A stretch of 64,000 bases of DNA from Janthinobacterium saanense (GTDB lineage Bacteria; Pseudomonadota; Gammaproteobacteria; Burkholderiales; Burkholderiaceae_D), in NCBI RefSeq assembly GCF_014200675.1, contig NZ_JACHCI010000001.1, forward strand, positions 496,001 to 560,000, read 5' to 3'. Positions within the stretch are counted from its first letter, which is position 1, and each line of letters begins with the position of its first letter. This document shows, one piece after another, positions 1-64,000 of the stretch. The notes beneath the pieces are model-generated. The model was not told the DNA's origin. It did not search any database and saw only the letters and a list, made by a program, of their open reading frames with translations. Made by a program: the position numbers and the translations under genes.

Positions 1-904
1 CGATGGCGGCGTCCAGGTCCAGGCTCAAGTCCGCCTGCGGCAAGGTGGCGTCAAACTGGCCAGGGTTGATCTGGCGCCCTTGAATGCTGGCCGAGCGCAG
101 GATGATCACCGGGTCGAACGGCGCCAGCGCCAGGCGGGCGTCAAGCGTGGCGGGCCCGGCGCTACCCTTGGCCGTGATATTGAGCAGATTCAGGTCGCCG
201 CCCAGTTGCAGGGCCACGGCGGCCGGTTTTTCGCCAGCAGCCGGCTTGATCTGCGTCAAGCTGGCCGTGCCCTTCAGTTTGAATGGCTGGGTGGCGGCGA
301 TGGTGGCGTCGGCCTTGGCCAGGCCAAAGGGCGTGCTGACGGAGGCATCGCTCAAGCGCCATTCGTTCTTGTCGCCCGACAAGGTGAGATGGATCTTTTC
401 CAGCACCGTGTTGCCGCCCGCGCTGACCAGGGTCAGCTTGTCCAGGCGCGCATCGCTGATGCCGACCTTGAACGGCGAGGCCAGGCTGCTGGGCATGGTC
501 GCCGGTTCATCGGACGGGCCCGTGCTTTCCACGGACAGGCTGGCCACGTGCAGTTCGCTGATCGCAATGCCTTCCGAGAAATACTGGAACGGCGACCAGT
601 TGATGTCGATATTCTCGGCCGTGATGTGCTGCGTCTTGCTGCGGTAGCTGACATGGCCCAGGTGCATGCGGTTGTACAGCGAGCCGGACACGCCGCTTAC
701 TGCGATTTCGCCACCGCTGGCGCTGGCCACTTTTTGCACCAGCAGCTGCAAGGTCGATTCGCGGCCCAGGAACCAGAAGGCAGCGCCCAGCAGCACGGCC
801 AGGCTGGCCATGCCGATGGCCAGATAACGGGGCCAGCGGCGCGGCTTTTTCGCTGGCGGCGTGGTGCCGGGAGTATCGGGAGACTCGGTAGTGATTTCAG
901 ACAT
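1..904 (-). CDS. tamB: Translocation and assembly module subunit TamB, N-terminal part (runs off window)
   Basis: Inner-membrane-anchored AsmA-like protein that works with TamA in outer-membrane protein or lipid transport. About 301 residues are visible; the C-terminal part lies beyond base 1. The protein begins MSEITTESPDTPG, has a proline/lysine-rich cytoplasmic tail and one membrane anchor at about residues 25-47. A beta-rich stretch follows (SGSLYNRMHLGHVSYRS, ENIDINWSPFQYFSEGIAI) that is typical of TamB N-termini. Its ATG (902-904) shares one base with the tamA stop codon, so the two are probably translationally coupled. The assignment rests on this linkage and N-terminal character; the diagnostic C-terminal DUF490 region is not in view. 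Confidence 0.88.
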   Translation of the reverse strand, partial: MSEITTESPDTPGTTPPAKKPRRWPRYLAIGMASLAVLLGAAFWFLGRESTLQLLVQKVASASGGEIAVSGVSGSLYNRMHLGHVSYRSKTQHITAENIDINWSPFQYFSEGIAISELHVASLSVESTGPSDEPATMPSSLASPFKVGISDARLDKLTLVSAGGNTVLEKIHLTLSGDKNEWRLSDASVSTPFGLAKADATIAATQPFKLKGTASLTQIKPAAGEKPAAVALQLGGDLNLLNITAKGSAGPATLDARLALAPFDPVIILRSASIQGRQINPGQFDATLPQADLSLDLDAAI

Positions 905-2898
905 CAGAAAGTGAATCCCAGGGAAAAGTGCAAACGGTAGGCGTGGACGGCGTGGCCATAGGCCACGTCAACGTTGATGGGGCCGACAGGGCTCTTGTAG
1001 CGTCCGCCCAGGCCGTAACCCGATTTCGGCGTCAGCGCGCCTTTCACCGTATCGGCCGAGTTGCCGGCGTCATAAAAGGTGGCAATCGCCCATTTCGGCA
1101 GGAACCAGTATTGGTATTCGGCGCTGGCGGTGGCCATGTAACGGCCACCGACGGTGGCGTCGCCTTCCTTGACGCCCAGTTCCTGATAGGCGTAGCCGCG
1201 CACGGACTGGTCGCCGCCGGCCCGGAACAGATAGACGGCCGGTACGCCTTTTTTATCTTTCGAACCCAGCGCGCCCATTTCGCCGCGCAGGATGACTTCG
1301 CCTTTTTCGCCGAGCGGACGATACCAGACCGTCTTGGCTGCCACGCGTACGAAGCGCTCGTCTGTGAGCACCGGCAACAGCGCGCCGCCCACCTGGGCGT
1401 TGATGACGTAGCCACGGGTGGGGAAGAGCAGGCTGTCGAGCTCGCGCTTGGTGATGGAATAGGTCAGCGGCAAGCTCTTGCTGCGCGTTTGTTCCAGGCC
1501 CACCACCGTCTTGTCTTCCCTGAGGAATTCGAAGGTCAGGCTGCGTTCCAGATTGGTGCCGCCCCAATTGCGTTTGGCCGAGATGGCCGACACGGCTGTA
1601 ATCTCGTTGGAAATATCGCTGCGCTCGAACGAAGCGCCCACGCTGTCGCTGTAGCCGCGCGCAGTGGTGGGCAAATAGAAGTTGGTATGCGCCGCCTGCT
1701 TCTTGGTTTCCATGGTGATCGCGCTCTTGAAACGCGTGCCCCAGACGTTCAGGTTGTCATAGTTGAGCTGGACGCGGTTACCCGTATTGGTACTGAAACC
1801 GATACCGGCGCTGACGTTTTGCTGCTTGTTTTCCGTCACGCGCACCACCAGCGGCAATTGCGGCGCCGGTCCGCGATACACGGGCTTGGCGGCGGGCGCG
1901 CCGGTGGCTGCCTCGGCGCCATCCTGGCTGGCCTGGCCTGCCTCGATCTGTTCGCTGAGGATGCTGCTCATGTCGGCGCTCACTTCCACGCTGGCGAAGT
2001 AGCCGGTATCCTGCAAGGCGGCCTGGTAGGCTTGCAAGGCCGTTTCGCTGTAATAGTCGCCGGCGTGGATCTTGTTCAGGTTGGTGATGATGTTTTCGGG
2101 ATAGCGTTTCAAGCCTTCGATGCGCAGCTCGCCAAAGCGCAGTTCGGGGCCACTGTCCAGCACCACCAGCAAGGATACCTTGTGCGTGTCCGGATCGACC
2201 ACGGCTTGCGTATCGAGTAGCTGCGCGCGCGGGTAGCGCGTCTGCACCACTTCGCGCAGCAGGGCGCGCTTGGCCGATTCCCAGTCCGACTGGCGGAATA
2301 CCTGGCCCGTCTTCAAGGCCCAGCTGCGCTTGAGCGCATCCTTGTCGTACGGTTCGCTGGCGGCCAATGGCGGGGTGGAATCGAAACCGCGCAATTCCAG
2401 CTCGACCTTGTCGATAGTGACCGCCTGGCCCGGTTCCACATCGACGATGACGACCGGCTTGCTGCCCGTGGTATCGACCCTTACCTTGACGGTGGGCGTA
2501 TAAAAGCCGGCCGTGGCCACCAGGTTCTTGACTTGCTCAGGCGCATCACGTACCAGACGTTGCAATTGTTCGCGGTCCATGCGCGGGTTGCCACGGAAAC
2601 GTTCCAGTTCCAGGTTTTTTTCCAGCAACTCATCGAGGTCGCCCGGTGCATTCACCTTGACGTCGTATTGCAGGGCAGGCGGGCTTGCTTCGGTAGCGAC
2701 GGGATCGGCTGGCGCATCGTCTGCCGGGGTTTCCTGTGCCGTCTGCGCCTGGGCATAGCCCATTGGAAACACCAGGATAGCGCCGCCCGCGACGGCCAGC
2801 GTCAGTTGCCCCATTACTTTTGTCACCACTTGTGCCAAAATTCGTGGTCGTATCGCCTTGTCGGCCGCTATATGTCCTGGTGATCGTGCAGAAAACAT
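904..2898 (-). CDS. tamA: Outer membrane translocation and assembly module protein TamA
   Basis: Omp85-family outer-membrane barrel, partner of TamB. 664 residues, somewhat longer than the E. coli protein. It has a long basic N-terminus and a hydrophobic signal segment ending near AQAQ (about residue 52), then an Ala/Pro/Asp linker, POTRA-type periplasmic repeats (about 90-330) and a C-terminal beta-barrel. The barrel contains the conserved segment FRAGGDQSVRGY and ends in Phe (SLGFTF), the usual barrel-assembly signal. The ATG at 2898 has an SD-like TGGAG just upstream; a later in-frame ATG at residue 29 would give a more conventional signal peptide. tamB follows directly. An Ala/Glu/Gln-rich insert near residues 310-335 varies among homologues. 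Confidence 0.93.
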   Translation of the reverse strand: MFSARSPGHIAADKAIRPRILAQVVTKVMGQLTLAVAGGAILVFPMGYAQAQTAQETPADDAPADPVATEASPPALQYDVKVNAPGDLDELLEKNLELERFRGNPRMDREQLQRLVRDAPEQVKNLVATAGFYTPTVKVRVDTTGSKPVVIVDVEPGQAVTIDKVELELRGFDSTPPLAASEPYDKDALKRSWALKTGQVFRQSDWESAKRALLREVVQTRYPRAQLLDTQAVVDPDTHKVSLLVVLDSGPELRFGELRIEGLKRYPENIITNLNKIHAGDYYSETALQAYQAALQDTGYFASVEVSADMSSILSEQIEAGQASQDGAEAATGAPAAKPVYRGPAPQLPLVVRVTENKQQNVSAGIGFSTNTGNRVQLNYDNLNVWGTRFKSAITMETKKQAAHTNFYLPTTARGYSDSVGASFERSDISNEITAVSAISAKRNWGGTNLERSLTFEFLREDKTVVGLEQTRSKSLPLTYSITKRELDSLLFPTRGYVINAQVGGALLPVLTDERFVRVAAKTVWYRPLGEKGEVILRGEMGALGSKDKKGVPAVYLFRAGGDQSVRGYAYQELGVKEGDATVGGRYMATASAEYQYWFLPKWAIATFYDAGNSADTVKGALTPKSGYGLGGRYKSPVGPINVDVAYGHAVHAYRLHFSLGFTF

Positions 2899-2974
2899 GG
2901 TGCTCCAGATGAGTAAATGCTGACTGCATGTTACCGGATTAGGTAAATTGATGGCGGACGAATAAGTATCTTTT

Positions 2975-2999
2975 GCGTAGGGAACATGTTTCCCTGCGC
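2975..2999 (+). promoter_or_regulatory. Hairpin in the queC leader
   Basis: The arms GCGTAGGGAA (2975-2984) and TTCCCTGCGC (2990-2999) pair over 10 bp with one G-T wobble around a CATGT loop, 35 bases before the queC ATG. It has no U-run, so it is not an intrinsic terminator. I could not match it to a preQ1 riboswitch. It lies in the divergent tamA/queC spacer and could be an operator or a leader structure. Confidence 0.4.
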
Positions 3000-3034
3000 A
3001 CTATTGCAACAGATAAACAGAAGGAATAAAAATT

Positions 3035-3748
3035 ATGCTAGCAAGCGACTCCGCACTGGTGCTCTTTAGTGGTGGGCAAGATTCCACCACCTGCCTGGCC
3101 TGGGCCTTGAAACACTATAGCCGAGTGGAAACTATCGGCTTTGACTATGGCCAGCGCCATGCCATCGAGTTGACCGTGCGTCCCGGCTTGCTGCAGCAGA
3201 TACGCGCACAGTCGCCCGAGTGGAACAGCCGCCTGGGTGAAGACCACATGATAGACCTGTCCCTGATTTCCGCCATTTCCGATACGGCCATGACGCAGAA
3301 TGTGGAAATCGTGATGCAGGCAAATGGCTTGCCGAATACTTTCGTGCCTGGCCGTAACCTGCTGTTCATGACGGTGGCCGCTACCGTGGCTTACCGCCGT
3401 GGCTTGACGGTGCTGGTGGGCGGCATGTGCGAGACGGATTTCTCCGGTTACCCGGATTGCCGCGACGACACCATGAAGGCGCTGCAAGTAGCCCTGAACC
3501 TGGGCATGGATACGCGTTTGAAGCTGGAAACGCCGCTGATGTGGCTGGACAAGGCGCAAAGCTGGGATCTGGCCGAAGACCTGGGCGGCCAGCCGCTGGT
3601 CGACCTGATACGCAGCGGCACGCACACCTGCTACCTGGGTGAGCGCGGTGAACTGCATGACTGGGGTTATGGCTGCGGCACTTGCCCGGCTTGCGCGCTG
3701 CGCGCCAACGGTTATCAGCAATATGCGGCGCGCAAGACTGTCAAATAA
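3035..3748 (+). CDS. queC: 7-cyano-7-deazaguanine (preQ0) synthase QueC
   Basis: ATP-dependent conversion of 7-carboxy-7-deazaguanine to preQ0, a step of queuosine biosynthesis. 237 residues, normal for the family. The PP-loop ATP-binding motif SGGQDSTTC lies near residue 12. The zinc-binding cysteine cluster is at the C-terminus ([12 protein letters not shown]), with another Cys at HTCYLGE. The signature [15 protein letters not shown] is present. AAGGAATAAAAATT precedes the ATG and supports the start. It stands alone; no other que gene is in the window. Confidence 0.97.
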
Positions 3749-3995
3749 ATAGTGTCTGTCTGCCTGTAAAGGCCGGGCATAGCCTGGCCAACTACTCTGC
3801 GCGCTGTTCTCCACAGCGCCATCCTGCCCGTCAGCATCGCTCACCAGCATGTGGTCTTTTTAATACAAAATACAGCGTTGCAAGCCCGCCCGCTGTAACG
3901 TACTATCATTTTCTTTGGCGACTGATGGTAGTTGTTGATGAGGCTGCAAGCCTCGTCCGCAGCCCGCTACGCTATCGATTGTTTTTCTGGCCCTC

Positions 3996-6900
3996 ATGCA
4001 TACACGCGCGTTTTTGTCGTGCTTCTCCAAGCCGGTGTCGGACTGGGTGGGACCGCGTCTGCTGGCGACGCTGGTGCTGATGCTGTGCCTGGGACTGAGC
4101 TATGGCGCCTGGCGCAATGCCAGCGAGGTGAGCCGGCAGCAGGTGCAGGCCGATTTCGATTTCCGCGTGCGTGAGCTGGCGGGCAATATCATCAGCCGCA
4201 TGCAAACCTATATCCAGGTGCTGCACGGGGTGCAGGGCTTGTACGCCAGCTCGCAGGAAGTCACGCGCGACGAATTCCATGCCTATCTGGCGCAGCAGCA
4301 GGTGGACTTGCACTTCCCTGGCATCCACGGCATCGGTTATCTGCCGCTGGTGCCTGGCGCGGCGCGCGCCCGGCATGAAGCGCAGATGCGCGCCGAAGGT
4401 TATCCCGCTTATGTGATCCATCCGCCCGGTGAACGCCCTTCGCACGCCCCCGTTACCTATCTGGAACCGGTGAGCGATAGCAATCTGCTGGCCTTCGGTT
4501 ATGACATCCTGTCCGAGCCGGTGCGGCGTGCGGCGCTGGAACAGGCGCGCGATACGGGGCTGGCGGCGATGACGGGCAAGATTCACCTGGTGCAGGATGG
4601 CGATCACAAGGAAGTCTCCGGTTTCCTGATCGTCTTGCCCGTGTATGGCCATGGTCTGGCGCTTGCCGACATGCGGCAGCGCCGCAGCGCCTTGCGCGCC
4701 TGGGTGTTTGCGCCATTTCGCATGAACGATTTGATGGCGGGCGTGGGCGGCGAAGCGTCGCGCCTGCTGGACCTGGAAATCTATGATGGTCCGCAGCTGG
4801 CCGAGGCAGCGCTGATGTACGACAGCCTGCCGGGAACGCTGTCGGCGCAGGCGTCCGGCACGCTGTTGTCGACGCGCCGCATCACTATCGCCGGCCATGC
4901 GTGGACCTTGCGCGTGCGCGCCATGCCTGGCTTCGGCGGCGATGCGCTGGCCAGGCCGCGCGCGGTGGCCGCCGCCGGTGTGTTGATCAGCTTGCTGCTG
5001 GCCCTGTCCAGCTGGATGCTGGCGGCCAGCCGGGCGCGGGCCAGGGCGGCGCTGGCGCGCGCCAGCGAGATGGCGGTGCAGCTGGCGCAGGGCCAGGCCA
5101 GTGTGCTGGCGATGGCGGAAGCGGCGCAACGCAGCCAGGCGATGCTGCGCAACATCCTCGATGCCACCATCGACGGCATCCTGGTCGACAATCTGGCGGG
5201 CCATATTTTCACGTCGAACCGGCGCTTTCGTGATTTATGGCAAGTGCCCGATGCGCTCGACTGGCAGGCGGACGGCGAGGCGCTGGTGCACCATGTGGCA
5301 GGGCAACTGGAGCAGGCCGCGCCCTTCCTGGGGGCGCGTAGCGAAACGCCGCAGGGCCACCGCGAACGGCGCGACGTGCTGACTCTGCGCGACGGCAGGG
5401 TGATCGAACAATATGTGCGCAGCATGCAGCTGGGCAATGAGCATGCGCGGCTGTGGACTTTTCGCGATATCAGCGAACGCAACCAGCTGGAGCGGCGCGA
5501 GACGACGCGCCGCCAGGTACTGGAAATGCTGGCCACGGGCGCGCCGCTGGAAAGGGTGCTGGAAAGCGTGGTGCTGGGCGTGCAGGCCGACCATCCAGCC
5601 ATGCTGTGCAGTATTTTGCTGCTCGACGAGAGCCGTCACCGCCTGGTGCTGGGCGCCGCGCCCAGCCTGCCCGCTTTTTTCAATCTGTCCAGCCACGGCC
5701 ATGACCTCGATACCCTGCAGGGTGTGCATGGCATCGCGGCGCAAGCCGTGCGCAGCGGCCAGCGTATTGCCGTGGGCGACCTGCAGGCCGATGGCGGCCC
5801 GCCCGGCGCCATGGAGCTGGCCTGGCGCGCCCGCTTGCAATCGTGCTGGGCCGAGCCCGTGCGTGGTGGCTCGGGCAAGGTGCTGGGCGTGCTGATGGCT
5901 TACCATCGCCAGCCCATGTTGCCTGGCGCTACCCATCTGGCGCGTTTGGGAGAGGCGGCGCATCTGGCTGGCATGGCGATCGAGCAAGCCCAGGTAGCGC
6001 TGGCCCTGCGCGCGGGCGAAGCGCGTTTCCGCAGCCTGTATGACCATGCGCCGGTGGCCCTGTGGGAACAGGACTGGTCGGCCGTGCGCGATGCACTCGA
6101 TACCCTGGTGCAATCGGGAGTGGGCGACCTGGCCGCGTATTGGCAAGCCCATCCGGGTGAATTGAAACGTTTGGCTGGCCTGGTACGCATCATCGATGCG
6201 AATGGCGCTGCGCTGGCGCAGGTGCGCGCCAATGGCGAAGACCTGCGGCGCGGCGCCCTGAGCCTGGCGCAGAATTTCGATGACGATGCGATGCGCTGTT
6301 TTGGCGATGCCTTGCTGGCGCTGGCGGGCGGCGCCCATCTGTTTGAGTGCGAAGGCAGCTTTGTGCGCCTCGACGGCGCAGCGCGGCAAAACGAATTGAG
6401 CCTGCTGGTGATGCCGGGCCATGCGGACAGCCTGGACTTCGTGATGGTGTCGTCGCTGGACATTACCGAGCGCAAGCGGATGAATGCAGAACTGCTGCAA
6501 CTGGCGACCACCGATTTCCTGACCGGCTTGCCGAACCGCCGGCATTTCATGGCCGCGCTGGAAAATGAACATGCCAGGCTGCAACGCGAACTGGCCAGTA
6601 GCGCCACCGTGCTGATGCTGGACCTTGATCATTTCAAACGGGTCAACGACGAGCATGGTCACGCGGTGGGCGACGCCGTCCTGCGCCACCTGGGCACGTT
6701 GATGTGGCAAGAGCTGCGCAAGGTCGACGTGCCGGGGCGGGTGGGGGGCGAAGAGTTTGCCATTCTGCTGCCCGGCACGGACCTGGCGGCGGCCGCCGTG
6801 TTTGCCGAGCGCTTGCGTCGCCGGGTGGCAGAGAGCGCTTTGACCACCGATGGCGGCGTGCTCATCAACAGCACCGTCAGTATCGGCATGGCGGCCATGG

Positions 6901-7040
6901 CGGGCACGGATGCCGATTGCGACACGGTGCTGGCGCGGGCCGATGAAGCCCTGTACCGCGCCAAGCGGGGCGGGCGCAACCGGATAGAGCAGAATGATGG
7001 TGGCGCTGGCGGCGTACTGAGCCAGTTCATGAACAACTGA
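3996..7040 (+). CDS. CHASE-PAS-GAF-GGDEF membrane diguanylate cyclase
   Basis: Predicted sensor that makes cyclic di-GMP. 1014 residues. A membrane segment lies at about 20-38, followed by a periplasmic CHASE domain (about 80-290, with GIHGIGYLPLVPG and YLEPVSDSNLLAFGYD). A second membrane segment is at about 326-345 and a short coiled coil follows. A PAS domain begins near 383 and a GAF domain covers about 505-670. A PAS-like region ends in SLDITERKR, and the GGDEF domain starts near 838 (TTDFLTGLPNR). The active-site motif is GGEEF at 917-921 and is intact. RKVD five residues before it is a standard product-inhibition I-site, so an active, feedback-inhibited enzyme is expected. No EAL domain is present. 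The input ligand is unknown. Confidence 0.92.
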   Translation: MHTRAFLSCFSKPVSDWVGPRLLATLVLMLCLGLSYGAWRNASEVSRQQVQADFDFRVRELAGNIISRMQTYIQVLHGVQGLYASSQEVTRDEFHAYLAQQQVDLHFPGIHGIGYLPLVPGAARARHEAQMRAEGYPAYVIHPPGERPSHAPVTYLEPVSDSNLLAFGYDILSEPVRRAALEQARDTGLAAMTGKIHLVQDGDHKEVSGFLIVLPVYGHGLALADMRQRRSALRAWVFAPFRMNDLMAGVGGEASRLLDLEIYDGPQLAEAALMYDSLPGTLSAQASGTLLSTRRITIAGHAWTLRVRAMPGFGGDALARPRAVAAAGVLISLLLALSSWMLAASRARARAALARASEMAVQLAQGQASVLAMAEAAQRSQAMLRNILDATIDGILVDNLAGHIFTSNRRFRDLWQVPDALDWQADGEALVHHVAGQLEQAAPFLGARSETPQGHRERRDVLTLRDGRVIEQYVRSMQLGNEHARLWTFRDISERNQLERRETTRRQVLEMLATGAPLERVLESVVLGVQADHPAMLCSILLLDESRHRLVLGAAPSLPAFFNLSSHGHDLDTLQGVHGIAAQAVRSGQRIAVGDLQADGGPPGAMELAWRARLQSCWAEPVRGGSGKVLGVLMAYHRQPMLPGATHLARLGEAAHLAGMAIEQAQVALALRAGEARFRSLYDHAPVALWEQDWSAVRDALDTLVQSGVGDLAAYWQAHPGELKRLAGLVRIIDANGAALAQVRANGEDLRRGALSLAQNFDDDAMRCFGDALLALAGGAHLFECEGSFVRLDGAARQNELSLLVMPGHADSLDFVMVSSLDITERKRMNAELLQLATTDFLTGLPNRRHFMAALENEHARLQRELASSATVLMLDLDHFKRVNDEHGHAVGDAVLRHLGTLMWQELRKVDVPGRVGGEEFAILLPGTDLAAAAVFAERLRRRVAESALTTDGGVLINSTVSIGMAAMAGTDADCDTVLARADEALYRAKRGGRNRIEQNDGGAGGVLSQFMNN

Positions 7041-7044
7041 GGTC

Positions 7045-7407
7045 TTAACGGCTATTGCGCTGCTTGCGGTTGCGGCTGACCAAGACCCAGATGATGGCGA
7101 TAGGGATCAGCAGCGGCAGCATGAACGGCGCGCTGAAGAGCAGTCCCAGCGCAATGCAGCCGGCCACGATGGCGACCATCAGCACACCTACCCCTGCCAT
7201 TACCAGACCCACCAATACGGCCGCGCAGATGATGGCGATCAGGGCGATCAGCAAGCCGCCGCCAGCGAAAATCATGCCGAACAGAAACTCCAGCGGACCA
7301 TCGACGTCATTGCCATTGAAGTCCATCGTCATATTGCTGCCGCTGATCTTGTTAAAGAACAGGCAGGCGAGGACCAGGATGAAGACGAAGCCAAGGATTT
7401 TTTTCAT
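7045..7407 (-). CDS. Small multi-span membrane protein, unknown function
   Basis: 120 residues. A signal-like N-terminus (MKKILGFVFILVLACLFF) is followed by a short polar patch (SGSNMTMDFNGNDVDG) and then almost continuous hydrophobic sequence with two or three membrane spans. The tail is basic (SRNRKQRNSR). The SD-like GAGG before the ATG supports the start. It converges on the diguanylate cyclase gene with four bases between the stops. I do not recognise the family; the composition suggests an inner-membrane protein with an envelope-facing loop. Confidence 0.75.
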   Translation of the reverse strand: MKKILGFVFILVLACLFFNKISGSNMTMDFNGNDVDGPLEFLFGMIFAGGGLLIALIAIICAAVLVGLVMAGVGVLMVAIVAGCIALGLLFSAPFMLPLLIPIAIIWVLVSRNRKQRNSR

Positions 7408-7621
7408 GATGTGCCTCTGTGGGGTGGTGTACTGGTGAACTCAGGATGTTCACACTGTAATTGCCCATCACTATCGTTGCCAGTGGCGTGAGACAGACGG
7501 TCATTTTCGCGGTATGGAAAGCGGACTGGCCTGTTTATCCTGTTATCGAACAAGATTTCTTTTCTTGAAATATACGTCAGCCGTCCTATACTGAATACCT
7601 CAGTCTAGCAAGGAGGGCAAC

Positions 7622-7858
7622 ATGCTTTTGTTTGCAGATACCGGGGATCAATCGTTATCCCTTCATGACCATGAAACCACGCGCCAACGTAGCGCCCAGC
7701 AGTCTTTCGCCGAACCTGTCGGTGCGCCATCGGCCATTCCGCCGATCATCATCAATCCCTACAATTACCACGTGCCGCTGCCAGCCATTGACCCGCGCTG
7801 GATACCACCCGGCCCGCCGCTGACCTGGCCTGCCCATCCTGCCATGCGCATGTGCTAA
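7622..7858 (+). CDS. Short proline-rich ORF, unknown
   Basis: 78 residues. AAGGAGGGCAAC places a near-perfect Shine-Dalgarno motif before the ATG, which is the main reason to accept it. The first half is polar (HDHETTRQRSAQQ). The second half is rich in Pro and Ile/Tyr (IPPIIINPYNYHVPLPAID, WIPPGPPLTWP) and it ends MRMC. No signal peptide or membrane segment is visible. The AT-rich spacer before it could hold its promoter. It may be a genuine small protein or a chance frame with a good ribosome-binding site. Confidence 0.5.
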   Translation: MLLFADTGDQSLSLHDHETTRQRSAQQSFAEPVGAPSAIPPIIINPYNYHVPLPAIDPRWIPPGPPLTWPAHPAMRMC

Positions 7859-7886
7859 CGCTGTTGCCTGTTCAGTTCCATGGCCT

Positions 7887-7910
7887 TAAAAAAAGCCCGC
7901 ATCGCGGGCT
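7887..7910 (-). terminator. Rho-independent terminator after the PEP-CTERM gene
   Basis: A 7-bp stem, AGCCCGC/GCGGGCT (7894-7900 and 7904-7910) with a 3-base loop, is followed on the minus strand by a run of T (the A-run 7888-7894 on the plus strand). It lies 24 bases past the stop of the 7934-8563 gene. Confidence 0.85.
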
Positions 7911-7933
7911 TTCGTGCGTGACAGCAGATGAGG

Positions 7934-8563
7934 TCAGCTCTTGCGGCGCAGCATGAAGCCCATCAAGCCCAGGCCGGCCAGCAGCATGCCATAGGTTTCC
8001 GGTTCCGGTACGGCGCTGATGAAGGCGTGGTTGTCCGTCTCGAAAGCGTTTTGTCCGGATGCAAAGGCGACCGAGGTAATCTTCGATCCCGCGCCGGCAA
8101 AGGCATTCACGTACAGGCCGATCGTCTGGTTGCCATTGGGCAAATCGCCGGCCAGGGTGGCCAGTTGCGTGCCCGTCAGCGTCGTGGTGCTGTGATCGGC
8201 AAAGGTGTAGGTGACGCTATTGTAGGTGTCGGGCGAACCCATATAAAAACCGAAATAGCTGAGGCCGCCGCTAAAGGTCGCGGTCACGGGTGTGTGCTGG
8301 TCGGAAGAAACGCCGGCCGACAGGTACATGCTCGTGTCACTAGGAGGCGCGGCATGGTTGACGTCCGTCCCGGTAAACAGCGAGCCGTCCGTGTAGTTGG
8401 CGGGCAGGATGCCGCTGTTGAAGTCGATGGTGGTGGCGCCTGCAACGGCAGACTCCAGCCCCTGACCAGCGACAGCAACACCGCCTGCCGTAAACACAGG
8501 AACGGCACTGGCCGTGCCTGCAACAGCCAGCGTGGCAAAAGCCATGGTAGCGAGTAGTTTCAT
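7934..8563 (-). CDS. PEP-CTERM sorting domain protein
   Basis: 209 residues, secreted. It has an N-terminal signal peptide (MKLLATMAFATLAVAGTASA) and a central Ser/Thr/Gly-rich beta-type domain. The C-terminal sorting signal is VPEPETYGMLLAGLGLMGF followed by LRRKS: PEP motif, hydrophobic segment, basic tail. Such proteins are processed by an exosortase encoded elsewhere and are usually linked to exopolysaccharide or biofilm matrix. GAGGGA before the ATG supports the start, and a terminator follows. The function of the N-terminal domain is unknown. Confidence 0.93.
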   Translation of the reverse strand: MKLLATMAFATLAVAGTASAVPVFTAGGVAVAGQGLESAVAGATTIDFNSGILPANYTDGSLFTGTDVNHAAPPSDTSMYLSAGVSSDQHTPVTATFSGGLSYFGFYMGSPDTYNSVTYTFADHSTTTLTGTQLATLAGDLPNGNQTIGLYVNAFAGAGSKITSVAFASGQNAFETDNHAFISAVPEPETYGMLLAGLGLMGFMLRRKS

Positions 8564-8944
8564 TTTTATTCCCTCAAGTTAATATGTACGCTGCTATTTT
8601 TCAGAGAGATGCCTGTTGCGGGGGGACATGCAGACCGTGCGGCGTACGGGGTTGAGGGGCGTCGCGGTGATGATAGTTGCTTGCAACCAAGCATTATTAA
8701 ATGCAATATTTGAATTCAAAAAACACAACTATATTGCGATGTAATAATAGGTTGTATTGAGAAATATCAAAGCTCGATTATTAGAACTTGCCTACTAAAT
8801 TGATAGCTTGCATTCCTGCCGAGATCGTCTATGGGACGATGCCGTCGCCATCGACTTTGCCGCGCGGAACAGGCGCAAAGAAGGCCGTCATGTAACGGCG
8901 TTTTCGACTATCATGCTAGCCCCAGCCATCGAACGAGCACCGCC
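8564..8944. other. AT-rich divergent spacer
   Basis: 381 bases between divergent genes, strongly AT-rich at about 8690-8800. It holds the perfect 12-base palindrome TTTGAATTCAAA (8709-8720) and a weak inverted pair ACAAC...GTTGT just after it. Promoters for both neighbours must lie here. I find no ORF with a convincing ribosome-binding site. Confidence 0.5.
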
Positions 8945-9457
8945 ATGAGCACCGAGTTTTCCACCTTCCCCGACCCCTCCTCCGAACCAGATAATGACGC
9001 CCCCATCCAGGAACCGCGCCTGTGGGTGGGCAATGGCTGGACGGCCCGCGTGATCAAGAATGAGGAAGATGAAGGCTGGGCCGTGGCCATGATCAAGGAT
9101 GGCGAACCGGAACCAGCCCTGGTAGGGCCGTGGACCATGGGGCGCGACAAGAAAAATCCGAAACCGCTCGACGTCAACGCCTTCAATACGCTGGTCAAGA
9201 CAGCCTCGGAAGTGCTGCGCCGCCATGAGCAGCAGCTGCACGCGCAATTGCACAAGAGCCTGTATGTGGCCACCGACGAGGGCCAGATCAAGGTCATGTT
9301 CGACATCGTGCCCGACGAAGACCACCCCTATGCCGAACTGAGCGCCTACGATGCCGATGGCGAGCAGATTGCCAAGGTACGCACCTCGGCGGCCTTCAAG
9401 TTCAATGCCACGGCAGCGGCCAACTGGATCGAAGGCGGCTACCGCAAGCCCAACTAA
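8945..9457 (+). CDS. Acidic cytoplasmic protein of unknown function
   Basis: 170 residues. I chose the ATG at 8945 (MSTEFSTFPDPSSEPDND) over a longer Arg/Cys-rich upstream frame that looks like translated non-coding DNA. The protein has a disordered acidic N-terminus, then a compact domain with WVGNGWTARVIKNEED, GWAVAMIKDGEPEPALVGPWTMGRD and a C-terminal SAAFKFNATAAANWIEGGYR. No signal peptide or membrane segment. It converges on czcA with a four-base overlap (9454-9457). I do not recognise the family. Confidence 0.8.
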   Translation: MSTEFSTFPDPSSEPDNDAPIQEPRLWVGNGWTARVIKNEEDEGWAVAMIKDGEPEPALVGPWTMGRDKKNPKPLDVNAFNTLVKTASEVLRRHEQQLHAQLHKSLYVATDEGQIKVMFDIVPDEDHPYAELSAYDADGEQIAKVRTSAAFKFNATAAANWIEGGYRKPN

Positions 9458-12400
9458 GTTTCCTTGCCTTGCTTGCGATAAGCCAGCCGGTACAGCAGCG
9501 GCAGCACCAGCAAGGTCAGCACGGTCGATGACAAGATGCCGCCGATCACCACGGTGGCCAGCGGGCGCTGCACTTCGGCGCCCGTGCCGGTAGCGATCGC
9601 CATCGGCACGAAGCCCAGCGAGGCCACCAGCGCCGTCATCAGCACGGGACGCAAGCGGGTCAGCGCGCCTTCGCGCACGGCTGCATCGAGTCCCACGCCC
9701 TGTTCACGCAGCTGGCGGATAAAGGCGAGCATCACCAGACCATTGAGCACGGCCACGCCCGATAGCGCAATGAAGCCCACGGCGGCCGAGATCGACATGG
9801 GGATGTCGCGCAGCCACAGCGCAATGATGCCGCCGGTCAAGGCGAACGGGATGCCGCTAAAAACCAGCAAGCCATCCTTGACATTGCCGAACATGGCAAA
9901 CAGCAACACAAACACCAGGCCCAGCGCCACCGGCACCACCAGTTGCAGCCGCTTGCTTGCCGACTGTAATTGCTCGAACTGGCCGCCCCAGCTGGTCCAG
10001 TAGCCGGCTGGAATTTTGACCTGCGCCTGCAGTTGCTGTTCTGCCTCGGCAACGAACGAGCCGATATCGCGCCCGCGTACATTGGCGCTGATGACGATGC
10101 GGCGCTTGCCATCTTCGCGGCTGATCTGGTTCGGCCCCGGCGCCATCTGCAGGCTGGCCACTTCGCCCAGCGGGATGAAGCGCGCGCGTCCTGCCGTGCT
10201 GGCGTCCTGGGGCAGGGCAATCGGCAAGCGCTGCAATTGTTCCAGGTCGCTGCGCAGGTTTTCCGGCAGGCGCACCACGATATCGAAGCGGCGGTCGCCC
10301 TGAAACACAGTCCCCGCTTGCTGGCCGCCGATGGCGGTGGCGATTGCCGATTGCACGTCAGCAATGTTAAGTCCGTAGCGCGCCGTCTGCTCGCGGTCTA
10401 TCTGCACTGTCAGCATGGGCAGCCCCGTGGTTTGTTCCACTTTGACTTCCGCCGCACCGCTGATGCTGCCGAGCACGCTGGCGATCTTGGCCGCCGTGCC
10501 ATCGAGCACCGCCATATCGTCGCCAAACAGTTTCACGGCCACGTCGCTGCGCACGCCGGAAATGAGTTCATTGAAACGCAGCTGTATCGGCTGCGAAAAC
10601 TCGTAGTTGTTGCCGGGCAGGCTATTGGCCGTGGCCTCGATTTCCGCCAGCAATTGTTTACGCGACTTGTTAGGCTGCGGCCACTGTTCGCGCGGCTTGA
10701 GCATGATGTAGCCATCGGAAATATTCGGCGGCATCGGGTCCGAGGCGATTTCGGCCGTGCCCGTGCGGGCAAACACGCGGGCGATTTCCTTGTGGCTGGC
10801 CATCAGCTTCGTTTCCAGCTGCTGCTGCATGGCCAGCGATTGCGTGAGGCTGGTGCCGGGAATGCGCAGGGCCTGGATGGCAATATCGCCCTCGTTCAGG
10901 TTGGGCACGAATTCGCTGCCCATGCGCGTAGCCAGCAAGCCCGACAGCAGCACGGCGACGGTCGCGAAGACCAGCACCACGGGCGTGTTGGCCATCACCT
11001 TGTCCAGTGCAGGTGCATACCAGCGTTTGGCGGCGCGCATGAGGGCGTTTTCTTTTTCCGCCACCTTGTCGCCGATGAACAGGGCCACGGCGGCAGGAAT
11101 GAAGGTGATCGACAGCAGCATGGCGCCCAGCAGTGCGATGACTACCGTCAAGGCCATCGGCGTAAACATGCGTCCTTCCACGCCCGTTAGCGCGAAAATG
11201 GGCAGGTAGACCACCATGATGATCAACTGGCCGTACAGCAGCGGGCGGCGCGCCTCTTGCGATGCGGCAAACACTTCATGAAAGCGCTCTTGCAAGGTGA
11301 GGGGCCGGCCATGCTTCTCTTGCGCATGCGCAAGGCGGCGCACGCAATTTTCCACGATCACCACGGCGCCATCGATGATGATGCCAAAGTCCAGCGCACC
11401 CAGACTCATCAGGTTGGCGCTGACGTGGTATTGCACCATGCCCGTAAACGTGAACAGCATGGCCAGCGGGATCACCATGGCCGTGATGACGGCTGCGCGA
11501 ATATTGCCCAGGAACAGGAACAGCACGGCGATCACCAGCACCGCGCCTTCCAGCAGGTTTTTCTTGACCGTATTGATGGCCTTGTCGACCAGTACCGTGC
11601 GGTCATAGACGGTGACGGCGTGCACGCCGGCGGGCAAGCTGCGGTTGATTTCCAGCATCTTTTTATCCACCGCCTGCGAAACGGCGCGGCTGTTTTCACC
11701 GATTAGCATAAAGACCGTGCCCAGCACCACTTCGCGGCCGTTTTCCGTGGCCGCGCCCGTGCGCAGTTCGCGCCCGATCAGCACTTCAGCCACGTCGCGG
11801 ATGCGGATGACCACGCCTTGCACATTGGCCACCACGATATTGCCGATATCGCTTTTGGACGCCACTTGCCCAGGCGCCCGTATCAGCAATTGCTCGCCCT
11901 TGCGCTCGATATAGCCGGCGCCCACATTGCTGTTGTTGCGTTCGAGCGCGGTCACGATTTCTTGCAGGTTGATGCCGTAGGCGGCCAGTTTTTCCGGGCT
12001 GGGCGCCACCTGGTATTGCTTGGCGTAACCGCCGATGGCATTGATTTCCGTCACGCCTGTCACGTTGCGCAATTGCGGCTTGATGATCCAGTCCTGGATT
12101 TCGCGCAAATCCGTCGGCGTGTACGGCGTGCCGTCCGGTTTTTTCGCGCCAGCTTCGGTTTCCACCGTCCACAGATAGATTTCACCGAGGCCGGTGGAGA
12201 CGGGGCCCAGCTTCGGCGTGATACCGGCGGGCAAACTTTCCCTGGCTTCCTGCAGGCGCTCGTTGATCATCTGGCGGGCGAAATAAATATTCGTGCCATC
12301 CTTGAAGATCACCGTCACTTGCGACAGGCCGTAGCGCGACAGCGAACGGGTCTGCTCCAGCTTGGGCAAGCCGGCCATGGCCGTCTCGATGGGGAAGGTG

Positions 12401-12594
12401 ATGCGCTGCTCGGTTTCCAGCGGTGAATAGCCGCTGGCCTGGGTGTTGATTTGCACCTGCACATTGGTGATGTCGGGCACGGCGTCGATGGGCAGCTTTT
12501 GATAGCTGTAGATGCCCAGGCCAGCCATGGCGGCCACGGCCAGCATCACCAGCCAGCGCTGGGCGATGGCGAAGCGTATCAAGCGTTCAAACAT
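9454..12594 (-). CDS. czcA: Heavy-metal efflux RND permease CzcA
   Basis: Inner-membrane proton-driven pump that exports divalent metals across both membranes with CzcB and CzcC. 1046 residues, full length, with the usual RND layout: a first membrane helix, a large periplasmic loop, a helix bundle, and the same again. The helix-4 motif DFGIIIDGAVVIVEN has the acidic pattern of the Co/Zn/Cd (HME1) branch rather than the Cu/Ag CusA branch. GAGGAAACCATC precedes the ATG. It is last in the order czcI-czcC-czcB-czcA. Metal specificity is inferred from this motif and the operon order. Confidence 0.95.
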   Translation of the reverse strand: MFERLIRFAIAQRWLVMLAVAAMAGLGIYSYQKLPIDAVPDITNVQVQINTQASGYSPLETEQRITFPIETAMAGLPKLEQTRSLSRYGLSQVTVIFKDGTNIYFARQMINERLQEARESLPAGITPKLGPVSTGLGEIYLWTVETEAGAKKPDGTPYTPTDLREIQDWIIKPQLRNVTGVTEINAIGGYAKQYQVAPSPEKLAAYGINLQEIVTALERNNSNVGAGYIERKGEQLLIRAPGQVASKSDIGNIVVANVQGVVIRIRDVAEVLIGRELRTGAATENGREVVLGTVFMLIGENSRAVSQAVDKKMLEINRSLPAGVHAVTVYDRTVLVDKAINTVKKNLLEGAVLVIAVLFLFLGNIRAAVITAMVIPLAMLFTFTGMVQYHVSANLMSLGALDFGIIIDGAVVIVENCVRRLAHAQEKHGRPLTLQERFHEVFAASQEARRPLLYGQLIIMVVYLPIFALTGVEGRMFTPMALTVVIALLGAMLLSITFIPAAVALFIGDKVAEKENALMRAAKRWYAPALDKVMANTPVVLVFATVAVLLSGLLATRMGSEFVPNLNEGDIAIQALRIPGTSLTQSLAMQQQLETKLMASHKEIARVFARTGTAEIASDPMPPNISDGYIMLKPREQWPQPNKSRKQLLAEIEATANSLPGNNYEFSQPIQLRFNELISGVRSDVAVKLFGDDMAVLDGTAAKIASVLGSISGAAEVKVEQTTGLPMLTVQIDREQTARYGLNIADVQSAIATAIGGQQAGTVFQGDRRFDIVVRLPENLRSDLEQLQRLPIALPQDASTAGRARFIPLGEVASLQMAPGPNQISREDGKRRIVISANVRGRDIGSFVAEAEQQLQAQVKIPAGYWTSWGGQFEQLQSASKRLQLVVPVALGLVFVLLFAMFGNVKDGLLVFSGIPFALTGGIIALWLRDIPMSISAAVGFIALSGVAVLNGLVMLAFIRQLREQGVGLDAAVREGALTRLRPVLMTALVASLGFVPMAIATGTGAEVQRPLATVVIGGILSSTVLTLLVLPLLYRLAYRKQGKET

Positions 12595-12621
12595 GATGGT
12601 TTCCTCGTTTCAACGTTGGAT

Positions 12622-13824
12622 TTAGTGTTCATGGCCGGCGGCATCCTTGCCCAGCTCGGACTTCAAGACAAAGCTGCCCTGCGCCGCGTACGGCGTGCCG
12701 CTCGTTACGCCCTCGGTGATTTCTGTCAGCTTGCCGTCGCTGCGCCCCAGCTTGACGGGGGTGGCCTGGAAACCTTGCTTGATTTTGACGAATACCGTGG
12801 GCTTGTCTTCCACGCTCTGTATCGCCTCGCTGTGTACTGTCACGGCCGCGTCCGCCTCGCCAGACACCACCGCCACCGTCACGAACAGGCCGGGGCGCCA
12901 GGCCATGTCGGGGTTGGACAGGGTGATGCGGGCCTTGGCCGTGCGCGTCTGCTCGCCGATCAGCGCACCGACATAAGTGATCGTTCCCTTGGCGCTGGCG
13001 TCGAAGGCCGACGCCTTCACTTCCGCCTTGCCGCCCACGCGCACGGTGGCCAGGTCTTTGGCCGGCACGGCGATTTCCGCCCACACGGTGGACAGGTCGG
13101 AAATGACAAAGATATTCGCGTCTTCCTTGACCGCTTCACCGAGCGCAATATGTTTCTCCAGTACCATGCCGTCGAAGGGCGCGCGGATTTCATAGCGGTT
13201 CAATGGCCCCTTGCCGCCACCCGTGGCGCCCAGGGCACTGAGTTTCTGGCTGGCATTTTGCACGGCGATTTCCGCTTCGCGCCACGCTTGCTGCGCCTGC
13301 AGATAATCCTGCTCGGCCGAGATTTTTTCATGCCACAGCTTTTCTTCGCGCTCATAGGTGGAGCGGGCCAGCGACAAGCGCCGCTGCGCCGACAGCAAGC
13401 TGCTGCGCTGCTCGGACAATTCCGTGCTGGCGATCACAGCCAGTACCTGCCCCTTCTTTACCAGTTGCCCCAGGTCTGCCTGCACGGCTTCGACCACGCC
13501 AGCCAGGCGCGGCACGACGTGGGCCGTGCGGTCTTCATTGAAACGGATTTCGCCAGGCAATGACACCGTGGTCTTGATGCGCGCCGGGCCCGCTTCGGCG
13601 ATGGTCACGCCGGCCTCCTGTATCTGTGCGGCGCTCAGTTCCAGTCGTCCCTCCACCTCTTCGTGGCTGTGGTCATCTTTCTTTGCGGCTTGCTCCTGCG
13701 CTTTGGCCACAGGCGGCGTTTCTTTGTGACCGCCTGTGCCGAGGATGAGCGCACCCAGCACGATGCCGGCTGCGGCGATGGCGGCGATGGCGATGGTTTG
13801 TTTCTTATTGAGATTCGTCTTCAT
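12622..13824 (-). CDS. czcB: RND efflux periplasmic adaptor CzcB
   Basis: Membrane-fusion protein linking CzcA and CzcC. 400 residues. An N-terminal membrane anchor (about 10-30) is followed by a His/Glu/Asp-rich segment (KKDDHSHEEVEG), possibly metal-binding. Next come a lipoyl-like half motif (PRLAGVVEAVQADLGQLVKKGQ), a coiled-coil hairpin (about 145-205) and the beta-barrel region (RAPFDGMVLEKHIALGEAV). The C-terminus is KDAAGHEH. The ATG follows AAGGAAGACATTC. It lies 27 bases before czcA. Confidence 0.94.
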   Translation of the reverse strand: MKTNLNKKQTIAIAAIAAAGIVLGALILGTGGHKETPPVAKAQEQAAKKDDHSHEEVEGRLELSAAQIQEAGVTIAEAGPARIKTTVSLPGEIRFNEDRTAHVVPRLAGVVEAVQADLGQLVKKGQVLAVIASTELSEQRSSLLSAQRRLSLARSTYEREEKLWHEKISAEQDYLQAQQAWREAEIAVQNASQKLSALGATGGGKGPLNRYEIRAPFDGMVLEKHIALGEAVKEDANIFVISDLSTVWAEIAVPAKDLATVRVGGKAEVKASAFDASAKGTITYVGALIGEQTRTAKARITLSNPDMAWRPGLFVTVAVVSGEADAAVTVHSEAIQSVEDKPTVFVKIKQGFQATPVKLGRSDGKLTEITEGVTSGTPYAAQGSFVLKSELGKDAAGHEH

Positions 13825-13835
13825 GAATGTCTTCC

Positions 13836-15056
13836 TTAGAGGGCGGGCGCGCCGAGCAGGCGTTCGATTTCGGCAGCGGCCTGTTGCGCTTCGGTCAGCG
13901 CGCGCAGGGTCTGGTTTTTGGCTTGCAGCAAGGTGCGTTGGGCGTCGAGCACATCGAGGAAGGCGAATTTGCCAAACTCAAAACCCTTGGTCGCCGCGTC
14001 ATAAGCGCTTTGCGCGCCGGGCAAGATGTCGCGGCGCAAGCTTTCCACGTCGAGCCTGGCCGTGGCCAGGCGTTCGCGGGCGTCAGCCAGCGCCGTTTGC
14101 AGGTCCAAGCTGGCGGCCGCCAGTTCGTCGCTGGCCTTGTCGCTGCGGCGCAGGGCGTCGAGCTGGTTGCCGGCATTGCGGTCGAACAGGGGCAAAGGCA
14201 GGGACAAGCCGATAATCGCCTGGCTGCGTCCCAGCTCTTCCGAGCGTTTCATGCCCAGGCTGACGGTGATATCGGGCGTGGTCCGGCGCTGTTCCAGGTC
14301 CAACATGGCTTTGCGTTGCTCCAGCGTACTGCGTGCCTGGCGCAGGGCAGGCGCGTGCTGCAAACGTGTCGCCAGTTCACTGCTGTCGGGCAAGGGCGGC
14401 AAGTCGTCGAGATTGCCTTCGGCCACGCTGAAGCGGGGCGTGGCATTGCCCCACAGGGCGGCCAGGCGCTTGCGAGCGCTGGCCAGTGCGCCGCGCGCCA
14501 GGTTCAGTTCCAGCCGGACGCTCGCTTCGGCCACGCGGGCGCGCGTTTCTTCGACGGGCGAAGCTTTACCCGCCGTGACCCGGCGCGCCGTGATGTCGCT
14601 TGCGCGCGCAGCCAGTGCTTGCGCGCTATCGGCCAGACGCAACCCTTGCTGCGCAGCCAGCACGTCGATAAAGGCGGTCGTCACCGCCGCACGCGTATCG
14701 GCCTGCTGCATGGCCAGCGCCGCTTCGGCCACGTCTTGCCCCCGCTGCGCCACCTGGGTGCGGGCGCCGCGCTTGCCGCCGAGTTCGATCAGCTGGTTCA
14801 GCTGCACGGTGGTGCTGCGCGTGGCGCGGCGGGTGTCTTCGACCAGGGTTTGCAGTTCGGGATTGGGCAAGGTTTGCGCCTGTTGCAGGGCGCCTCCCTG
14901 GGCTTCCAGTTCATGGCGCGCGGCGGACAAAGTAGGGTTGTTGCTGACCGCCAGGGTTTGGGCAGCCGCCAAGCTCAGTGCGCCGGCAGGTTCTTGCGCG
15001 TGCGCATGCGCGCCGGCCAGCAAGCCGGCGGCCAGTAAAAAAATAGTTCGGTACAT
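13836..15056 (-). CDS. czcC: Outer-membrane efflux channel CzcC (TolC family)
   Basis: TolC-type trimeric channel of the Czc complex. 406 residues from the chosen ATG at 15056, which follows GGAGAATTCG and starts a clean signal peptide (MYRTIFLLAAGLLAGAHAHAQ). A frame extends 21 codons further up but would bury the signal. Two OEP repeats of long Ala/Arg/Glu/Gln-rich helices are visible (LSLAAAQTLAVSNNPTLSAAR; PLPLFDRNAGNQLDALRRSD). It ends ERLLGAPAL. czcB starts 12 bases downstream. Confidence 0.93.
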   Translation of the reverse strand: MYRTIFLLAAGLLAGAHAHAQEPAGALSLAAAQTLAVSNNPTLSAARHELEAQGGALQQAQTLPNPELQTLVEDTRRATRSTTVQLNQLIELGGKRGARTQVAQRGQDVAEAALAMQQADTRAAVTTAFIDVLAAQQGLRLADSAQALAARASDITARRVTAGKASPVEETRARVAEASVRLELNLARGALASARKRLAALWGNATPRFSVAEGNLDDLPPLPDSSELATRLQHAPALRQARSTLEQRKAMLDLEQRRTTPDITVSLGMKRSEELGRSQAIIGLSLPLPLFDRNAGNQLDALRRSDKASDELAAASLDLQTALADARERLATARLDVESLRRDILPGAQSAYDAATKGFEFGKFAFLDVLDAQRTLLQAKNQTLRALTEAQQAAAEIERLLGAPAL

Positions 15057-15162
15057 CGAATTCTCCAAAATCAGGGAAGGAATTCGACGGGACGGACAAA
15101 GCCGCACCCACCAGATCAAGCGTGATGCGTGCCGTTGTCAGAGAGAAAAACGTCCCGTCGGT

Positions 15163-15528
15163 CTAGGCGACCGGGGACCAGTCGGGCCGCTTGGGTCCGT
15201 CAGGGATGTGCGAGATGTAGAACGGTGAAGCGGTGTCGATGGCGTTCGAGGCCGTATCGAACACGGGCATGCTGGCACTGACGGGCAGCCAGGCGTGGCC
15301 TATGCCATGGCAGACATTGCAGTCGCTATGCGGCTGGCCCTTGGCTTGCTTGTCGATGGAAGCCTGCTTGTCAGCCTGCGTGTCGCTGCCTGCCTTGTGC
15401 TGGTGGCTGTGGTGGCCCAGATGCTGGGCCGCCTTGCCTTCTTCGTGTTGGCAATAGGCGCTCGCCGCTGCCCAGGACATCTGGAGCGGAAGCACGAATA
15501 GCAGCAGGAGCACGAAGAATTTTTTCAT
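15163..15528 (-). CDS. czcI: CzcI-like small periplasmic protein of the czc operon
   Basis: 121 residues with a signal peptide (MKKFFVLLLLFVLPLQMSWAAA) followed by AYCQHEE. The mature part is rich in His and Cys: LGHHSHQHKAG, then DCNVCHGIGHAW, suggesting metal binding. Size, the SWAAA-YCQHE junction and position at the head of czcCBA match CzcI, a proposed metal-sensing or regulatory protein of this operon in Cupriavidus. Only 28 bases separate it from the stop of the MORN-C13 gene upstream. A TACAAT on the minus strand in that gap may be a -10 element. The role is inferred from the family. Confidence 0.8.
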   Translation of the reverse strand: MKKFFVLLLLFVLPLQMSWAAASAYCQHEEGKAAQHLGHHSHQHKAGSDTQADKQASIDKQAKGQPHSDCNVCHGIGHAWLPVSASMPVFDTASNAIDTASPFYISHIPDGPKRPDWSPVA

Positions 15529-15556
15529 TGATCCAGGTATTGTAGCCTGTATCCGT

Positions 15557-17110
15557 TTAATGGAGTTGCGCGCGCCACTCCTTCAAATGCGCTTCGATGG
15601 CCTTGCCCCGGTAGATCTGCGGTTCGGAATGGTCTTCCGGCGCGACCACGCCATCTTCCTGGAACTCCGTTTCCTCGCGCGCATTGACCAGCACCCTGGC
15701 CTTGTCGAAGGCCTCGCCAAAGCTGGCGCTGTGCGGCAGGGCATCCTTGAAATACGCTTCGCTGAAGTAGGTGAATTCGTTCTGGTCGTCGCAGCCGAAC
15801 GAGGTGCGGTCGCGCCGCGCCGCTGTGATCACCAGCGTGTGGTCATCTTTCAGGGTATCGATGAAGCCGCCCGCATAGCAGGCCGAGACCAGCACCACTT
15901 TCCAGCGGATGCCGGTCTTTTTCAGCATGCCGGCCAGCTCTTGTGCGGGCAGGCTGCGCAAATCCATGCCGTTTTGCGCCAGCGACAGTTCATGCTCGGG
16001 CGAGCCGTGGCTGGTGAGGAAGAGGAACAGGATATCGTTGTTCTTGTCCATCTTGCCGGCGATGGTCTCCAGGCTGGTGCGGATGCTGGTGATGGTGGCC
16101 ATCGGCTGCTTGGCCACCGTGTTGCGGCTATTGACCAGCATCAAGGAGCGGCCTGCCGTGCCGTAATCGCGGTCGAACTGGCGCTGCACATAATTGGTCT
16201 CGCGGTGGAAGACTTCCTGCGAACCGTCGCCGGCCACGCCCAGCAGATACAGATTGATTTTTTTGGCCGGGTCGCGTGCTGCCAGCTTGCCCAGCGCCTG
16301 GTCGAGCAGGCTGCGCTGGCTATACAGGGCCAGTTCCACATTGTCGCGCGTGAGCTTGTCGCCGGCCGGATCGTCGAGCTGGCCTTCGGTCCAGTTGCCG
16401 CTGTCTTCGCGGCGGCCATCGGCTTGCGCCGTGGCGTAGCGCAGCACGCCCTTGCCATCGAATACGCCATTCTTGAAGCCACCCCGGTATTCGTCGCCAT
16501 CGACCGTGCGCAGCAGACCCTCGCCGTCGAATTTCCAGTCCTTCAGCGGGCCTTCGTAATGGATGCCATCCTTGGTGGTGACGATGACCTTGCCCAGCGG
16601 CTGGCCCTGCACGAACTGGCCTTCAAAGACAGTGCCGTCGGTATCGCTCAGTTTGCCTGCGCCATGCGGTTTCCAGTTCTTGAAGGCGCCCACGAAGCTG
16701 CCGCCATCGGCACCCTCGAAACTGCCGCTGCCTTCGAAGCTACCCTTGCTGAAGCTGCCCGTATAGACTTCGCCCTTGGGCGAGGTGTAGCGCCCCTCGC
16801 CATCGAAGGCGCCCTGGCGGAAGGCGCCCACGTAGTCCACGCCCGAGCTTTGCCGTAAATGGCCCTGGCCGGAAAACACGCCCCGTTCAAAGCCGCCTTC
16901 ATAGTAGGCGCCGCTGGCGTACTCCAGCCGGCCCTGGCCTTGCATCTTGCCGTCGGCCAGCGGGCCGAAATAGCGGCCGCCATCGGCCGTCTCTGCCGCA
17001 GGCGGGCGGGCCGGCGGCGCCGCGCACAGCGGCGGCATGCCCAGGGCGGCAAACAGCAGCAAGCCGGCGAGAGTGTAAGGGCGGAGCGAAGAGCGGCGCG
17101 GTGCGGTCAT
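15557..17110 (-). CDS. Secreted MORN-repeat protein with C13 (legumain-like) peptidase domain
   Basis: 517 residues. The signal peptide runs to about residue 31 (LCAAPPARPP). Eight MORN-type repeats of about 23 residues follow (about 46-230; for example YYEGGFERGVFSGQGHL, EYRGGFKNGVFDGKGVL). A caspase-fold C13 domain covers about 285-500. The His-Cys catalytic dyad is visible: H368 in LTSHGSPEHELSL and C411 in VVLVSACYAGGF, each after a hydrophobic strand as in clan CD peptidases. The N-terminus makes a periplasmic or secreted location likely. It runs in the same direction as czcICBA with only 28 bases to czcI. Substrate and function are unknown. The start lacks a strong SD, but the signal peptide fits. 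Confidence 0.88.
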   Translation of the reverse strand: MTAPRRSSLRPYTLAGLLLFAALGMPPLCAAPPARPPAAETADGGRYFGPLADGKMQGQGRLEYASGAYYEGGFERGVFSGQGHLRQSSGVDYVGAFRQGAFDGEGRYTSPKGEVYTGSFSKGSFEGSGSFEGADGGSFVGAFKNWKPHGAGKLSDTDGTVFEGQFVQGQPLGKVIVTTKDGIHYEGPLKDWKFDGEGLLRTVDGDEYRGGFKNGVFDGKGVLRYATAQADGRREDSGNWTEGQLDDPAGDKLTRDNVELALYSQRSLLDQALGKLAARDPAKKINLYLLGVAGDGSQEVFHRETNYVQRQFDRDYGTAGRSLMLVNSRNTVAKQPMATITSIRTSLETIAGKMDKNNDILFLFLTSHGSPEHELSLAQNGMDLRSLPAQELAGMLKKTGIRWKVVLVSACYAGGFIDTLKDDHTLVITAARRDRTSFGCDDQNEFTYFSEAYFKDALPHSASFGEAFDKARVLVNAREETEFQEDGVVAPEDHSEPQIYRGKAIEAHLKEWRAQLH

Positions 17111-17305
17111 GGGGGCAGGGATGGGGCTGGTCGTCAGAGGGTGCCTAGTCTGCCACTGTCTGGCCCGGCTGGCAAATGTGTGCGCATAGTAATTGTCAGG
17201 ACTTGCCTTTTAGTGGTGCCAAGCGGGAGTTGAACTGCTACTATGCGCTCAATATGTGTACATAAAGCAATATAAGCAGGCAAACAAGTCAGCACAAGGA
17301 TCAGC

Positions 17306-19249
17306 ATGGAAAGTCGTCTCAGCCGTCTCGAAGCCGTTCAAACTGTCTTGCTGGAAATCGGGCAGCGCTCCAGCACGTGCAGCGATATCTCGGAATTCCT
17401 GCAAGCCGTGCATGCGGCGCTGGGGCGCATCATGTACGCGGCCAATTTTTATGTGGCCTTGAGCGACCATGACGACGGCCTGGTGCGCTTTCCGTATTTT
17501 GTCGATGAATTCGATGCATCGCCGTCGCCGGACGCGGGCGTGCGCCTGGCCAGCGCCGCGCAGTCGCCCACGGCCTGGGTGATCGTGAACCGCAAGCAAT
17601 TGGTGATGTCGGCCGGCGACGAGGCCATGCGCGCCATCGATGGCGGCTCCTGGGGCGGCGGCACGGCAGCCGAGCACTGGATAGGCTGCCCGCTGCTGGA
17701 CCAGCAGCACCAGGCGCTGGGCGCCATCGTGATCCAGAGTTATACCGCCGAGCACCGCTTCAGCGATGAAGACCAGGCCCTGTTTGCGCTGATCGCCACC
17801 CATGTCTCGAGCGCGCTGCAAGGCATGCAAAGCATGGACCGGCTGGAAAAAGCGGTGCAGGAGCGCACGGCCTTGCTGGCGCACGAGGTGGCCGAGCGGC
17901 GCCGCGCGGAAAACCTGCAGCATGCGTTGTATGAAATCGCGAATCTGTCGGCGCAAGCCTCCGACGCGGGCACCCTGTACGCACGCTTGCACGCCATCAT
18001 CAGCGAACTGGTGACGGCGAAAAATTTCCTGATCGCCCTGTATCACCCGGACAGCAAGGACATCACGATCCCGTATTTTGTCGATGAAAAAGATGCCCAG
18101 GCGCCCGTCAAGCGCTTTCATTACGGCATCGGCATGAGTTCCTATATCCTGGCGCGCCGCCAAGCCTGTTTGCTCGATGCCGGCAGTTATGCGGCGCTGG
18201 TGGCCAGCGGCGAGATGAACGAGCCGCTGGGCAATGTGGGCATCGCCAGCTGGATGGGCGCGCCCATGCTGTTGGGCGAGCGTGCGTATGGCGTGATCAT
18301 CGTGCAAAGCTACGACGCCTCCGTCGTGTATGGCCAGGCAGAACTGGATGTGCTGGCCTTCATGGCCAGCCATGTTGCGGTGGCAATTGCGCGCATGCAA
18401 GCCGATGCCGCCATGCGCCGGGCCAAGGAAGCGCTGGAAGAACAGAATGCTGCCTTGAACAGCGCTTTGAGCGCGCTCAAGGAAGCGCAGTCGGAACTGG
18501 TACGCCAGGAAAAACTCGCGTCCTTGGGCCGCCTGGTCGCCGGTGTCGCCCATGAAATCAATACGCCGCTGGGCATTTGCGTGACGGCCACCAGCCATCT
18601 GGTGCAGGAACTGAAGCTGACGCGCGAAGACCTGGCCGCCGGCCAGCTCGATGAAGATGGCTTGCAGCAATTTTTTGGCATCATCGACCAGACCTTGCGC
18701 ATCATGACCACCAATACCCAGCGCGCGGCTGCGCTGGTGCGCAGTTTCAAGCAGGTTGCGGTAGATCAGTCCTCGGATGAATTGCGCAGTTTTAATTTAC
18801 GCAAATATCTCGATGAAGTGCTGCTGTCGCTGCAGCCCAAGCTGAAAGGCAAGCCCGTCAAGGTGGAGATCGATTGCGCTGCCGAACTGCATTTGCGCAG
18901 CTATCCGGGCGCCGTCTCGCAGATTGTGACGAATATGGTGGTCAATTCGCTGGTGCATGGTTTTGCGGAAGGCGAACCGGGCAAGATCACGCTCAGCGCC
19001 AGGAGCGAGGGCGACATGCTGGCGCTCGATTACAGCGACGACGGCATGGGCATGGACAGCGCCACCCTGGGCCAGTTGTTTGATCCCTTCTTTACGACAA
19101 AAAGGGGTTCCGGCGGCAGTGGCCTGGGTGCGCATATCTTGTATAACCTGGTGACGGGGCCGCTGGGTGGTACCGTGAATGTGGTCAGTGCACCCGGCAT
19201 GGGCTTGCACTACAAGATCAGATTTCCGTTAGAGCCCAAGAGTGCTTGA
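17306..19249 (+). CDS. GAF-GAF sensor histidine kinase
   Basis: 647 residues, no membrane segment, so probably a soluble sensor kinase. Two GAF domains (about 18-170 and 210-365) share the strand motif IPYFVDE/FPYFVDE and are joined by a helix. A coiled coil (about 372-405) leads to the dimerisation region with the phospho-acceptor H416 in GVAHEINTPLG. The C-terminal ATPase has an N-box (QIVTNMVVNSLVHG), a G1 box (YSDDGMGMD) and DPFFTTKRGSGGSGLG. No response-regulator gene is adjacent. The ATG follows AAGGATCAGC. The signal is unknown. Confidence 0.94.
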   Translation: MESRLSRLEAVQTVLLEIGQRSSTCSDISEFLQAVHAALGRIMYAANFYVALSDHDDGLVRFPYFVDEFDASPSPDAGVRLASAAQSPTAWVIVNRKQLVMSAGDEAMRAIDGGSWGGGTAAEHWIGCPLLDQQHQALGAIVIQSYTAEHRFSDEDQALFALIATHVSSALQGMQSMDRLEKAVQERTALLAHEVAERRRAENLQHALYEIANLSAQASDAGTLYARLHAIISELVTAKNFLIALYHPDSKDITIPYFVDEKDAQAPVKRFHYGIGMSSYILARRQACLLDAGSYAALVASGEMNEPLGNVGIASWMGAPMLLGERAYGVIIVQSYDASVVYGQAELDVLAFMASHVAVAIARMQADAAMRRAKEALEEQNAALNSALSALKEAQSELVRQEKLASLGRLVAGVAHEINTPLGICVTATSHLVQELKLTREDLAAGQLDEDGLQQFFGIIDQTLRIMTTNTQRAAALVRSFKQVAVDQSSDELRSFNLRKYLDEVLLSLQPKLKGKPVKVEIDCAAELHLRSYPGAVSQIVTNMVVNSLVHGFAEGEPGKITLSARSEGDMLALDYSDDGMGMDSATLGQLFDPFFTTKRGSGGSGLGAHILYNLVTGPLGGTVNVVSAPGMGLHYKIRFPLEPKSA

Positions 19250-19837
19250 AAGTTTGGAATTTGAACAGCGGGCCGGAGGCGCGGGCCTGAGAAAATGCCG
19301 ATGGCTGCGTTGCGGCTTCCTTGCCGTACATGCGTACTGTCTGCGTCGCCGCGCCTTGCCCTCGGCATTTTTCAGGCCCGCTTGGCCCGGAAAGCCCGGG
19401 CTGGGGACTTGGGCCGAAGCATGTTTTGCCGGTATGCGTATCGGTCAGGGGCACTTGGCTATTTGATGAGTGGCTGCTGTCGCCCCGAAGCAGTCATTCC
19501 ACCGGAGCGCGCAGCTTAGCTGTAATCTCAGCCCCTAGACAATAACAGAGCTCCGGGTATGCCTGTCGTCGGTAGCAACTGCATCCTCGCGTCACTGGGC
19601 GCTCAAGTGTCGCCGGATAGAAAAGGTACTCCAATACAAACGCCCGAAACGAGGCCGAAGTACATCCAACAACTGCTTCATACGCAAACAGTGTATGAAC
19701 GATGTATTCTGGCCCGTTTGTTCTTAACTTTATCTTCTTCTATCCTGTTGCGGTAGCGTGGCCGTCCTTGTGCGTATGGCGTAGATTACAGACTGATTGG
19801 CCTGCCTCATCTGATCCAGGTGGCGACGATGGCGAAA
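19250..19837. other. Gene-free stretch with inverted-repeat element
   Basis: 588 bases between the histidine kinase and the trypsin-like protease. The first part carries the inverted-repeat element at 19281-19381, listed separately. The rest (about 19400-19837) is AT-richer than its surroundings and has short frames but none with a credible ribosome-binding site or protein-like composition. It may be decayed DNA flanking the acquired protease gene. Confidence 0.5.
19281..19381. repeat. Inverted-repeat element of about 100 bp (REP/MITE-like or structured RNA)
   Basis: The left arm GCGGGCCTGAGAAAATGCCG (19281-19300) and the right arm CGGCATTTTTCAGGCCCGC (19363-19381) are complementary apart from one inserted base. 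They flank about 62 bases that contain GTACATGCGTAC. No transposase frame lies inside. I found no second full copy in the window. Confidence 0.6.
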
Positions 19838-20659
19838 TCAGAAGACACCGGCCAGTCCTTTACGGACATGCTCAATTTTCGTAACGAATACGACATCCGG
19901 ATTGTCGAATACCGCCCAGACCACCCCGCAAACCCGAGCCAGTTTTGGACTCCATGGCCTCCCTTCGAGAGCGCATGCAAGGAATTTCGTGTCCCATAAC
20001 GCACTTCCGCTCATGCCAGCTGCGTTTGGGAGGGCGATAAGCTGCCCATCAGTAGCTCTAGTTGCGGCTATAGGGTAATGGACGGCAACGTGCACAGAAG
20101 GATCAAAGTTTGATGCCGATATTTGCACATTGTCCTTGAGAGCCTGTGACAGCATCGGTTTTCCTCGAATGGTCATATGATTGAAATGAGATTCGATCAA
20201 CTGGTGGCGTTGTCTCGGATCATTGCGCTCCGCACGGTATCCGGGAAAACCGTACCAAAACAGTAGTTCTTCGTCTACTGGAGAGTAACAGTTGTCGACA
20301 AATGAAATAGGTAAGATTTTCTTCGCTGGAGGAAGAAATTTTTTATCCGGATAAATTGGTAGAGCCGCTGCATCAATCGGCCACGCTGCCATTGCCGGAG
20401 TACCGAAGGCCGCGTTGTATTCTGCACCGTCTTCCGGAAGGTGAGCAAGGCGCCCTCCAGAAGGGACATTGCTAATCACATGCTCTGCCGTAAGAATCCA
20501 GGTTAGTTCTGGGCCTGCTAGGTATGTACCCGACCCCCATGCCGTCCCTGAACCAGGTTGCTCGCTCATACTGAGCGGTGTCGCAAATTGTTGAACGTAT
20601 TCGCTCATTTCCTCTGTGACTCTTGCGCAGTGCTTCTCCCACTCGGCCACGGTAACCAT
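19838..20659 (-). CDS. Cytoplasmic trypsin-like serine protease, isolated
   Basis: 273 residues from the ATG at 20659, chosen because AAAGGGGAACAAC precedes it. The fold is suggested by WGSGTYLAGPELTWILTAEH, equivalent to the trypsin His region, PIDAAALPI for the Asp region, and NAAGMSGSALWD for the nucleophile. The predicted triad is H60, D96 and S217. There is no signal peptide or membrane segment, unlike Deg or secreted trypsins. Base composition is clearly more AT-rich than the neighbours and the gene is flanked by non-coding DNA on both sides, which suggests horizontal transfer. Cytoplasmic trypsin-like domains occur in bacterial conflict systems, but no partner gene is next to it, so that role is only speculation. 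Confidence 0.78.
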   Translation of the reverse strand: MVTVAEWEKHCARVTEEMSEYVQQFATPLSMSEQPGSGTAWGSGTYLAGPELTWILTAEHVISNVPSGGRLAHLPEDGAEYNAAFGTPAMAAWPIDAAALPIYPDKKFLPPAKKILPISFVDNCYSPVDEELLFWYGFPGYRAERNDPRQRHQLIESHFNHMTIRGKPMLSQALKDNVQISASNFDPSVHVAVHYPIAATRATDGQLIALPNAAGMSGSALWDTKFLACALEGRPWSPKLARVCGVVWAVFDNPDVVFVTKIEHVRKGLAGVF

Positions 20660-21090
20660 GTTGTTCCCCTTTATTTTTAATTGGACACCAGATGATGCCA
20701 CTCAGGCATAGCGTAGCGAGCAAGCAACACCAAAAAAGAGTGAAAACGCGAAATCATTGAATGCGCTCTTCGGATTACCTAAAGCTCAGACATTCCCCGT
20801 TTTGGTGGCGCGAAAATGCTCAGTTTGTAATAAATCAGGCATGGCGTTCGAATGAAGAGAAGAGCGACCTGAACGACGGCATGACCGTAGCCATGAATAC
20901 CTAAATTTTATTATTTGTACGGCTGCTCCTGGCCGATTACCGACCTTTACCGATTCCCACCACTTTTGCAAGCTGTGCGTGACCAGATCAGTCGCAGCCA
21001 TTTTCTGACCAGTACTTAATGCGCGTGACAAAAACGTCCGTGGCTGCATTGCCCGTGCTGCGTCTGGCTTACGTATCCGGGCAGTCCCGG
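20660..21090. other. Gene-free stretch upstream of the trypsin-like gene
   Basis: 431 bases of lower-GC DNA between the start of the protease gene and the stop of the HD-GYP gene. It contains the protease promoter region. I see no ORF with a good start and no terminal inverted repeats; short frames on the minus strand lack ribosome-binding sites. Confidence 0.45.
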
Positions 21091-22602
21091 CTAGTCCGGG
21101 AAACGCTGATTGAGCGCCAGCGCCTCATCCAGATTTGCAATCAGCAATTCCACATATTGCGGGTCCAGGTGGCTGCCGCTGACTTCGCGCAGGTAGCTGA
21201 CGACTCTTTCCAAGGGCCAGGCTTCCTTGTAGCAACGTTTGTGCATCAGCGCGTCGAACACGTCGGCGACGGCGGCGATGCGCGCGTATTTGTGGATGTG
21301 CTCGCCAGACAGCCCTTGCGGGTAGCCGCTGCCGTCGAATTTTTCATGGTGCTGGTGGGCGATCACGGCCGCTGCCTTCAACAGCGGGCGCTGCGAGCCG
21401 TCGAGGATGGACATGCCTACCGTTGGGTGCTGCTTCATGATTTCCCATTCGGCCGCGTCGAGCTTGCCCGGTTTCAGCAGCACCGCATCGGGCGTGGAAA
21501 TCTTGCCGATGTCATGCATGGGCGCCGCGTGGCGCAGCACCATGGTTTCTTCCTCGGACATGCCGGACGCCTGGGCCAGCAGCTGGCACACTTCGGCCAT
21601 GCGGCGCACGTGGTTGCCGCCTTCGTGGGAACGCGATTCGACCACGTCGCCCAGGCGCAAGATCAGTTCGGCCTGGGTATCGGTGATTTCCTGGGTCAGC
21701 AAAATGTTGTCGAAGGCAATCGCCACGCCAGAGCAAAATACTTCCAGCAACTGTGCATCGAGTTCCGAGATTTCTTCCACGCCCTTGAGCACCAGCAAAG
21801 ATGCCTTGCCGCTGCTGTTAGGAAAGTAGCCGACATAGGTGTCGCCATGCAGGCGCGAGATTTTATTGCTTTTCGCATCGTCCAGTTGCGACAGCAGGGC
21901 AGGGCTGAGGATGCCGCCGTCCGCTTCATGGTCGCCGATCTGAGCGAGGATTTCATAGTCCTGTTCGCCGGATATCGCACTGGCGCCGCGCAGGCGCAGC
22001 AGCATGCTTGTTTCCAGGCGCAGCAGGGCCACCACTTGCTGCAGCAGGCCGCTGGCGAAGTCGCGCAGGTTGCGTTGCTTGAAGATATGGGCGGAAGCGG
22101 CGATGACGCGCTCCAGGCCTTCGCGGTAATTGAGCTGGGCCAGGCGCGCTTCCTCGACCTTCATGATGTCGCGGTAGGCGCGCAGGGCGGCAAAGGTGGT
22201 GGTAAACAGCTTGGTGCGGTCGAGCTCGGTTTTTTCCTTGTAATCGTTAATGTCGTAATTGACGATCACGCGTTCCTCTGGCGCCTGGCCGGGCTGGCCC
22301 GTGCGCAGCACGATGCGCGTAAAGCGGTTACCCAGTTCTTCGCGCATCCAGCGCGCCACTTCCAGGCCGCTGTCTTCGCGCTCCATCACCACGTCCAGGA
22401 ACACCAGCGCAATATCGCTTTCGCGCGCCAGCACCTGCTTGGCTTCGGCGCCGCTGTAGGCGTGCAGGAAGCTGAGGGCGCGGCCTTCCAGGCGGAAGCG
22501 GCTCAGTGTCAGCTCGGTGATGTCATGGATGTCGGGTTCGTCATCGACGAGCAAGACTTTCCAGGGAGGTAACTTGGGCGATGCTGAAGACAAAAATGAC
22601 AT
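21091..22602 (-). CDS. Response regulator with DUF3369 and HD-GYP phosphodiesterase domains
   Basis: 503 residues from the ATG at 22602; an upstream TTG frame adds 12 residues but is less likely. A receiver domain (about 15-140) has the acidic pocket VDDEPD and phospho-acceptor D70 in LVFLDVVME. A GAF-like DUF3369 region follows (about 150-320). The C-terminal HD-GYP domain has MHDIGKI and the signature HHEKFDGSGYPQGLSG, so it should hydrolyse cyclic di-GMP. The upstream GAF-GAF kinase is not adjacent, so the cognate kinase is unknown. Together with the GGDEF protein at 3996-7040 it gives the window both synthesis and degradation of cyclic di-GMP. Confidence 0.93.
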   Translation of the reverse strand: MSFLSSASPKLPPWKVLLVDDEPDIHDITELTLSRFRLEGRALSFLHAYSGAEAKQVLARESDIALVFLDVVMEREDSGLEVARWMREELGNRFTRIVLRTGQPGQAPEERVIVNYDINDYKEKTELDRTKLFTTTFAALRAYRDIMKVEEARLAQLNYREGLERVIAASAHIFKQRNLRDFASGLLQQVVALLRLETSMLLRLRGASAISGEQDYEILAQIGDHEADGGILSPALLSQLDDAKSNKISRLHGDTYVGYFPNSSGKASLLVLKGVEEISELDAQLLEVFCSGVAIAFDNILLTQEITDTQAELILRLGDVVESRSHEGGNHVRRMAEVCQLLAQASGMSEEETMVLRHAAPMHDIGKISTPDAVLLKPGKLDAAEWEIMKQHPTVGMSILDGSQRPLLKAAAVIAHQHHEKFDGSGYPQGLSGEHIHKYARIAAVADVFDALMHKRCYKEAWPLERVVSYLREVSGSHLDPQYVELLIANLDEALALNQRFPD

Positions 22603-23033
22603 GAGGGCGAGTTCCGCTAAAAGGCATAACTGACGCAATGCAAGACGCCACGCGCCAGGAATTCCTGTGCGCCACTACCGGCGTTGCGCGTTTTTCGGGC
22701 GCATTTTGTCGATTGTAGACTGACAGCTAAGTATTAACAACAAGCAATAATGATTGTCGTATTTCATGTGGCGACCGTATCAAAAATGCTAAATCGCTAG
22801 CATATTTAGTTTATCGCTTAGGCAACTATATTTTCAAGACAATACTTTGTTTTAATCAATATTGCCAACGAAACTGTAAAAAAAGGCGCGTGGAGGGATG
22901 ATGTAGCCTCCGCAAAAAGATCGTAACAAGGTATGAATTTTGCAAAAAACCGTGGGTGATGCGTTTATAGTGAAGCGTAGCTGAAAGAACAGACGTGGCC
23001 TGCAAGCCATCGAATTGCTTGAAAGGGATCATC
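22603..23033. other. AT-rich divergent spacer
   Basis: 431 bases between the HD-GYP regulator and the DUF3016 gene. The stretch 22720-22980 is distinctly AT-rich and holds nested small inverted repeats such as TGCTAAATCGCTAGCA with a following ATTTAG, plus GGAGG...CCTCC near 22892-22911. Divergent promoters are expected. No credible ORF. Confidence 0.5.
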
Positions 23034-23534
23034 ATGAACAAGAAGTTGACGCGCGCCCTGTTCGCGGGCATGGTCTTGCTGGCCAGTAGCGCTGCCTGGG
23101 CCGAGACACAGGTGAAGTATGACAAGCCTGATGAATTCACAGACCTGCCTTTTGATCAAACCAAGCGTGACAGCGTACTGAAAGACTTGACTGCCCATTT
23201 TGAAAAACTGGGACAGAGCCTGCCGTCCGGGCAAAACCTGCAGATCAATGTCACCGATATCGATCTGGCTGGCCGTGAAGAGCCTCGCTTGCGCGGCATC
23301 AGCGATTTGCGCATCATGAATGGCCGCGTCGACTGGCCACGCATGCGTTTGCATTATGTGCTGTCGCAGCAAGATGGCAAGGTGATCAGCAGCAGCGATG
23401 CGGCCCTGTCCGACATGTCATACCTGAGCCGCATCAACCGTTATGCCAACGATGATCCTTTGCGCTATGAAAAGCTGATGCTCGATGACTGGTTCGCCAG
23501 CACCTTCGGTGTCAAGGTGGAGCTAACGAGGTAA
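23034..23534 (+). CDS. DUF3016 domain periplasmic protein
   Basis: 166 residues from the ATG at 23034, which follows GAAAGGGATCATC; a longer frame upstream would spoil the signal peptide. Signal peptide MNKKLTRALFAGMVLLASSAAWAE. The mature part has the family pattern KYDKPDEFTDL, LQINVTDIDLAGREEPRL, RVDWPRMRLHYVLSQQDGKV and LSDMSYLSRINRY. The family is widespread in proteobacteria, without an assigned function. It stands alone. Confidence 0.88.
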   Translation: MNKKLTRALFAGMVLLASSAAWAETQVKYDKPDEFTDLPFDQTKRDSVLKDLTAHFEKLGQSLPSGQNLQINVTDIDLAGREEPRLRGISDLRIMNGRVDWPRMRLHYVLSQQDGKVISSSDAALSDMSYLSRINRYANDDPLRYEKLMLDDWFASTFGVKVELTR

Positions 23535-23578
23535 GCCTCACGCTGCTTCAGCAGCCAGGTCGTGCTTGCCACGCTGTG

Positions 23579-24022
23579 TTAATCGACCCAGTTCACTTGT
23601 GGAAACTTGCCGCCGAAATCTTCCGGCATGGGGACGACCTGACTGAGCTTGTAGTTGAAAAACACGAAGCCGGACTTGGCCATGGCGATCAAGGAATTGT
23701 CGCGTGGGCGCGTGATGCGGAAAGTAATGTCGCCGCCATATTTATTGAAGTCCATGACGCCCACTTCGAACAGCAACTGGTCGCGCGCATGGGCTTCGGC
23801 GCGATAGGTGGTGGCCAGGTCGGTGACGATGATGCCGGTGCCGTCCGCTTCGATGTCGCGCACGCCGAATTCAAACAGGAAACGCGCGCGGGCCTCGGAA
23901 ATCATGGAAATCATGGAATCATTGCCGAGATGGTTGCCGGCGTTGATATCCGTCGTGCGTACAGTCAATTGCGAGGAATAGCAGTATTGGTCTTCGGGAA
24001 ATTCAAGTTTCAAACGGGCCAT
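23579..24022 (-). CDS. Acyl-CoA thioesterase of the hot-dog (4HBT) family
   Basis: 147 residues from the ATG at 24022, which follows AAGAGAATACT. The hot-dog fold is suggested by QLTVRTTDINAGNHLGNDSMISMISEARARFLFEFG, where the Asp-Asn-His neighbourhood and the long central helix match the 4-hydroxybenzoyl-CoA thioesterase group. Strands such as LLFEVGVMDFNKYGGDITFRI follow. Predicted to hydrolyse acyl-CoA thioesters in the cytoplasm; the substrate is not evident. The neighbours do not indicate a pathway. Confidence 0.85.
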   Translation of the reverse strand: MARLKLEFPEDQYCYSSQLTVRTTDINAGNHLGNDSMISMISEARARFLFEFGVRDIEADGTGIIVTDLATTYRAEAHARDQLLFEVGVMDFNKYGGDITFRITRPRDNSLIAMAKSGFVFFNYKLSQVVPMPEDFGGKFPQVNWVD

Positions 24023-24117
24023 AGTATTCTCTTGAGCTGGGGCGCAGAGCGCGGCTAAAAAGTTAATTCTAGCCGGTTCCACGCATTCCATCGAAAAATA
24101 CCCCCAGCGTGTGCCAT

Positions 24118-25323
24118 TTACTTGCGCACAATACGGTACACACTGCCCGTGCCGCTCAGCATATACAGCTCGTTTTGCGCATCCTGGCCAAAAGACACGA
24201 TATTGCCCACATTCGTGATGCCCCAGTCCGTCACGGCCGAGGCGGTGCCATTGCTGTAGCTAAAGCTTTTCAGCCAGCCGCTGCAGTAATCGGAATACAG
24301 GTATTGCCCCGCCAGTTCCGGCAAGGCCGTGCCGCGGTACACATAGCCGCCCGTGATCGAGCAGCCGCCTGCGCTGTCATGGCCGTAGGTAATCGCGGGC
24401 AAGACCAGTCCTGCCTGGTTACACGTACTGCTGTTGTAGCACACATTGCCTTCCATGATATTCCAGCCATAGTTGTTGCCGGCCTGGCTGGCCGGGCTGA
24501 CATCGACCTCTTCCACCCTGGCTTGCCCCACATCGGCGATATACAGTCGCTGGGCCAGCACGTCGAAGGCGTAGCGCCATGGATTGCGCAAGCCGTAGGC
24601 CCAGATTTCGCCGCGCTGTCCAGTCGATCCGGCGAAAGGGTTGCCAGTTGGAATGGTGTAAGGCTGGGCTACGCTGCTATTGTTGACATCGAGGCGCAGC
24701 AGTTTTCCTAACAGCACATTGGTATTTTGCGCATTGCCGGGCGGATCGCCGCCGCTGCCGCCATCGCCCGTGCCCGCATACAGATAGCCGTCGGGCCCAA
24801 AGCTGAGCAGGCCGCCGTAGTGGTTGTTGAAACTGGGGTGGGCAATGGTCAGTATGGTCAGTACGGACAGGGGATCGGCCAGGCTGGCGTTGCCGGCCGA
24901 CACCTGCCGCCGCTCGATGACGATATCGCCGGCCAGATTCGTGTAATAGATGAAGAAATAGCCATTGCTGGCGTACTGCGGGTGAAACGCCATCGACAGC
25001 AATCCCCGTTCGCCATCATTGGTGGTCAACGCACTGATGTCGAGGAAGGGCGCAGGCAGCAGATTGCCGCTGTCGATGATGCGGATGCGGCCCGGTCGTT
25101 CGACGATGAACTGGCGGCTGTCACCGGGTGGCGCCGTGAGGAAGACGGGCGTACTCAAGCCGCTGGCGACCGCTTGCAGGGCGAGGGCCAGCGGTGTGGG
25201 CGTGGGTGGCGTGCCTGGAGGGTGGTCGTGATGGCCGCCACCGCAGGCGGCCAGCAAGCCGATGCAGCATGCCAGTAGCAGGCAACGCCATGTTTGCGGC
25301 ATCAGGGGAAATCGCTTGCACAT
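24118..25323 (-). CDS. PQQ-dependent sugar dehydrogenase-like lipoprotein
   Basis: 401 residues. The lipobox LLAAC near residue 27 is followed by GGGHHDHPPGTPPTPTP, so it is probably a lipoprotein with a flexible linker. The rest is a six-bladed propeller of the soluble aldose sugar dehydrogenase (YliI/GdhB) type: STPVFLTAPPGDSRQFIVERPGRIRI, NDGERGLLSMAFHPQY, HYGGLLSFGPDGYLYAGTGDGG, IWAYGLRNPWRYAFD. These carry the His, Arg and Asp/Gly motifs of the cofactor site. Start supported by GGAGACTGAT before the ATG. PQQ itself may come from elsewhere; no pqq genes are in view. Confidence 0.9.
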   Translation of the reverse strand: MCKRFPLMPQTWRCLLLACCIGLLAACGGGHHDHPPGTPPTPTPLALALQAVASGLSTPVFLTAPPGDSRQFIVERPGRIRIIDSGNLLPAPFLDISALTTNDGERGLLSMAFHPQYASNGYFFIYYTNLAGDIVIERRQVSAGNASLADPLSVLTILTIAHPSFNNHYGGLLSFGPDGYLYAGTGDGGSGGDPPGNAQNTNVLLGKLLRLDVNNSSVAQPYTIPTGNPFAGSTGQRGEIWAYGLRNPWRYAFDVLAQRLYIADVGQARVEEVDVSPASQAGNNYGWNIMEGNVCYNSSTCNQAGLVLPAITYGHDSAGGCSITGGYVYRGTALPELAGQYLYSDYCSGWLKSFSYSNGTASAVTDWGITNVGNIVSFGQDAQNELYMLSGTGSVYRIVRK

Positions 25324-25518
25324 ATCAGTCTCCTGCAGGAAGGACGCAGTAGCATCCAGAATGCGCTTCCTTTTCTTGACGGGATTGAGCTATCGCAAGC
25401 GAACCCGCGCAGCATCGGACAACTGCGCCGCGTTTTCAGACAATCGCGGCGCCAGCGCCTGCGCAGGACGGGCTGGGGGCCGATAATGGCGGCTTTCGAA
25501 ACCAAGCAGGAGTTGTGC

Positions 25519-26625
25519 ATGAAAACCAAAGCAGCCGTGGCATGGAAGGCGGGCGCGCCCCTGACCATCGAAGAAGTGGACCTGGCCGGCCCGCGTGCAG
25601 GCGAAGTGCTGGTCGAGCTGAAAGCCACCGGCATTTGCCATACCGATTACTACACCTTGTCGGGCGCCGACCCGGAAGGGCTGTTCCCTGCCATCCTGGG
25701 CCATGAAGGCGCGGGCGTGGTGGTCGATGTCGGGCCGGGCGTGACGACCCTGAAAAAGGATGACCACGTTATTCCGCTGTACACGCCGGAATGCCGCCAG
25801 TGCAAATTCTGCCTGTCGCAGAAAACCAATCTCTGCCAGGCGATCCGCTCCACGCAGGGACGTGGCCTGATGCCGGACGCCAGCAGCCGCTTTTCGCTGG
25901 ACGGCAAGCCGCTGTTCCACTACATGGGCACCTCGACCTTTTCCAACTACATCGTGGTGCCGGAAATTGCTTTGGCGAAAATCCGCTCCGACGCGCCTTT
26001 CGATAAAGTCTGCTACATCGGTTGCGGCGTGACCACGGGCGTGGGCGCCGTGCTGTTTTCGGCCAAGGTCGAGGCGGGCGCCAATGTGGCCGTGTTCGGC
26101 CTGGGCGGCATCGGCCTGAACGTGATCCAGGCGGCCAGGATGGTCGGCGCCGATAAAATCATCGGCATCGACATCAACCCGGCGCGCCAGGCCATCGCCC
26201 GCAAGTTCGGCATGACGCATTTCATCAATCCGAACGAAGTGGAAAATGTCGTCGATGCCATCGTGCAACTGACCGATGGCGGCGCCGATTACTCGTTCGA
26301 ATGCGTGGGCAATACCACCCTGATGCGCCAGGCGCTCGAGTGCACGCACAAGGGCTGGGGCAAATCGTTCATCATCGGCGTGGCGGCAGCGGGCCAGGAA
26401 ATTTCCACGCGGCCATTCCAGCTGGTCACGGGCCGCGAATGGCGGGGCTCGGCTTTTGGCGGCGCGCGCGGACGCACCGATGTGCCGAAGATCGTCGACT
26501 GGTATATGGAAGGCAAGCTCAATATCGACGATTTGATCACGCACCGCTTGCCGCTGGAACGCATCAATGAAGGTTTTGACTTGATGAAGAGCGGCGAATC
26601 GATACGCTCGGTGGTGCTGTACTAG
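25519..26625 (+). CDS. frmA: S-(hydroxymethyl)glutathione dehydrogenase / class III alcohol dehydrogenase
   Basis: Zinc-dependent oxidation of the formaldehyde-glutathione adduct. 368 residues from the ATG at 25519 (AGGAGTTGTGC upstream); the frame is open further up but that part is not protein-like. Catalytic-zinc residues C40 and H62-E63 and structural-zinc cysteines C92, C95, C98 and C106 are all in place. The NAD fold has GLGGIGLNVIQ. It ends SGESIRSVVLY, as in the class III family. No frmB esterase or frmR repressor is adjacent; the nearest dienelactone-hydrolase-type gene (31163) is unrelated to FrmB. Confidence 0.96.
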   Translation: MKTKAAVAWKAGAPLTIEEVDLAGPRAGEVLVELKATGICHTDYYTLSGADPEGLFPAILGHEGAGVVVDVGPGVTTLKKDDHVIPLYTPECRQCKFCLSQKTNLCQAIRSTQGRGLMPDASSRFSLDGKPLFHYMGTSTFSNYIVVPEIALAKIRSDAPFDKVCYIGCGVTTGVGAVLFSAKVEAGANVAVFGLGGIGLNVIQAARMVGADKIIGIDINPARQAIARKFGMTHFINPNEVENVVDAIVQLTDGGADYSFECVGNTTLMRQALECTHKGWGKSFIIGVAAAGQEISTRPFQLVTGREWRGSAFGGARGRTDVPKIVDWYMEGKLNIDDLITHRLPLERINEGFDLMKSGESIRSVVLY

Positions 26626-26751
26626 TTCTTTCTGTACTCACTGCGCAACACTTGTGCGCTGATGCGGGGCGGTGTGCTGTACTTCGGCCGCCGCCCCTGC
26701 TAGTGTCACTATATGGTTTTCATATTGTGAACGTTGCCGCAGGAGTCTACG

Positions 26752-26985
26752 ATGTTTGCCACTGCCTATCTTGCCACCTTGCGCCGCATGCTGCCCATCT
26801 TCGCGGCCGCTGCTGCCGGTTCCCTGATCGCCTTCTGGTTCAGCGGCGCCGCCATCCTGGCCACGCCTGCCATCTGGCTGGCGCTGCTGGCCACTTTCCT
26901 GCTGTCGGCGCTGATGTTTACGCCGCTGGCCTTGCATCGGCGGCAACTGGCGACGCGCCAGGTCCGTGGTAAAAAGTTACGCTAA
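26752..26985 (+). CDS. Small two-span membrane protein, unknown function
   Basis: 77 residues from the ATG at 26752, after CAGGAGTCTACG. Two hydrophobic segments (LPIFAAAAAGSLIAFWF and LATPAIWLALLATFLLSALMF) and a basic C-terminus (HRRQLATRQVRGKKLR) indicate a small inner-membrane protein with the tail inside. It converges on the GlxA-type regulator with five bases between. I do not recognise the family. Confidence 0.7.
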   Translation: MFATAYLATLRRMLPIFAAAAAGSLIAFWFSGAAILATPAIWLALLATFLLSALMFTPLALHRRQLATRQVRGKKLR

Positions 26986-26990
26986 GCCCC

Positions 26991-27998
26991 TTATTCACGC
27001 CTGGTACTGGAAAAGCGTTCGCGGTAATCGCGTGGGGTGATGCCCAGTTTCTTGTGGAATAGCCGGCGCAAGCGCTCTTCGCTATGCAAGCCTGTCTGGG
27101 CCGCGACCTGTTTCAGCGACGTGACGTTATCTTCGAGCAGGCGGCGCGCTACTTCAAAGCGCGCCGTTTCGATGAATTCCGTGGGGCTGGTGCTGGTTTC
27201 GCGCTGGAATACGCGCGTAAAATTGCGCTCGCTCATGGCCAGCCTGGCCGCCAGCAGCGGTATCGTCAACGGCTGGGCCAGATGTTCCATGATCCAGCCC
27301 TGCAACTGGCGCATGCCTGGATGCGTCGTCATCTGGCTGGCCAGGTGCACGGAAAATTGCGACTGGCCGCCCGGCCGTTTCAGATACACCACCAGGTCGC
27401 GCGCCACTTCCAGCGCGATGTCGCGGCTGAAATGTTCTTCCACCAGCGCCAGGGCCAGGTCGATGCCGGCCGTCACGCCAGCCGAGGTCCACAAGTTTCC
27501 TTCGCGCACGAAAATCGCATCGGCATTCACGTTGATTCTTGGGTAGCGCTGGCGCAGGCTGTCCACCGCGCTCCAGTGCGTGGCGGCGCTCTTGCCGTCC
27601 AGAATGCCAGCCTCGGCCAGGAAGAAGCAGCCCGTGCACAAGGCCGCCAGGGTCGATATGCGGGGCGCCGCTTCGGCCACCCAGGTGGCGATGGCCGGCA
27701 GCTCTTGTAATACTTCTTCCACGTTGTGGCAGCCGACGATCACGGCCAGGTCGGGCAGGCGTGTGCTGTCGAGCGCTTTGCTGGCGTGCAAGGACATCAA
27801 GGTATCGGACTCGACAGGCCCAACGCTGGTCGAGGCGATTTGCACGTCATAGCCACCAGGCAACTGGCGCAGGCGCAAATGGGTGTTGGCGTAGTCAAAC
27901 ACCTTCATGGCGCCTATCGCTTCGAGCGCCTTGAAGCCGGGATAAACGATGATGTCGACGCTGCGCAGTGGGGTGTCAGTGGAGGTTTGCTTGATCAT
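26991..27998 (-). CDS. GlxA-family transcriptional regulator (DJ-1/PfpI domain plus AraC HTH)
   Basis: 335 residues from the ATG at 27998; a TTG further upstream is possible. The N-terminal DJ-1/PfpI-like domain (about 10-190) keeps a Cys at the elbow (STLAALCTGCFFLAEAG) and a His (ATHWSAVDSLRQRYP). The C-terminal AraC-type double HTH (about 225-325) is clear: LAARLAMSERNFTRVFQRE and QVAAQTGLHSEERLRRLFHKKLGITPRDYRERF. GlxA-type proteins regulate amine, arginine or methylglyoxal-linked genes in other bacteria. The target here is not obvious. Confidence 0.92.
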   Translation of the reverse strand: MIKQTSTDTPLRSVDIIVYPGFKALEAIGAMKVFDYANTHLRLRQLPGGYDVQIASTSVGPVESDTLMSLHASKALDSTRLPDLAVIVGCHNVEEVLQELPAIATWVAEAAPRISTLAALCTGCFFLAEAGILDGKSAATHWSAVDSLRQRYPRINVNADAIFVREGNLWTSAGVTAGIDLALALVEEHFSRDIALEVARDLVVYLKRPGGQSQFSVHLASQMTTHPGMRQLQGWIMEHLAQPLTIPLLAARLAMSERNFTRVFQRETSTSPTEFIETARFEVARRLLEDNVTSLKQVAAQTGLHSEERLRRLFHKKLGITPRDYRERFSSTRRE

Positions 27999-28113
27999 GC
28001 GATATGCGCGAGGGTGAAAAATACTGCCATAATGCAACAACAGTGCTGCCGTAGATTAGCATGGAATAATCCACAGGCTGGCTGTCCCCCCACTCATCAG
28101 ATTTCCCGATACC

Positions 28114-31056
28114 GTGCGCATATACACTTTTCTTGCCAGCTTGTGCCTCATGCTGTGGGCCGGCCTGGCCCAGGCTGCCACACTCAACTTCAATGGCGCC
28201 GATGTGAACGGCTGCAGCCGCAGCGGCACGCAATACACTTGCGCGTCCTTGTCGCTGGCCGATACCGACGCCATCGTGATTGCCAGCGGCGCGGCTGTCA
28301 CCGTCAACAGTGCATTGACGATCACCTATAACCAGGGCTTGACGATGAGTGGCAGCGCCGCCCTGACGGTGAAGGGCAACTTCGACATGACGAATGTCAA
28401 TCCCAATAACCTGAGGATCACGGGCGGCAGTCTGGCGGCGCCGGGCAACACCTTCAGCATGGGCGCACAGGCGCAGACCATCAGCGCGAATATTTCTGCA
28501 GCCAGCATCAGCATGGGCTCGAACAATGTCAATGTGACGGGCAGCATTAGCGCTACGGGCCAGGTGAGTATTGCTTCCGGTTCCACCATCAATGGACCGA
28601 TCAGCGGCGACACCGTCAATATCCTGGCGGCCAATAGCCAGATCACGGGCGATATCACGGCCGCGACTGCCATCACCGTCGGTTCCGGCAGCCAGGTCAA
28701 GGGCAATCTGACCGCGCCCACCGTCAGCCTGCAGGCGTCCAGCCTGTCCGTCACGGGCAATGTGAAGGCCTTGAAGTCCTTGACGATAGAATCGGGCAAC
28801 AACATCAAGGGCAATGTGGAGGGCGGCAACGTGACCCTCAACGATTCGAACGCCTACATCACCGGCAATGCCCTGGTCGACCATATCACCCTGGGCTGGC
28901 AGGGCCGGGTGCAGCAAACCATCACTTGCAAAGCCTATACGCCAGCCAATCCCTGCAGTTGCGTGACCAATAACAGCGGCTATGCCTATACCGATCCATT
29001 GGGGCCGAAATGTAGCGCGCCCACTCCCGCTGGCCCCGATCACTTCCAGATCACCCATCCACCTACCGCGCTGAGCTGCTCGCCGGCGCCCGTCACGGTG
29101 ACGGCGTGCGCCGATGCCGCTTGCAGCACCGTCTACACGGGCGCGGCGCAAGTGACCCTGACGCCCGGCGGCGCCACGGCGCAAATCAATGCCAGCACGC
29201 CAGCCACCGGCATCGCCACCTCCAGCGTGTCACAGACCACGCCCGCCAGCAATGTTTTAATTGGCTTGAGCAGTACGCCGACCACCACCGGCGCGCTGGT
29301 GTGCAAGAGCAGCGTCGACAACAGCACGACGAATTGCAGGATGGCTTTTGTCAGCAGCGCGCTGCAGCTCAGTGGCGCGCCCCGTTATGCGGAACAGGAT
29401 GCAGCGATCAGCATCAGCGCCTTGCAGGCATCGTCGTCGAATCCCCGTGCCTGCGTGCCCCTGTTTGCCGGACAAAACAAGACCATCACGCTGAAATGCA
29501 GTTATGCCGACCCATCGTCTGGCACCTTGCCTGCGCGCATCAAGGATGCGAATGGCAATCCTGTCGCGCTCGGTGTTAATGCCGGCAGCGCCTGCAGCGC
29601 GGCCGGTGCGCCTGTCAGCCTGAGCTTCGATTCAAATGGACTCGCGACGCCATTGATGACCTATGCCGACGTGGGCACGCTGGGCCTGAGCGCCACCTAT
29701 GCTTCCACCAGCGGCAGCGACAGCGGCTTGACGATGACGGGCAGCGGCAATGTCATCGTCGCGCCGAAAAGTTTTTCCTTCAGCGCGATTACCACGCCGC
29801 AGCGCGCTGGCGTGGCCGTCACGCCTGTGTCGCCAGCAACGGCCATCAATGTGTCGGCCCTGAATGCCCTGGGCAAGGTGACGCCGAATTTCGGCCGCGA
29901 ATCGGTCACGCAAACGGTGGGCCTGGATCGTCTGTTTGTGGCGCCAGTTTTTTCGGGCAACAATAATCCTGCCGTCGTGGGTAGTGTGCTTTTTGCAGGC
30001 AACGGCGTGGGCACGGCCACCGGCATGAGCTGGCCGGAAACGGGCACCATCCAGTTCACGGCCACTTTAGCTACTTACCAGAGCGCAGCCTTGCCAGCCA
30101 CGGGCAATAGCGCCAGCGTGCAGTTTGTTCCGCATCATTTCATCACGGAAACGGTCGGTACGCCGCCCATGGCATGCTTATCGTCCTTGAACTGCGCCGG
30201 CTCGCCAGCGGCTTTTGTGTATTCCGGCCAGCCCTTCAATTTGCGCGTGACGGCGCAAAATGTCGGCAATGCCACCACCATCAATTTCGACGGGCGCGAC
30301 AGCAGCTTGAGCGCCAAGGTCAATCTGCAGGGCTACGATGCGGCCAGCGGCACGACGGCTTTTCCACCAAGTAACCCCAGTGGCAGCCGCTTGACCGATG
30401 GCAGCGCCGCACAAAATACGGTGACCGGCATCGCGCCGGCCAGCTTTACTGCGGGCGTTGCCAACACCCCAATCGCCTACCGTTTCCCGGGTGCTTATGC
30501 CGTGCCGGCAGGCGCCACAGCGCTGGCGCCGCCCACGGGCGTGCTGTTCCGTGCCACCACCACCTATGCGAATGGCATGGGAGTCAGTTCCTCATCAGTC
30601 TCGGCCCCTGCCTTTCCCTCGGGCGGGGGCGGCACGGAAGCCAAGCTGACGGTGCTGACGGGCCGCATCATGGTGCCCAATAGCTATGGTTCGGAGCGCT
30701 TGCCGATGCGCCTGCCGGTGCAGGTGCAATACTGGGATGGCGGCTGGAAAACCACTACCTCCGACAGCGTCAGCAGTTTTACGCAGACGGGCGTGATCCT
30801 GGTCAATTGCAGCAAAGGTTTGGCTTCCGGCGGCAATAGCTGCAATGGTGCGGCAAAAGCAGCGCAGGGCACGTACACCGTCAGCACGGGCGTCTTGCCG
30901 CAGCCAAACGGGCAACTGGTGTTGCTGGCGCCTGGCCTGGCGGGCAGCGTCGATGTGTCGGTGGGCGCCTTTCCTTATCTGCCCAGCACCATCGGGCGCG
31001 CCGTTTTTGGCGTCTACAAATCGGGTCCGGTGATTTATCTGAGGGAGATGTATTGA
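28114..31056 (+). CDS. MshQ-like secreted protein with DUF6701 domain
   Basis: 980 residues with a GTG start that gives a good signal peptide (RIYTFLASLCLMLWAGLAQA). The N-terminal part (about 25-270) is a Ser/Asn/Gly-rich repetitive beta-solenoid-like region with SGSAALTVKGN, GSQVKGNLTAP and NNIKGNVEGG units. A Cys pair follows (NPCSCVTNNSGY), then a domain beginning HFQITHPPTALSCSPAPVTVTACAD, as in MSHA biogenesis protein MshQ and DUF6701 proteins. The C-terminal half is a long beta-rich region ending VFGVYKSGPVIYLREMY. MshQ normally sits at the end of a type IV pilus cluster, but no pilus gene is adjacent. Probably a large adhesin-like surface protein. Confidence 0.85.
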   Translation: MRIYTFLASLCLMLWAGLAQAATLNFNGADVNGCSRSGTQYTCASLSLADTDAIVIASGAAVTVNSALTITYNQGLTMSGSAALTVKGNFDMTNVNPNNLRITGGSLAAPGNTFSMGAQAQTISANISAASISMGSNNVNVTGSISATGQVSIASGSTINGPISGDTVNILAANSQITGDITAATAITVGSGSQVKGNLTAPTVSLQASSLSVTGNVKALKSLTIESGNNIKGNVEGGNVTLNDSNAYITGNALVDHITLGWQGRVQQTITCKAYTPANPCSCVTNNSGYAYTDPLGPKCSAPTPAGPDHFQITHPPTALSCSPAPVTVTACADAACSTVYTGAAQVTLTPGGATAQINASTPATGIATSSVSQTTPASNVLIGLSSTPTTTGALVCKSSVDNSTTNCRMAFVSSALQLSGAPRYAEQDAAISISALQASSSNPRACVPLFAGQNKTITLKCSYADPSSGTLPARIKDANGNPVALGVNAGSACSAAGAPVSLSFDSNGLATPLMTYADVGTLGLSATYASTSGSDSGLTMTGSGNVIVAPKSFSFSAITTPQRAGVAVTPVSPATAINVSALNALGKVTPNFGRESVTQTVGLDRLFVAPVFSGNNNPAVVGSVLFAGNGVGTATGMSWPETGTIQFTATLATYQSAALPATGNSASVQFVPHHFITETVGTPPMACLSSLNCAGSPAAFVYSGQPFNLRVTAQNVGNATTINFDGRDSSLSAKVNLQGYDAASGTTAFPPSNPSGSRLTDGSAAQNTVTGIAPASFTAGVANTPIAYRFPGAYAVPAGATALAPPTGVLFRATTTYANGMGVSSSSVSAPAFPSGGGGTEAKLTVLTGRIMVPNSYGSERLPMRLPVQVQYWDGGWKTTTSDSVSSFTQTGVILVNCSKGLASGGNSCNGAAKAAQGTYTVSTGVLPQPNGQLVLLAPGLAGSVDVSVGAFPYLPSTIGRAVFGVYKSGPVIYLREMY

Positions 31057-31162
31057 CAAGCCATCAAGGTAAAGGAGGGGTCGACGCAGACTCGGAAAAA
31101 ACGCAGTAAGATGCTTTCCGCGCTACACGTACTTCTTCTAACCTGAACTGATTGGACACCCT

Positions 31163-31861
31163 ATGAGCACAACTTCGCAGTGGATCGACGTCGCCAGCCC
31201 GAATGGCAGCTTCCAGGCTTACCTGGCCGTGCCGCATATCGGCAAAGGCCCCGGCATCATCCTGTTGCAGGAAATTTTTGGTGTCAACGAGCACATCCGT
31301 GCCGTGGCTGACCAGTACGCCGCCGATGGCTACGTGGTGCTGGTGCCTGACCTGTTCTGGCGCGAAGGCGCACACATCGAGCTGGGCTATGACGAAGCGG
31401 GCTGGAAACGCGCCGTCGAACTGATGCAGGCTACCGACAACGAGCACGCGCTGGAAGACATCACCGCCACCGTCGCCGCCCTGCGCGCGCGCCCTGAAGT
31501 GGAAGGCAAGATCGCCTCCATCGGCTATTGCTTCGGCGGCCGTCTGTCTTACCGCACGGCTGCTGCCGGCCTGGTCGATGCAGCGATTGCCTACTATGGC
31601 GGCGGCATCCAGAACCAGCTGGGCCTGGCCGACCAGATCAAGGTGCCGCTGCTGATGCATTTCGGCGGTCAGGACAGCCATATCCCGCCGGAAGCCGTGC
31701 AACAGATCGCCCAGCGCTTTGAAGACCGTGAAGAAGTGGAAATCCACATCTATCCGGGCGCCGAGCATGGTTTCAACTGCACCCACCGCTCCAGCTATCA
31801 CCAGCGCGCAGCCACCCAGGCGCATGGCAATTCGCTGATTTTCCTGTCGGAAAATCTGTAA
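31163..31861 (+). CDS. Dienelactone hydrolase family protein
   Basis: Alpha/beta hydrolase of the carboxymethylenebutenolidase type. 232 residues, usual length. The Cys-Asp-His triad is in place: SIGYCFGGRLSY (Cys), FGGQDSHIPPEA (Asp) and GAEHGFNC (His). An early Glu in LLQEIFGVNEHIR is also typical. Cytoplasmic. No ring-cleavage genes surround it, so the true substrate is uncertain. The ATG follows TTGGACACCCT. Confidence 0.93.
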   Translation: MSTTSQWIDVASPNGSFQAYLAVPHIGKGPGIILLQEIFGVNEHIRAVADQYAADGYVVLVPDLFWREGAHIELGYDEAGWKRAVELMQATDNEHALEDITATVAALRARPEVEGKIASIGYCFGGRLSYRTAAAGLVDAAIAYYGGGIQNQLGLADQIKVPLLMHFGGQDSHIPPEAVQQIAQRFEDREEVEIHIYPGAEHGFNCTHRSSYHQRAATQAHGNSLIFLSENL

Positions 31862-31897
31862 TAGATTGTTGAAAAAGCGGACAGCAAGCGCTGCCCC

Positions 31898-32014
31898 TTG
31901 AGCAGCAAAACCGCACGGGCGCTACAATAGCGCCTGTGCCGGGTCTCCCCGGCAGGCGGGCACGGCGCTACGTAACAGCGCCCCGCAAACCCAGACTAGG
32001 ATGTTGAATTAAAG
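31898..32014 (+). promoter_or_regulatory. Promoter and structured leader of the SRPBCC gene
   Basis: A candidate -35 TTGAGC (31898-31903) and -10 TACAAT (31923-31928), 19 bases apart, precede two strong hairpins. The first (31931-31958) pairs TGCCGGG with CCCGGCA and adds an outer CGCC/GGCG. The second pairs GGCGCT (31964-31969) with AGCGCC (31977-31982). They would sit near the very 5' end of an approximately 80-base leader. No U-run follows them, so they are not plain terminators. Confidence 0.55.
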
Positions 32015-32431
32015 ATGGCCCAAGTAATTGTTTCTGTGACATTGGCGGCAAGCGCCGAACGCGTGTGGGATTTTATCGGCGGCTTCCAGTCGCTGGCTGA
32101 ATGGTCTAGCTCGATCAAGACCAGTTTGGCAGAGCAGGGCGGCCGGGTGCGCCGCCTGAAGACCACGGATGGCGCCATCATCGCCGAACGTCTGCAAAGT
32201 TTCAGCGAAGCGGACAAGAGTTATAGCTACACCATCGTCTCGGGACCGATACCCGTCAAGAATTACCGCTCCACCCTGCGCGTCAGCGGTGAACCGGGCG
32301 CCACCTCCTGCGTGGCCGAATGGTCGAGCGAGTTCGATGCGGCCGAAGGCGTGGAAGACGTCATGATCGCCGCGTTTCAACATCTGTATGAAACGGCCTT
32401 CGCCGACCTGAAACGCATCATGGCAATCTAA
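32015..32431 (+). CDS. SRPBCC (START-like) family protein
   Basis: 138 residues. The fold is indicated by VTLAASAERVWDFIGGFQSLAEWSS at the N-terminus, central strands GGRVRRLKTTDGAIIAERL and YSYTIVSGPIPVKNYRSTLRV, and a long C-terminal helix (VMIAAFQHLYETAFADLKRIM). These proteins bind hydrophobic ligands in a deep pocket. The ligand is unknown. A strong bidirectional terminator follows. The start lacks a strong SD but leads straight into the domain. Confidence 0.88.
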   Translation: MAQVIVSVTLAASAERVWDFIGGFQSLAEWSSSIKTSLAEQGGRVRRLKTTDGAIIAERLQSFSEADKSYSYTIVSGPIPVKNYRSTLRVSGEPGATSCVAEWSSEFDAAEGVEDVMIAAFQHLYETAFADLKRIMAI

Positions 32432-32434
32432 ACA

Positions 32435-32471
32435 AGAGGGGCAGTTCTGATGAACTGCCCCTCTTTGTTTT
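32435..32471. terminator. Strong bidirectional terminator
   Basis: A 13-bp perfect stem, AGAGGGGCAGTTC (32435-32447) with GAACTGCCCCTCT (32452-32464), around a TGAT loop. It is followed by TTGTTTT on the plus strand, and on the minus strand the hairpin is followed by TTGTTT. It serves the SRPBCC gene and probably the convergent M28 peptidase gene, whose stop is at 32470-32472. Confidence 0.92.
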
Positions 32472-34098
32472 AGCGCTTCACTTTGCCAAACGCTTCACCC
32501 TTGTTCCAGGTTGGCATGGTCTTGTCGTTGGCCACTTCATAACCGAGGTTCAGGGTAAATTGCGCCTGCTGCACCATGCCCGACAAATCCCAGGCCGGGT
32601 TGTATTCATCGGTCACCTGGTGATAGACCTTCTTGAAGGCCACCATGCGCTCGTTTGACTCTTTCGGATCTTTCACGAAATCAAAGTAGCCGTCGCCGGA
32701 AAATACGGCCGAGCCCACGTTGAAGGCGGGCACGCCGGCCTTGGCAAAGCTGAAATGGTCGGCGCGGAAAAAGGCGCCCGACAGGTCGGGAATCGCTGGC
32801 GCCAGGCGTAATCCCATGCGCTTGGCGACCTTGCCGGCGCTGGCGTACAGGCTGCTGCGCTCGGCGCCGGCCACGCCGATGTCGCGCGTCTTGCCAACGA
32901 AGTTCATGCTGTCCAGGTTCAGGTCGGCAGCGGTTTTGTCCAGCGGCCACAACGGTGTGCGGACCCAGGCAGTGCTGCCCAGCATGCCGGTTTCTTCGCC
33001 GGCCGGCCACAGGAAGATTTGCGTGCGGCGCGCTGGTTGCTTCACGGCCACTTGCGCCATGGCCAGCAAGGCTGCCGCGCCCGAGGCATTGTCGACCGCA
33101 CCGTTATAAATGTGGTCGGTCTTGTCGCCGCGCGCCTGGCCGCCTTCATCGATGCCCAGATGATCCCAGTGGGCCGAATAAATCACGGCTTCGTCTTTCA
33201 GCTTGGGATCGGTGCCCGGCACGATGCCGGCCACATTGAATTGCTCGATGCTGCGGATCTTGCTGTCGACCTTCACTTGCACGGTGGCGTTCAGGGCGAC
33301 GGGCTGGAAGTCGCGCGTTTCAGCCTTGGCGCGCAGGGCGTCCAGGTCCTGGCCGGCCGCCTGGAACAGTTCGCGCGCCGTGTCTTCCTGCAGCCAGCCT
33401 TCGAAGGCATTGCCGGCGCCTGCCAGGTTGAAGCGTTCATGGCTGAAGCCGTTGGCAGGCACGCTCCAAGGGTAGGATGCCGATTCCGTCGTGTGGATCA
33501 GCAACACGCCGGCGGCGCCCTGGCGCAGCGCTTCCTCGTATTTGTAGACCCAGCGGCCGTAATAGGTGAGCGACTTGCCGGCGAAACGATTCGGTTCGGC
33601 AGCCGTCGGTTGCGGGTCGTTGACCATCATCACCAGCAGCTTGCCCTTGACGTCGATGCCCTTGAAATCGTCCCATTGCTCTTCGGGCGCGCGGATGCCG
33701 TAGCCGACGAAGACGACCGGTGCGTCGAAGGCCACTTTTTGCTGGCCGTTCGAGGCGCCATACACGATGCCCTTGCCCACCTCGGGCGAGAAGGTCTTGC
33801 CGCCGGCCGTGAAGCTGACCGTACTGTCAGGCAAGGCTTTGCTGCCGACAATCTTCACGCCCTGGCGATACGTGCCGTCTTTCAATGGTTGCAAACCGAT
33901 GATGGCTGCCTGGGTTTCCAGGTAGCGCACCGCCAGGTCGCCGCCGCGCTGGCCCGTGCCGCGTCCTTCCAGCAAGTCGTCGGCCAGGAATGATAAATGG
34001 GCGCGCAGCGGCGCTTCGGCGACGACGGGCAGGGGCTGGGCATGGGCGTAGCTGCTGAGCAAGGCGATGCCGACAGCGAGGGCGAGGGGTGAACGCAT
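32470..34098 (-). CDS. Secreted M28 family zinc peptidase with PA domain
   Basis: 542 residues. Signal peptide ([21 protein letters not shown]) and an N-terminal helical lead ([22 protein letters not shown]). A PA insert is in the middle (about 130-260). The M28 co-catalytic zinc residues are visible: [34 protein letters not shown], and a late [11 protein letters not shown]. Predicted periplasmic or extracellular aminopeptidase. SD TTTTGGAG lies before the ATG. It is divergent from the alpha/beta hydrolase gene. Confidence 0.94.
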
Positions 34099-34270
34099 GA
34101 AGACTCCAAAAGTGAAAACGGGTAGGCGATGCCGGGATCAGGGTCTGGCATCAGAGGCAATCTTACTCTACCGCAAGCGGCGGCGCGAGGCGTGCGGCGC
34201 GGCTGCAACGATCCGGGCCACAATGCAGCTTGGCCGCCAGCCGGCTGGCCCCACAACAGGGAGCGTCACC

Positions 34271-35143
34271 ATGAGCGCAGCAGAGAGCAGCTTGCAGCAC
34301 AGTCATTCTGGCAACACCGTGCAGACCGCCGATGGCAGTTTGATTTACTACAAGGACTGGGGCAGCGGCGCGCCGGTCGTCTTCAGTCACGGCTGGCCCT
34401 TGTCGTCCGACGCCTGGGAAGACCAGATGTTTTTTCTCGCTGAGCATGGTTACAGGGTCATCGCGCATGACCGGCGCGGCCATGGCCGTTCCAGCCAGCC
34501 TTTCCAGGGCAACGACATGGATACCTATGCCGACGACCTGGCCACCCTGATCGAAGCGCTGGACTTGCAGGGCGCCACCCTGGTCGGGCATTCCACGGGC
34601 GGTGGCGAAGTGGCGCGCTACATCGGTCGTCATGGCACGGACCGCCTGGCCGGCGCCGTGCTGGTGGGCGCCGTGCCGCCGCTGATGCTGAAAACAGACA
34701 ACAATCCGCTGGGGTTGCCGCTATCGGCTTTTGACGACATCCGCGCCGGCGTACACAAGGACCGCAGCCAGTTCTTCCGCGACTTGAGCGAGCCCTTTTA
34801 TGGTTATAACCGGCCCGGCGCGCAGGTGTCGCAAGGCGTGCGCGACAGTTTCTGGCGGCAGGGCATGCAAGCGGGCATGCCGGCCGCCTATTTGTGCATC
34901 AAGCAATTTTCGGAAACGGATTTCACGCCGGATCTGGCCAAATTTGACGTGCCCACCCTGGTGATCCATGGCGACGATGACCAGATCGTGCCGATCGCCG
35001 CCTCGGCCAGGCGCACGGCGGAATTGATTATCGGTAGCAAGCTGCTGGTGTATGCGGGCGCGCCGCACGGTCTGGCGAGCACCCACAAGGACAGGTTGAA
35101 TCAGGACTTGCTGGCTTTTTTGTCTAACCCGGGAGCCGTGTAA
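34271..35143 (+). CDS. Alpha/beta hydrolase (non-haem chloroperoxidase-like)
   Basis: 290 residues from the ATG at 34271 (GGGAGCGTCACC upstream); the frame is open further up but that part encodes Arg-rich junk. Triad: Ser in [13 protein letters not shown], Asp in [10 protein letters not shown], His in APHGLASTH. An oxyanion lead [13 protein letters not shown] and [17 protein letters not shown] are classic for the perhydrolase/chloroperoxidase group. Cytoplasmic; no signal peptide. Substrate unknown. Confidence 0.93.
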
Positions 35144-35358
35144 TGTCCGGGCCAGCGGTGCTGCCGTATTTCTTATTAAAGATTCAATGTTGACACTGTT
35201 TTGCACCAATTACGTGCGGATCGCCGATTTTTCTGCGTTTTAGGACGCAAAAAACGGCGTTATCCGGTCGGCATCCACCCGGTATCGTCCAGTAAAGAGT
35301 AAACTAGAGGATACACTCTTTCGCATTGGGCGATTCGAGCGAACTTGTGAGTGATTTC

Positions 35359-37509
35359 ATGTCTGATACACCAATTTCCTTATTTTCCGACCTTAACCTG
35401 AGCGAGCCGCTGATACGCGCGCTCAAGGATGTCGGTTACGAAACACCGTCGCCTATCCAGGCGGCAACGATTCCATTATTGCTCGCCAATCGCGACGTGC
35501 TGGGCCAGGCACAAACGGGTACCGGTAAAACCGCTGCCTTCGCCCTGCCTATCCTGTCGCGCATCGATCTGAAACAAAGCTCACCCCAAGCCCTGGTGCT
35601 GGCCCCGACGCGCGAACTGGCGATCCAGGTCGCCGAAGCGTTCCAGGTCTACGCCGCCCACATCCCTGGTTTCCACGTGCTGCCGATCTACGGCGGCCAA
35701 AGCTATGGTCCGCAACTGTCGGCGCTGCGTCGTGGCGTGCACGTCGTTGTCGGCACGCCAGGCCGCGTCATCGATCACCTGGACAAAGGTTCGCTGGACC
35801 TGTCCAAGCTGAAAACCCTGGTGCTGGACGAAGCCGATGAAATGCTGCGCATGGGCTTTATCGACGATGTCGAACGCATCTTGAAAGAAACGCCGGAAGG
35901 CCATCAAACGGCCCTGTTCTCGGCCACCATGCCATCGGTCATCAAGCGCATCGCCACCACCTACCTGAACAACCCGGCTGAAGTCACCGTGGCCGCCAAG
36001 ACGGGTACGGCGGACAACATCCGCCAGCGCTACTGGCTGGTGTCGGGCATGCACAAGCTTGACGCATTGACCCGCATCCTGGAAGCCGAAGCGTTCGACG
36101 GCATGATCATCTTTGCCCGCACCAAGCTGGGTACGGAAGAGCTGGCCGGCAAGCTGCAGGCACGTGGTTTTTCGGCTGCCGCCATCAATGGCGATATCCA
36201 GCAAGCACAGCGCGAGCGCACGATTCAGCAGTTGAAAGACGGCAAGATCGACATCCTGGTGGCAACCGACGTGGCCGCCCGCGGCCTGGACGTCGAACGC
36301 ATCAGCCACGTCATCAACTACGACGTGCCGCACGATCCGGAAAGCTATACCCACCGTATCGGCCGTACCGGCCGCGCCGGCCGCAGCGGTGAAGCGATTC
36401 TGTTCATCACCCCGCGTGAAAAGAACTTGCTGAAATCGATAGAACGCGCCACGCGCCAGCCTATCGGCATGCTGGAATTGCCGACCATCCAGGCCGTCAA
36501 TGACGTGCGTATCGCCAAGTTCAAGGAACAGATTACCGAAACCCTGGCGCTGGGTGAACTGGAACAATTCCAGTCGCTGATCGAAGATTTCGAGCGTGAG
36601 CAAAACATTCCCGCCATCGAGATCGCCGCCGCCCTGGCGAAGATGGCCCGTGGCAATGTGCCGTTGTTGCTGGACAAGAACAAGCAGCGCGAGCAAAGCA
36701 CCTGGCAAGACGACCGTCCAGTGCGCCAAGACCGTTTTGACCGTCCTGAACGCAATGACCGCAATGACCGCTTTGAGCGTAACGACCGCTTCGACCGTCC
36801 TGAGCGCAGCGAGCGTCCAGCCTTCCCTAAAAAAGAACGCATCTCGCGTCCAGCCGACGCCGGCATGCAAACTTTCCGTATCGAAGTAGGCCATCAGCAT
36901 GGCGTGAAACCTGGCAACATCGTGGGCGCCATCGCCAACGAAGCGGGCATCGATTCGAAAAACATTGGCCGTATCGAAATCTACGACGATTACAGCGTCC
37001 TCGATTTGCCGGACACCATGCCGAAAGAATTGCTGGACCAGTTGAAAGGCGTGTGGGTTGCAGGTCAGCAATTGCGCATCAGCCGTGACGGCGATGCGCC
37101 AGACCTGGCGCCAGCGAGCCCGCGCAAGCCGTTTGCCGCCAAGGCCGCGCCGGCAGCCGCGCCTGAAGCAGCGTTTGACGCAGCGCCACGGGCACCGAAG
37201 AAAGAACGTGCACGTCCAGGCGTGACGGCGTACCGCATCGAAGTGGGCCGTCAACACGCTGTAACGCCAAGCAACATCGTGGGCGCCATCGCCAACGAAG
37301 CGAACCTGGAAGCCAAGCTGATCGGCCGTATCGATATCTATGACAACTTCAGCATCCTGGATATGCCGGAAGGCATGCCACCGGAGATCCTCGACCACCT
37401 GAAAACGGTCGTCGTCTCGGGCCAGAAGCTGCGTATCAGCCTCGATGACGGCACCACGGAGCGCAAGCCTGAAGCACCGCGTCACAAGGCGCCGCGCAAG
37501 TTCAAGTAA
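35359..37509 (+). CDS. deaD: DEAD-box RNA helicase (DeaD/CsdA type) with two DbpA-like RNA-binding domains
   Basis: 716 residues from the ATG at 35359. All helicase motifs are intact: Q motif (about residue 30), AQTGTGKTAAF (Walker A at 54-58), PTRELAIQ, GTPGR, DEAD at 157-160, SAT, DVAARGLDVERI, HRIGRTGRAGRSG. A linker of Arg/Asp/Phe/Asn repeats (about 455-495, RFDRPERNDRNDRF) follows. The C-terminus has two homologous RNA-binding modules, about 504-576 and 622-696, both with RIEVG-Q-H--V-P-NIVGAIANEA and GRI-IYD. DeaD and DbpA normally carry one. The long AT-containing leader would suit cold-shock control, but I see no proof. Three hairpins follow the stop. Confidence 0.95.
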   Translation: MSDTPISLFSDLNLSEPLIRALKDVGYETPSPIQAATIPLLLANRDVLGQAQTGTGKTAAFALPILSRIDLKQSSPQALVLAPTRELAIQVAEAFQVYAAHIPGFHVLPIYGGQSYGPQLSALRRGVHVVVGTPGRVIDHLDKGSLDLSKLKTLVLDEADEMLRMGFIDDVERILKETPEGHQTALFSATMPSVIKRIATTYLNNPAEVTVAAKTGTADNIRQRYWLVSGMHKLDALTRILEAEAFDGMIIFARTKLGTEELAGKLQARGFSAAAINGDIQQAQRERTIQQLKDGKIDILVATDVAARGLDVERISHVINYDVPHDPESYTHRIGRTGRAGRSGEAILFITPREKNLLKSIERATRQPIGMLELPTIQAVNDVRIAKFKEQITETLALGELEQFQSLIEDFEREQNIPAIEIAAALAKMARGNVPLLLDKNKQREQSTWQDDRPVRQDRFDRPERNDRNDRFERNDRFDRPERSERPAFPKKERISRPADAGMQTFRIEVGHQHGVKPGNIVGAIANEAGIDSKNIGRIEIYDDYSVLDLPDTMPKELLDQLKGVWVAGQQLRISRDGDAPDLAPASPRKPFAAKAAPAAAPEAAFDAAPRAPKKERARPGVTAYRIEVGRQHAVTPSNIVGAIANEANLEAKLIGRIDIYDNFSILDMPEGMPPEILDHLKTVVVSGQKLRISLDDGTTERKPEAPRHKAPRKFK

Positions 37510-37950
37510 TGGCAGCCTCGCAGGCGCCTCCCCGGCGCCTGTGTCTCGGATTCGAGACAACTCTGTACCTGGCACCTGCGTGCCAGGTATTTATTTTCCC
37601 GCAAGAAACACTTTCCCCTCTTACGCTACCATTGCTGAAGGCCACGGCACGCCGATACTGTTTGTATCCGCACGCGCCATCTATTACCCGGCGCTTTCTC
37701 CTGAGTTAACAATGACTTGAGCAATAAATAATATTTGAATAATTTTTTTACTAAAACTCAGTCATTTATTTTTATTTTAATAAAGTCAATTTAATTGAAT
37801 TAAAGTAAATACTAAAAGGTAGCATAGTTAATTTTTATCATATTGTTTGATAGGCGTCATGTCCTATGAGCGCATATCTGGCAGGTGCTTGATGTGGTAT
37901 ATTGTTTTTATGTTTTTGTTATGCTAGTTGAGAAAAATAGAGGAGCGACA
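37510..37950. other. Gene-free stretch: tandem hairpins then very AT-rich leader
   Basis: 441 bases between the helicase and chemoreceptor genes. The first 90 hold three hairpins, listed separately. From about 37700 to 37900 the sequence is extremely AT-rich (for example TTTATTTTTATTTTAATAAA), unlike the rest of the window. It likely holds the chemoreceptor promoter. I did not find a clear sigma-28 box. No credible ORF. Confidence 0.5.
37521..37597 (+). terminator. Three consecutive hairpins; the last is an intrinsic terminator
   Basis: Hairpin 1 pairs CAGGCGCC (37521-37528) with GGCGCCTG (37534-37541). Hairpin 2 pairs TGTCTCG (37542-37548) with CGAGACA (37553-37559). Hairpin 3 pairs TACCTGGCA (37566-37574) with TGCCAGGTA (37581-37589) and runs into TTTATTTT, fitting a Rho-independent terminator. 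They start 11 bases after the helicase stop codon. Confidence 0.8.
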
Positions 37951-39582
37951 ATGCGGGTCAACACGCCTATTACGCAAAATGAATACGTATTAAATGAGGG
38001 CATGACGATTGTTTCCACTACGGATTTACAGGGAAACATCAATTATGCGAATCAGTATTTCATTGAAGTCAGCGGATTTTCAGAAATGGAATTACTGGGG
38101 GCGCCACAAAATATCCTGCGCCACCCCGATATGCCGGTCGAAGCATTTGCCGACCTGTGGGAAACCATCAAGAGCGGCATGCCGTGGACGGGCATGGTCA
38201 AGAACCGCTGCAAGAATGGCGATTTCTATTGGGTGCTGGCCAATATCACGCCCGTGATTGAAAACGGCCGCCCCATCGGCTATATGTCCGTGCGCACCAA
38301 ACCCACGCGCGAGCAGATCAACGAGGCGGCTGCCCTGTACCAAGGTTTTAAAGAGGGCAATACGTCCAAGCTGGCGATACGCAATGGCCGTATCGTGCGC
38401 CAGGGCTGGGCCGCCAGGCTGGCGGAATGGCGCAAGCTGAGCCTGCCGCAGGATATTGCCCTGCATTGTGTGATCTTTGGCCTGATCCTGATCATCCTCG
38501 GCTGCGCCGTGTGGAATATCGATGGCGAAACCAGCACGGCCACGCGCAGCTGGCTCAGTGGCGCCGCCGCCGTGGGCGTGGCCTTGGCCCTGTATTTCTG
38601 GTCGCACTTGCACAATTCGCTGGCCGCCCCCCTGAACGACGCCATCACGGTGGCGCGCAAGATGGCCGGTGGCGATTTGACGGGCACCATCGAACATGTG
38701 CGTGATGATGACATGGGTCAATTGATGGCGGCCTTGCGCCAGACCAATATCAATTTGCACAGCATCATCGGCGACGTGCGCGCCAATTTTGAAGATATCC
38801 GCATCACCACGGCCGAAATCGCCACCGGCAATATGGACTTGTCCAGCCGCACCGAGTCTCAGGCGTCCAGCCTGGAACAAACGGCGGCCAGTATGGAAGA
38901 GCTTACCTCGACCGTGCAAAACAGCGCCGAACACGTGGCCATGGCCAATGACCTGGCGCTGCAGGCGTCTGGTATCGCGGCCAAGGGCGGCGCCATCGTG
39001 ACGGAAGTGGTTACCACCATGGATGAGATCAGCAGTTCCTCGCGCAAGATTCTCGACATCATCGGCTTGATCGACGGCATCGCTTTCCAGACCAATATCC
39101 TGGCCTTGAACGCCGCCGTGGAAGCGGCGCGCGCCGGCGAGCATGGCCGCGGCTTTGCGGTGGTGGCGGGCGAAGTGCGCAGCCTGGCCCAGCGCTCGGC
39201 CACGGCTGCCAAGGAAGTCAAGCACCTGATCGACCATTCGATCGCCACCGTCAATGCGGGCACCGAGCTGACCAGCAATGCGGGCGCGACCATGACGGAA
39301 GTGATCGCCTCTGTAGCCCGCGTGACGGAAGTGATGGATGAAATCTCCTCGACCACGCGCGAACAGAACCAGGGCATAGGCCAGGTCAACCAGGCGGTGA
39401 TTCATATGGATGGCATCACGCAGCAAAACGCCGCGCTGGTGGAACAGGCAGCGGCGGCCGCCATGAACCTGGCGCAGCGCACGGACAGCGTGGCCAAGTC
39501 GATCAGCATTTTTAAACTGAAATCTTCGCCCAAGCGCAAGAGCGCTGGCGTGGGGGCGCGGGCGCTGTTGAAGGCGAGGTAA
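37951..39582 (+). CDS. PAS-type methyl-accepting chemotaxis protein (Aer-like)
   Basis: 543 residues from the ATG at 37951 (AGAGGAGCGACA upstream). A cytoplasmic PAS domain (about 10-120) has the Aer-like pattern TDLQGNINYANQYFIEVSGFSEMELLG and NGDFYWVLANITPV. Two close membrane spans (about 170-220) follow, then HAMP-like linkage and a full signalling domain. The tip LDIIGLIDGIAFQTNILALN and AGEHGRGFAVVAGEVRSLAQ is the CheA/CheW-binding hairpin. No periplasmic ligand domain exists, so it probably senses redox or energy state. No che genes are adjacent. Confidence 0.94.
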   Translation: MRVNTPITQNEYVLNEGMTIVSTTDLQGNINYANQYFIEVSGFSEMELLGAPQNILRHPDMPVEAFADLWETIKSGMPWTGMVKNRCKNGDFYWVLANITPVIENGRPIGYMSVRTKPTREQINEAAALYQGFKEGNTSKLAIRNGRIVRQGWAARLAEWRKLSLPQDIALHCVIFGLILIILGCAVWNIDGETSTATRSWLSGAAAVGVALALYFWSHLHNSLAAPLNDAITVARKMAGGDLTGTIEHVRDDDMGQLMAALRQTNINLHSIIGDVRANFEDIRITTAEIATGNMDLSSRTESQASSLEQTAASMEELTSTVQNSAEHVAMANDLALQASGIAAKGGAIVTEVVTTMDEISSSSRKILDIIGLIDGIAFQTNILALNAAVEAARAGEHGRGFAVVAGEVRSLAQRSATAAKEVKHLIDHSIATVNAGTELTSNAGATMTEVIASVARVTEVMDEISSTTREQNQGIGQVNQAVIHMDGITQQNAALVEQAAAAAMNLAQRTDSVAKSISIFKLKSSPKRKSAGVGARALLKAR

Positions 39583-39610
39583 AAAAAGTCAAACCCAGAC
39601 TGCAAATGCT

Positions 39611-39637
39611 GGGGTCGTACCCTCAGGGTACGACCCC
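39611..39637. repeat. Perfect 12-bp inverted repeat in an intergenic region
   Basis: GGGGTCGTACCC (39611-39622) and GGGTACGACCCC (39626-39637) around a TCA loop, 28 bases after the chemoreceptor stop. The following GGTCTTTGCCC is only weakly T-rich, so terminator function is possible but not clear. The compact GC palindrome has the look of a dispersed intergenic repeat, but only this copy is in the window. Confidence 0.65.
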
Positions 39638-39663
39638 GGTCTTTGCCCTTGGGGTACTCAAAC

Positions 39664-39687
39664 TGTATCAGCGTTTAAGCTGATACA
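39664..39687 (-). terminator. Hairpin over the stop codon of the last operon gene
   Basis: TGTATCAGC (39664-39672) pairs with GCTGATACA (39679-39687) around a six-base loop. The structure includes the stop codon (39668-39670) of the small lipoprotein gene. On the minus strand it is followed by GTTTG, a poor U-run, so it may act with the 39611-39637 palindrome to end the minus-strand transcript. Confidence 0.5.
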
Positions 39688-39973
39688 CCTCTCCCTGCCG
39701 CACCTGCTTCACCACCCCATCTTCCCCAAACAAAATCACAAATTCCCCCTGCGCACCGGATTGCGTCGGGTAGGTGTACATCCACACTTCATTACCGCTG
39801 TCGAAACGGATGGCCGTGCTGTCGCCCAGAGCCGTACGTACTTGCTGCTTGCTGGCGCCGATCTGCACGGTGTGTTCCAGGGTGGCGTAAGGCACATTCT
39901 TGCTCGCTTGCAAGGCGCGCGTGCCCGAGCAGGCGGTCAGCGTGGCGAGCAGCAATAGACTCAGCCACTTCAT
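39668..39973 (-). CDS. Small envelope lipoprotein, BamE/OmlA-like
   Basis: 101 residues from the ATG at 39973. Lipobox LLLATLTAC, then a small domain VQIGASKQQVRTALGDSTAI and GNEVWMYTYPTQSGAQGEFVILFGEDGVVKQV. That alternation of a helix carrying a G-S/T-x-x-x-V-x-x-x-L-G pattern and strands resembles the SmpA/OmlA (BamE-like) fold. Its ATG overlaps the stop of the gene upstream (ATGA), so the two are coupled. The fold match is by eye. Confidence 0.82.
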   Translation of the reverse strand: MKWLSLLLLATLTACSGTRALQASKNVPYATLEHTVQIGASKQQVRTALGDSTAIRFDSGNEVWMYTYPTQSGAQGEFVILFGEDGVVKQVRQGEVYQLKR

Positions 39974-40767
39974 GGCGTCACCTCGTCCATATAACGCAAT
40001 TCCAGCAAGCTGTCGTCGGGCCAGCTGGCATCCCACAGGGGCGCGTAATAACTGCGGTCCAGCAAGACCTGGCAATCGCAATAGGGCAGCGAGGCGGGTG
40101 TCTGCTCGCCGCCTGCGTACAGCATCCTGAACGGCAGCGCCAGGCGGCGTTCGCCATGCACCAACGTCACGCCAAACAGGGGGCGGTCCGCGAAGAACAA
40201 ATAATTGCCGTCGGGCTGATTGCACACCTTGTCGGTGCTGTACAACATGCTCGAGAGCCAGGCGATGATTTGCGGGTCATTTGAAATCAGGCCGGAATCC
40301 ATGCCGGCGCGGCATTCCAGGCGCAAGTCGCCCAGGCGCCGCGTATCGGGCGGCAAGCCGGGCGTGATCACCTGGGCGCGCCAGCTCATGCTGCTGGCCT
40401 TGCGGTTGGCGAGCAGCACGGCGTCTTCGCGCAAGGCTTGCTCATTGCGCACGGGCGCAAAACTGTTGTCGGCTGCCAGGGGCAGCGGCACGCTGACGGT
40501 GTCGCCGGCGATGCGCAGCTGTACGCCGCTCATGTCCACGCCGGGCTGGCGCGGCAGCAGCCGGAAGCGCAGGCTGGCCTGTGGTGCCAGCGCATGGTCG
40601 CGCTCGAAGCGGTCCACACCCTGCATCATCTTGCGGTAGGATTTATCGACCGGGTCGCGCGTGGCGTCAACCTTGACTTGCGGTACTTGTTGCGTGGGCG
40701 CAGTTTGCGCCAGCGCAATCGTGCTGTGGAGCAGTAAGCCAACTAGCAGTGGAAGTAAGGCACGCAT
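39970..40767 (-). CDS. Secreted protein of unknown function
   Basis: 265 residues with a signal peptide (MRALLPLLVGLLLHSTIALAQ). The mature part has VDKSYRKMMQGVDRFERDHALAP, a beta-rich middle, and Cys residues at RLECRAG, DKVCNQPDG and PYCDCQVL that could form disulfides. It ends LELRYMDEVTP. It overlaps the small lipoprotein gene by four bases (ATGA) and likely shares its transcript. The family is not recognised; both products act in the envelope. Confidence 0.8.
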   Translation of the reverse strand: MRALLPLLVGLLLHSTIALAQTAPTQQVPQVKVDATRDPVDKSYRKMMQGVDRFERDHALAPQASLRFRLLPRQPGVDMSGVQLRIAGDTVSVPLPLAADNSFAPVRNEQALREDAVLLANRKASSMSWRAQVITPGLPPDTRRLGDLRLECRAGMDSGLISNDPQIIAWLSSMLYSTDKVCNQPDGNYLFFADRPLFGVTLVHGERRLALPFRMLYAGGEQTPASLPYCDCQVLLDRSYYAPLWDASWPDDSLLELRYMDEVTP

Positions 40768-40821
40768 GCAGCCATGCTACGCTGTTTCGCCCAACCGCCA
40801 CGCACGCATGACTTCAGCAGC

Positions 40822-41181
40822 TCAGTATTCGGTCGATTTGCGCGCGTCCCCACGCACCAGTTCCGCCGGGTATTTCAAACGATTGAGTGCCATCTTTTCC
40901 AGCACGGCCGCGTGCAGGTCCACGCCGCTCTTGTCGGCCAGGCGCACCAGATACATCAGCACATCGGCCAGTTCGTGGCGGATGCCCGTGCGTTTCGCCT
41001 CGTCCAGTTCCGCGTCCGCGCCGGTGGCCAGCCACTGGTAGTGTTCCACCAGTTCCGCCACTTCCACCGACAGCGCCATGGCCAGGTTTTTTGGCGTATG
41101 GAACTGGTCCCAGTCGCGCTCTTGCGCAAAGGAGCGCAGGCGTGCGCGGATGTCGAGCAGGCTGTCAGCAGGCGCGCTCAT
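40822..41181 (-). CDS. MazG-like nucleotide pyrophosphohydrolase
   Basis: 119 residues, all-alpha NTP-PPase of the RS21-C6/dCTP pyrophosphatase type. The metal-binding acidic helices are visible: SVEVAELVEHYQW (ExxE type) and HELADVLMYLVRLADKSG (ExxD type), with the basic KMALNRLKYP after them. It probably removes pyrophosphate from non-canonical (d)NTPs. The start overlaps the stop of the GNAT gene by four bases (ATGA), so the two are coupled. Confidence 0.93.
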   Translation of the reverse strand: MSAPADSLLDIRARLRSFAQERDWDQFHTPKNLAMALSVEVAELVEHYQWLATGADAELDEAKRTGIRHELADVLMYLVRLADKSGVDLHAAVLEKMALNRLKYPAELVRGDARKSTEY

Positions 41182-41639
41182 GCCGCCAGCGCCAACGGTT
41201 TTTCCATGAAGACGCTGAACGGGTCGTCCGGATAACCGCCGTAGGGGCCGCGCCGCTGGTAGCCTTGGCGTGCATACAGGGCGATGGCGGCTGGCTGGTG
41301 GATGCCTGTTTCCAGTGGCAGCAGGCGGCAGCCACGCTCGAGCGCCTGCGCTTCCAGCACGGCCAGCAGGCGCTGGGCCAGGCCCAGGCCACGGCTGTCC
41401 GGATGCACATACATGCGCTTGACTTCGCCAAATTCGGGTGTGACGACGATGGCGCCGCAGGCGACTGCCAGGCCGTTTGCATCGCGCGCGACGGCAAACA
41501 GCAAGGAGGCCGGCGGCAGCGACGCCAGATCCAGCGAGTACACGCTGTCAGCCGGATACAGGCTTTGCTGGTAGGCGTCGAGCTCGGCGATCAGGGCCAG
41601 CACATCGGCTTGTTGCGGCGATTCAAGATGGATTTGCAT
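41178..41639 (-). CDS. GNAT family N-acetyltransferase
   Basis: 153 residues from the ATG at 41639. Acetyl-CoA-binding motif A: EVKRMYVHPDSRGLGLAQRLLAVLEAQALERGC (R-G-L-G-L-A). The C-terminal part ALYARQGYQRRGPYGGYPDDPFSVFMEKPL is standard. Substrate unknown. There is no SD directly before this ATG. It sits inside a perfect inverted repeat and overlaps a short upstream ORF, suggesting coupled translation; a GTG at 41678 is an alternative in-frame start. Placed between the P450 and the MazG-like gene. Confidence 0.9.
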   Translation of the reverse strand: MQIHLESPQQADVLALIAELDAYQQSLYPADSVYSLDLASLPPASLLFAVARDANGLAVACGAIVVTPEFGEVKRMYVHPDSRGLGLAQRLLAVLEAQALERGCRLLPLETGIHQPAAIALYARQGYQRRGPYGGYPDDPFSVFMEKPLALAA

Positions 41640-41670
41640 GGGGAAAGTACATAAAATGTGATTTCCCCAT
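41623..41670 (-). CDS. Possible 15-residue leader peptide overlapping the GNAT start
   Basis: AGGAG (41678-41682, inside the last codons of the P450 gene) lies seven bases before the ATG at 41670. The frame reads MGKSHFMYFPHANPS and stops at 41623-41625, so it spans the GNAT ATG in another frame. The good SD belongs to this ORF, not to the GNAT gene. It may be a translational-coupling leader or a coincidence of overlapping signals. Confidence 0.35.
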   Translation of the reverse strand: MGKSHFMYFPHANPS

Positions 41671-41671
41671 G
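41637..41671. promoter_or_regulatory. Perfect 10-bp inverted repeat covering the GNAT start codon
   Basis: CATGGGGAAA (41637-41646) and TTTCCCCATG (41662-41671) are exact complements around 15 bases. In the mRNA the structure would contain the start codon of the GNAT gene in one arm and that of the possible leader peptide in the other. No T-run follows. It lies between the P450 stop and the GNAT start. Confidence 0.55.
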
Positions 41672-41674
41672 GTA

Positions 41675-43120
41675 TCACTCCTGCTTCTTTAGGCGCATCG
41701 ACAGGCCCACGGGCGACATCACAAAACCCATCAATTCCTGCGCCTCGCCACCATCGGGCGTATCGATCCCGGCAATATCGAAACTGCCCAGCAGCATGGC
41801 CATGGCGATCTTGATTTCCAGCAAGGCCAGATAGCGGCCGGGGCAGGTGCGCAAGCCGGAGCCGAAAGGCATGGCCGCCCGCTTGTTGTTGGTCTCGTGT
41901 TCGCCCTCGGCCAGCCAGCGCTCGGGCTTGAATGCTTGCGCATCGGCAAAATGCGTATCGGATACCGTATCGTGGCGCATCAGGCAGCAAATCATGGTGC
42001 CGGCCGGGATGGCGATGTCGGCGATGACGGTGTCGCGCAGCGCTTCGAGCGGGATATACGGCGCCACCGGTTTCAAGCGCATCGCTTCGCTGGCGCAGGC
42101 GCCCAGGTAGTCCAGGCTATCCATTTGCTCGATCGTGAAGGCGGAAACATCGGGCGCCAGGCGGCGTACTTCGTCGCGCGCCTTGGCCAAGGCTTGCGGA
42201 TTGCGCTGCAGCAGATACAGCATCCATGAAAGCGTGTTGGCCGTTGTGTCTTCACCCGCCAGCAAGATGGTCAGCACATTGCCCGCCACATTGCCGTCGT
42301 TGACGCCGCTGTCTTTTTCATCGGCTGCGCCTATCATCGCTTCGAGCAGATTGGGCGGACGCTCGCGGCGCACCGGGTCTTGCGCCATGCGCAACCGTGC
42401 CTGTGCTATCAGATCGGCTATCGCCAGCTTCAGGGCCGCCATGTCGCGGTCGAGGCGGTGGTCGCGCGGCAGCTTGACATAGCGCCAGTAGGGCACAAGG
42501 GACAGGCTGCGCCGCGCCACGGCCGGCAGAATCGCATCCAGATGGCGCTGGATCACGTCGTCGCCCGCTTCCAGGGTATTGACCTCGGTGCCGAAGGCCA
42601 GGCCGGCGATGATGTCGACCGTGTAGCGCTTTAAATCGTCATCGAGGTTGATGGTCTGGCCGTGCGCGGCGGCGTGAGCCCAGCGCCGCTGCAAACGCTG
42701 CGCTACCGTCACCAGCGAGGGAAAATACGCCTTGATGGCGCCGGGCGCCATGCCGGCCATGACCATGCGGCGCTGGTTGCGCCAGGTGGCGCCTTCGGCC
42801 AGGAACACGCCAGGCTGGCTGCCCATCTCTTCGGCGACGATGACGCTGCTGAGGGGCCGGCGAAAGCCATCCGGACGGTCGCGCAGTATGGCGGTAATCG
42901 CCTCGCTATCGGAGACCACCAGCATCAATTGCGGACCAAACCAGGCGCGCACGAAGGGACCGTAGCGCTGTGCCCAGCCTTCCATGTCGAGGTGGATGCG
43001 TGGCAGTTTGACTTGCAGGCTATTTCCGATAAAGGGCAGTGCCCAGGGTCCCGGCAATTGGCGGATCTGGCGCAGCGGACGACTATTCGATGGTGTGGCG
43101 GTGTGATCGAGTGGCGGCAT
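41675..43120 (-). CDS. Cytochrome P450
   Basis: Haem-thiolate monooxygenase. 481 residues from the ATG at 43120 (CAGGAGCACGCC upstream). Proline-rich start LPGPWALPFIGNSL, I-helix oxygen-activation motif LLAGEDTTANTLSWMLYLL, the E-x-x-R motif in ASEAMRLKPVAP, PERW (FKPERWLAEG), and the haem ligand C426 in FGSGLRTCPGRYLA. There is no membrane anchor, so it is probably soluble, although the CYP102/CYP4-like N-terminus resembles fatty-acid hydroxylases. No ferredoxin or reductase gene is next to it. It faces a divergent AraC-type regulator and heads a run of five minus-strand genes. Confidence 0.95.
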   Translation of the reverse strand: MPPLDHTATPSNSRPLRQIRQLPGPWALPFIGNSLQVKLPRIHLDMEGWAQRYGPFVRAWFGPQLMLVVSDSEAITAILRDRPDGFRRPLSSVIVAEEMGSQPGVFLAEGATWRNQRRMVMAGMAPGAIKAYFPSLVTVAQRLQRRWAHAAAHGQTINLDDDLKRYTVDIIAGLAFGTEVNTLEAGDDVIQRHLDAILPAVARRSLSLVPYWRYVKLPRDHRLDRDMAALKLAIADLIAQARLRMAQDPVRRERPPNLLEAMIGAADEKDSGVNDGNVAGNVLTILLAGEDTTANTLSWMLYLLQRNPQALAKARDEVRRLAPDVSAFTIEQMDSLDYLGACASEAMRLKPVAPYIPLEALRDTVIADIAIPAGTMICCLMRHDTVSDTHFADAQAFKPERWLAEGEHETNNKRAAMPFGSGLRTCPGRYLALLEIKIAMAMLLGSFDIAGIDTPDGGEAQELMGFVMSPVGLSMRLKKQE

Positions 43121-43137
43121 GGCGTGCTCCTGCTGAA

Positions 43138-43176
43138 TGTTGAAGATACATGTTGAAGATGCGTGTTGAGGATGGC
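43138..43176. repeat. Three tandem 13-bp direct repeats upstream of the P450 gene
   Basis: TGTTGAAGATACA (43138-43150), TGTTGAAGATGCG (43151-43163) and TGTTGAGGATGGC (43164-43176), head to tail, start 18 bases from the P450 ATG, in the spacer shared with the AraC-type regulator. The spacing of just over one helical turn suits a protein-binding array. They could be the regulator's operator or act in the P450 leader. Confidence 0.7.
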
Positions 43177-43271
43177 TTGACTGTACGCGCCGCACGGTGC
43201 CGCGTATTGAACGTTTACGACATCATCACAGGTATTTTCACCGCGTTGCAAATTATGCCACTCGCTGTAGA

Positions 43272-44150
43272 ATGAGCCGCATGTCGACCACGCCGAAAAA
43301 CCCTGCCGCAGCCATCACGCGCCTGATTGCGCCACGCATGGCGCTGGCGTCCTGCGTGCGCGCCATCGTCGTGCGCGACACCACGTCTTGCGCGCCCTTG
43401 CCACCCGCGCAGCGCCTGAACCGCTTTCCTGCCGTGCCCATGTGCTGCATCGTCTGGACCATCAAGGGTGAGTTGGAGGCCGCCGGACCGGGCCTGTCGC
43501 TGGCCGATGTGCGCATGCTGCCCGCACTGGTCGGTGGCCCCCGCTCGTATCCGCTGGTCAGCTACAACCCTGGTCCCGTGCACTCGTTTATTGTGATGTT
43601 TTACCCGGCCGCCTTATATGCGTTGACGGGCGTGTCGATGGATGCCTTGCTGGACCAGTTTCGCCCGCTTGAAACCATATTCGACGCCGACTGGCAGGTG
43701 CTGTCCGACGCCATGCTGGCTGCGCCCGACGATGAAGCGCGCATCCGTCTGCTGGAAGCTTTTCTGGCGCCACGCTGGCAAGCGGTCCGCAAGGCCGGCG
43801 ATCATTCGGCAGGCGCCATGCAGGACTGGGTACGCCGCCTGGGCGTGCAGGCGGCATCGACAGGGTTGGCCAGCGGTGCGCGCAATATCGAGCGCCGCAT
43901 CAAGGCCTGGGCCGGCCAGCCCATGCGCACTTTGCGCCGCATGCGCCGCGCAGAACAGGTATTCCTCGACGAGCGCGAAGCCATCTTGCAGGGCAGGGTG
44001 TCATGGACCGAGGTGGCCGCCAGCGGCGGTTATGCCGACCAGGCCCATTTCTGCCGCGAGACGCGTGAAATCACCGGCCTGACGCCGACCGAGCTGACGC
44101 GCGCCATGAAGGAAGACGAAAGCTACTGGATATACCGTATCTGGAACTAA
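43272..44150 (+). CDS. AraC family transcriptional regulator
   Basis: 292 residues from the ATG at 43272; 43281 is an alternative. The N-terminal part has a DUF6597-like sensor domain (FPAVPMCCIVWTIKGELEAAGPG, GPRSYPLVSYNPGPVHSFIVMFYP). The C-terminal helix-turn-helix (about 200-285) reads LRRMRRAEQVFLDER and VSWTEVAASGGYADQAHFCRETREITGLTPTEL. It is divergent from the P450 gene and is the obvious candidate to control it. The stop is one base from the end of the convergent acetolactate synthase gene. Confidence 0.9.
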   Translation: MSRMSTTPKNPAAAITRLIAPRMALASCVRAIVVRDTTSCAPLPPAQRLNRFPAVPMCCIVWTIKGELEAAGPGLSLADVRMLPALVGGPRSYPLVSYNPGPVHSFIVMFYPAALYALTGVSMDALLDQFRPLETIFDADWQVLSDAMLAAPDDEARIRLLEAFLAPRWQAVRKAGDHSAGAMQDWVRRLGVQAASTGLASGARNIERRIKAWAGQPMRTLRRMRRAEQVFLDEREAILQGRVSWTEVAASGGYADQAHFCRETREITGLTPTELTRAMKEDESYWIYRIWN

Positions 44151-44151
44151 T

Positions 44152-45897
44152 TTATTCTGCGTAGACCAGGCCCTTGCGCAGCGTGATCTGATGGTGGCCC
44201 GCGCCGGGCGCCATCATGGGGAAGCAGTTTTCCTCGCCATGCACGCGCACGTCGAGAAAGTAGGGACCATCGGCGGCCAGACACTCGGCCAGCGCCGCAT
44301 CCAGTTCCGCGCGGTGTTCCACCGTACGGGCTTGCCAGCCGAAGGCGCGCGCCAGGGCGACGAAATCGGGCAGCGCTTCGGTGTAGCTGTGGCTGTAGCG
44401 CCCGCCATGTATCAGTTCCTGCCACTGGCGCACCATGCCCATATAGCCATTGTTCGACAACACCACTTTGACGGGCAAACGGTGCTGTACGGCGGTGGCC
44501 AGTTCCTGGATATTCATCAGTATCGATGCGTCGCCGCTGACGCACACCACGGTTTTATCGGGATGGGCGATCTGCGCGCCGATGGCGGCCGGCAGGCCAT
44601 AGCCCATGGTGCCCGCGCCGCCTGATGTGAGCCAGCGGCCCGGCCGCTCGAAGCGCAAATGCTGGGCGGCCCACATCTGGTGCTGGCCCACGTCGGTGGC
44701 GACGATGGCGTCCTGGCCGTCCAGCGCCGCCTGCAGGCGCTGCATCAAGGCTTGCGGGGCGATCACGCCTGGCGTGTCCTCAAACGCCAGGCTGTTCTGT
44801 GCACGCCAGCCATCGATGCGGCGCCACCAGCTGGATAAATCCTGCCTGGACTGGCTTTGCAAGGCGCCCACCAGCGCCGCCAGCACGGGTGCGCAATCGC
44901 CGCGCAAGGCGACATCCGCACGTACTACTTTATGGATCGAAGCGGGGTCGATATCGATGTGTATCACTTTGGCGTGGGGGCTGAAGGCGTCCAGCTGGCC
45001 CGTGACCCGGTCGTCGAAGCGGGCGCCCACGCAGACGATCAGGTCCGCATGGTGCATGGCCAGATTCGCTTCCAGGGTGCCGTGCATGCCCAGCATGCCC
45101 AGGAAAGCCGGGTGCGAGGCGGGGAAGGCGCCCAGGCCCAGCAGGGTCAAGGTACACGGCGCGCCGGCCATGGCGGCCAGCGCCTGGAACAGGGCGCAGG
45201 CGGACCCACCGGAGTTGATCAAGCCGCCGCCGCCATAAAACACGGGCTGGCGCGCGCCGGCCATCAGGCTGGCGGCGCGCTCGATCTCGGCTTGTTCGGG
45301 CAGGCGTGCCGGCGCCGGTGCTGCCGGGATAGGCGGCGCGCCATGCACGGGCGCCAGTTGCAGATCTTTGGGAAAATCGATCAGCACGGGGCCGGGCCGG
45401 CCTTGCGTGGCTTGTGCGAACGCGGCCTGCACCACGGCTGCTACTTCTTCGGCGTCGCGGATTTGCCGGTTCCATTTGGTGACGGGGCGCGAGATGCCCA
45501 GCGCGTCGCATTCCTGGAAGGCGCTGGTGCCGATCGCCTTTGTCGCCACCTGGCCGCTGATGCAGATCACGGGAATCGAATCGCACAGGGCGTCGAGCAG
45601 GCCGGTGGTGGTGTTGCTCATGCCAGGGCCGGAGGTGACGAACACCACGCCGGGCCGGCCGGTGCTGCGCGCATAGCCTTCTGCCGCGTGCACGGCCGCC
45701 TGTTCGTGGCGCACCAGCACGTGGCGCAGGCGCGGCTGCGCGTGCAGCGCATCGTACAGGGGCAGCACGGCGCCGCCCGGATAGCCGAACACGGTATCCA
45801 CGCCCAGCGACAGCAGGGTGTCAATCAGCACACTGGCGCCATTGCGGGAGGGAAGGTCGACGGCGGGAGCGAGCAGGGTGGCGTGGTCAGGTTTCAT
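44152..45897 (-). CDS. Acetolactate synthase large subunit (thiamine diphosphate enzyme)
   Basis: Condenses 2-oxo acids to acetohydroxy acids. 581 residues, the usual length for IlvB/IlvI. The N-terminal catalytic Glu is in [20 protein letters not shown]. The cofactor motif is intact: [16 protein letters not shown] through [19 protein letters not shown]-type signatures such as [29 protein letters not shown] support AHAS over related enzymes. No small regulatory subunit (ilvN/ilvH) follows, and it faces a divergent Lrp-type regulator. It may be a second, stand-alone isoenzyme. The ATG lacks a strong SD. Confidence 0.92.
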
Positions 45898-45961
45898 GCG
45901 CTTATTGTCTATCTGTCCTGTCAGAAAAGGCTGCTGGATTTGTGATGTAAAATCACTATTT

Positions 45962-45976
45962 CAGCAAAATTTGCTG
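45962..45976. promoter_or_regulatory. Lrp-type operator between the divergent acetolactate synthase and lrp genes
   Basis: CAGCAAAATTTGCTG is a perfect 7+1+7 palindrome and matches 14 of 15 positions of the E. coli Lrp consensus YAGHAWATTWTDCTR. It lies 20 bases before the lrp ATG. A second small palindrome, GTGAT-N5-ATCAC, is at 45942-45956. Confidence 0.75.
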
Positions 45977-45996
45977 CAAAGTGAAGGAAAATCAGC

Positions 45997-46458
45997 ATGA
46001 AGCTGGATAAATTCGACCTCGCCATCCTGACGGCGCTGCAGCAGGACGCCCGCATCAGCCTGCATGACCTGAGCGCCAAGGTCGGTCTGACGTCGTCGCC
46101 GTGCTGGGCGCGCATCAAGCGCATGGAGGACGATGGCGTGATCGAGGGTTACACGGTGAACGTGAATGCGGCCAAGGTGGGGCTGGCCGACACCGTCATC
46201 GTGCAAGTGACCCTGGACGACCATTCCGACCAGGCCCTGTTTGAATTTGGCCACGCGCTGGCCATGATCCCCGAAGTGCTGGAAGCCTTTTTGGTGTCCG
46301 GCGACTACGACTATTACCTGCGCATCGCCGTCAGCGACACGCGCGACTACGAACGTTTGCTGCGCGAGCGCCTGTACAAGATCCCCGGCATCCGCCACAG
46401 CAAATCGAGCTTTGTCTTGCGGCAACTAAAGCAAAGTTATCTGCCGCTGCAGCGTTGA
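45997..46458 (+). CDS. Lrp/AsnC family transcriptional regulator
   Basis: 153 residues. N-terminal winged HTH (FDLAILTALQQDARISLHDLSAKVGLTSSPCWARIKRMEDDGVIEG) and a C-terminal RAM ligand domain (VEAFLVSGDYDYYLRIAVSDTRDYERLL-type; here EVLEAFLVSGDYDYYLRI). AAGGAAAATCAGC precedes the ATG. It is divergent from the acetolactate synthase gene with an Lrp-box palindrome between, so it probably controls that gene and itself in response to an amino acid. Confidence 0.95.
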   Translation: MKLDKFDLAILTALQQDARISLHDLSAKVGLTSSPCWARIKRMEDDGVIEGYTVNVNAAKVGLADTVIVQVTLDDHSDQALFEFGHALAMIPEVLEAFLVSGDYDYYLRIAVSDTRDYERLLRERLYKIPGIRHSKSSFVLRQLKQSYLPLQR

Positions 46459-46615
46459 GCGTGCGCAGGCTAAGTAGAGAAAAGCAGCTTGAATGCCAGG
46501 AGGATGAGGAAAAATAAAAACAGGGTGTTGTGTATATGTTATTCATTTTCCGTATCCCGTGATGGCGCCGCCTCAGCCGCGCCATCGATTCAATATCATC
46601 TTCAGGGGAAGCAGA

Positions 46616-47362
46616 ATGAATCGTTTATCGCATCTGGCCCGGTGGCTGGCCGCCGCCCTCATCTTGTTTGGCGCCGCGCCCGCCATGGCGGCGCTGATCC
46701 ATTTCGACGATATCGCGCCCGACATCTACAGCAGCGGCGACGTGCTGCAGACCTCGGGCTACACCTTTTTATTTTTGGCCGACCCCACCTCGGCCGCGAA
46801 TGGCTGGTCCAGCGGCGTGGGCGCGCTGCTCGACGGCGGCGCCGATTCTTCCTGCGATATCCTCGCCTGCCCCAGTGGCGCCAGCGGCAATTACCTGGCG
46901 ATTCTCAACGATGGCGGGCTCCAGCTGTCGCACGCGCAGGGATTCATGCTGGCCGGTTTCGATTATTCCTTCATCGCCCCTGTCGCGGGAGGCATCGACC
47001 AGAACTGGGGCCAGCTGCAACTGAGCGGCTTGCTGCGCGATGGCTCGATGATGACTGCCACGCTGGATTTTCCAGGGCAGGGCAGCGATGGCAATTATCA
47101 CTTCCAGCCTGCCTTGCTGCCGGCCGCCTTCGGCAGCCAGGTTTTTGTGAACCTCACTTTCAATGCCTGCATTTTCAATGCGCTCGGCTTGTGCAGCAAT
47201 ACACTCGCTTTCCCCGCCTTCAACCAGGCGCAATTCGGCCTCGATAACATCAGCATCAACGCCGTGGCAGAACCCCCGACGTCGATGCTGATGCTGGCCG
47301 GCCTCTGCGCCATCGGCATGTTGTCGCGCCGCCGCCAGGCGCATCGTCTGCAAGGAGCATGA
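46616..47362 (+). CDS. PEP-CTERM protein of the QFxxD type
   Basis: 248 residues from the ATG at 46616 (AGGGGAAGCAGA upstream). Signal peptide (RWLAAALILFGAAPAMAA), then a beta-rich domain starting LIHFDDIAPDIYSSGDVLQTSGYTF, with the motif AQFGLDNISINAV just before the sorting signal. The C-terminal signal is AEPPTSMLMLAGLCAIGMLSRRRQ: the PEP motif reads EPP here, followed by a hydrophobic stretch and basic tail. The stop is one base from the ATG of the S8 peptidase gene, so the two are surely cotranscribed. Probably an exosortase substrate at the surface. Confidence 0.9.
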   Translation: MNRLSHLARWLAAALILFGAAPAMAALIHFDDIAPDIYSSGDVLQTSGYTFLFLADPTSAANGWSSGVGALLDGGADSSCDILACPSGASGNYLAILNDGGLQLSHAQGFMLAGFDYSFIAPVAGGIDQNWGQLQLSGLLRDGSMMTATLDFPGQGSDGNYHFQPALLPAAFGSQVFVNLTFNACIFNALGLCSNTLAFPAFNQAQFGLDNISINAVAEPPTSMLMLAGLCAIGMLSRRRQAHRLQGA

Positions 47363-47363
47363 G

Positions 47364-50537
<3,174 letters not shown>

Positions 50538-50546
50538 ATCAGCTAC

Positions 50547-51338
50547 TCAGCGCGGCCGCCATGCAGGCGGCCGTTTTTCCAGAAAGGCTGTCACCCCTTC
50601 GTCCGCATCCTCTTCCATCATGTTGCGCGCCATGACATCGCCAGCATAGGCGTAGGCCTCGTCCAGGGCCATTTGCCGCTGGCGGTAAAACATGGCTTTG
50701 CCGTAGCGTATTGCGGTCGGACTTTTTTCCACGATGCTGGCGGCCAGTTGCGCGACTGCCTCATCGAGCGCAGCGTCGGCCACGGCGCGGTTGATCAGGC
50801 CCCAGTCGGCGGCCGTGGCGGCGTCGATGAAGCGGCCCGTGACCAGCATCTCGAAGGCCCGCTTGGGCGATACATTGCGCGACAGGGCTACCGAGGGCGT
50901 GGCACAAAATAATCCCACATTGATGCCGGACACGGCAAAGCGGGCCGCCTCGCCCGCTACCGCCAGGTCGCAACTGGCTACCAGCTGGCAACCGGCCGCC
51001 GTAGCGATGCCATGCACCCTGGCAATCACGGGCACGGGGAGCGACTGTATCGATTGCATCACGCGTGAGCATTGCGCAAACAGCGCCTGGTAATGATCGA
51101 GGCGGCGCGTGGCTTGCATTTCGCGCAGGTCGTGGCCCGCGCAAAAAGCCTGGCCTTGCGCGGCCAGCACCACGCAGCGCACGGCGGGCTGCTGCGCGAT
51201 GGTATCGAGTTCGGCCTGCAGCGCCGCCAGCATGGCGCTGGAGAGGGCATTGAACTGCGCGGGACGGTTCAGGCGCAGGGTGACGAGCTCACCGTCGTCT
51301 TCGCGCAGCACCAGTGCATCGATGTGCGGCATGGCCAT
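50547..51338 (-). CDS. Enoyl-CoA hydratase/isomerase (crotonase) family protein
   Basis: 263 residues. The oxyanion-hole segments are present: GQAFCAGHDLREMQATR and HGIATAAGCQLVASCDLAVAGE. The usual catalytic Glu of hydratases (GxExxLP) is replaced by a G-C-Q region, so hydratase activity is uncertain. The C-terminal ADEGVTAFLEKRPPAWRPR is standard. Two ATGs compete (51338 and 51332). It ends inside the terminator of the S8 peptidase. No other beta-oxidation gene is adjacent. Confidence 0.9.
   Translation of the reverse strand: MAMPHIDALVLREDDGELVTLRLNRPAQFNALSSAMLAALQAELDTIAQQPAVRCVVLAAQGQAFCAGHDLREMQATRRLDHYQALFAQCSRVMQSIQSLPVPVIARVHGIATAAGCQLVASCDLAVAGEAARFAVSGINVGLFCATPSVALSRNVSPKRAFEMLVTGRFIDAATAADWGLINRAVADAALDEAVAQLAASIVEKSPTAIRYGKAMFYRQRQMALDEAYAYAGDVMARNMMEEDADEGVTAFLEKRPPAWRPR
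50553..50578 (+). terminator. Terminator of the PEP-CTERM/S8 operon inside the convergent crotonase gene
   Basis: CGGCCGCC (50553-50560) pairs with GGCGGCCG (50566-50573) around ATGCA and is followed by TTTTT on the plus strand. The hairpin lies within the last codons of the crotonase gene on the other strand (its stop is at 50547-50549), so one stretch serves as coding sequence and terminator. Confidence 0.85.
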
Positions 51339-51341
51339 CGC

Positions 51342-51968
51342 CTATTTGGCGGCGGTGACGCTGCCGATGCCGCTGATCGATTTATGCACGATCTTCGGTT
51401 TGCCGTAATACACCAGTTCGCCCATGCCGCGCACCACGGCGTTCAATTCGCCCGAGGAATAGACTTTCACCGAGCCGATGCCGTCAAAATTGACGTCGAC
51501 GTTTTTCGCCAATAAAGCCTTGGTGTCGACTTCGCCCACGCCTTGCGCCTTCAGGCGCAGCCAGTCCACCTGGCCATCGGCGCTCAAGCGTCCGGCGCCC
51601 TTGTAGCTGATGTCGACCCGGGGGCCACTGAGCCTGGTCAATATCTTTTCGCCCGCACCTTCGGCGATCAGCTTGCGCAGGGCTGGCACGGTGACGATGA
51701 TGCGCGGATCGCCCTCGGTCTTCTTGATGTTCTTGTCCTTCATCGATATTTTCAGCTCGCCATCGACCACTTCCGTGATCACGCCGCTGATAAATTGCTG
51801 GTCGCCGCGCAGAATCAGGCTCTGTTCCTTGCCCGACTCGATCTCGATGCTGATGGGGCCACGGATATCGATGGCATTGAAGGCGCCGACTACACGCGTC
51901 TGCTCGCCGGCATGCACCGGGCTAAGCAATGCAAGGGGCAAGGCGGCAAACAGGGCTAGACGGCGCAT
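51342..51968 (-). CDS. GIN-domain (DUF2807) secreted protein
   Basis: 208 residues from the ATG at 51968 (CAAGGAAATCGCC upstream). Signal peptide MRRLALFAALPLALLSPVHAG. The rest is a repetitive right-handed beta-helix of the head-GIN type: FNAIDIRGPISIEIESGKEQ, VTVPALRKLIAEGAGEKI, RVDISYKGAGRLSADGQVD, and VDVNFDGIGSVKVYSSGELN. Periplasmic or surface protein of unknown role. The crotonase gene starts three bases after it and may be in the same transcript. Confidence 0.9.
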   Translation of the reverse strand: MRRLALFAALPLALLSPVHAGEQTRVVGAFNAIDIRGPISIEIESGKEQSLILRGDQQFISGVITEVVDGELKISMKDKNIKKTEGDPRIIVTVPALRKLIAEGAGEKILTRLSGPRVDISYKGAGRLSADGQVDWLRLKAQGVGEVDTKALLAKNVDVNFDGIGSVKVYSSGELNAVVRGMGELVYYGKPKIVHKSISGIGSVTAAK

Positions 51969-52145
51969 GGCGATTTCCTTGAGTTGTTGATAAATGTATT
52001 CTATGGCGCAACTTCTTCGCGTGGAAGAAATTTGCGACGAACTGCACAAATCGCAACATGGATGGGGCGCAAGCGCTGCACCATCCGCGCGACCAACTGG
52101 CCGCCATTGGTCTATGCTATGGCCTGTACAGTCTCCGGAGACGGC

Positions 52146-52703
52146 ATGAAAAATTACCACAAAGAAGATTACCCCGTCGCCGATATCCGGCGCTTCCTGG
52201 AACCCGGCCCCGTCGTGCTGGTCAGTTCAAGCTGGAAGGGCGAGAGCGACATCATGACCATGGGCTGGCATATGCTGATGGAATTCACGCCATCCTTGCT
52301 GGGCTGCTTTATTTCCGACGCGAACCACAGCCATGAAATGATCAAGCGCAGCATGGAATGCGTGATCAACCTGCCCACGGCCGACATGGTGGACCAGGTG
52401 GTGGCGATAGGAAATTGCAGCGGTGTCGACACGGATAAATTTAGCGCCTTCGGCTTGACGGCGCAGCCGGCCGAGCAGGTGGGCGCTCCCTTGATCGCCG
52501 AATGCTACGCCAACTTCGAATGCAAGCTGGCGCAGGTGGCGGGCAACCCGCGCGGTGGTTTTTTTATCCTCGAATGCGTGAAAGCCCACGTGGCCACCTC
52601 GCCCAAGCTGCCAGAAACCCTGCACTATCGGGGTAATGGCGAGTTCATGGTGTCGGGCCGCACCATCAGCCGTAAGAGTCTGATGAAACCTGAAATTTCT
52701 TAA
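52146..52703 (+). CDS. Flavin reductase family protein
   Basis: 185 residues from the ATG at 52146 (GGAGACGGC upstream). FMN-binding split-barrel of the flavin reductase-like group: GPVVLVSSSWKGESDIMTMGWHM, ISDANHSHEMIKRSMECVINLP, KLAQVAGNPRGGFFILECVKAHVA, RGNGEFMVSGRTI. Possibly supplies reduced flavin to a partner oxygenase; none is adjacent. It overlaps the end of the glutamate dehydrogenase gene by four bases (52700-52703), convergent. Confidence 0.9.
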   Translation: MKNYHKEDYPVADIRRFLEPGPVVLVSSSWKGESDIMTMGWHMLMEFTPSLLGCFISDANHSHEMIKRSMECVINLPTADMVDQVVAIGNCSGVDTDKFSAFGLTAQPAEQVGAPLIAECYANFECKLAQVAGNPRGGFFILECVKAHVATSPKLPETLHYRGNGEFMVSGRTISRKSLMKPEIS

Positions 52704-54043
52704 ATGACACCTTGCGCCAGCATCGCATCGGCGACTTTGACGAAGCCCGCAATATTGGCGCCATCGACATAACTGACCGTGCCATCGGCGCGGGTGCCGT
52801 ATTGTTTGCAGGCGGCATGGATGCCCTGCATGATTTGCAGCAGGCGCGCATCGACTTCTTCGCGGGGCCAGGCGATGCGGGCTGCGTTCTGGCTCATTTC
52901 CAGGCCCGAGGTAGCTACGCCGCCCGCGTTGCTGGCCTTGCCCGGCGCATATAAAACGCCGGCTGCCTCGAAAGCCTTGGCCGCTGCGATGGTGGTGGGC
53001 ATGTTGGCGCCTTCGGCCACGCACACCACGCCGTTGGCGATCAGGCTGCGTGCGTCATCGATGGTCAATTCATTTTGCGTGGCGCAAGGCAGGGCGATAT
53101 CGACCGGCACGTGCCATGGCGAGACACCTGCTTCGAAACGCACGCCGGTGCGTTCGGCGTAATCGCTGACGCGGCCATACAGGTGATTCTTGATCTCCAT
53201 CAAAATGGCCAGCTTGGCCGGCGTAAAACCTTCTTCATCGATGACGGTGCCGCTGGAGTCCGACAGGGTCACTACGCGCGCGCCCAAGTCCATGGCTTTT
53301 TCCACCGCGTATTGCGCCACGTTGCCCGAGCCGGAGACGGACACGCGCATGCCTTCGAATGAGCGTCCCTGCGTCTTCAACATTTCCTGGGCAAAATACA
53401 CGGTGCCGTAACCGGTCGCTTCCGGACGCATCAAGGAACCGCCGAAGCTGGCGCCCTTGCCGGTGAACACGCAGTCGGCGCGGTTGCTGAGTTTTTTCAT
53501 CATACCGGCCATATAACCGACTTCGCGCCCACCCACGCCGATATCGCCGGCTGGCACATCCGTGTCCGCTCCCACATGCCGGAACAGTTCGCTGACAAAG
53601 GCCTGGCAGAAGCGCATCACCTCGCCCTGGCTCTTGCCTTTGGGATCGAAGTCCGAACCGCCCTTGCCACCGCCCATTGGCAAGGTCGTCAGCGCATTCT
53701 TGAAGGTTTGTTCAAAGGCCAGAAATTTCAGCACCGACAAGGTCACGGACGGGTGAAAACGGATACCGCCCTTGTACGGCCCGATCGCCATGCTGTGCTG
53801 GATGCGGTAGCCGCGATTGACTTGCACCTGCCCATGATCGTCCACCCACGACACGCGGAACATCACCACGCGCTCCGGCTCGACCAGTCGTTCCAGCAAG
53901 CCTTGCTCCGCGTATTTCGGATGCTGCTCCAGGAACGGCCACAAGCTTTCCATGACTTCGGTGACGGCTTGCAGAAACTCGGGCTGACCTGGATTGCGCG
54001 CGGCGACTTGCTGGACATACTCGTGAGCAGATGCGTATTTCAT
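52700..54043 (-). CDS. gdhA: NADP-specific glutamate dehydrogenase GdhA
   Basis: Makes glutamate from 2-oxoglutarate and ammonium. 447 residues, exactly the length of the hexameric NADP-type enzyme; the ATG at 54043 has AGGGA upstream, and the TTG one codon before is unlikely. Motifs: PYKGGIRFHPSVTLSVLKFLAFEQ, the catalytic Lys region LPMGGGKGGSDFDPKGK, PAGDIGVGGREVGYMAG, and the nucleotide fold SVSGSGNVAQYAVEKA. The AT-rich spacer upstream holds its promoter. Confidence 0.97.
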   Translation of the reverse strand: MKYASAHEYVQQVAARNPGQPEFLQAVTEVMESLWPFLEQHPKYAEQGLLERLVEPERVVMFRVSWVDDHGQVQVNRGYRIQHSMAIGPYKGGIRFHPSVTLSVLKFLAFEQTFKNALTTLPMGGGKGGSDFDPKGKSQGEVMRFCQAFVSELFRHVGADTDVPAGDIGVGGREVGYMAGMMKKLSNRADCVFTGKGASFGGSLMRPEATGYGTVYFAQEMLKTQGRSFEGMRVSVSGSGNVAQYAVEKAMDLGARVVTLSDSSGTVIDEEGFTPAKLAILMEIKNHLYGRVSDYAERTGVRFEAGVSPWHVPVDIALPCATQNELTIDDARSLIANGVVCVAEGANMPTTIAAAKAFEAAGVLYAPGKASNAGGVATSGLEMSQNAARIAWPREEVDARLLQIMQGIHAACKQYGTRADGTVSYVDGANIAGFVKVADAMLAQGVI

Positions 54044-54215
54044 CAAAATTCCCTGGAGTTAATTGCTGATTTGAGCATATATCTTCTCAGATTTTGCACA
54101 AAAATGGTGCGAAAATTTGGTTTGGAGGATTTTCTGCTATTTTTCTGCGGGAGGTTGAAGGAATATTTTTCGCAGCAAAACAGGATTGGTCTGGTGCAAA
54201 TAACGACTGAAAAAC

Positions 54216-54242
54216 ACAACGCCAGCGGGAGGCTGGCGTTGT
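54216..54242 (-). terminator. Terminator after the paired small secreted protein genes
   Basis: ACAACGCCAGC (54216-54226) pairs perfectly with GCTGGCGTTGT (54232-54242) over 11 bp around GGGAG. On the minus strand it runs into GTTTTTC. It lies about 70 bases past the stop of the 54314-54727 gene. Confidence 0.9.
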
Positions 54243-54313
54243 GCATGGCGTGGCGGCGAGAGGCAGACTCTTGCATCCATCTTGTCGGCAGACGCAATGC
54301 GGTGGACCAGCAG

Positions 54314-54727
54314 TTACTTTTTGCCATCCTTCGATGCTGGGGAGGAAGTGCAAATGGCAGCGCTAGCTGATCCGGCTATGCTGAGCCCGGTTGACAGGTC
54401 AAAACCGAAATCGCAGCGGTAGCCATCGGCTGGGTGATAGCGGCAGGACAGTGTCTCGCGGTTGCGTATCCGGATTTGTGGGTCGGGACAAGCGTCCTTC
54501 AGATCCGGGCCGATGGCGTTGAACATATCCCGCGCCGCCGCGCCTGTCAGATTGAATGCGGCCTTGGCATCGCCGGCAGCAGGGGACACCGCTTCTTCAA
54601 GATAGCCGCCGTAAATGGCATAGCGTCCAGAGAAATCCTTGTGGACGTATTGCCAGACAGCTGAGGCATGTTGCGCCAGCAGCATGAGCACCGGCACTGC
54701 AAACAGCGCCAACATGCGCCTCAGCAT
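54314..54727 (-). CDS. Small secreted Cys-containing protein, paralogue of its upstream neighbour
   Basis: 137 residues with a signal peptide (MLRRMLALFAVPVLMLLAQHASA). The mature part shares the framework GRYAIYGG, AARDMFNAIGPDLKDAC, RIRNRETLSCRYHPADGYRCDFGFDLSTGLSIAGS with the product of 54721-55095. Three Cys positions are common to both, plus one later here. The family is not recognised. It overlaps the upstream gene by seven bases and is followed by a clear terminator, so the pair is an operon. The tail SSPASKDGKK is polar. Confidence 0.85.
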   Translation of the reverse strand: MLRRMLALFAVPVLMLLAQHASAVWQYVHKDFSGRYAIYGGYLEEAVSPAAGDAKAAFNLTGAAARDMFNAIGPDLKDACPDPQIRIRNRETLSCRYHPADGYRCDFGFDLSTGLSIAGSASAAICTSSPASKDGKK

Positions 54728-55095
54728 AGGGAGCCTCCGATGCTGAGCCCCGTCACCAGGTCAAAACCGAAGTCACAATGGTGGCCGTCGCGGGGATGGT
54801 AGGCGCAACTCAGCTGTGCCCGTTGCCTGATGCGTTGTCCGCCTTCCGCGCCGCATACATTGCGCAAGTCCGGCCCCATGGCCTCGAACATCTGCCTTGC
54901 CACCTTGCCATCGATCCAGAATGCGATGCGCTTGTCTTTGCCGGTAGGCGGAAGCGGGTCGCCCAGGCCATCGCCATAAATCGCGTAGCGGCCCTGGAAC
55001 GGTTGGTAGGAGAATGTCCAGCCTTGAGCCGCATGCGCGACGACCATGCCGAAAACGACCAGGGTGAGAATCACGAAGAGAGACAGGCGGCGCAT
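54721..55095 (-). CDS. Small secreted Cys-containing protein, paralogue of its downstream neighbour
   Basis: 124 residues from the ATG at 55095 (AAGGATTTCTT upstream). Signal peptide MRRLSLFVILTLVVFGMVVAHAA. Mature part: GRYAIYGDGLGDPLPP, KVARQMFEAMGPDLRNVC, RIRQRAQLSCAYHPRDGHHCDFGFDLVTGLSIGGSLC. The block LSC-YHP-DG--CDFGFDL-TGLSI-GS is almost identical to the next gene, indicating a tandem duplication followed by divergence. Function unknown; size, signal peptide and Cys pattern suggest a periplasmic disulfide-stabilised domain. Confidence 0.85.
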   Translation of the reverse strand: MRRLSLFVILTLVVFGMVVAHAAQGWTFSYQPFQGRYAIYGDGLGDPLPPTGKDKRIAFWIDGKVARQMFEAMGPDLRNVCGAEGGQRIRQRAQLSCAYHPRDGHHCDFGFDLVTGLSIGGSLC

Positions 55096-55384
55096 AAGAA
55101 ATCCTTGATTGAGCTGTCCTGCGGCATGGAAAGCCATGCTGCAGTAAATCGCTAAAGCAGATTTTTACTTGCCTACAATCTTCTATGTTGCGAGAGCGCA
55201 AGATGATGAAGAGCAGCACCGGCCGCCTATGTTGGCAGGTGTTTTTTGCGGAGGGGATGCCACTTCATGGGCCAATGTGATATCTATGTTTATCTTCTGA
55301 AAGATTGACTGATGCCAATCAGCTCTCTTGGCGAGCAGGCAAAAATGACACTCCGTTTGCTTACTTTGAATGGGAGATACCATC

Positions 55385-55981
55385 ATGCTCAAGTCTTTTG
55401 CCGCCAGAGGTGTGTCAGGCTGTATGGCCATGGCCGGTGCGCAGTTGCTTTCAGGCTGTGTGTCGAACACGGTCCCCGTGATAGCGTCAACCTCGTCCTA
55501 TGAATGCAGGTCAACGCCGGTGGATGGCTTGCCCAAGGCGGGGGACGGTGCGTATGGATGTCATTTTCAACTACGCGATACAGAGACTAAGCAAATTCTC
55601 CCCCATACGCCTTATTCTCTCGATGTGTATGCACCTGTGGAAACCAAAGGGGCAGAAAAATTGCCTTTAGTTACCCTGAAAGGCATCACAGATGCGCATG
55701 GGAGATCCGGTTATGTACGGGCGCCATTTCCTATTGTTCCCGAGCGTGTGCGATTTGTACGGATGGTTGGGACTGGAGCCTATGGACGCTCGCCTCATTT
55801 GATACGCCCGACAGATGGCGCGGGTGTTGCTGGTATGAATTATCAGATAAGCGGGTGTGGGTGGGACAAGCATGGTATTACTGACGATCAAGGTTTTACG
55901 CCCTTGTTTCTTAGTGAAACGTCCTGTACGTTCAAGACGATTTTTTATATGAAGCGAGAACGTGCAGGCGGTACAAAGTGA
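55385..55981 (+). CDS. Lipoprotein of unknown function
   Basis: 198 residues from the ATG at 55385 (TGGGAGATACCATC upstream). Signal peptide with lipobox LLSGC near residue 24. The mature part has several Cys (SYECRSTP, GAYGCHFQLRD, ISGCGWDKHG, SETSCTFKT) and a beta-type composition with QILPHTPYSLDVYAP and VTLKGITDAHGRSGYVRAPFP. The middle segment, in which a peptide or property is exposed and changed through a linker DAHGRSGYVRAP, resembles carrier-domain parts of Rhs/T6SS-associated proteins but not strongly enough to assign. Codon use is less GC-biased than in the neighbours. Confidence 0.72.
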   Translation: MLKSFAARGVSGCMAMAGAQLLSGCVSNTVPVIASTSSYECRSTPVDGLPKAGDGAYGCHFQLRDTETKQILPHTPYSLDVYAPVETKGAEKLPLVTLKGITDAHGRSGYVRAPFPIVPERVRFVRMVGTGAYGRSPHLIRPTDGAGVAGMNYQISGCGWDKHGITDDQGFTPLFLSETSCTFKTIFYMKRERAGGTK

Positions 55982-56011
55982 TACCGCCGGCGCTGTGATG
56001 GGAGGTTTCTG

Positions 56012-56407
56012 CTATGCAGCATGCGCCACGGCGCGTATCTCGATCAACTGGTGGGGGAAGGCCAGGCCGGACACGCCGATCAGGGTGGCGGCCGGGCGAT
56101 GGTCGCCCACGTATTGCTTGAAAAGTTCCACGCAAGGCTGGAAATGTTCGGCGGGGTTGGCGAGGTAGATCACCATTTCCGCGATCTGCGTACGTCCGAC
56201 CTGGAAGCCGGCCAGTACGCGGTCGAGGTTTTCCAGGGTGGTGCGTGCCTGCAGATCGAAGTCGTTTTCACCGACGAAAGCGCCCTGCATGTCGTGCGAG
56301 AATTGGCCGGAAATGTAGATGGTGCCGTTGATGCTATAGCCTTGGGTGACGCCGAATTGTTCTTCCCAAGAAACGCCGTGATTGTAGGTGGTGGCTGTTT
56401 GTGTCAT
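56012..56407 (-). CDS. RidA family protein (enamine/imine deaminase type)
   Basis: 131 residues. Typical Rid fold: GYSINGTIYISGQFSHDMQGAFVGENDFDLQARTTLENLDRVLAG and VIYLANPAEHFQPCVELFKQYVG. The C-terminal Glu of the active site is in HQLIEIRAVAHAA, and PAATLIGVSGLAFP is standard. The conserved catalytic Arg of RidA (in PARxxxxV) is replaced by PAATLIGV, so it belongs to one of the other Rid subfamilies and the imine-deaminase activity is uncertain. SD GAGGAAAAACAGC. It faces a LysR gene. Confidence 0.88.
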   Translation of the reverse strand: MTQTATTYNHGVSWEEQFGVTQGYSINGTIYISGQFSHDMQGAFVGENDFDLQARTTLENLDRVLAGFQVGRTQIAEMVIYLANPAEHFQPCVELFKQYVGDHRPAATLIGVSGLAFPHQLIEIRAVAHAA

Positions 56408-56578
56408 GCTGTTTTTCCTCAGTGTTGTCTTGCTTCGCCGGAGATCGGCGAGGTGGGAAAAGTATAGCGAGGTATCGCCAGCCTATAGGCGAACGGAGGG
56501 CGGCACAGAGGGGATAAACCATCCCAAATGGTGTTGATATAGTAGCTGGCCTGGCGCTGGAGAAAGAGAAATAACCGT

Positions 56579-57478
56579 ATGTTGCGCGCGAATCTGAACG
56601 AGATTCTGGTCTTCATGGCCGTGGTCGATGAAGGCAGTTTCATTGCGGGCGGCACGGCCATGGGCTTGAGCCGTTCGGCAGCCGGCAAGGCCGTGAACCG
56701 GCTCGAAGAACGGCTGGGCGTGCGCCTGCTGCACCGGACGACCCGCGCCCTGAGCCTGACCGATGAAGGCCGCGTTTTTTATGAGCGGGGCTTGCAGATA
56801 CTGGCGGCCGTCGACGAGGCCGAGTCCAGCGTGGCTGTGGGGGCGGGAGGGGGCACGCCGCGCGGCGTCTTGCGGCTGACCTTGCCCGACGCCTACGGCC
56901 GCCTGGTGATCTTGCCGCTGCTGCGCCGCTATCTGGCCGCCTGGCCCGAGCTGCAGGCCGAGGTCAGTTTTACGGACCGCCAGGCCGATATTGTCGAAGA
57001 GGGATTTGACCTGGCCATCCGCATCGGCGAAGCGCCGCCCGATACCCGGCTGGTATCGCGCGTGCTGGCCCGCCACCAGGCTGTGCTGTGCGCGTCCCCC
57101 GCTTACCTGGCCGAGCGAGGGCTGCCGCTCGACAGCGACGCGCTGGCCGCACACGATTGTTTGATCTTCAGCAGCCGTAATCGCCGTCAACCCTGGCGGA
57201 TCTTTGGGGATGACAGCACAGGCAAGTTGCCTGGACGCAGCCGTTTGCGCCTCGATAGCGGCGACGCCATCCGCGATGCCGTCCTGGCCGGCGACGGCAT
57301 CGCGCTGCTGCCCGATTTCCTGGTTGCCGGCGATCTGGAGGCGGGACGGCTGCTGCAGGTGTTGCCGGACTTGCCGCTCGACGAAGTGAAAATCGTCACC
57401 ATCTACCCGACCCGGCGGCTGCTGGAGCCCAGGGTGCGGCGCTTCATCGATTTCCTGGTCGACGAATTGGCGGCTTGA
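56579..57478 (+). CDS. LysR family transcriptional regulator
   Basis: 299 residues. N-terminal winged HTH (LNEILVFMAVVDEGSFIAGGTAMGLSRSAAGKAVNRLEERLGVRLLHRTTRALSLTDEG in parts) and a periplasmic-binding-like effector domain (GVLRLTLPDAYGRLVILPLL through the C-terminus). It is divergent from the RidA gene and probably controls it. Its stop abuts the end of the convergent fadE gene without a gap. Confidence 0.94.
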   Translation: MLRANLNEILVFMAVVDEGSFIAGGTAMGLSRSAAGKAVNRLEERLGVRLLHRTTRALSLTDEGRVFYERGLQILAAVDEAESSVAVGAGGGTPRGVLRLTLPDAYGRLVILPLLRRYLAAWPELQAEVSFTDRQADIVEEGFDLAIRIGEAPPDTRLVSRVLARHQAVLCASPAYLAERGLPLDSDALAAHDCLIFSSRNRRQPWRIFGDDSTGKLPGRSRLRLDSGDAIRDAVLAGDGIALLPDFLVAGDLEAGRLLQVLPDLPLDEVKIVTIYPTRRLLEPRVRRFIDFLVDELAA

Positions 57479-59872
57479 TCAGACCTCGACTCCCTGCTTT
57501 TCGCTGGCAAGACGATGGTCGTCCAGAACGGGTTTCTGGATGTTCACCGTATCTGCAGGCTGTGATGGCTGCGGTGGAAAGTCGTCAACCTGAATTGCTG
57601 CGTCAACCAAACGAGTGAATTCCAGCAAGGTATTGTGCTCCTGGCAGCTGATCGAACCAGAAGCGGCCGCTGCACTCAGCCACTCCTGCATGGCTGATAC
57701 GCTTTGCGGCAAGTGCTTGAGGGCCGCGCCTTGCGGCGTGTCTTTCAGGCGTTTTTCGATGGCCACCACCTCGGACAGCAAGTCCAGCGCCATTTCGCCA
57801 CGGGCCAGCGGATCGCCCGCATCGTTTGCCACGTAGCAATCGGCAAGCAGGCGCTCGCGGTCGGCGCCCGGCGTTTGCATGGCCTGCGTCACTGCACTGC
57901 CCAGTTCATCGGAAGGCGGGCGATGCGGCAGGCCGAAAGGAAACAGCCAGACGCGCAGCAAGACTGCCAGTCCCCGCGCGGGGAAATTGTCCAGCACGCC
58001 GCTCAAGCCTTGCTGCGCCTTGCACAGGGTATCTTGCAGCGCCCAGTGGACATAGGGCAGGTCGGCCTGAGGCCGTCCGTCATCTTCATAACGTTTCAGC
58101 ACAGACGAAGCCAAATACAGTTGCGACAGCACATCGCCCAGGCGCGCGGAAATCCGTTCGCGCCGCTTGAGTTCGCCACCGAGCACAAACATCGACATAT
58201 CGGTCATCACGGCAAAGGCCGTCGACAATCGCGTGACGGCGCGGTAATAAGGCGCCAGTTCGGGCGCGCCGGCGTCGGGCACGGCAGCCAGCCGTGCACC
58301 GCCCAGGCCATACCAGAGTCCCCGTGCAATGTTGCCCAACACAAAGCCGACGTGGCCGAAGAATGCCTGGTCGAAGTCTTGCAGGGCTTTGCGGTGTTCG
58401 GTCTCCTTGACGGCGGCCATTTCCTTGAGCACATACGGATGGGCGCGGATGGCGCCCTGGCCAAAGATGATCAGGCTGCGGGTGAGTATATTGGCGCCCT
58501 CGACGGTGATGGCGATGGGGATTTGCTGATAGGCATTGGCCAGGAAATTATTGGGCCCGATGCAGATGCCCTTGCCGCCAAGGATATCCATGCCGTCATT
58601 GACCAGTGCGCGTCCCCGTTCGGTGACATGGTATTTGACGATGGCGGAAATCACGGCCGGCTTTTCACCCAGGTCCACGGCCCGCGCCGACAGCCTGCGC
58701 GCCGCATCCATCAGGTACAAATTGGCGCCCATGCGCGCCAGCGCTTCCTGCACCCCTTCGAATTTGCCGATCGGCATATTGAACTGGCGCCGCACGGCCG
58801 CATAGGCGCTGGTGCCGCGCACGGCCATCTTGGCCATGCCCACGCTGGACGAAGGCAGTGAAATGGCGCGCCCGGCCGCCAGGCATTCCATCAGCATGCG
58901 CCAGCCCTTGCCCACTTGCGCCTTGCCGCCGATCACCCAGTCGATGGGAATGAACACATCCTTGCCCGAGGTCGGGCCGTTCTGGAACACAGCGTTCAAA
59001 GGATGGTGGCGGCGGCCGATCACCACGCCGTCATGCTTGGCCGGAATCAGCGCGCAGGTAATGCCGGGCGCTGCATCGTCGGACAATAGACGGTCGGGGT
59101 CGCTGGTATTGAATGCCAGCCCCAGCAAGGTGGCCACCGGCGCCAGCGTGATGTAGCGCTTGTTCCAGGTGAGGCGTATGCCCACGGTGGCGCGGCCTTC
59201 ATGCTCGCCCATGCAGACCACGCCGTGATCGGGAATCGCCGCCGCATCGGAACCGGCATACGGGCTGGTCAGCGCAAAGCAGGGAATTTCCAGGCCGGCA
59301 GCCAATCGTGGCAAATAATGGTTTTTCTGTTCGTCGGTGCCATAGTGCAGCAGCAATTCGGCCGGTCCCAGTGAATTGGGCACCATCACCGTGACGGCCA
59401 GCGCCGAGCAGCGCGTCGACAGTTTCATGACCACTTGCGAATGCATATAGGCGGAAAATTCCTTGCCGCCATATTGCTTCGGAATGATCATGCCGAGAAA
59501 ACCTTGCTGCTTGATATAGGTCCAGGCTTGCGGCGGCAAGTCCAGTCCCTGCTGGGTGTCCCAGTCATTGACCATATCGCACAGTTGATCGACATCATGG
59601 TCGAGAAAGTGGCGCTCTTCGGCAGTCAGCGTGGGGCCGGTATGGGCCAGCAATTTGGGCCAGTCTGGCTGGCCGGAAAACAGGTCGGCATCCCACCAGG
59701 TAGTGCCCGCTTCGAGCGCGTCGCGTTCGGTATCGGACATGCTGGGCAGGATGCGCTTGAACAGCGCGAGGATGTGCGGGGTAATCAGCGCGCGGCGCAG
59801 GGGGGCGACGGCAAACAGTGCAATCAGGCAAAGCACAATCAGCACTAGCGCCATCAGAAATATCGTCAGCAT
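57479..59872 (-). CDS. fadE: Acyl-CoA dehydrogenase FadE
   Basis: First step of fatty-acid beta-oxidation. 797 residues, close to E. coli FadE. Two hydrophobic N-terminal stretches (MLTIFLMALVLIVLCLIALFAV) suggest membrane attachment. The dehydrogenase core (about 75-480) has GFLGMIIPKQYGGKEFSAY, CFALTSPYAGSDAAAIPD and LGGKGICIGPNNFL with IAITVEGANILTRSL. The C-terminal extension (about 520-770) is the DUF1974 region of this subfamily. SD CAGGGAGACACGC. No other fad genes are adjacent. Confidence 0.95.
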   Translation of the reverse strand: MLTIFLMALVLIVLCLIALFAVAPLRRALITPHILALFKRILPSMSDTERDALEAGTTWWDADLFSGQPDWPKLLAHTGPTLTAEERHFLDHDVDQLCDMVNDWDTQQGLDLPPQAWTYIKQQGFLGMIIPKQYGGKEFSAYMHSQVVMKLSTRCSALAVTVMVPNSLGPAELLLHYGTDEQKNHYLPRLAAGLEIPCFALTSPYAGSDAAAIPDHGVVCMGEHEGRATVGIRLTWNKRYITLAPVATLLGLAFNTSDPDRLLSDDAAPGITCALIPAKHDGVVIGRRHHPLNAVFQNGPTSGKDVFIPIDWVIGGKAQVGKGWRMLMECLAAGRAISLPSSSVGMAKMAVRGTSAYAAVRRQFNMPIGKFEGVQEALARMGANLYLMDAARRLSARAVDLGEKPAVISAIVKYHVTERGRALVNDGMDILGGKGICIGPNNFLANAYQQIPIAITVEGANILTRSLIIFGQGAIRAHPYVLKEMAAVKETEHRKALQDFDQAFFGHVGFVLGNIARGLWYGLGGARLAAVPDAGAPELAPYYRAVTRLSTAFAVMTDMSMFVLGGELKRRERISARLGDVLSQLYLASSVLKRYEDDGRPQADLPYVHWALQDTLCKAQQGLSGVLDNFPARGLAVLLRVWLFPFGLPHRPPSDELGSAVTQAMQTPGADRERLLADCYVANDAGDPLARGEMALDLLSEVVAIEKRLKDTPQGAALKHLPQSVSAMQEWLSAAAASGSISCQEHNTLLEFTRLVDAAIQVDDFPPQPSQPADTVNIQKPVLDDHRLASEKQGVEV

Positions 59873-59977
59873 GCGTGTCTCCCTGTTTTAATAAGAACAG
59901 GGTAGGCCGATGCGGTCGAGCTTTCTGTGCGGTATAGCGCATAGGCGGCGTCTTCGGCAACGCCGCCCGGCTAGTTT

Positions 59978-61225
59978 CTAAGTTGCCATCGAGCGCAGCA
60001 GCAAGCCGGTGATGTAAGCGCCATAGGTGCCCAGCGCATAACCGAGCACGGCCAGCAGCACGCCGACCGGCGCCAATGCCGGATGGAAAGCGCTGGCGAC
60101 GACCGGCGCAGAAGCGGCGCCGCCGATATTGGCTTGCGAGCCGACGGCCATGAAGAACAGCGGTGCGCGTATCAGCTTTGCCATCAGCAGCATTAGGCCG
60201 CCATGCACGGCGATCCAGATCAAGCCCAGCAGGAACAGGAAAGGCTTGTCGAACAGCGCCTTGAGGTCCATGTGCATGCCGATGGTGGCAACTAATATAT
60301 ACAGCATGGCCGAACCGATGGTCGAGGCGCCCGCGCCTTCCAGGCTGCGCGCCCTGGTAAAGCTCAGCAGCAAGCCGATGGTGGTGGCCAGCACGACGAT
60401 CCAGAAGAAGCCCGACGTCAGGCTGTAATCCTGCAAGCGCCATTCGGCCGGCAAGGTGGCGATCCATGCCACCGTCGGGGCCGCCAAAAAGTGCGACAGG
60501 CCGGTAGCGCCCAGGCCGATGGCCAGTATCATCATCACATCATTCAGGCCGGGAATGCGCGCATGCTGGGCTTTATAGGTTTCGATGCGGTCTTTCAGTG
60601 CGTTGATGGCCGACAGGTCGGCGCCCGTCCAGCGGTCGAAGGCCTTGGCGCGGCTGGCCATGAACAGCAGCACGGCCATCCAGACATTGGCGACCAGCAC
60701 GTCAACGGCGACAAACTGGCCAAACAGGGTGGCGTCGACTTCAAACACTTCCTTCATCGCCGCCTGGTTGGCGCCGCCGCCTATCCAGGAACCGGCCACG
60801 GTGGTCATGCCGCGCCAGGTTTCACCGGCCACCGTTTCAGGGTGGATCAGGCGTACGGCCTCGAACGCGACCACCGCGCCCAGCATCACGCCGACGGTGC
60901 CGGTCAGGAACATGATGATGGCCTTGGGGCCCAGACGCATCAGGGCGCCGAAATCGATGGCGATGCACAGCAAAACCAGTGCGCTCGGCAGCAGATAATC
61001 GCGCGCCACGCCATACAGGGCCGAAGCATTGCCATCGATGATGCCGGCCGTGTTCAGCAGGGCAGGGATCAGATAGCACATCAGCAGGGAAGGGACGTAG
61101 GTATAAAACCTGGACCAGAAGCCGGTGGTTCTCGACGACGTCCAGAAGACGGCGCCCAGCGTAATGGCCAGCAAACCGAGGACAACAGCATCATTGGTGA
61201 TCAAAGCGGTAGTAACAGGAGGCAT
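59978..61225 (-). CDS. DUF819 family integral membrane protein
   Basis: 415 residues with many hydrophobic helices, for example YVPSLLMCYLIPALLNTAGII and ALVLLCIAIDFGALMRLGPK. The family hallmark GSWIGGGANQAAMKEVF and the later GSQANIGGAASAPVVASAF are present; the two Gly-rich repeats suggest an inverted-repeat transporter. Substrate unknown. SD GAGGGAACTAG. It ends 105 bases after the start of fadE in the same direction, so possibly one transcript. Confidence 0.9.
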   Translation of the reverse strand: MPPVTTALITNDAVVLGLLAITLGAVFWTSSRTTGFWSRFYTYVPSLLMCYLIPALLNTAGIIDGNASALYGVARDYLLPSALVLLCIAIDFGALMRLGPKAIIMFLTGTVGVMLGAVVAFEAVRLIHPETVAGETWRGMTTVAGSWIGGGANQAAMKEVFEVDATLFGQFVAVDVLVANVWMAVLLFMASRAKAFDRWTGADLSAINALKDRIETYKAQHARIPGLNDVMMILAIGLGATGLSHFLAAPTVAWIATLPAEWRLQDYSLTSGFFWIVVLATTIGLLLSFTRARSLEGAGASTIGSAMLYILVATIGMHMDLKALFDKPFLFLLGLIWIAVHGGLMLLMAKLIRAPLFFMAVGSQANIGGAASAPVVASAFHPALAPVGVLLAVLGYALGTYGAYITGLLLRSMAT

Positions 61226-61436
61226 CTAGTTCCCTCAGGCAAAGAGTGTGTGTCATGGCGCACGATCGCTGCGCCACGTAAGGCAAGCGGCCAGCTCATG
61301 GCCAGGCGCTCGTCGTACAGATTGCGGACTGCGGCTGCATTCTACATTGCATGGAAGGCAATAGTTGGTTGTCTTGCTTGGTGACAAAAAGTCGGGGAAG
61401 TGTTGCTGAGGGGAGGGAAATAAACCGGCAAAAACA

Positions 61437-61464
61437 AAAACGCCAACCCGAAGGTTGGCGTTTT
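61437..61464 (-). terminator. Terminator of tRNA-Phe
   Basis: AAAACGCCAACC (61437-61448) pairs with GGTTGGCGTTTT (61453-61464) over 12 bp. On the minus strand the loop is UUCG closed by C-G, an extra-stable tetraloop, and a U-rich run follows. It lies 20 bases after the tRNA 3' end. Confidence 0.93.
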
Positions 61465-61484
61465 AATATGTACTGCTGAATTCT

Positions 61485-61560
61485 TGGTGGCCCGGGGCGG
61501 AATCGAACCACCGACACAAGGATTTTCAATCCTCTGCTCTACCGACTGAGCTACCAGGCC
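61485..61560 (-). tRNA. tRNA-Phe (GAA)
   Basis: 76 bases including an encoded CCA. The acceptor stem GGCCTGG pairs with CCGGGCC (one G-U). D-arm AGCTCAGTCGGTAGAGC, anticodon loop TTGAAAA with GAA at 34-36, T-arm GGTTCGATTCC. A promoter and a terminator flank it. No integrase or duplicated 3' end is nearby, so this tRNA does not appear to host an integrated element here. Confidence 0.97.
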
Positions 61561-61570
61561 AAGGCGGAGA

Positions 61571-61600
61571 ATTATAACAGAAAGACTCCAAGCCTGACCA
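61571..61600 (-). promoter_or_regulatory. Promoter of tRNA-Phe
   Basis: On the minus strand, TGGTCA (61595-61600) and a perfect TATAAT (61571-61576) are 18 bases apart, ending 11 bases before the tRNA 5' end. Confidence 0.8.
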
Positions 61601-61654
61601 GAGCATCTTGTGTTCAAATGCAACAGATGGTCGAAACTTTCTTTTTTGATACTC

Positions 61655-62092
61655 TTATAAGGCCGAACCGCCGTTCAAGTTTGGTTTTTGCAGTTCGCAG
61701 CGGCCCGCCACGCAGCTGGCGCCCGGGTCGGTGATGATGGAGCAGGTCGACAGCATGCCGTCGTTTTGCTGTTGCCGGCGGCTGGCTTCCGCTTGCGCGT
61801 AGGCCAGCGCCTTGATTTTCTTGCCGTCATTGCTCTTGCTGGACCAGGCCAGGTAGCGTTCCGGGCCGCCGCAAGCCTTGGCGCCGATGGCGATGGTTTG
61901 GCATTGCTCGGTGGAATCGCATGCAGCGTTGCCCACTTCCGTCTTGATCTGTTCCAGCAAGCTGGCCTGGCTGGGGGCAGGGGTGGCAGGGGCATTCGCG
62001 TCTTGCGCGGGGGCGCTGCAGGCGCTGGTGGCAAGCAGCAAGGCGCCGACGCATAGAAAGCGCAGCAAGGTAGGGAAGATAGGTGTTTTCAT
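61655..62092 (-). CDS. Small lipoprotein of unknown function
   Basis: 145 residues from the ATG at 62092 (GAAGGC upstream). Signal peptide with lipobox LLLATSACS. Linker APAQDANAPATPAPS, then a domain with four Cys (NAACDSTEQC, AKACGGPERYLAWSS, LSTCSIIT, ASCVAGRC). The core KSNDGKKIKALAYAQAEASRRQQ is helical. Envelope protein; family not recognised. The chosen start avoids an upstream frame with poor composition. Confidence 0.83.
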   Translation of the reverse strand: MKTPIFPTLLRFLCVGALLLATSACSAPAQDANAPATPAPSQASLLEQIKTEVGNAACDSTEQCQTIAIGAKACGGPERYLAWSSKSNDGKKIKALAYAQAEASRRQQQNDGMLSTCSIITDPGASCVAGRCELQKPNLNGGSAL

Positions 62093-62154
62093 GCCTTCAT
62101 CATGTGCCACGCTTATGGAAATGGCAAGCACGATTCGCAGCGAGGTGCCGCATG

Positions 62155-62179
62155 AAAAATGCCCGCGCGGGGCGGGCAT
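62155..62179 (-). terminator. Terminator of the S9 peptidase gene
   Basis: ATGCCCGC (62159-62166) pairs with GCGGGCAT (62172-62179) around a five-base loop. On the minus strand it is followed by TTTTC. It lies about 27 bases past the S9 peptidase stop. Confidence 0.85.
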
Positions 62180-62205
62180 CGTTCTTACTGATAACTACTT
62201 GAGAA

Positions 62206-64000
62206 TTACTTCAAGGTACGCTGGAACAATTCATCGATACGGCGGTATTCGTCGTACCACGCTTCCGGCTGCACGAAGCCGTGGCGCTCCATCGGGTAGC
62301 TGGCCATTTCCCATTTATCCTTTTTCAGCTCGATCAGGCGCTGCGACAGGCGTACGGAGTCCTGGTAAAACACGTTGTCGTCGATCATGCCGTGCGCGAT
62401 CAAGAGGTTGCCTGTCAGCTTGTCGGCATATTCGATCGGCGACGAGGTTTTATAGGCTTGCGGATCGAGTTCCGGCGTGTTCAGGATATTGGCCGTGTAT
62501 TCGTGGTTGTAGGTGGTCCAGTCGGTCACCGGGCGCAGCGCAGCGCCCGACTTGAACACTTCCGGTGCGCGCATCAGTGCCATCAGGCTCATGAAGCCGC
62601 CATAGCTGCCGCCATAGATGCCCACGTTCTTGATGTCGCCCTGCTGCGTCGCGGCCAGCCAGTTGGCGCCGTCCACAAAGTCTTCCAGCTCAGGGTGGCC
62701 CATCTGGCGGTAGATGGCCGTGCGCCAGGCGCTGCCATAACCGAGCGAGGCGCGGTAGTCGACGTCGAGCACGATAAACCCCTGTTCCACCAGCAGGTTG
62801 TGGAACATCTGTTCACGGAAGTAGACCGGATAGCGTTCCGTTACGTTCTGCAAGTAGCCGGCGCCGTGGGCAAACATCACGACCGGGTATTGTTTACCAG
62901 CTTCCAGCTGGGCCGGGCGATACAGCTTGGCCCAGATCGGCGCCGCGCCATGCGTGGACGGCACTTGCACCAGTTGCGGCATGATCCAGTTGCGTGCCTT
63001 GAAGGCATCGCTGCGGGTATCGGTCAGCACATTCGCCTTGCCGCCTGCGACAGAAATGGTGGCCAGTTGCGGCGGCACATAGCTGCTGGAATAACGCACC
63101 AGCAGCTTGCTGTTGTCGGGCGACAGGCCAAAGTTTTCCACGCCCTTCAAGGACGTCACTTCGCGTTCGCCGCCGTCTTTGGCGGTGGTGGCGCACACTT
63201 CATAGGTGCCGGGCGCTTGCGGGTTGCAGACGAAATAGGCATGCTTGCCGTCGCGGCTCCATTCCACATTGCTTACTTCCCAGTTGCCATGGGTGAGCGC
63301 GCGCGCCGGGGCGGCGCCGGTTTTCGTGTACAGATGGGCGTAGCCGCTTTCCTCGGACAGATACCACAGGGTGGCGTTGTCGGGCAGCCAGCCGAATTCG
63401 TCGGCGCGGCGGTTGACCCAGGCTACGTCGCTGATGCGGTGCGCCGGCACCAGCGTGCCATTGGCCAGGTCGACGGTAGAGATCCAGCGGTCTTTATTAT
63501 CGATGGCGCGCACCAGCACGGCTACCTTGCTGCCATCGTCGGTCCAGGCGATGCCGTCGCGCTGGGCATCGACCGTGACCGGCCGGTTGCCTTTCAACGC
63601 AGGCAGTTTTTGTTCTACGCGCAAAGCGGCCAGCGGATCGGTGGCGATGCCGGGCAGGCTGTCGAAAGCGATCTCGCGCACGGTGCCGGTACGCAGGTCG
63701 GCCAGATGCAGGGTTTGCGCGATCGGCATGTTGCGGCCCACGCGGGTGCGTTCATCATCGATTTCCGGGTAACCCGTTTCCGTGACGTAGCGGGCCAGTT
63801 TGCCGACCTTGCCCTTGTCGGCGCTCTTGTCTTGCGTGACGAACAGCAGCCAGCGGCCGTCCGGCGACAGCGCGCTGCCGGAAATTGTCACCTTGTCGCC
63901 CAGGTAGATCGGTGCGGGCGCGCGGGTGGCGTCGGCACGGCGCTCTTCCTGGCGGCGGTCGCGGCTGGTGTCGCGGTCTTCCTTCTGGCGCGCCAGGTTG
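62206..64000 (-). CDS. S9 family prolyl oligopeptidase/dipeptidyl peptidase-like, C-terminal part (runs off window)
   Basis: At least 598 residues; the frame is open to the window edge, so the N-terminus is missing. A GTG at 63891 is internal. The first part is a beta-propeller (DGRWLLFVTQDKSADKG, GWLPDNATLWYLSEESGYAHLY, DGKHAYFVCNP). The C-terminal alpha/beta hydrolase has the nucleophile in IYGGSYGGFMSLMAL, Asp in AHGMIDDNVFYQDSV and His in ERHGFVQPEAWYDEYRRI. It fits DPP-IV/acylaminoacyl-peptidase-type S9 enzymes. An Arg/Asp-rich segment (KEDRDTSRDRRQEERR) is visible near the right edge. Confidence 0.92.
   Translation of the reverse strand, partial: NLARQKEDRDTSRDRRQEERRADATRAPAPIYLGDKVTISGSALSPDGRWLLFVTQDKSADKGKVGKLARYVTETGYPEIDDERTRVGRNMPIAQTLHLADLRTGTVREIAFDSLPGIATDPLAALRVEQKLPALKGNRPVTVDAQRDGIAWTDDGSKVAVLVRAIDNKDRWISTVDLANGTLVPAHRISDVAWVNRRADEFGWLPDNATLWYLSEESGYAHLYTKTGAAPARALTHGNWEVSNVEWSRDGKHAYFVCNPQAPGTYEVCATTAKDGGEREVTSLKGVENFGLSPDNSKLLVRYSSSYVPPQLATISVAGGKANVLTDTRSDAFKARNWIMPQLVQVPSTHGAAPIWAKLYRPAQLEAGKQYPVVMFAHGAGYLQNVTERYPVYFREQMFHNLLVEQGFIVLDVDYRASLGYGSAWRTAIYRQMGHPELEDFVDGANWLAATQQGDIKNVGIYGGSYGGFMSLMALMRAPEVFKSGAALRPVTDWTTYNHEYTANILNTPELDPQAYKTSSPIEYADKLTGNLLIAHGMIDDNVFYQDSVRLSQRLIELKKDKWEMASYPMERHGFVQPEAWYDEYRRIDELFQRTLK

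Follow-up and report, generated by a model that had tools for sequence, protein, structure and literature searches.

The window (the whole 64,000-nucleotide stretch of Janthinobacterium saanense DNA that was analysed) carries on its minus strand a gene, 15557..17110, that starts with ATG and encodes a 517-residue MORN-repeat/Peptidase_C13 protein; its open reading frame and translation, the Pfam matches and the purifying selection described below all support it as a gene. A gap of 28 bases (15529-15556) separates it from czcI (15163..15528, minus strand), which was recognised by the NCBIfam model NF045614 (E 4.4e-31; 108 bits vs. a cut-off of 100) and is a neighbour rather than a demonstrated part of the protease system. 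The genes czcC (13836-15119) and czcB (12622-13824), both assigned by family matches, and czcA (9454-12594; ACR_tran, 1148 bits) then follow in the same direction on the minus strand. The orientation and the 28-base gap described in an earlier note on this DNA were thus confirmed, but the view that the protease heads the czcICBA operon is an interpretation and not an observation. On the other side lies a divergent GAF/HisKA/HATPase sensor kinase gene (17306..19249, plus strand), identified by family matches and by comparison of the loci of relatives, which we used as the anchor gene of the locus. A domain scan placed a DUF3369/HD_5 protein with a receiver-like start further along (21091-22638, minus strand), and both this gene and the sensor kinase gene are conserved near the locus in relatives. 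A PEP-CTERM protein (7934-8563, minus strand; PF07589, 8e-10) is encoded about 0.9 kb past czcA and also occurs near the locus in several relatives.

The protein begins with a stretch resembling an export signal (about residues 1-28; 17027..17110, minus strand), as judged by hydropathy, by-eye reading and orthologue alignment. It contains the hydrophobic stretch RSSLRPYTLAGLLLFAALGMPPLCAA, and by eye the first 30 residues resemble an export signal that lacks a lipobox. The protein is therefore probably exported, in line with the signal peptide claimed previously. Eight MORN repeats of 23 residues follow (residues 47-230; 16421..16972, minus strand), defined by the repeat register, Pfam, the confidence of the structural model and matches to MORN1; the units are contiguous and give way to a degenerate stretch. 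The C-terminal part is a C13 (caspase/legumain-fold) peptidase domain (about residues 256-500; 15611..16345, minus strand), supported by Pfam, by the alignment with legumain and by fold matches of a low-confidence model. Pfam detected both domains above their cut-offs (MORN, E 1.1e-16; Peptidase_C13, E 2.6e-27), and the claimed fusion of eight repeats of about 23 residues to a C13 domain therefore stands.

In the full-length model the MORN part is confident (pLDDT 77-96 in ten-residue blocks over residues 41-240) and matches solved MORN1 chains. With its tandem units of about 23 residues and its predicted beta-hairpin fold, the array is that of a MORN repeat protein. Although the earlier note linked such repeats to membrane or lipid binding, this link is weak: in the excerpted account of TbMORN1 (PMC7725318), no evidence of membrane or lipid-vesicle binding was found, and MORN arrays need not bind lipid. 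The same excerpts describe MORN1 proteins as dimerising via their C-terminal MORN repeats (PMC7725318).

With 96.4 bits against a cut-off of 22.8 for the Peptidase_C13 profile, the C-terminal domain belongs to the C13 (legumain) family. PF01650 was matched by all of 20 diverse C13 domains, each searched alone at E 0.001, and 8 of these 20 also matched the caspase model. A profile built from the 20 domains matched legumain chains at E 2.7e-8 (HMMER), and this alignment put His368 (codon 16007..16009, minus strand) and Cys411 (codon 15878..15880, minus strand) in register with the legumain catalytic pair, in agreement with the dyad proposed earlier. His368 lies within LTSHG and Cys411 within SACYAG, and both assignments rest on motif and alignments. 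A C13 alignment of 92 rows (89 distinct sequences), more than a third of which are close orthologues from Janthinobacterium, has His368 in 91 rows and Cys411 in 90; where a residue is missing, the row has a gap because the reading frame is split, as in two loci, L138 and L171. Note that in these two loci the MORN-C13 gene is broken into two frames at the peptidase domain, possibly through decay or sequencing error. The protein is not a member of the EACC1-associated caspase family (NF047832; 30.9 bits vs. a cut-off of 140), it matched none of the PADLOC families at E 0.01, and a scan of viral contigs with the C13 alignment found no relatives.

Since the C13 half of the full-length model was poor (blocks of pLDDT 31-77), the domain was predicted separately, giving a mean pLDDT of 62.5 and a pTM of 0.69; both models were built on six sequences, drawn from the window and from related loci. 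Foldseek matched this low-confidence model to procaspase-1 (1.3e-5) and legumain (3.4e-5), with loose superpositions for the caspases and legumains among the matches listed (TM by query length 0.35-0.47). VIA-align ranked metacaspase-4 at the top (Z 12.4, rmsd 3.8, 197 residues aligned), and gave Z 11.2, rmsd 3.8 and 189 aligned residues for legumain 4awb_A. The scores all lie close together, so the predicted fold class, caspase-hemoglobinase, is clear and the nearest family is not distinguished by structure. Both the C13 profile and the modelled fold thus bear out the peptidase call.

The resemblance to legumain extends to part of the substrate pocket. In addition to the Pfam family, the fold and the catalytic His and Cys, the two proteins share the serine at legumain position 216, whose equivalent, Ser437, is kept in all 90 ungapped rows. 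The asparagine-specific legumains (AEP) combine Ser216 with Asp231 in their S1 pocket; here the Ser is kept and the Asp is replaced by Glu451, and the 92 rows show Glu in 40, Arg in 36, Lys in 10, another residue in 4 and a gap in 2. According to the part of the legumain literature consulted (PMC4357240), Arg44, His45, Ser216 and Asp231 underlie the Asn/Asp preference. Given that Asp231 gives way to Glu in the window protein and, in many relatives, to Arg or Lys, this preference is doubtful for the MORN-C13 protein. Arg44 and His45 fall outside the HMMER alignment, and mapping them by eye via legumain and GPI8 motifs gives more than one register, so this mapping carries no weight here. The window protein also differs from legumain in its N-terminal MORN array and in a post-peptidase stretch too short for the legumain C-terminal domain. 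Bacterial MORN-metacaspase fusions, as far as the consulted portion of PMC4933709 describes them, likewise have their MORN repeats ahead of a cysteine peptidase of caspase fold, but they combine one to four repeats with a metacaspase rather than eight with a C13 domain.

Comparison with 10 orthologues put pN/pS at 0.10-0.39 in the C13 domain and at 0.14-0.68 in the MORN part, where genome G015 gave the highest value. Purifying selection acts on both domains, and the low values in the C13 domain indicate that the gene is real.

We then compared the locus across 40 Janthinobacterium genomes (37 plus G149, G240 and G283). The protease gene is present in 33 of them, and in 32 of these 33 czcI lies directly downstream. 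The remaining genome, G003, has an intact protease gene between the same two flanking genes and lacks czcICBA there; two czcA-like genes, 78% identical, lie elsewhere in this genome. Conversely, G001, G022 and G027 have no protease gene, and in these czcI and czcC directly adjoin the divergent kinase gene (in G001 the remaining czc genes are on a second contig). G026 has neither set between the kinase and the downstream gene. Three of the seven protease-less genomes could not be judged, because the kinase runs off the contig end (G034) or has no match at E 1e-100 (G013 and G021). The 37 judgeable genomes thus divide into 32 with both, one with the protease only, three with czc only and one with neither, an insignificant association (Fisher p 0.21) even when relatedness is ignored. 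In a kinase tree of 34 rows, made by a quick method, rooted on G026 and leaving out three short rows and two duplicates, G003 falls among the genomes having both sets (SH-aLRT 89), which argues that czcICBA was probably lost there and the protease gene retained. The three czc-only genomes fall into a single clade (99), and G026 sits on a long branch of unsure position. At this locus, therefore, either set can be found without the other, which is not the conserved presence expected of a member of the czcICBA operon. In G283 (locus L052), whose MORN-C13 gene is intact, the matches to czcI and to czcC are each spread over two reading frames, which may reflect frameshifts or assembly errors.

The gap between the two genes, 8 to 42 bases long across loci, contains a conserved element. 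The -10-like hexamer TACAAT (15539..15544, minus strand) is present in all 29 loci compared, with its end 8-12 bases from the czcI ATG; the distance is exactly 10 bases in 28, including the window, and 11 in L031. Its flanks vary: the 24 bases preceding it come in 25 versions and the 10 bases following it in 17. Note that most of these loci are close kin and not independent, so the weight lies on the diverged ones, namely the window, L027-L029 and L031. The hexamer was absent from the 40 bases before the protease gene (0/30) and from about 60 bases before czcC (0/32). In L016 the protease stop codon runs into the element and leaves it intact. The three czc-only genomes carry TATAAT or TAAAAT at a distance of 9 bases from the czcI ATG. 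The conservation of TACAAT, together with these hexamers in the protease-less genomes, suggests that czcI is probably driven by its own promoter, for which TACAAT is the candidate.

The element was seen only through the comparison between species. A scan of positions 8000-18000 for sigma-70 promoters and terminators gave 3 promoter-like and 11 terminator-like sites (2.3 and 9.9 expected) and placed neither kind within the gap. As no terminator-like site lies there, read-through or co-transcription into czcI is possible, and as TACAAT has no clear -35 consensus box, an activator may be needed at czcI. By eye, no Shine-Dalgarno sequence is apparent before czcI; if transcription started about 7 bases downstream of TACAAT, the czcI message may be nearly leaderless. 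The protease gene has a promoter-like candidate of its own, a conserved block TTGCCA ... CAGACT (17148..17175, minus strand) found by aligning 30 upstream regions, with a weak match to the consensus.

A comparable arrangement is the czcN-czcICBA region of Cupriavidus metallidurans, for which the portions of PMC9045368 and PMC10127602 consulted describe a gene of unknown function, czcN, upstream of czcI, and promoters belonging to czcI itself. The main czcI starts given there lie 31, 53 and 97 bp upstream; the -10-like box of the window, by contrast, stops 10 bases short of the ATG. The consulted part of PMC9045368 also reports read-through transcripts that extend from czcN into czcI.

C13 genes are widespread. 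At E 0.001, a match was found in 97 of the 294 genomes sampled from the family, in 30 of the 274 from the class and in 46 of the 299 from the phylum, and one above the cut-off in 89, 24 and 43 genomes, respectively; these samples overlap and each includes the genome of the window. Among relatives both MORN-C13 and MORN-less C13 proteins occur (with MORN counted by motif), and the fusions are spread over several families of the class, a lipoprotein-like signal being present in some. Pfam confirmed both domains in all seven of the other MORN-C13 proteins scanned. Of 69 MORN-C13 rows, 14 have a lipobox-like motif ahead of the repeats; the Janthinobacterium rows, counted among the 69, have none, and at least the L163 motif is a chance match. 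The number of repeats differs between relatives. The layout of a MORN array followed by C13 is shared by a MORN-Peptidase_C13 protein of Collimonas (53% identity in the best tblastn segment, 56% in the alignment) and by one encoded on a P. aeruginosa plasmid (CP109682.1), which is annotated 'peptidase C13' and is 39% identical over residues 43-515.

None of 39 MORN-C13 loci outside the genus, of which 37 are distinct when two pairs are taken as duplicates, matched the czcI, czcC or czcB of the window at E 1e-5 in the fetched flanks. These loci, seven of them shorter than 12 kb, were chosen mostly from the best matches and not at random, and the plasmid copy lies outside the set. At three of the 39 there is an RND pump with about 24% identity to czcA, and two of these three are one and the same locus. 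Clustering of the neighbours of C13 genes revealed gene order that is shared within a genus or family; note that the automatic choice of ORFs masked some C13 genes under overlapping frames (e.g. L206, L210 and L213). Loci L206-L215 (family f185) hold MORN-C13 genes, most with lipoprotein-like signals, near genes that by eye resemble lrgA/lrgB, ubiX and mpl. One loose neighbour cluster joined sensor-kinase-type proteins from six loci (L126, L138, L148, L156, L164 and L165), including the Janthinobacterium kinase. The family scan covered its L126 and Janthinobacterium members, and the cluster was provisionally taken to reflect signalling domains that these proteins have in common. In L126 a GAF/HisKA/receiver/Hpt hybrid kinase gene (43-4026, plus strand) lies directly upstream of a MORN-less C13 gene, on the same strand and 3 bases apart, so that a sensor kinase gene adjoins the C13 gene both there and in Janthinobacterium.

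These results bear directly on the metal link put forward in the earlier note. In that scheme a protease of the czc system, co-transcribed with czcICBA, would cut CzcI, CzcC or metal-damaged envelope proteins. The shared direction, a 28-base gap without a terminator-like site and the adjacency in 32 of the 33 protease-bearing genomes all fit such a protease. We nevertheless consider it decidedly unlikely, since czcICBA occurs without the gene in three genomes and the gene without czcICBA in a fourth, the two sets are not significantly associated within the genus, no czcI, czcC or czcB match accompanies the gene at the 39 loci outside it, and a conserved -10-like hexamer stands before czcI. The note proposed checking whether the gene stays next to czcI in related genomes: it does in all but one of the protease-bearing Janthinobacterium genomes and does not at the 39 loci outside the genus. 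By the note's reasoning the link would be chance if homologues lay mostly away from czc genes and a promoter or terminator separated the two; the homologues at the 39 loci do lie away, and a promoter-like hexamer in 29 of 29 loci points to such a separation, although no terminator-like site was seen. The metal link is thus unsupported. The fact that MORN-C13 genes are common in related bacteria and lie beside czc in one genus only makes the link look like neighbourhood and not function, and the position is most simply explained by inherited gene order within that genus. A later recruitment of the Janthinobacterium protease to metal stress, in which read-through from the protease promoter would add to czcICBA expression, zinc clearance by CzcCBA would keep a zinc-sensitive protease active and the protease would trim CzcI or metal-damaged envelope proteins, is in our view extremely improbable.

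We consider it likely instead that the gene encodes a cysteine endopeptidase (clan CD, family C13) that is exported to the periplasm, uses its MORN repeats as a platform, cuts envelope proteins and acts independently of czcICBA. This reading builds on the observed domains, dyad alignment, fold class, selection and separability from czc. After export to the periplasm, the eight repeats would form an elongated beta-hairpin platform binding a protein partner, a substrate or another copy of the protein, and would present the bound protein to the C-terminal His368/Cys411 domain. This domain would then cut or process an envelope protein, with a putative effect on envelope integrity, and the gene itself would be an independent one that in Janthinobacterium came by chance to lie between the sensor kinase gene and czcICBA. 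Alternatively, the enzyme could be a transpeptidase or ligase of the GPI8 or asparaginyl-ligase type, joining or anchoring envelope proteins rather than degrading them. It belongs to the same fold family, and a GPI transamidase subunit is among the fold matches (8imy_K, E 7.4e-4; 8imx_K, E 2.0e-3); since caspases and legumains outrank this subunit, no substrate signal was identified and the legumain S1 Asp231 is not kept, a ligase seems unlikely. That the C13 domain is inactive and the MORN array the working part would accord with the repeat-mediated dimerisation of MORN1 (consulted excerpts of PMC7725318). However, the His and Cys are kept in every ungapped row of the 92 and the C13 domain is under purifying selection, which makes a purely structural role very unlikely.

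In support of the periplasmic endopeptidase, the lipobox-like motifs found in some MORN-C13 rows fit an envelope location for proteins of this kind. An envelope role for C13 peptidases also fits the phenotype of Abrp, the C13 peptidase of Acinetobacter baumannii, which, like the window protein, is bacterial. In the portions of three reviews consulted (PMC11615727, PMC9223528 and PMC8003822), strains that have lost it are described as less susceptible to tigecycline and other drugs and as altered in membrane permeability, the reviews disagreeing on the direction of the permeability change. The MORN-C13 protein could perhaps have a role in envelope integrity such as these sources report for Abrp. 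A. baumannii records contain a C13 protein, which we infer to be Abrp, that is 39% identical over residues 261-511 and in which no MORN part was matched. In our literature search, Abrp, known to us via the reviews, was the only bacterial C13 peptidase with a reported phenotype, and no functional study of the MORN-C13 architecture was found. P. aeruginosa PA4016 is a protein that we take to be of the MORN-C13 kind. The search for it led to a study (PMC3406104) whose consulted part describes an attenuation caused by one insertion and not reproduced with a second allele.

The MORN-C13 protein is conserved, but it is an ordinary representative of an architecture that is widespread and little studied. 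The value of the finding is mostly corrective: a short conserved gap in one genus can hold a separate promoter and join two units that are gained and lost independently. Since bacterial MORN-C13 proteins occur in several families with their catalytic residues kept, they offer a reasonable starting point for learning what a caspase-fold peptidase of the envelope cuts.
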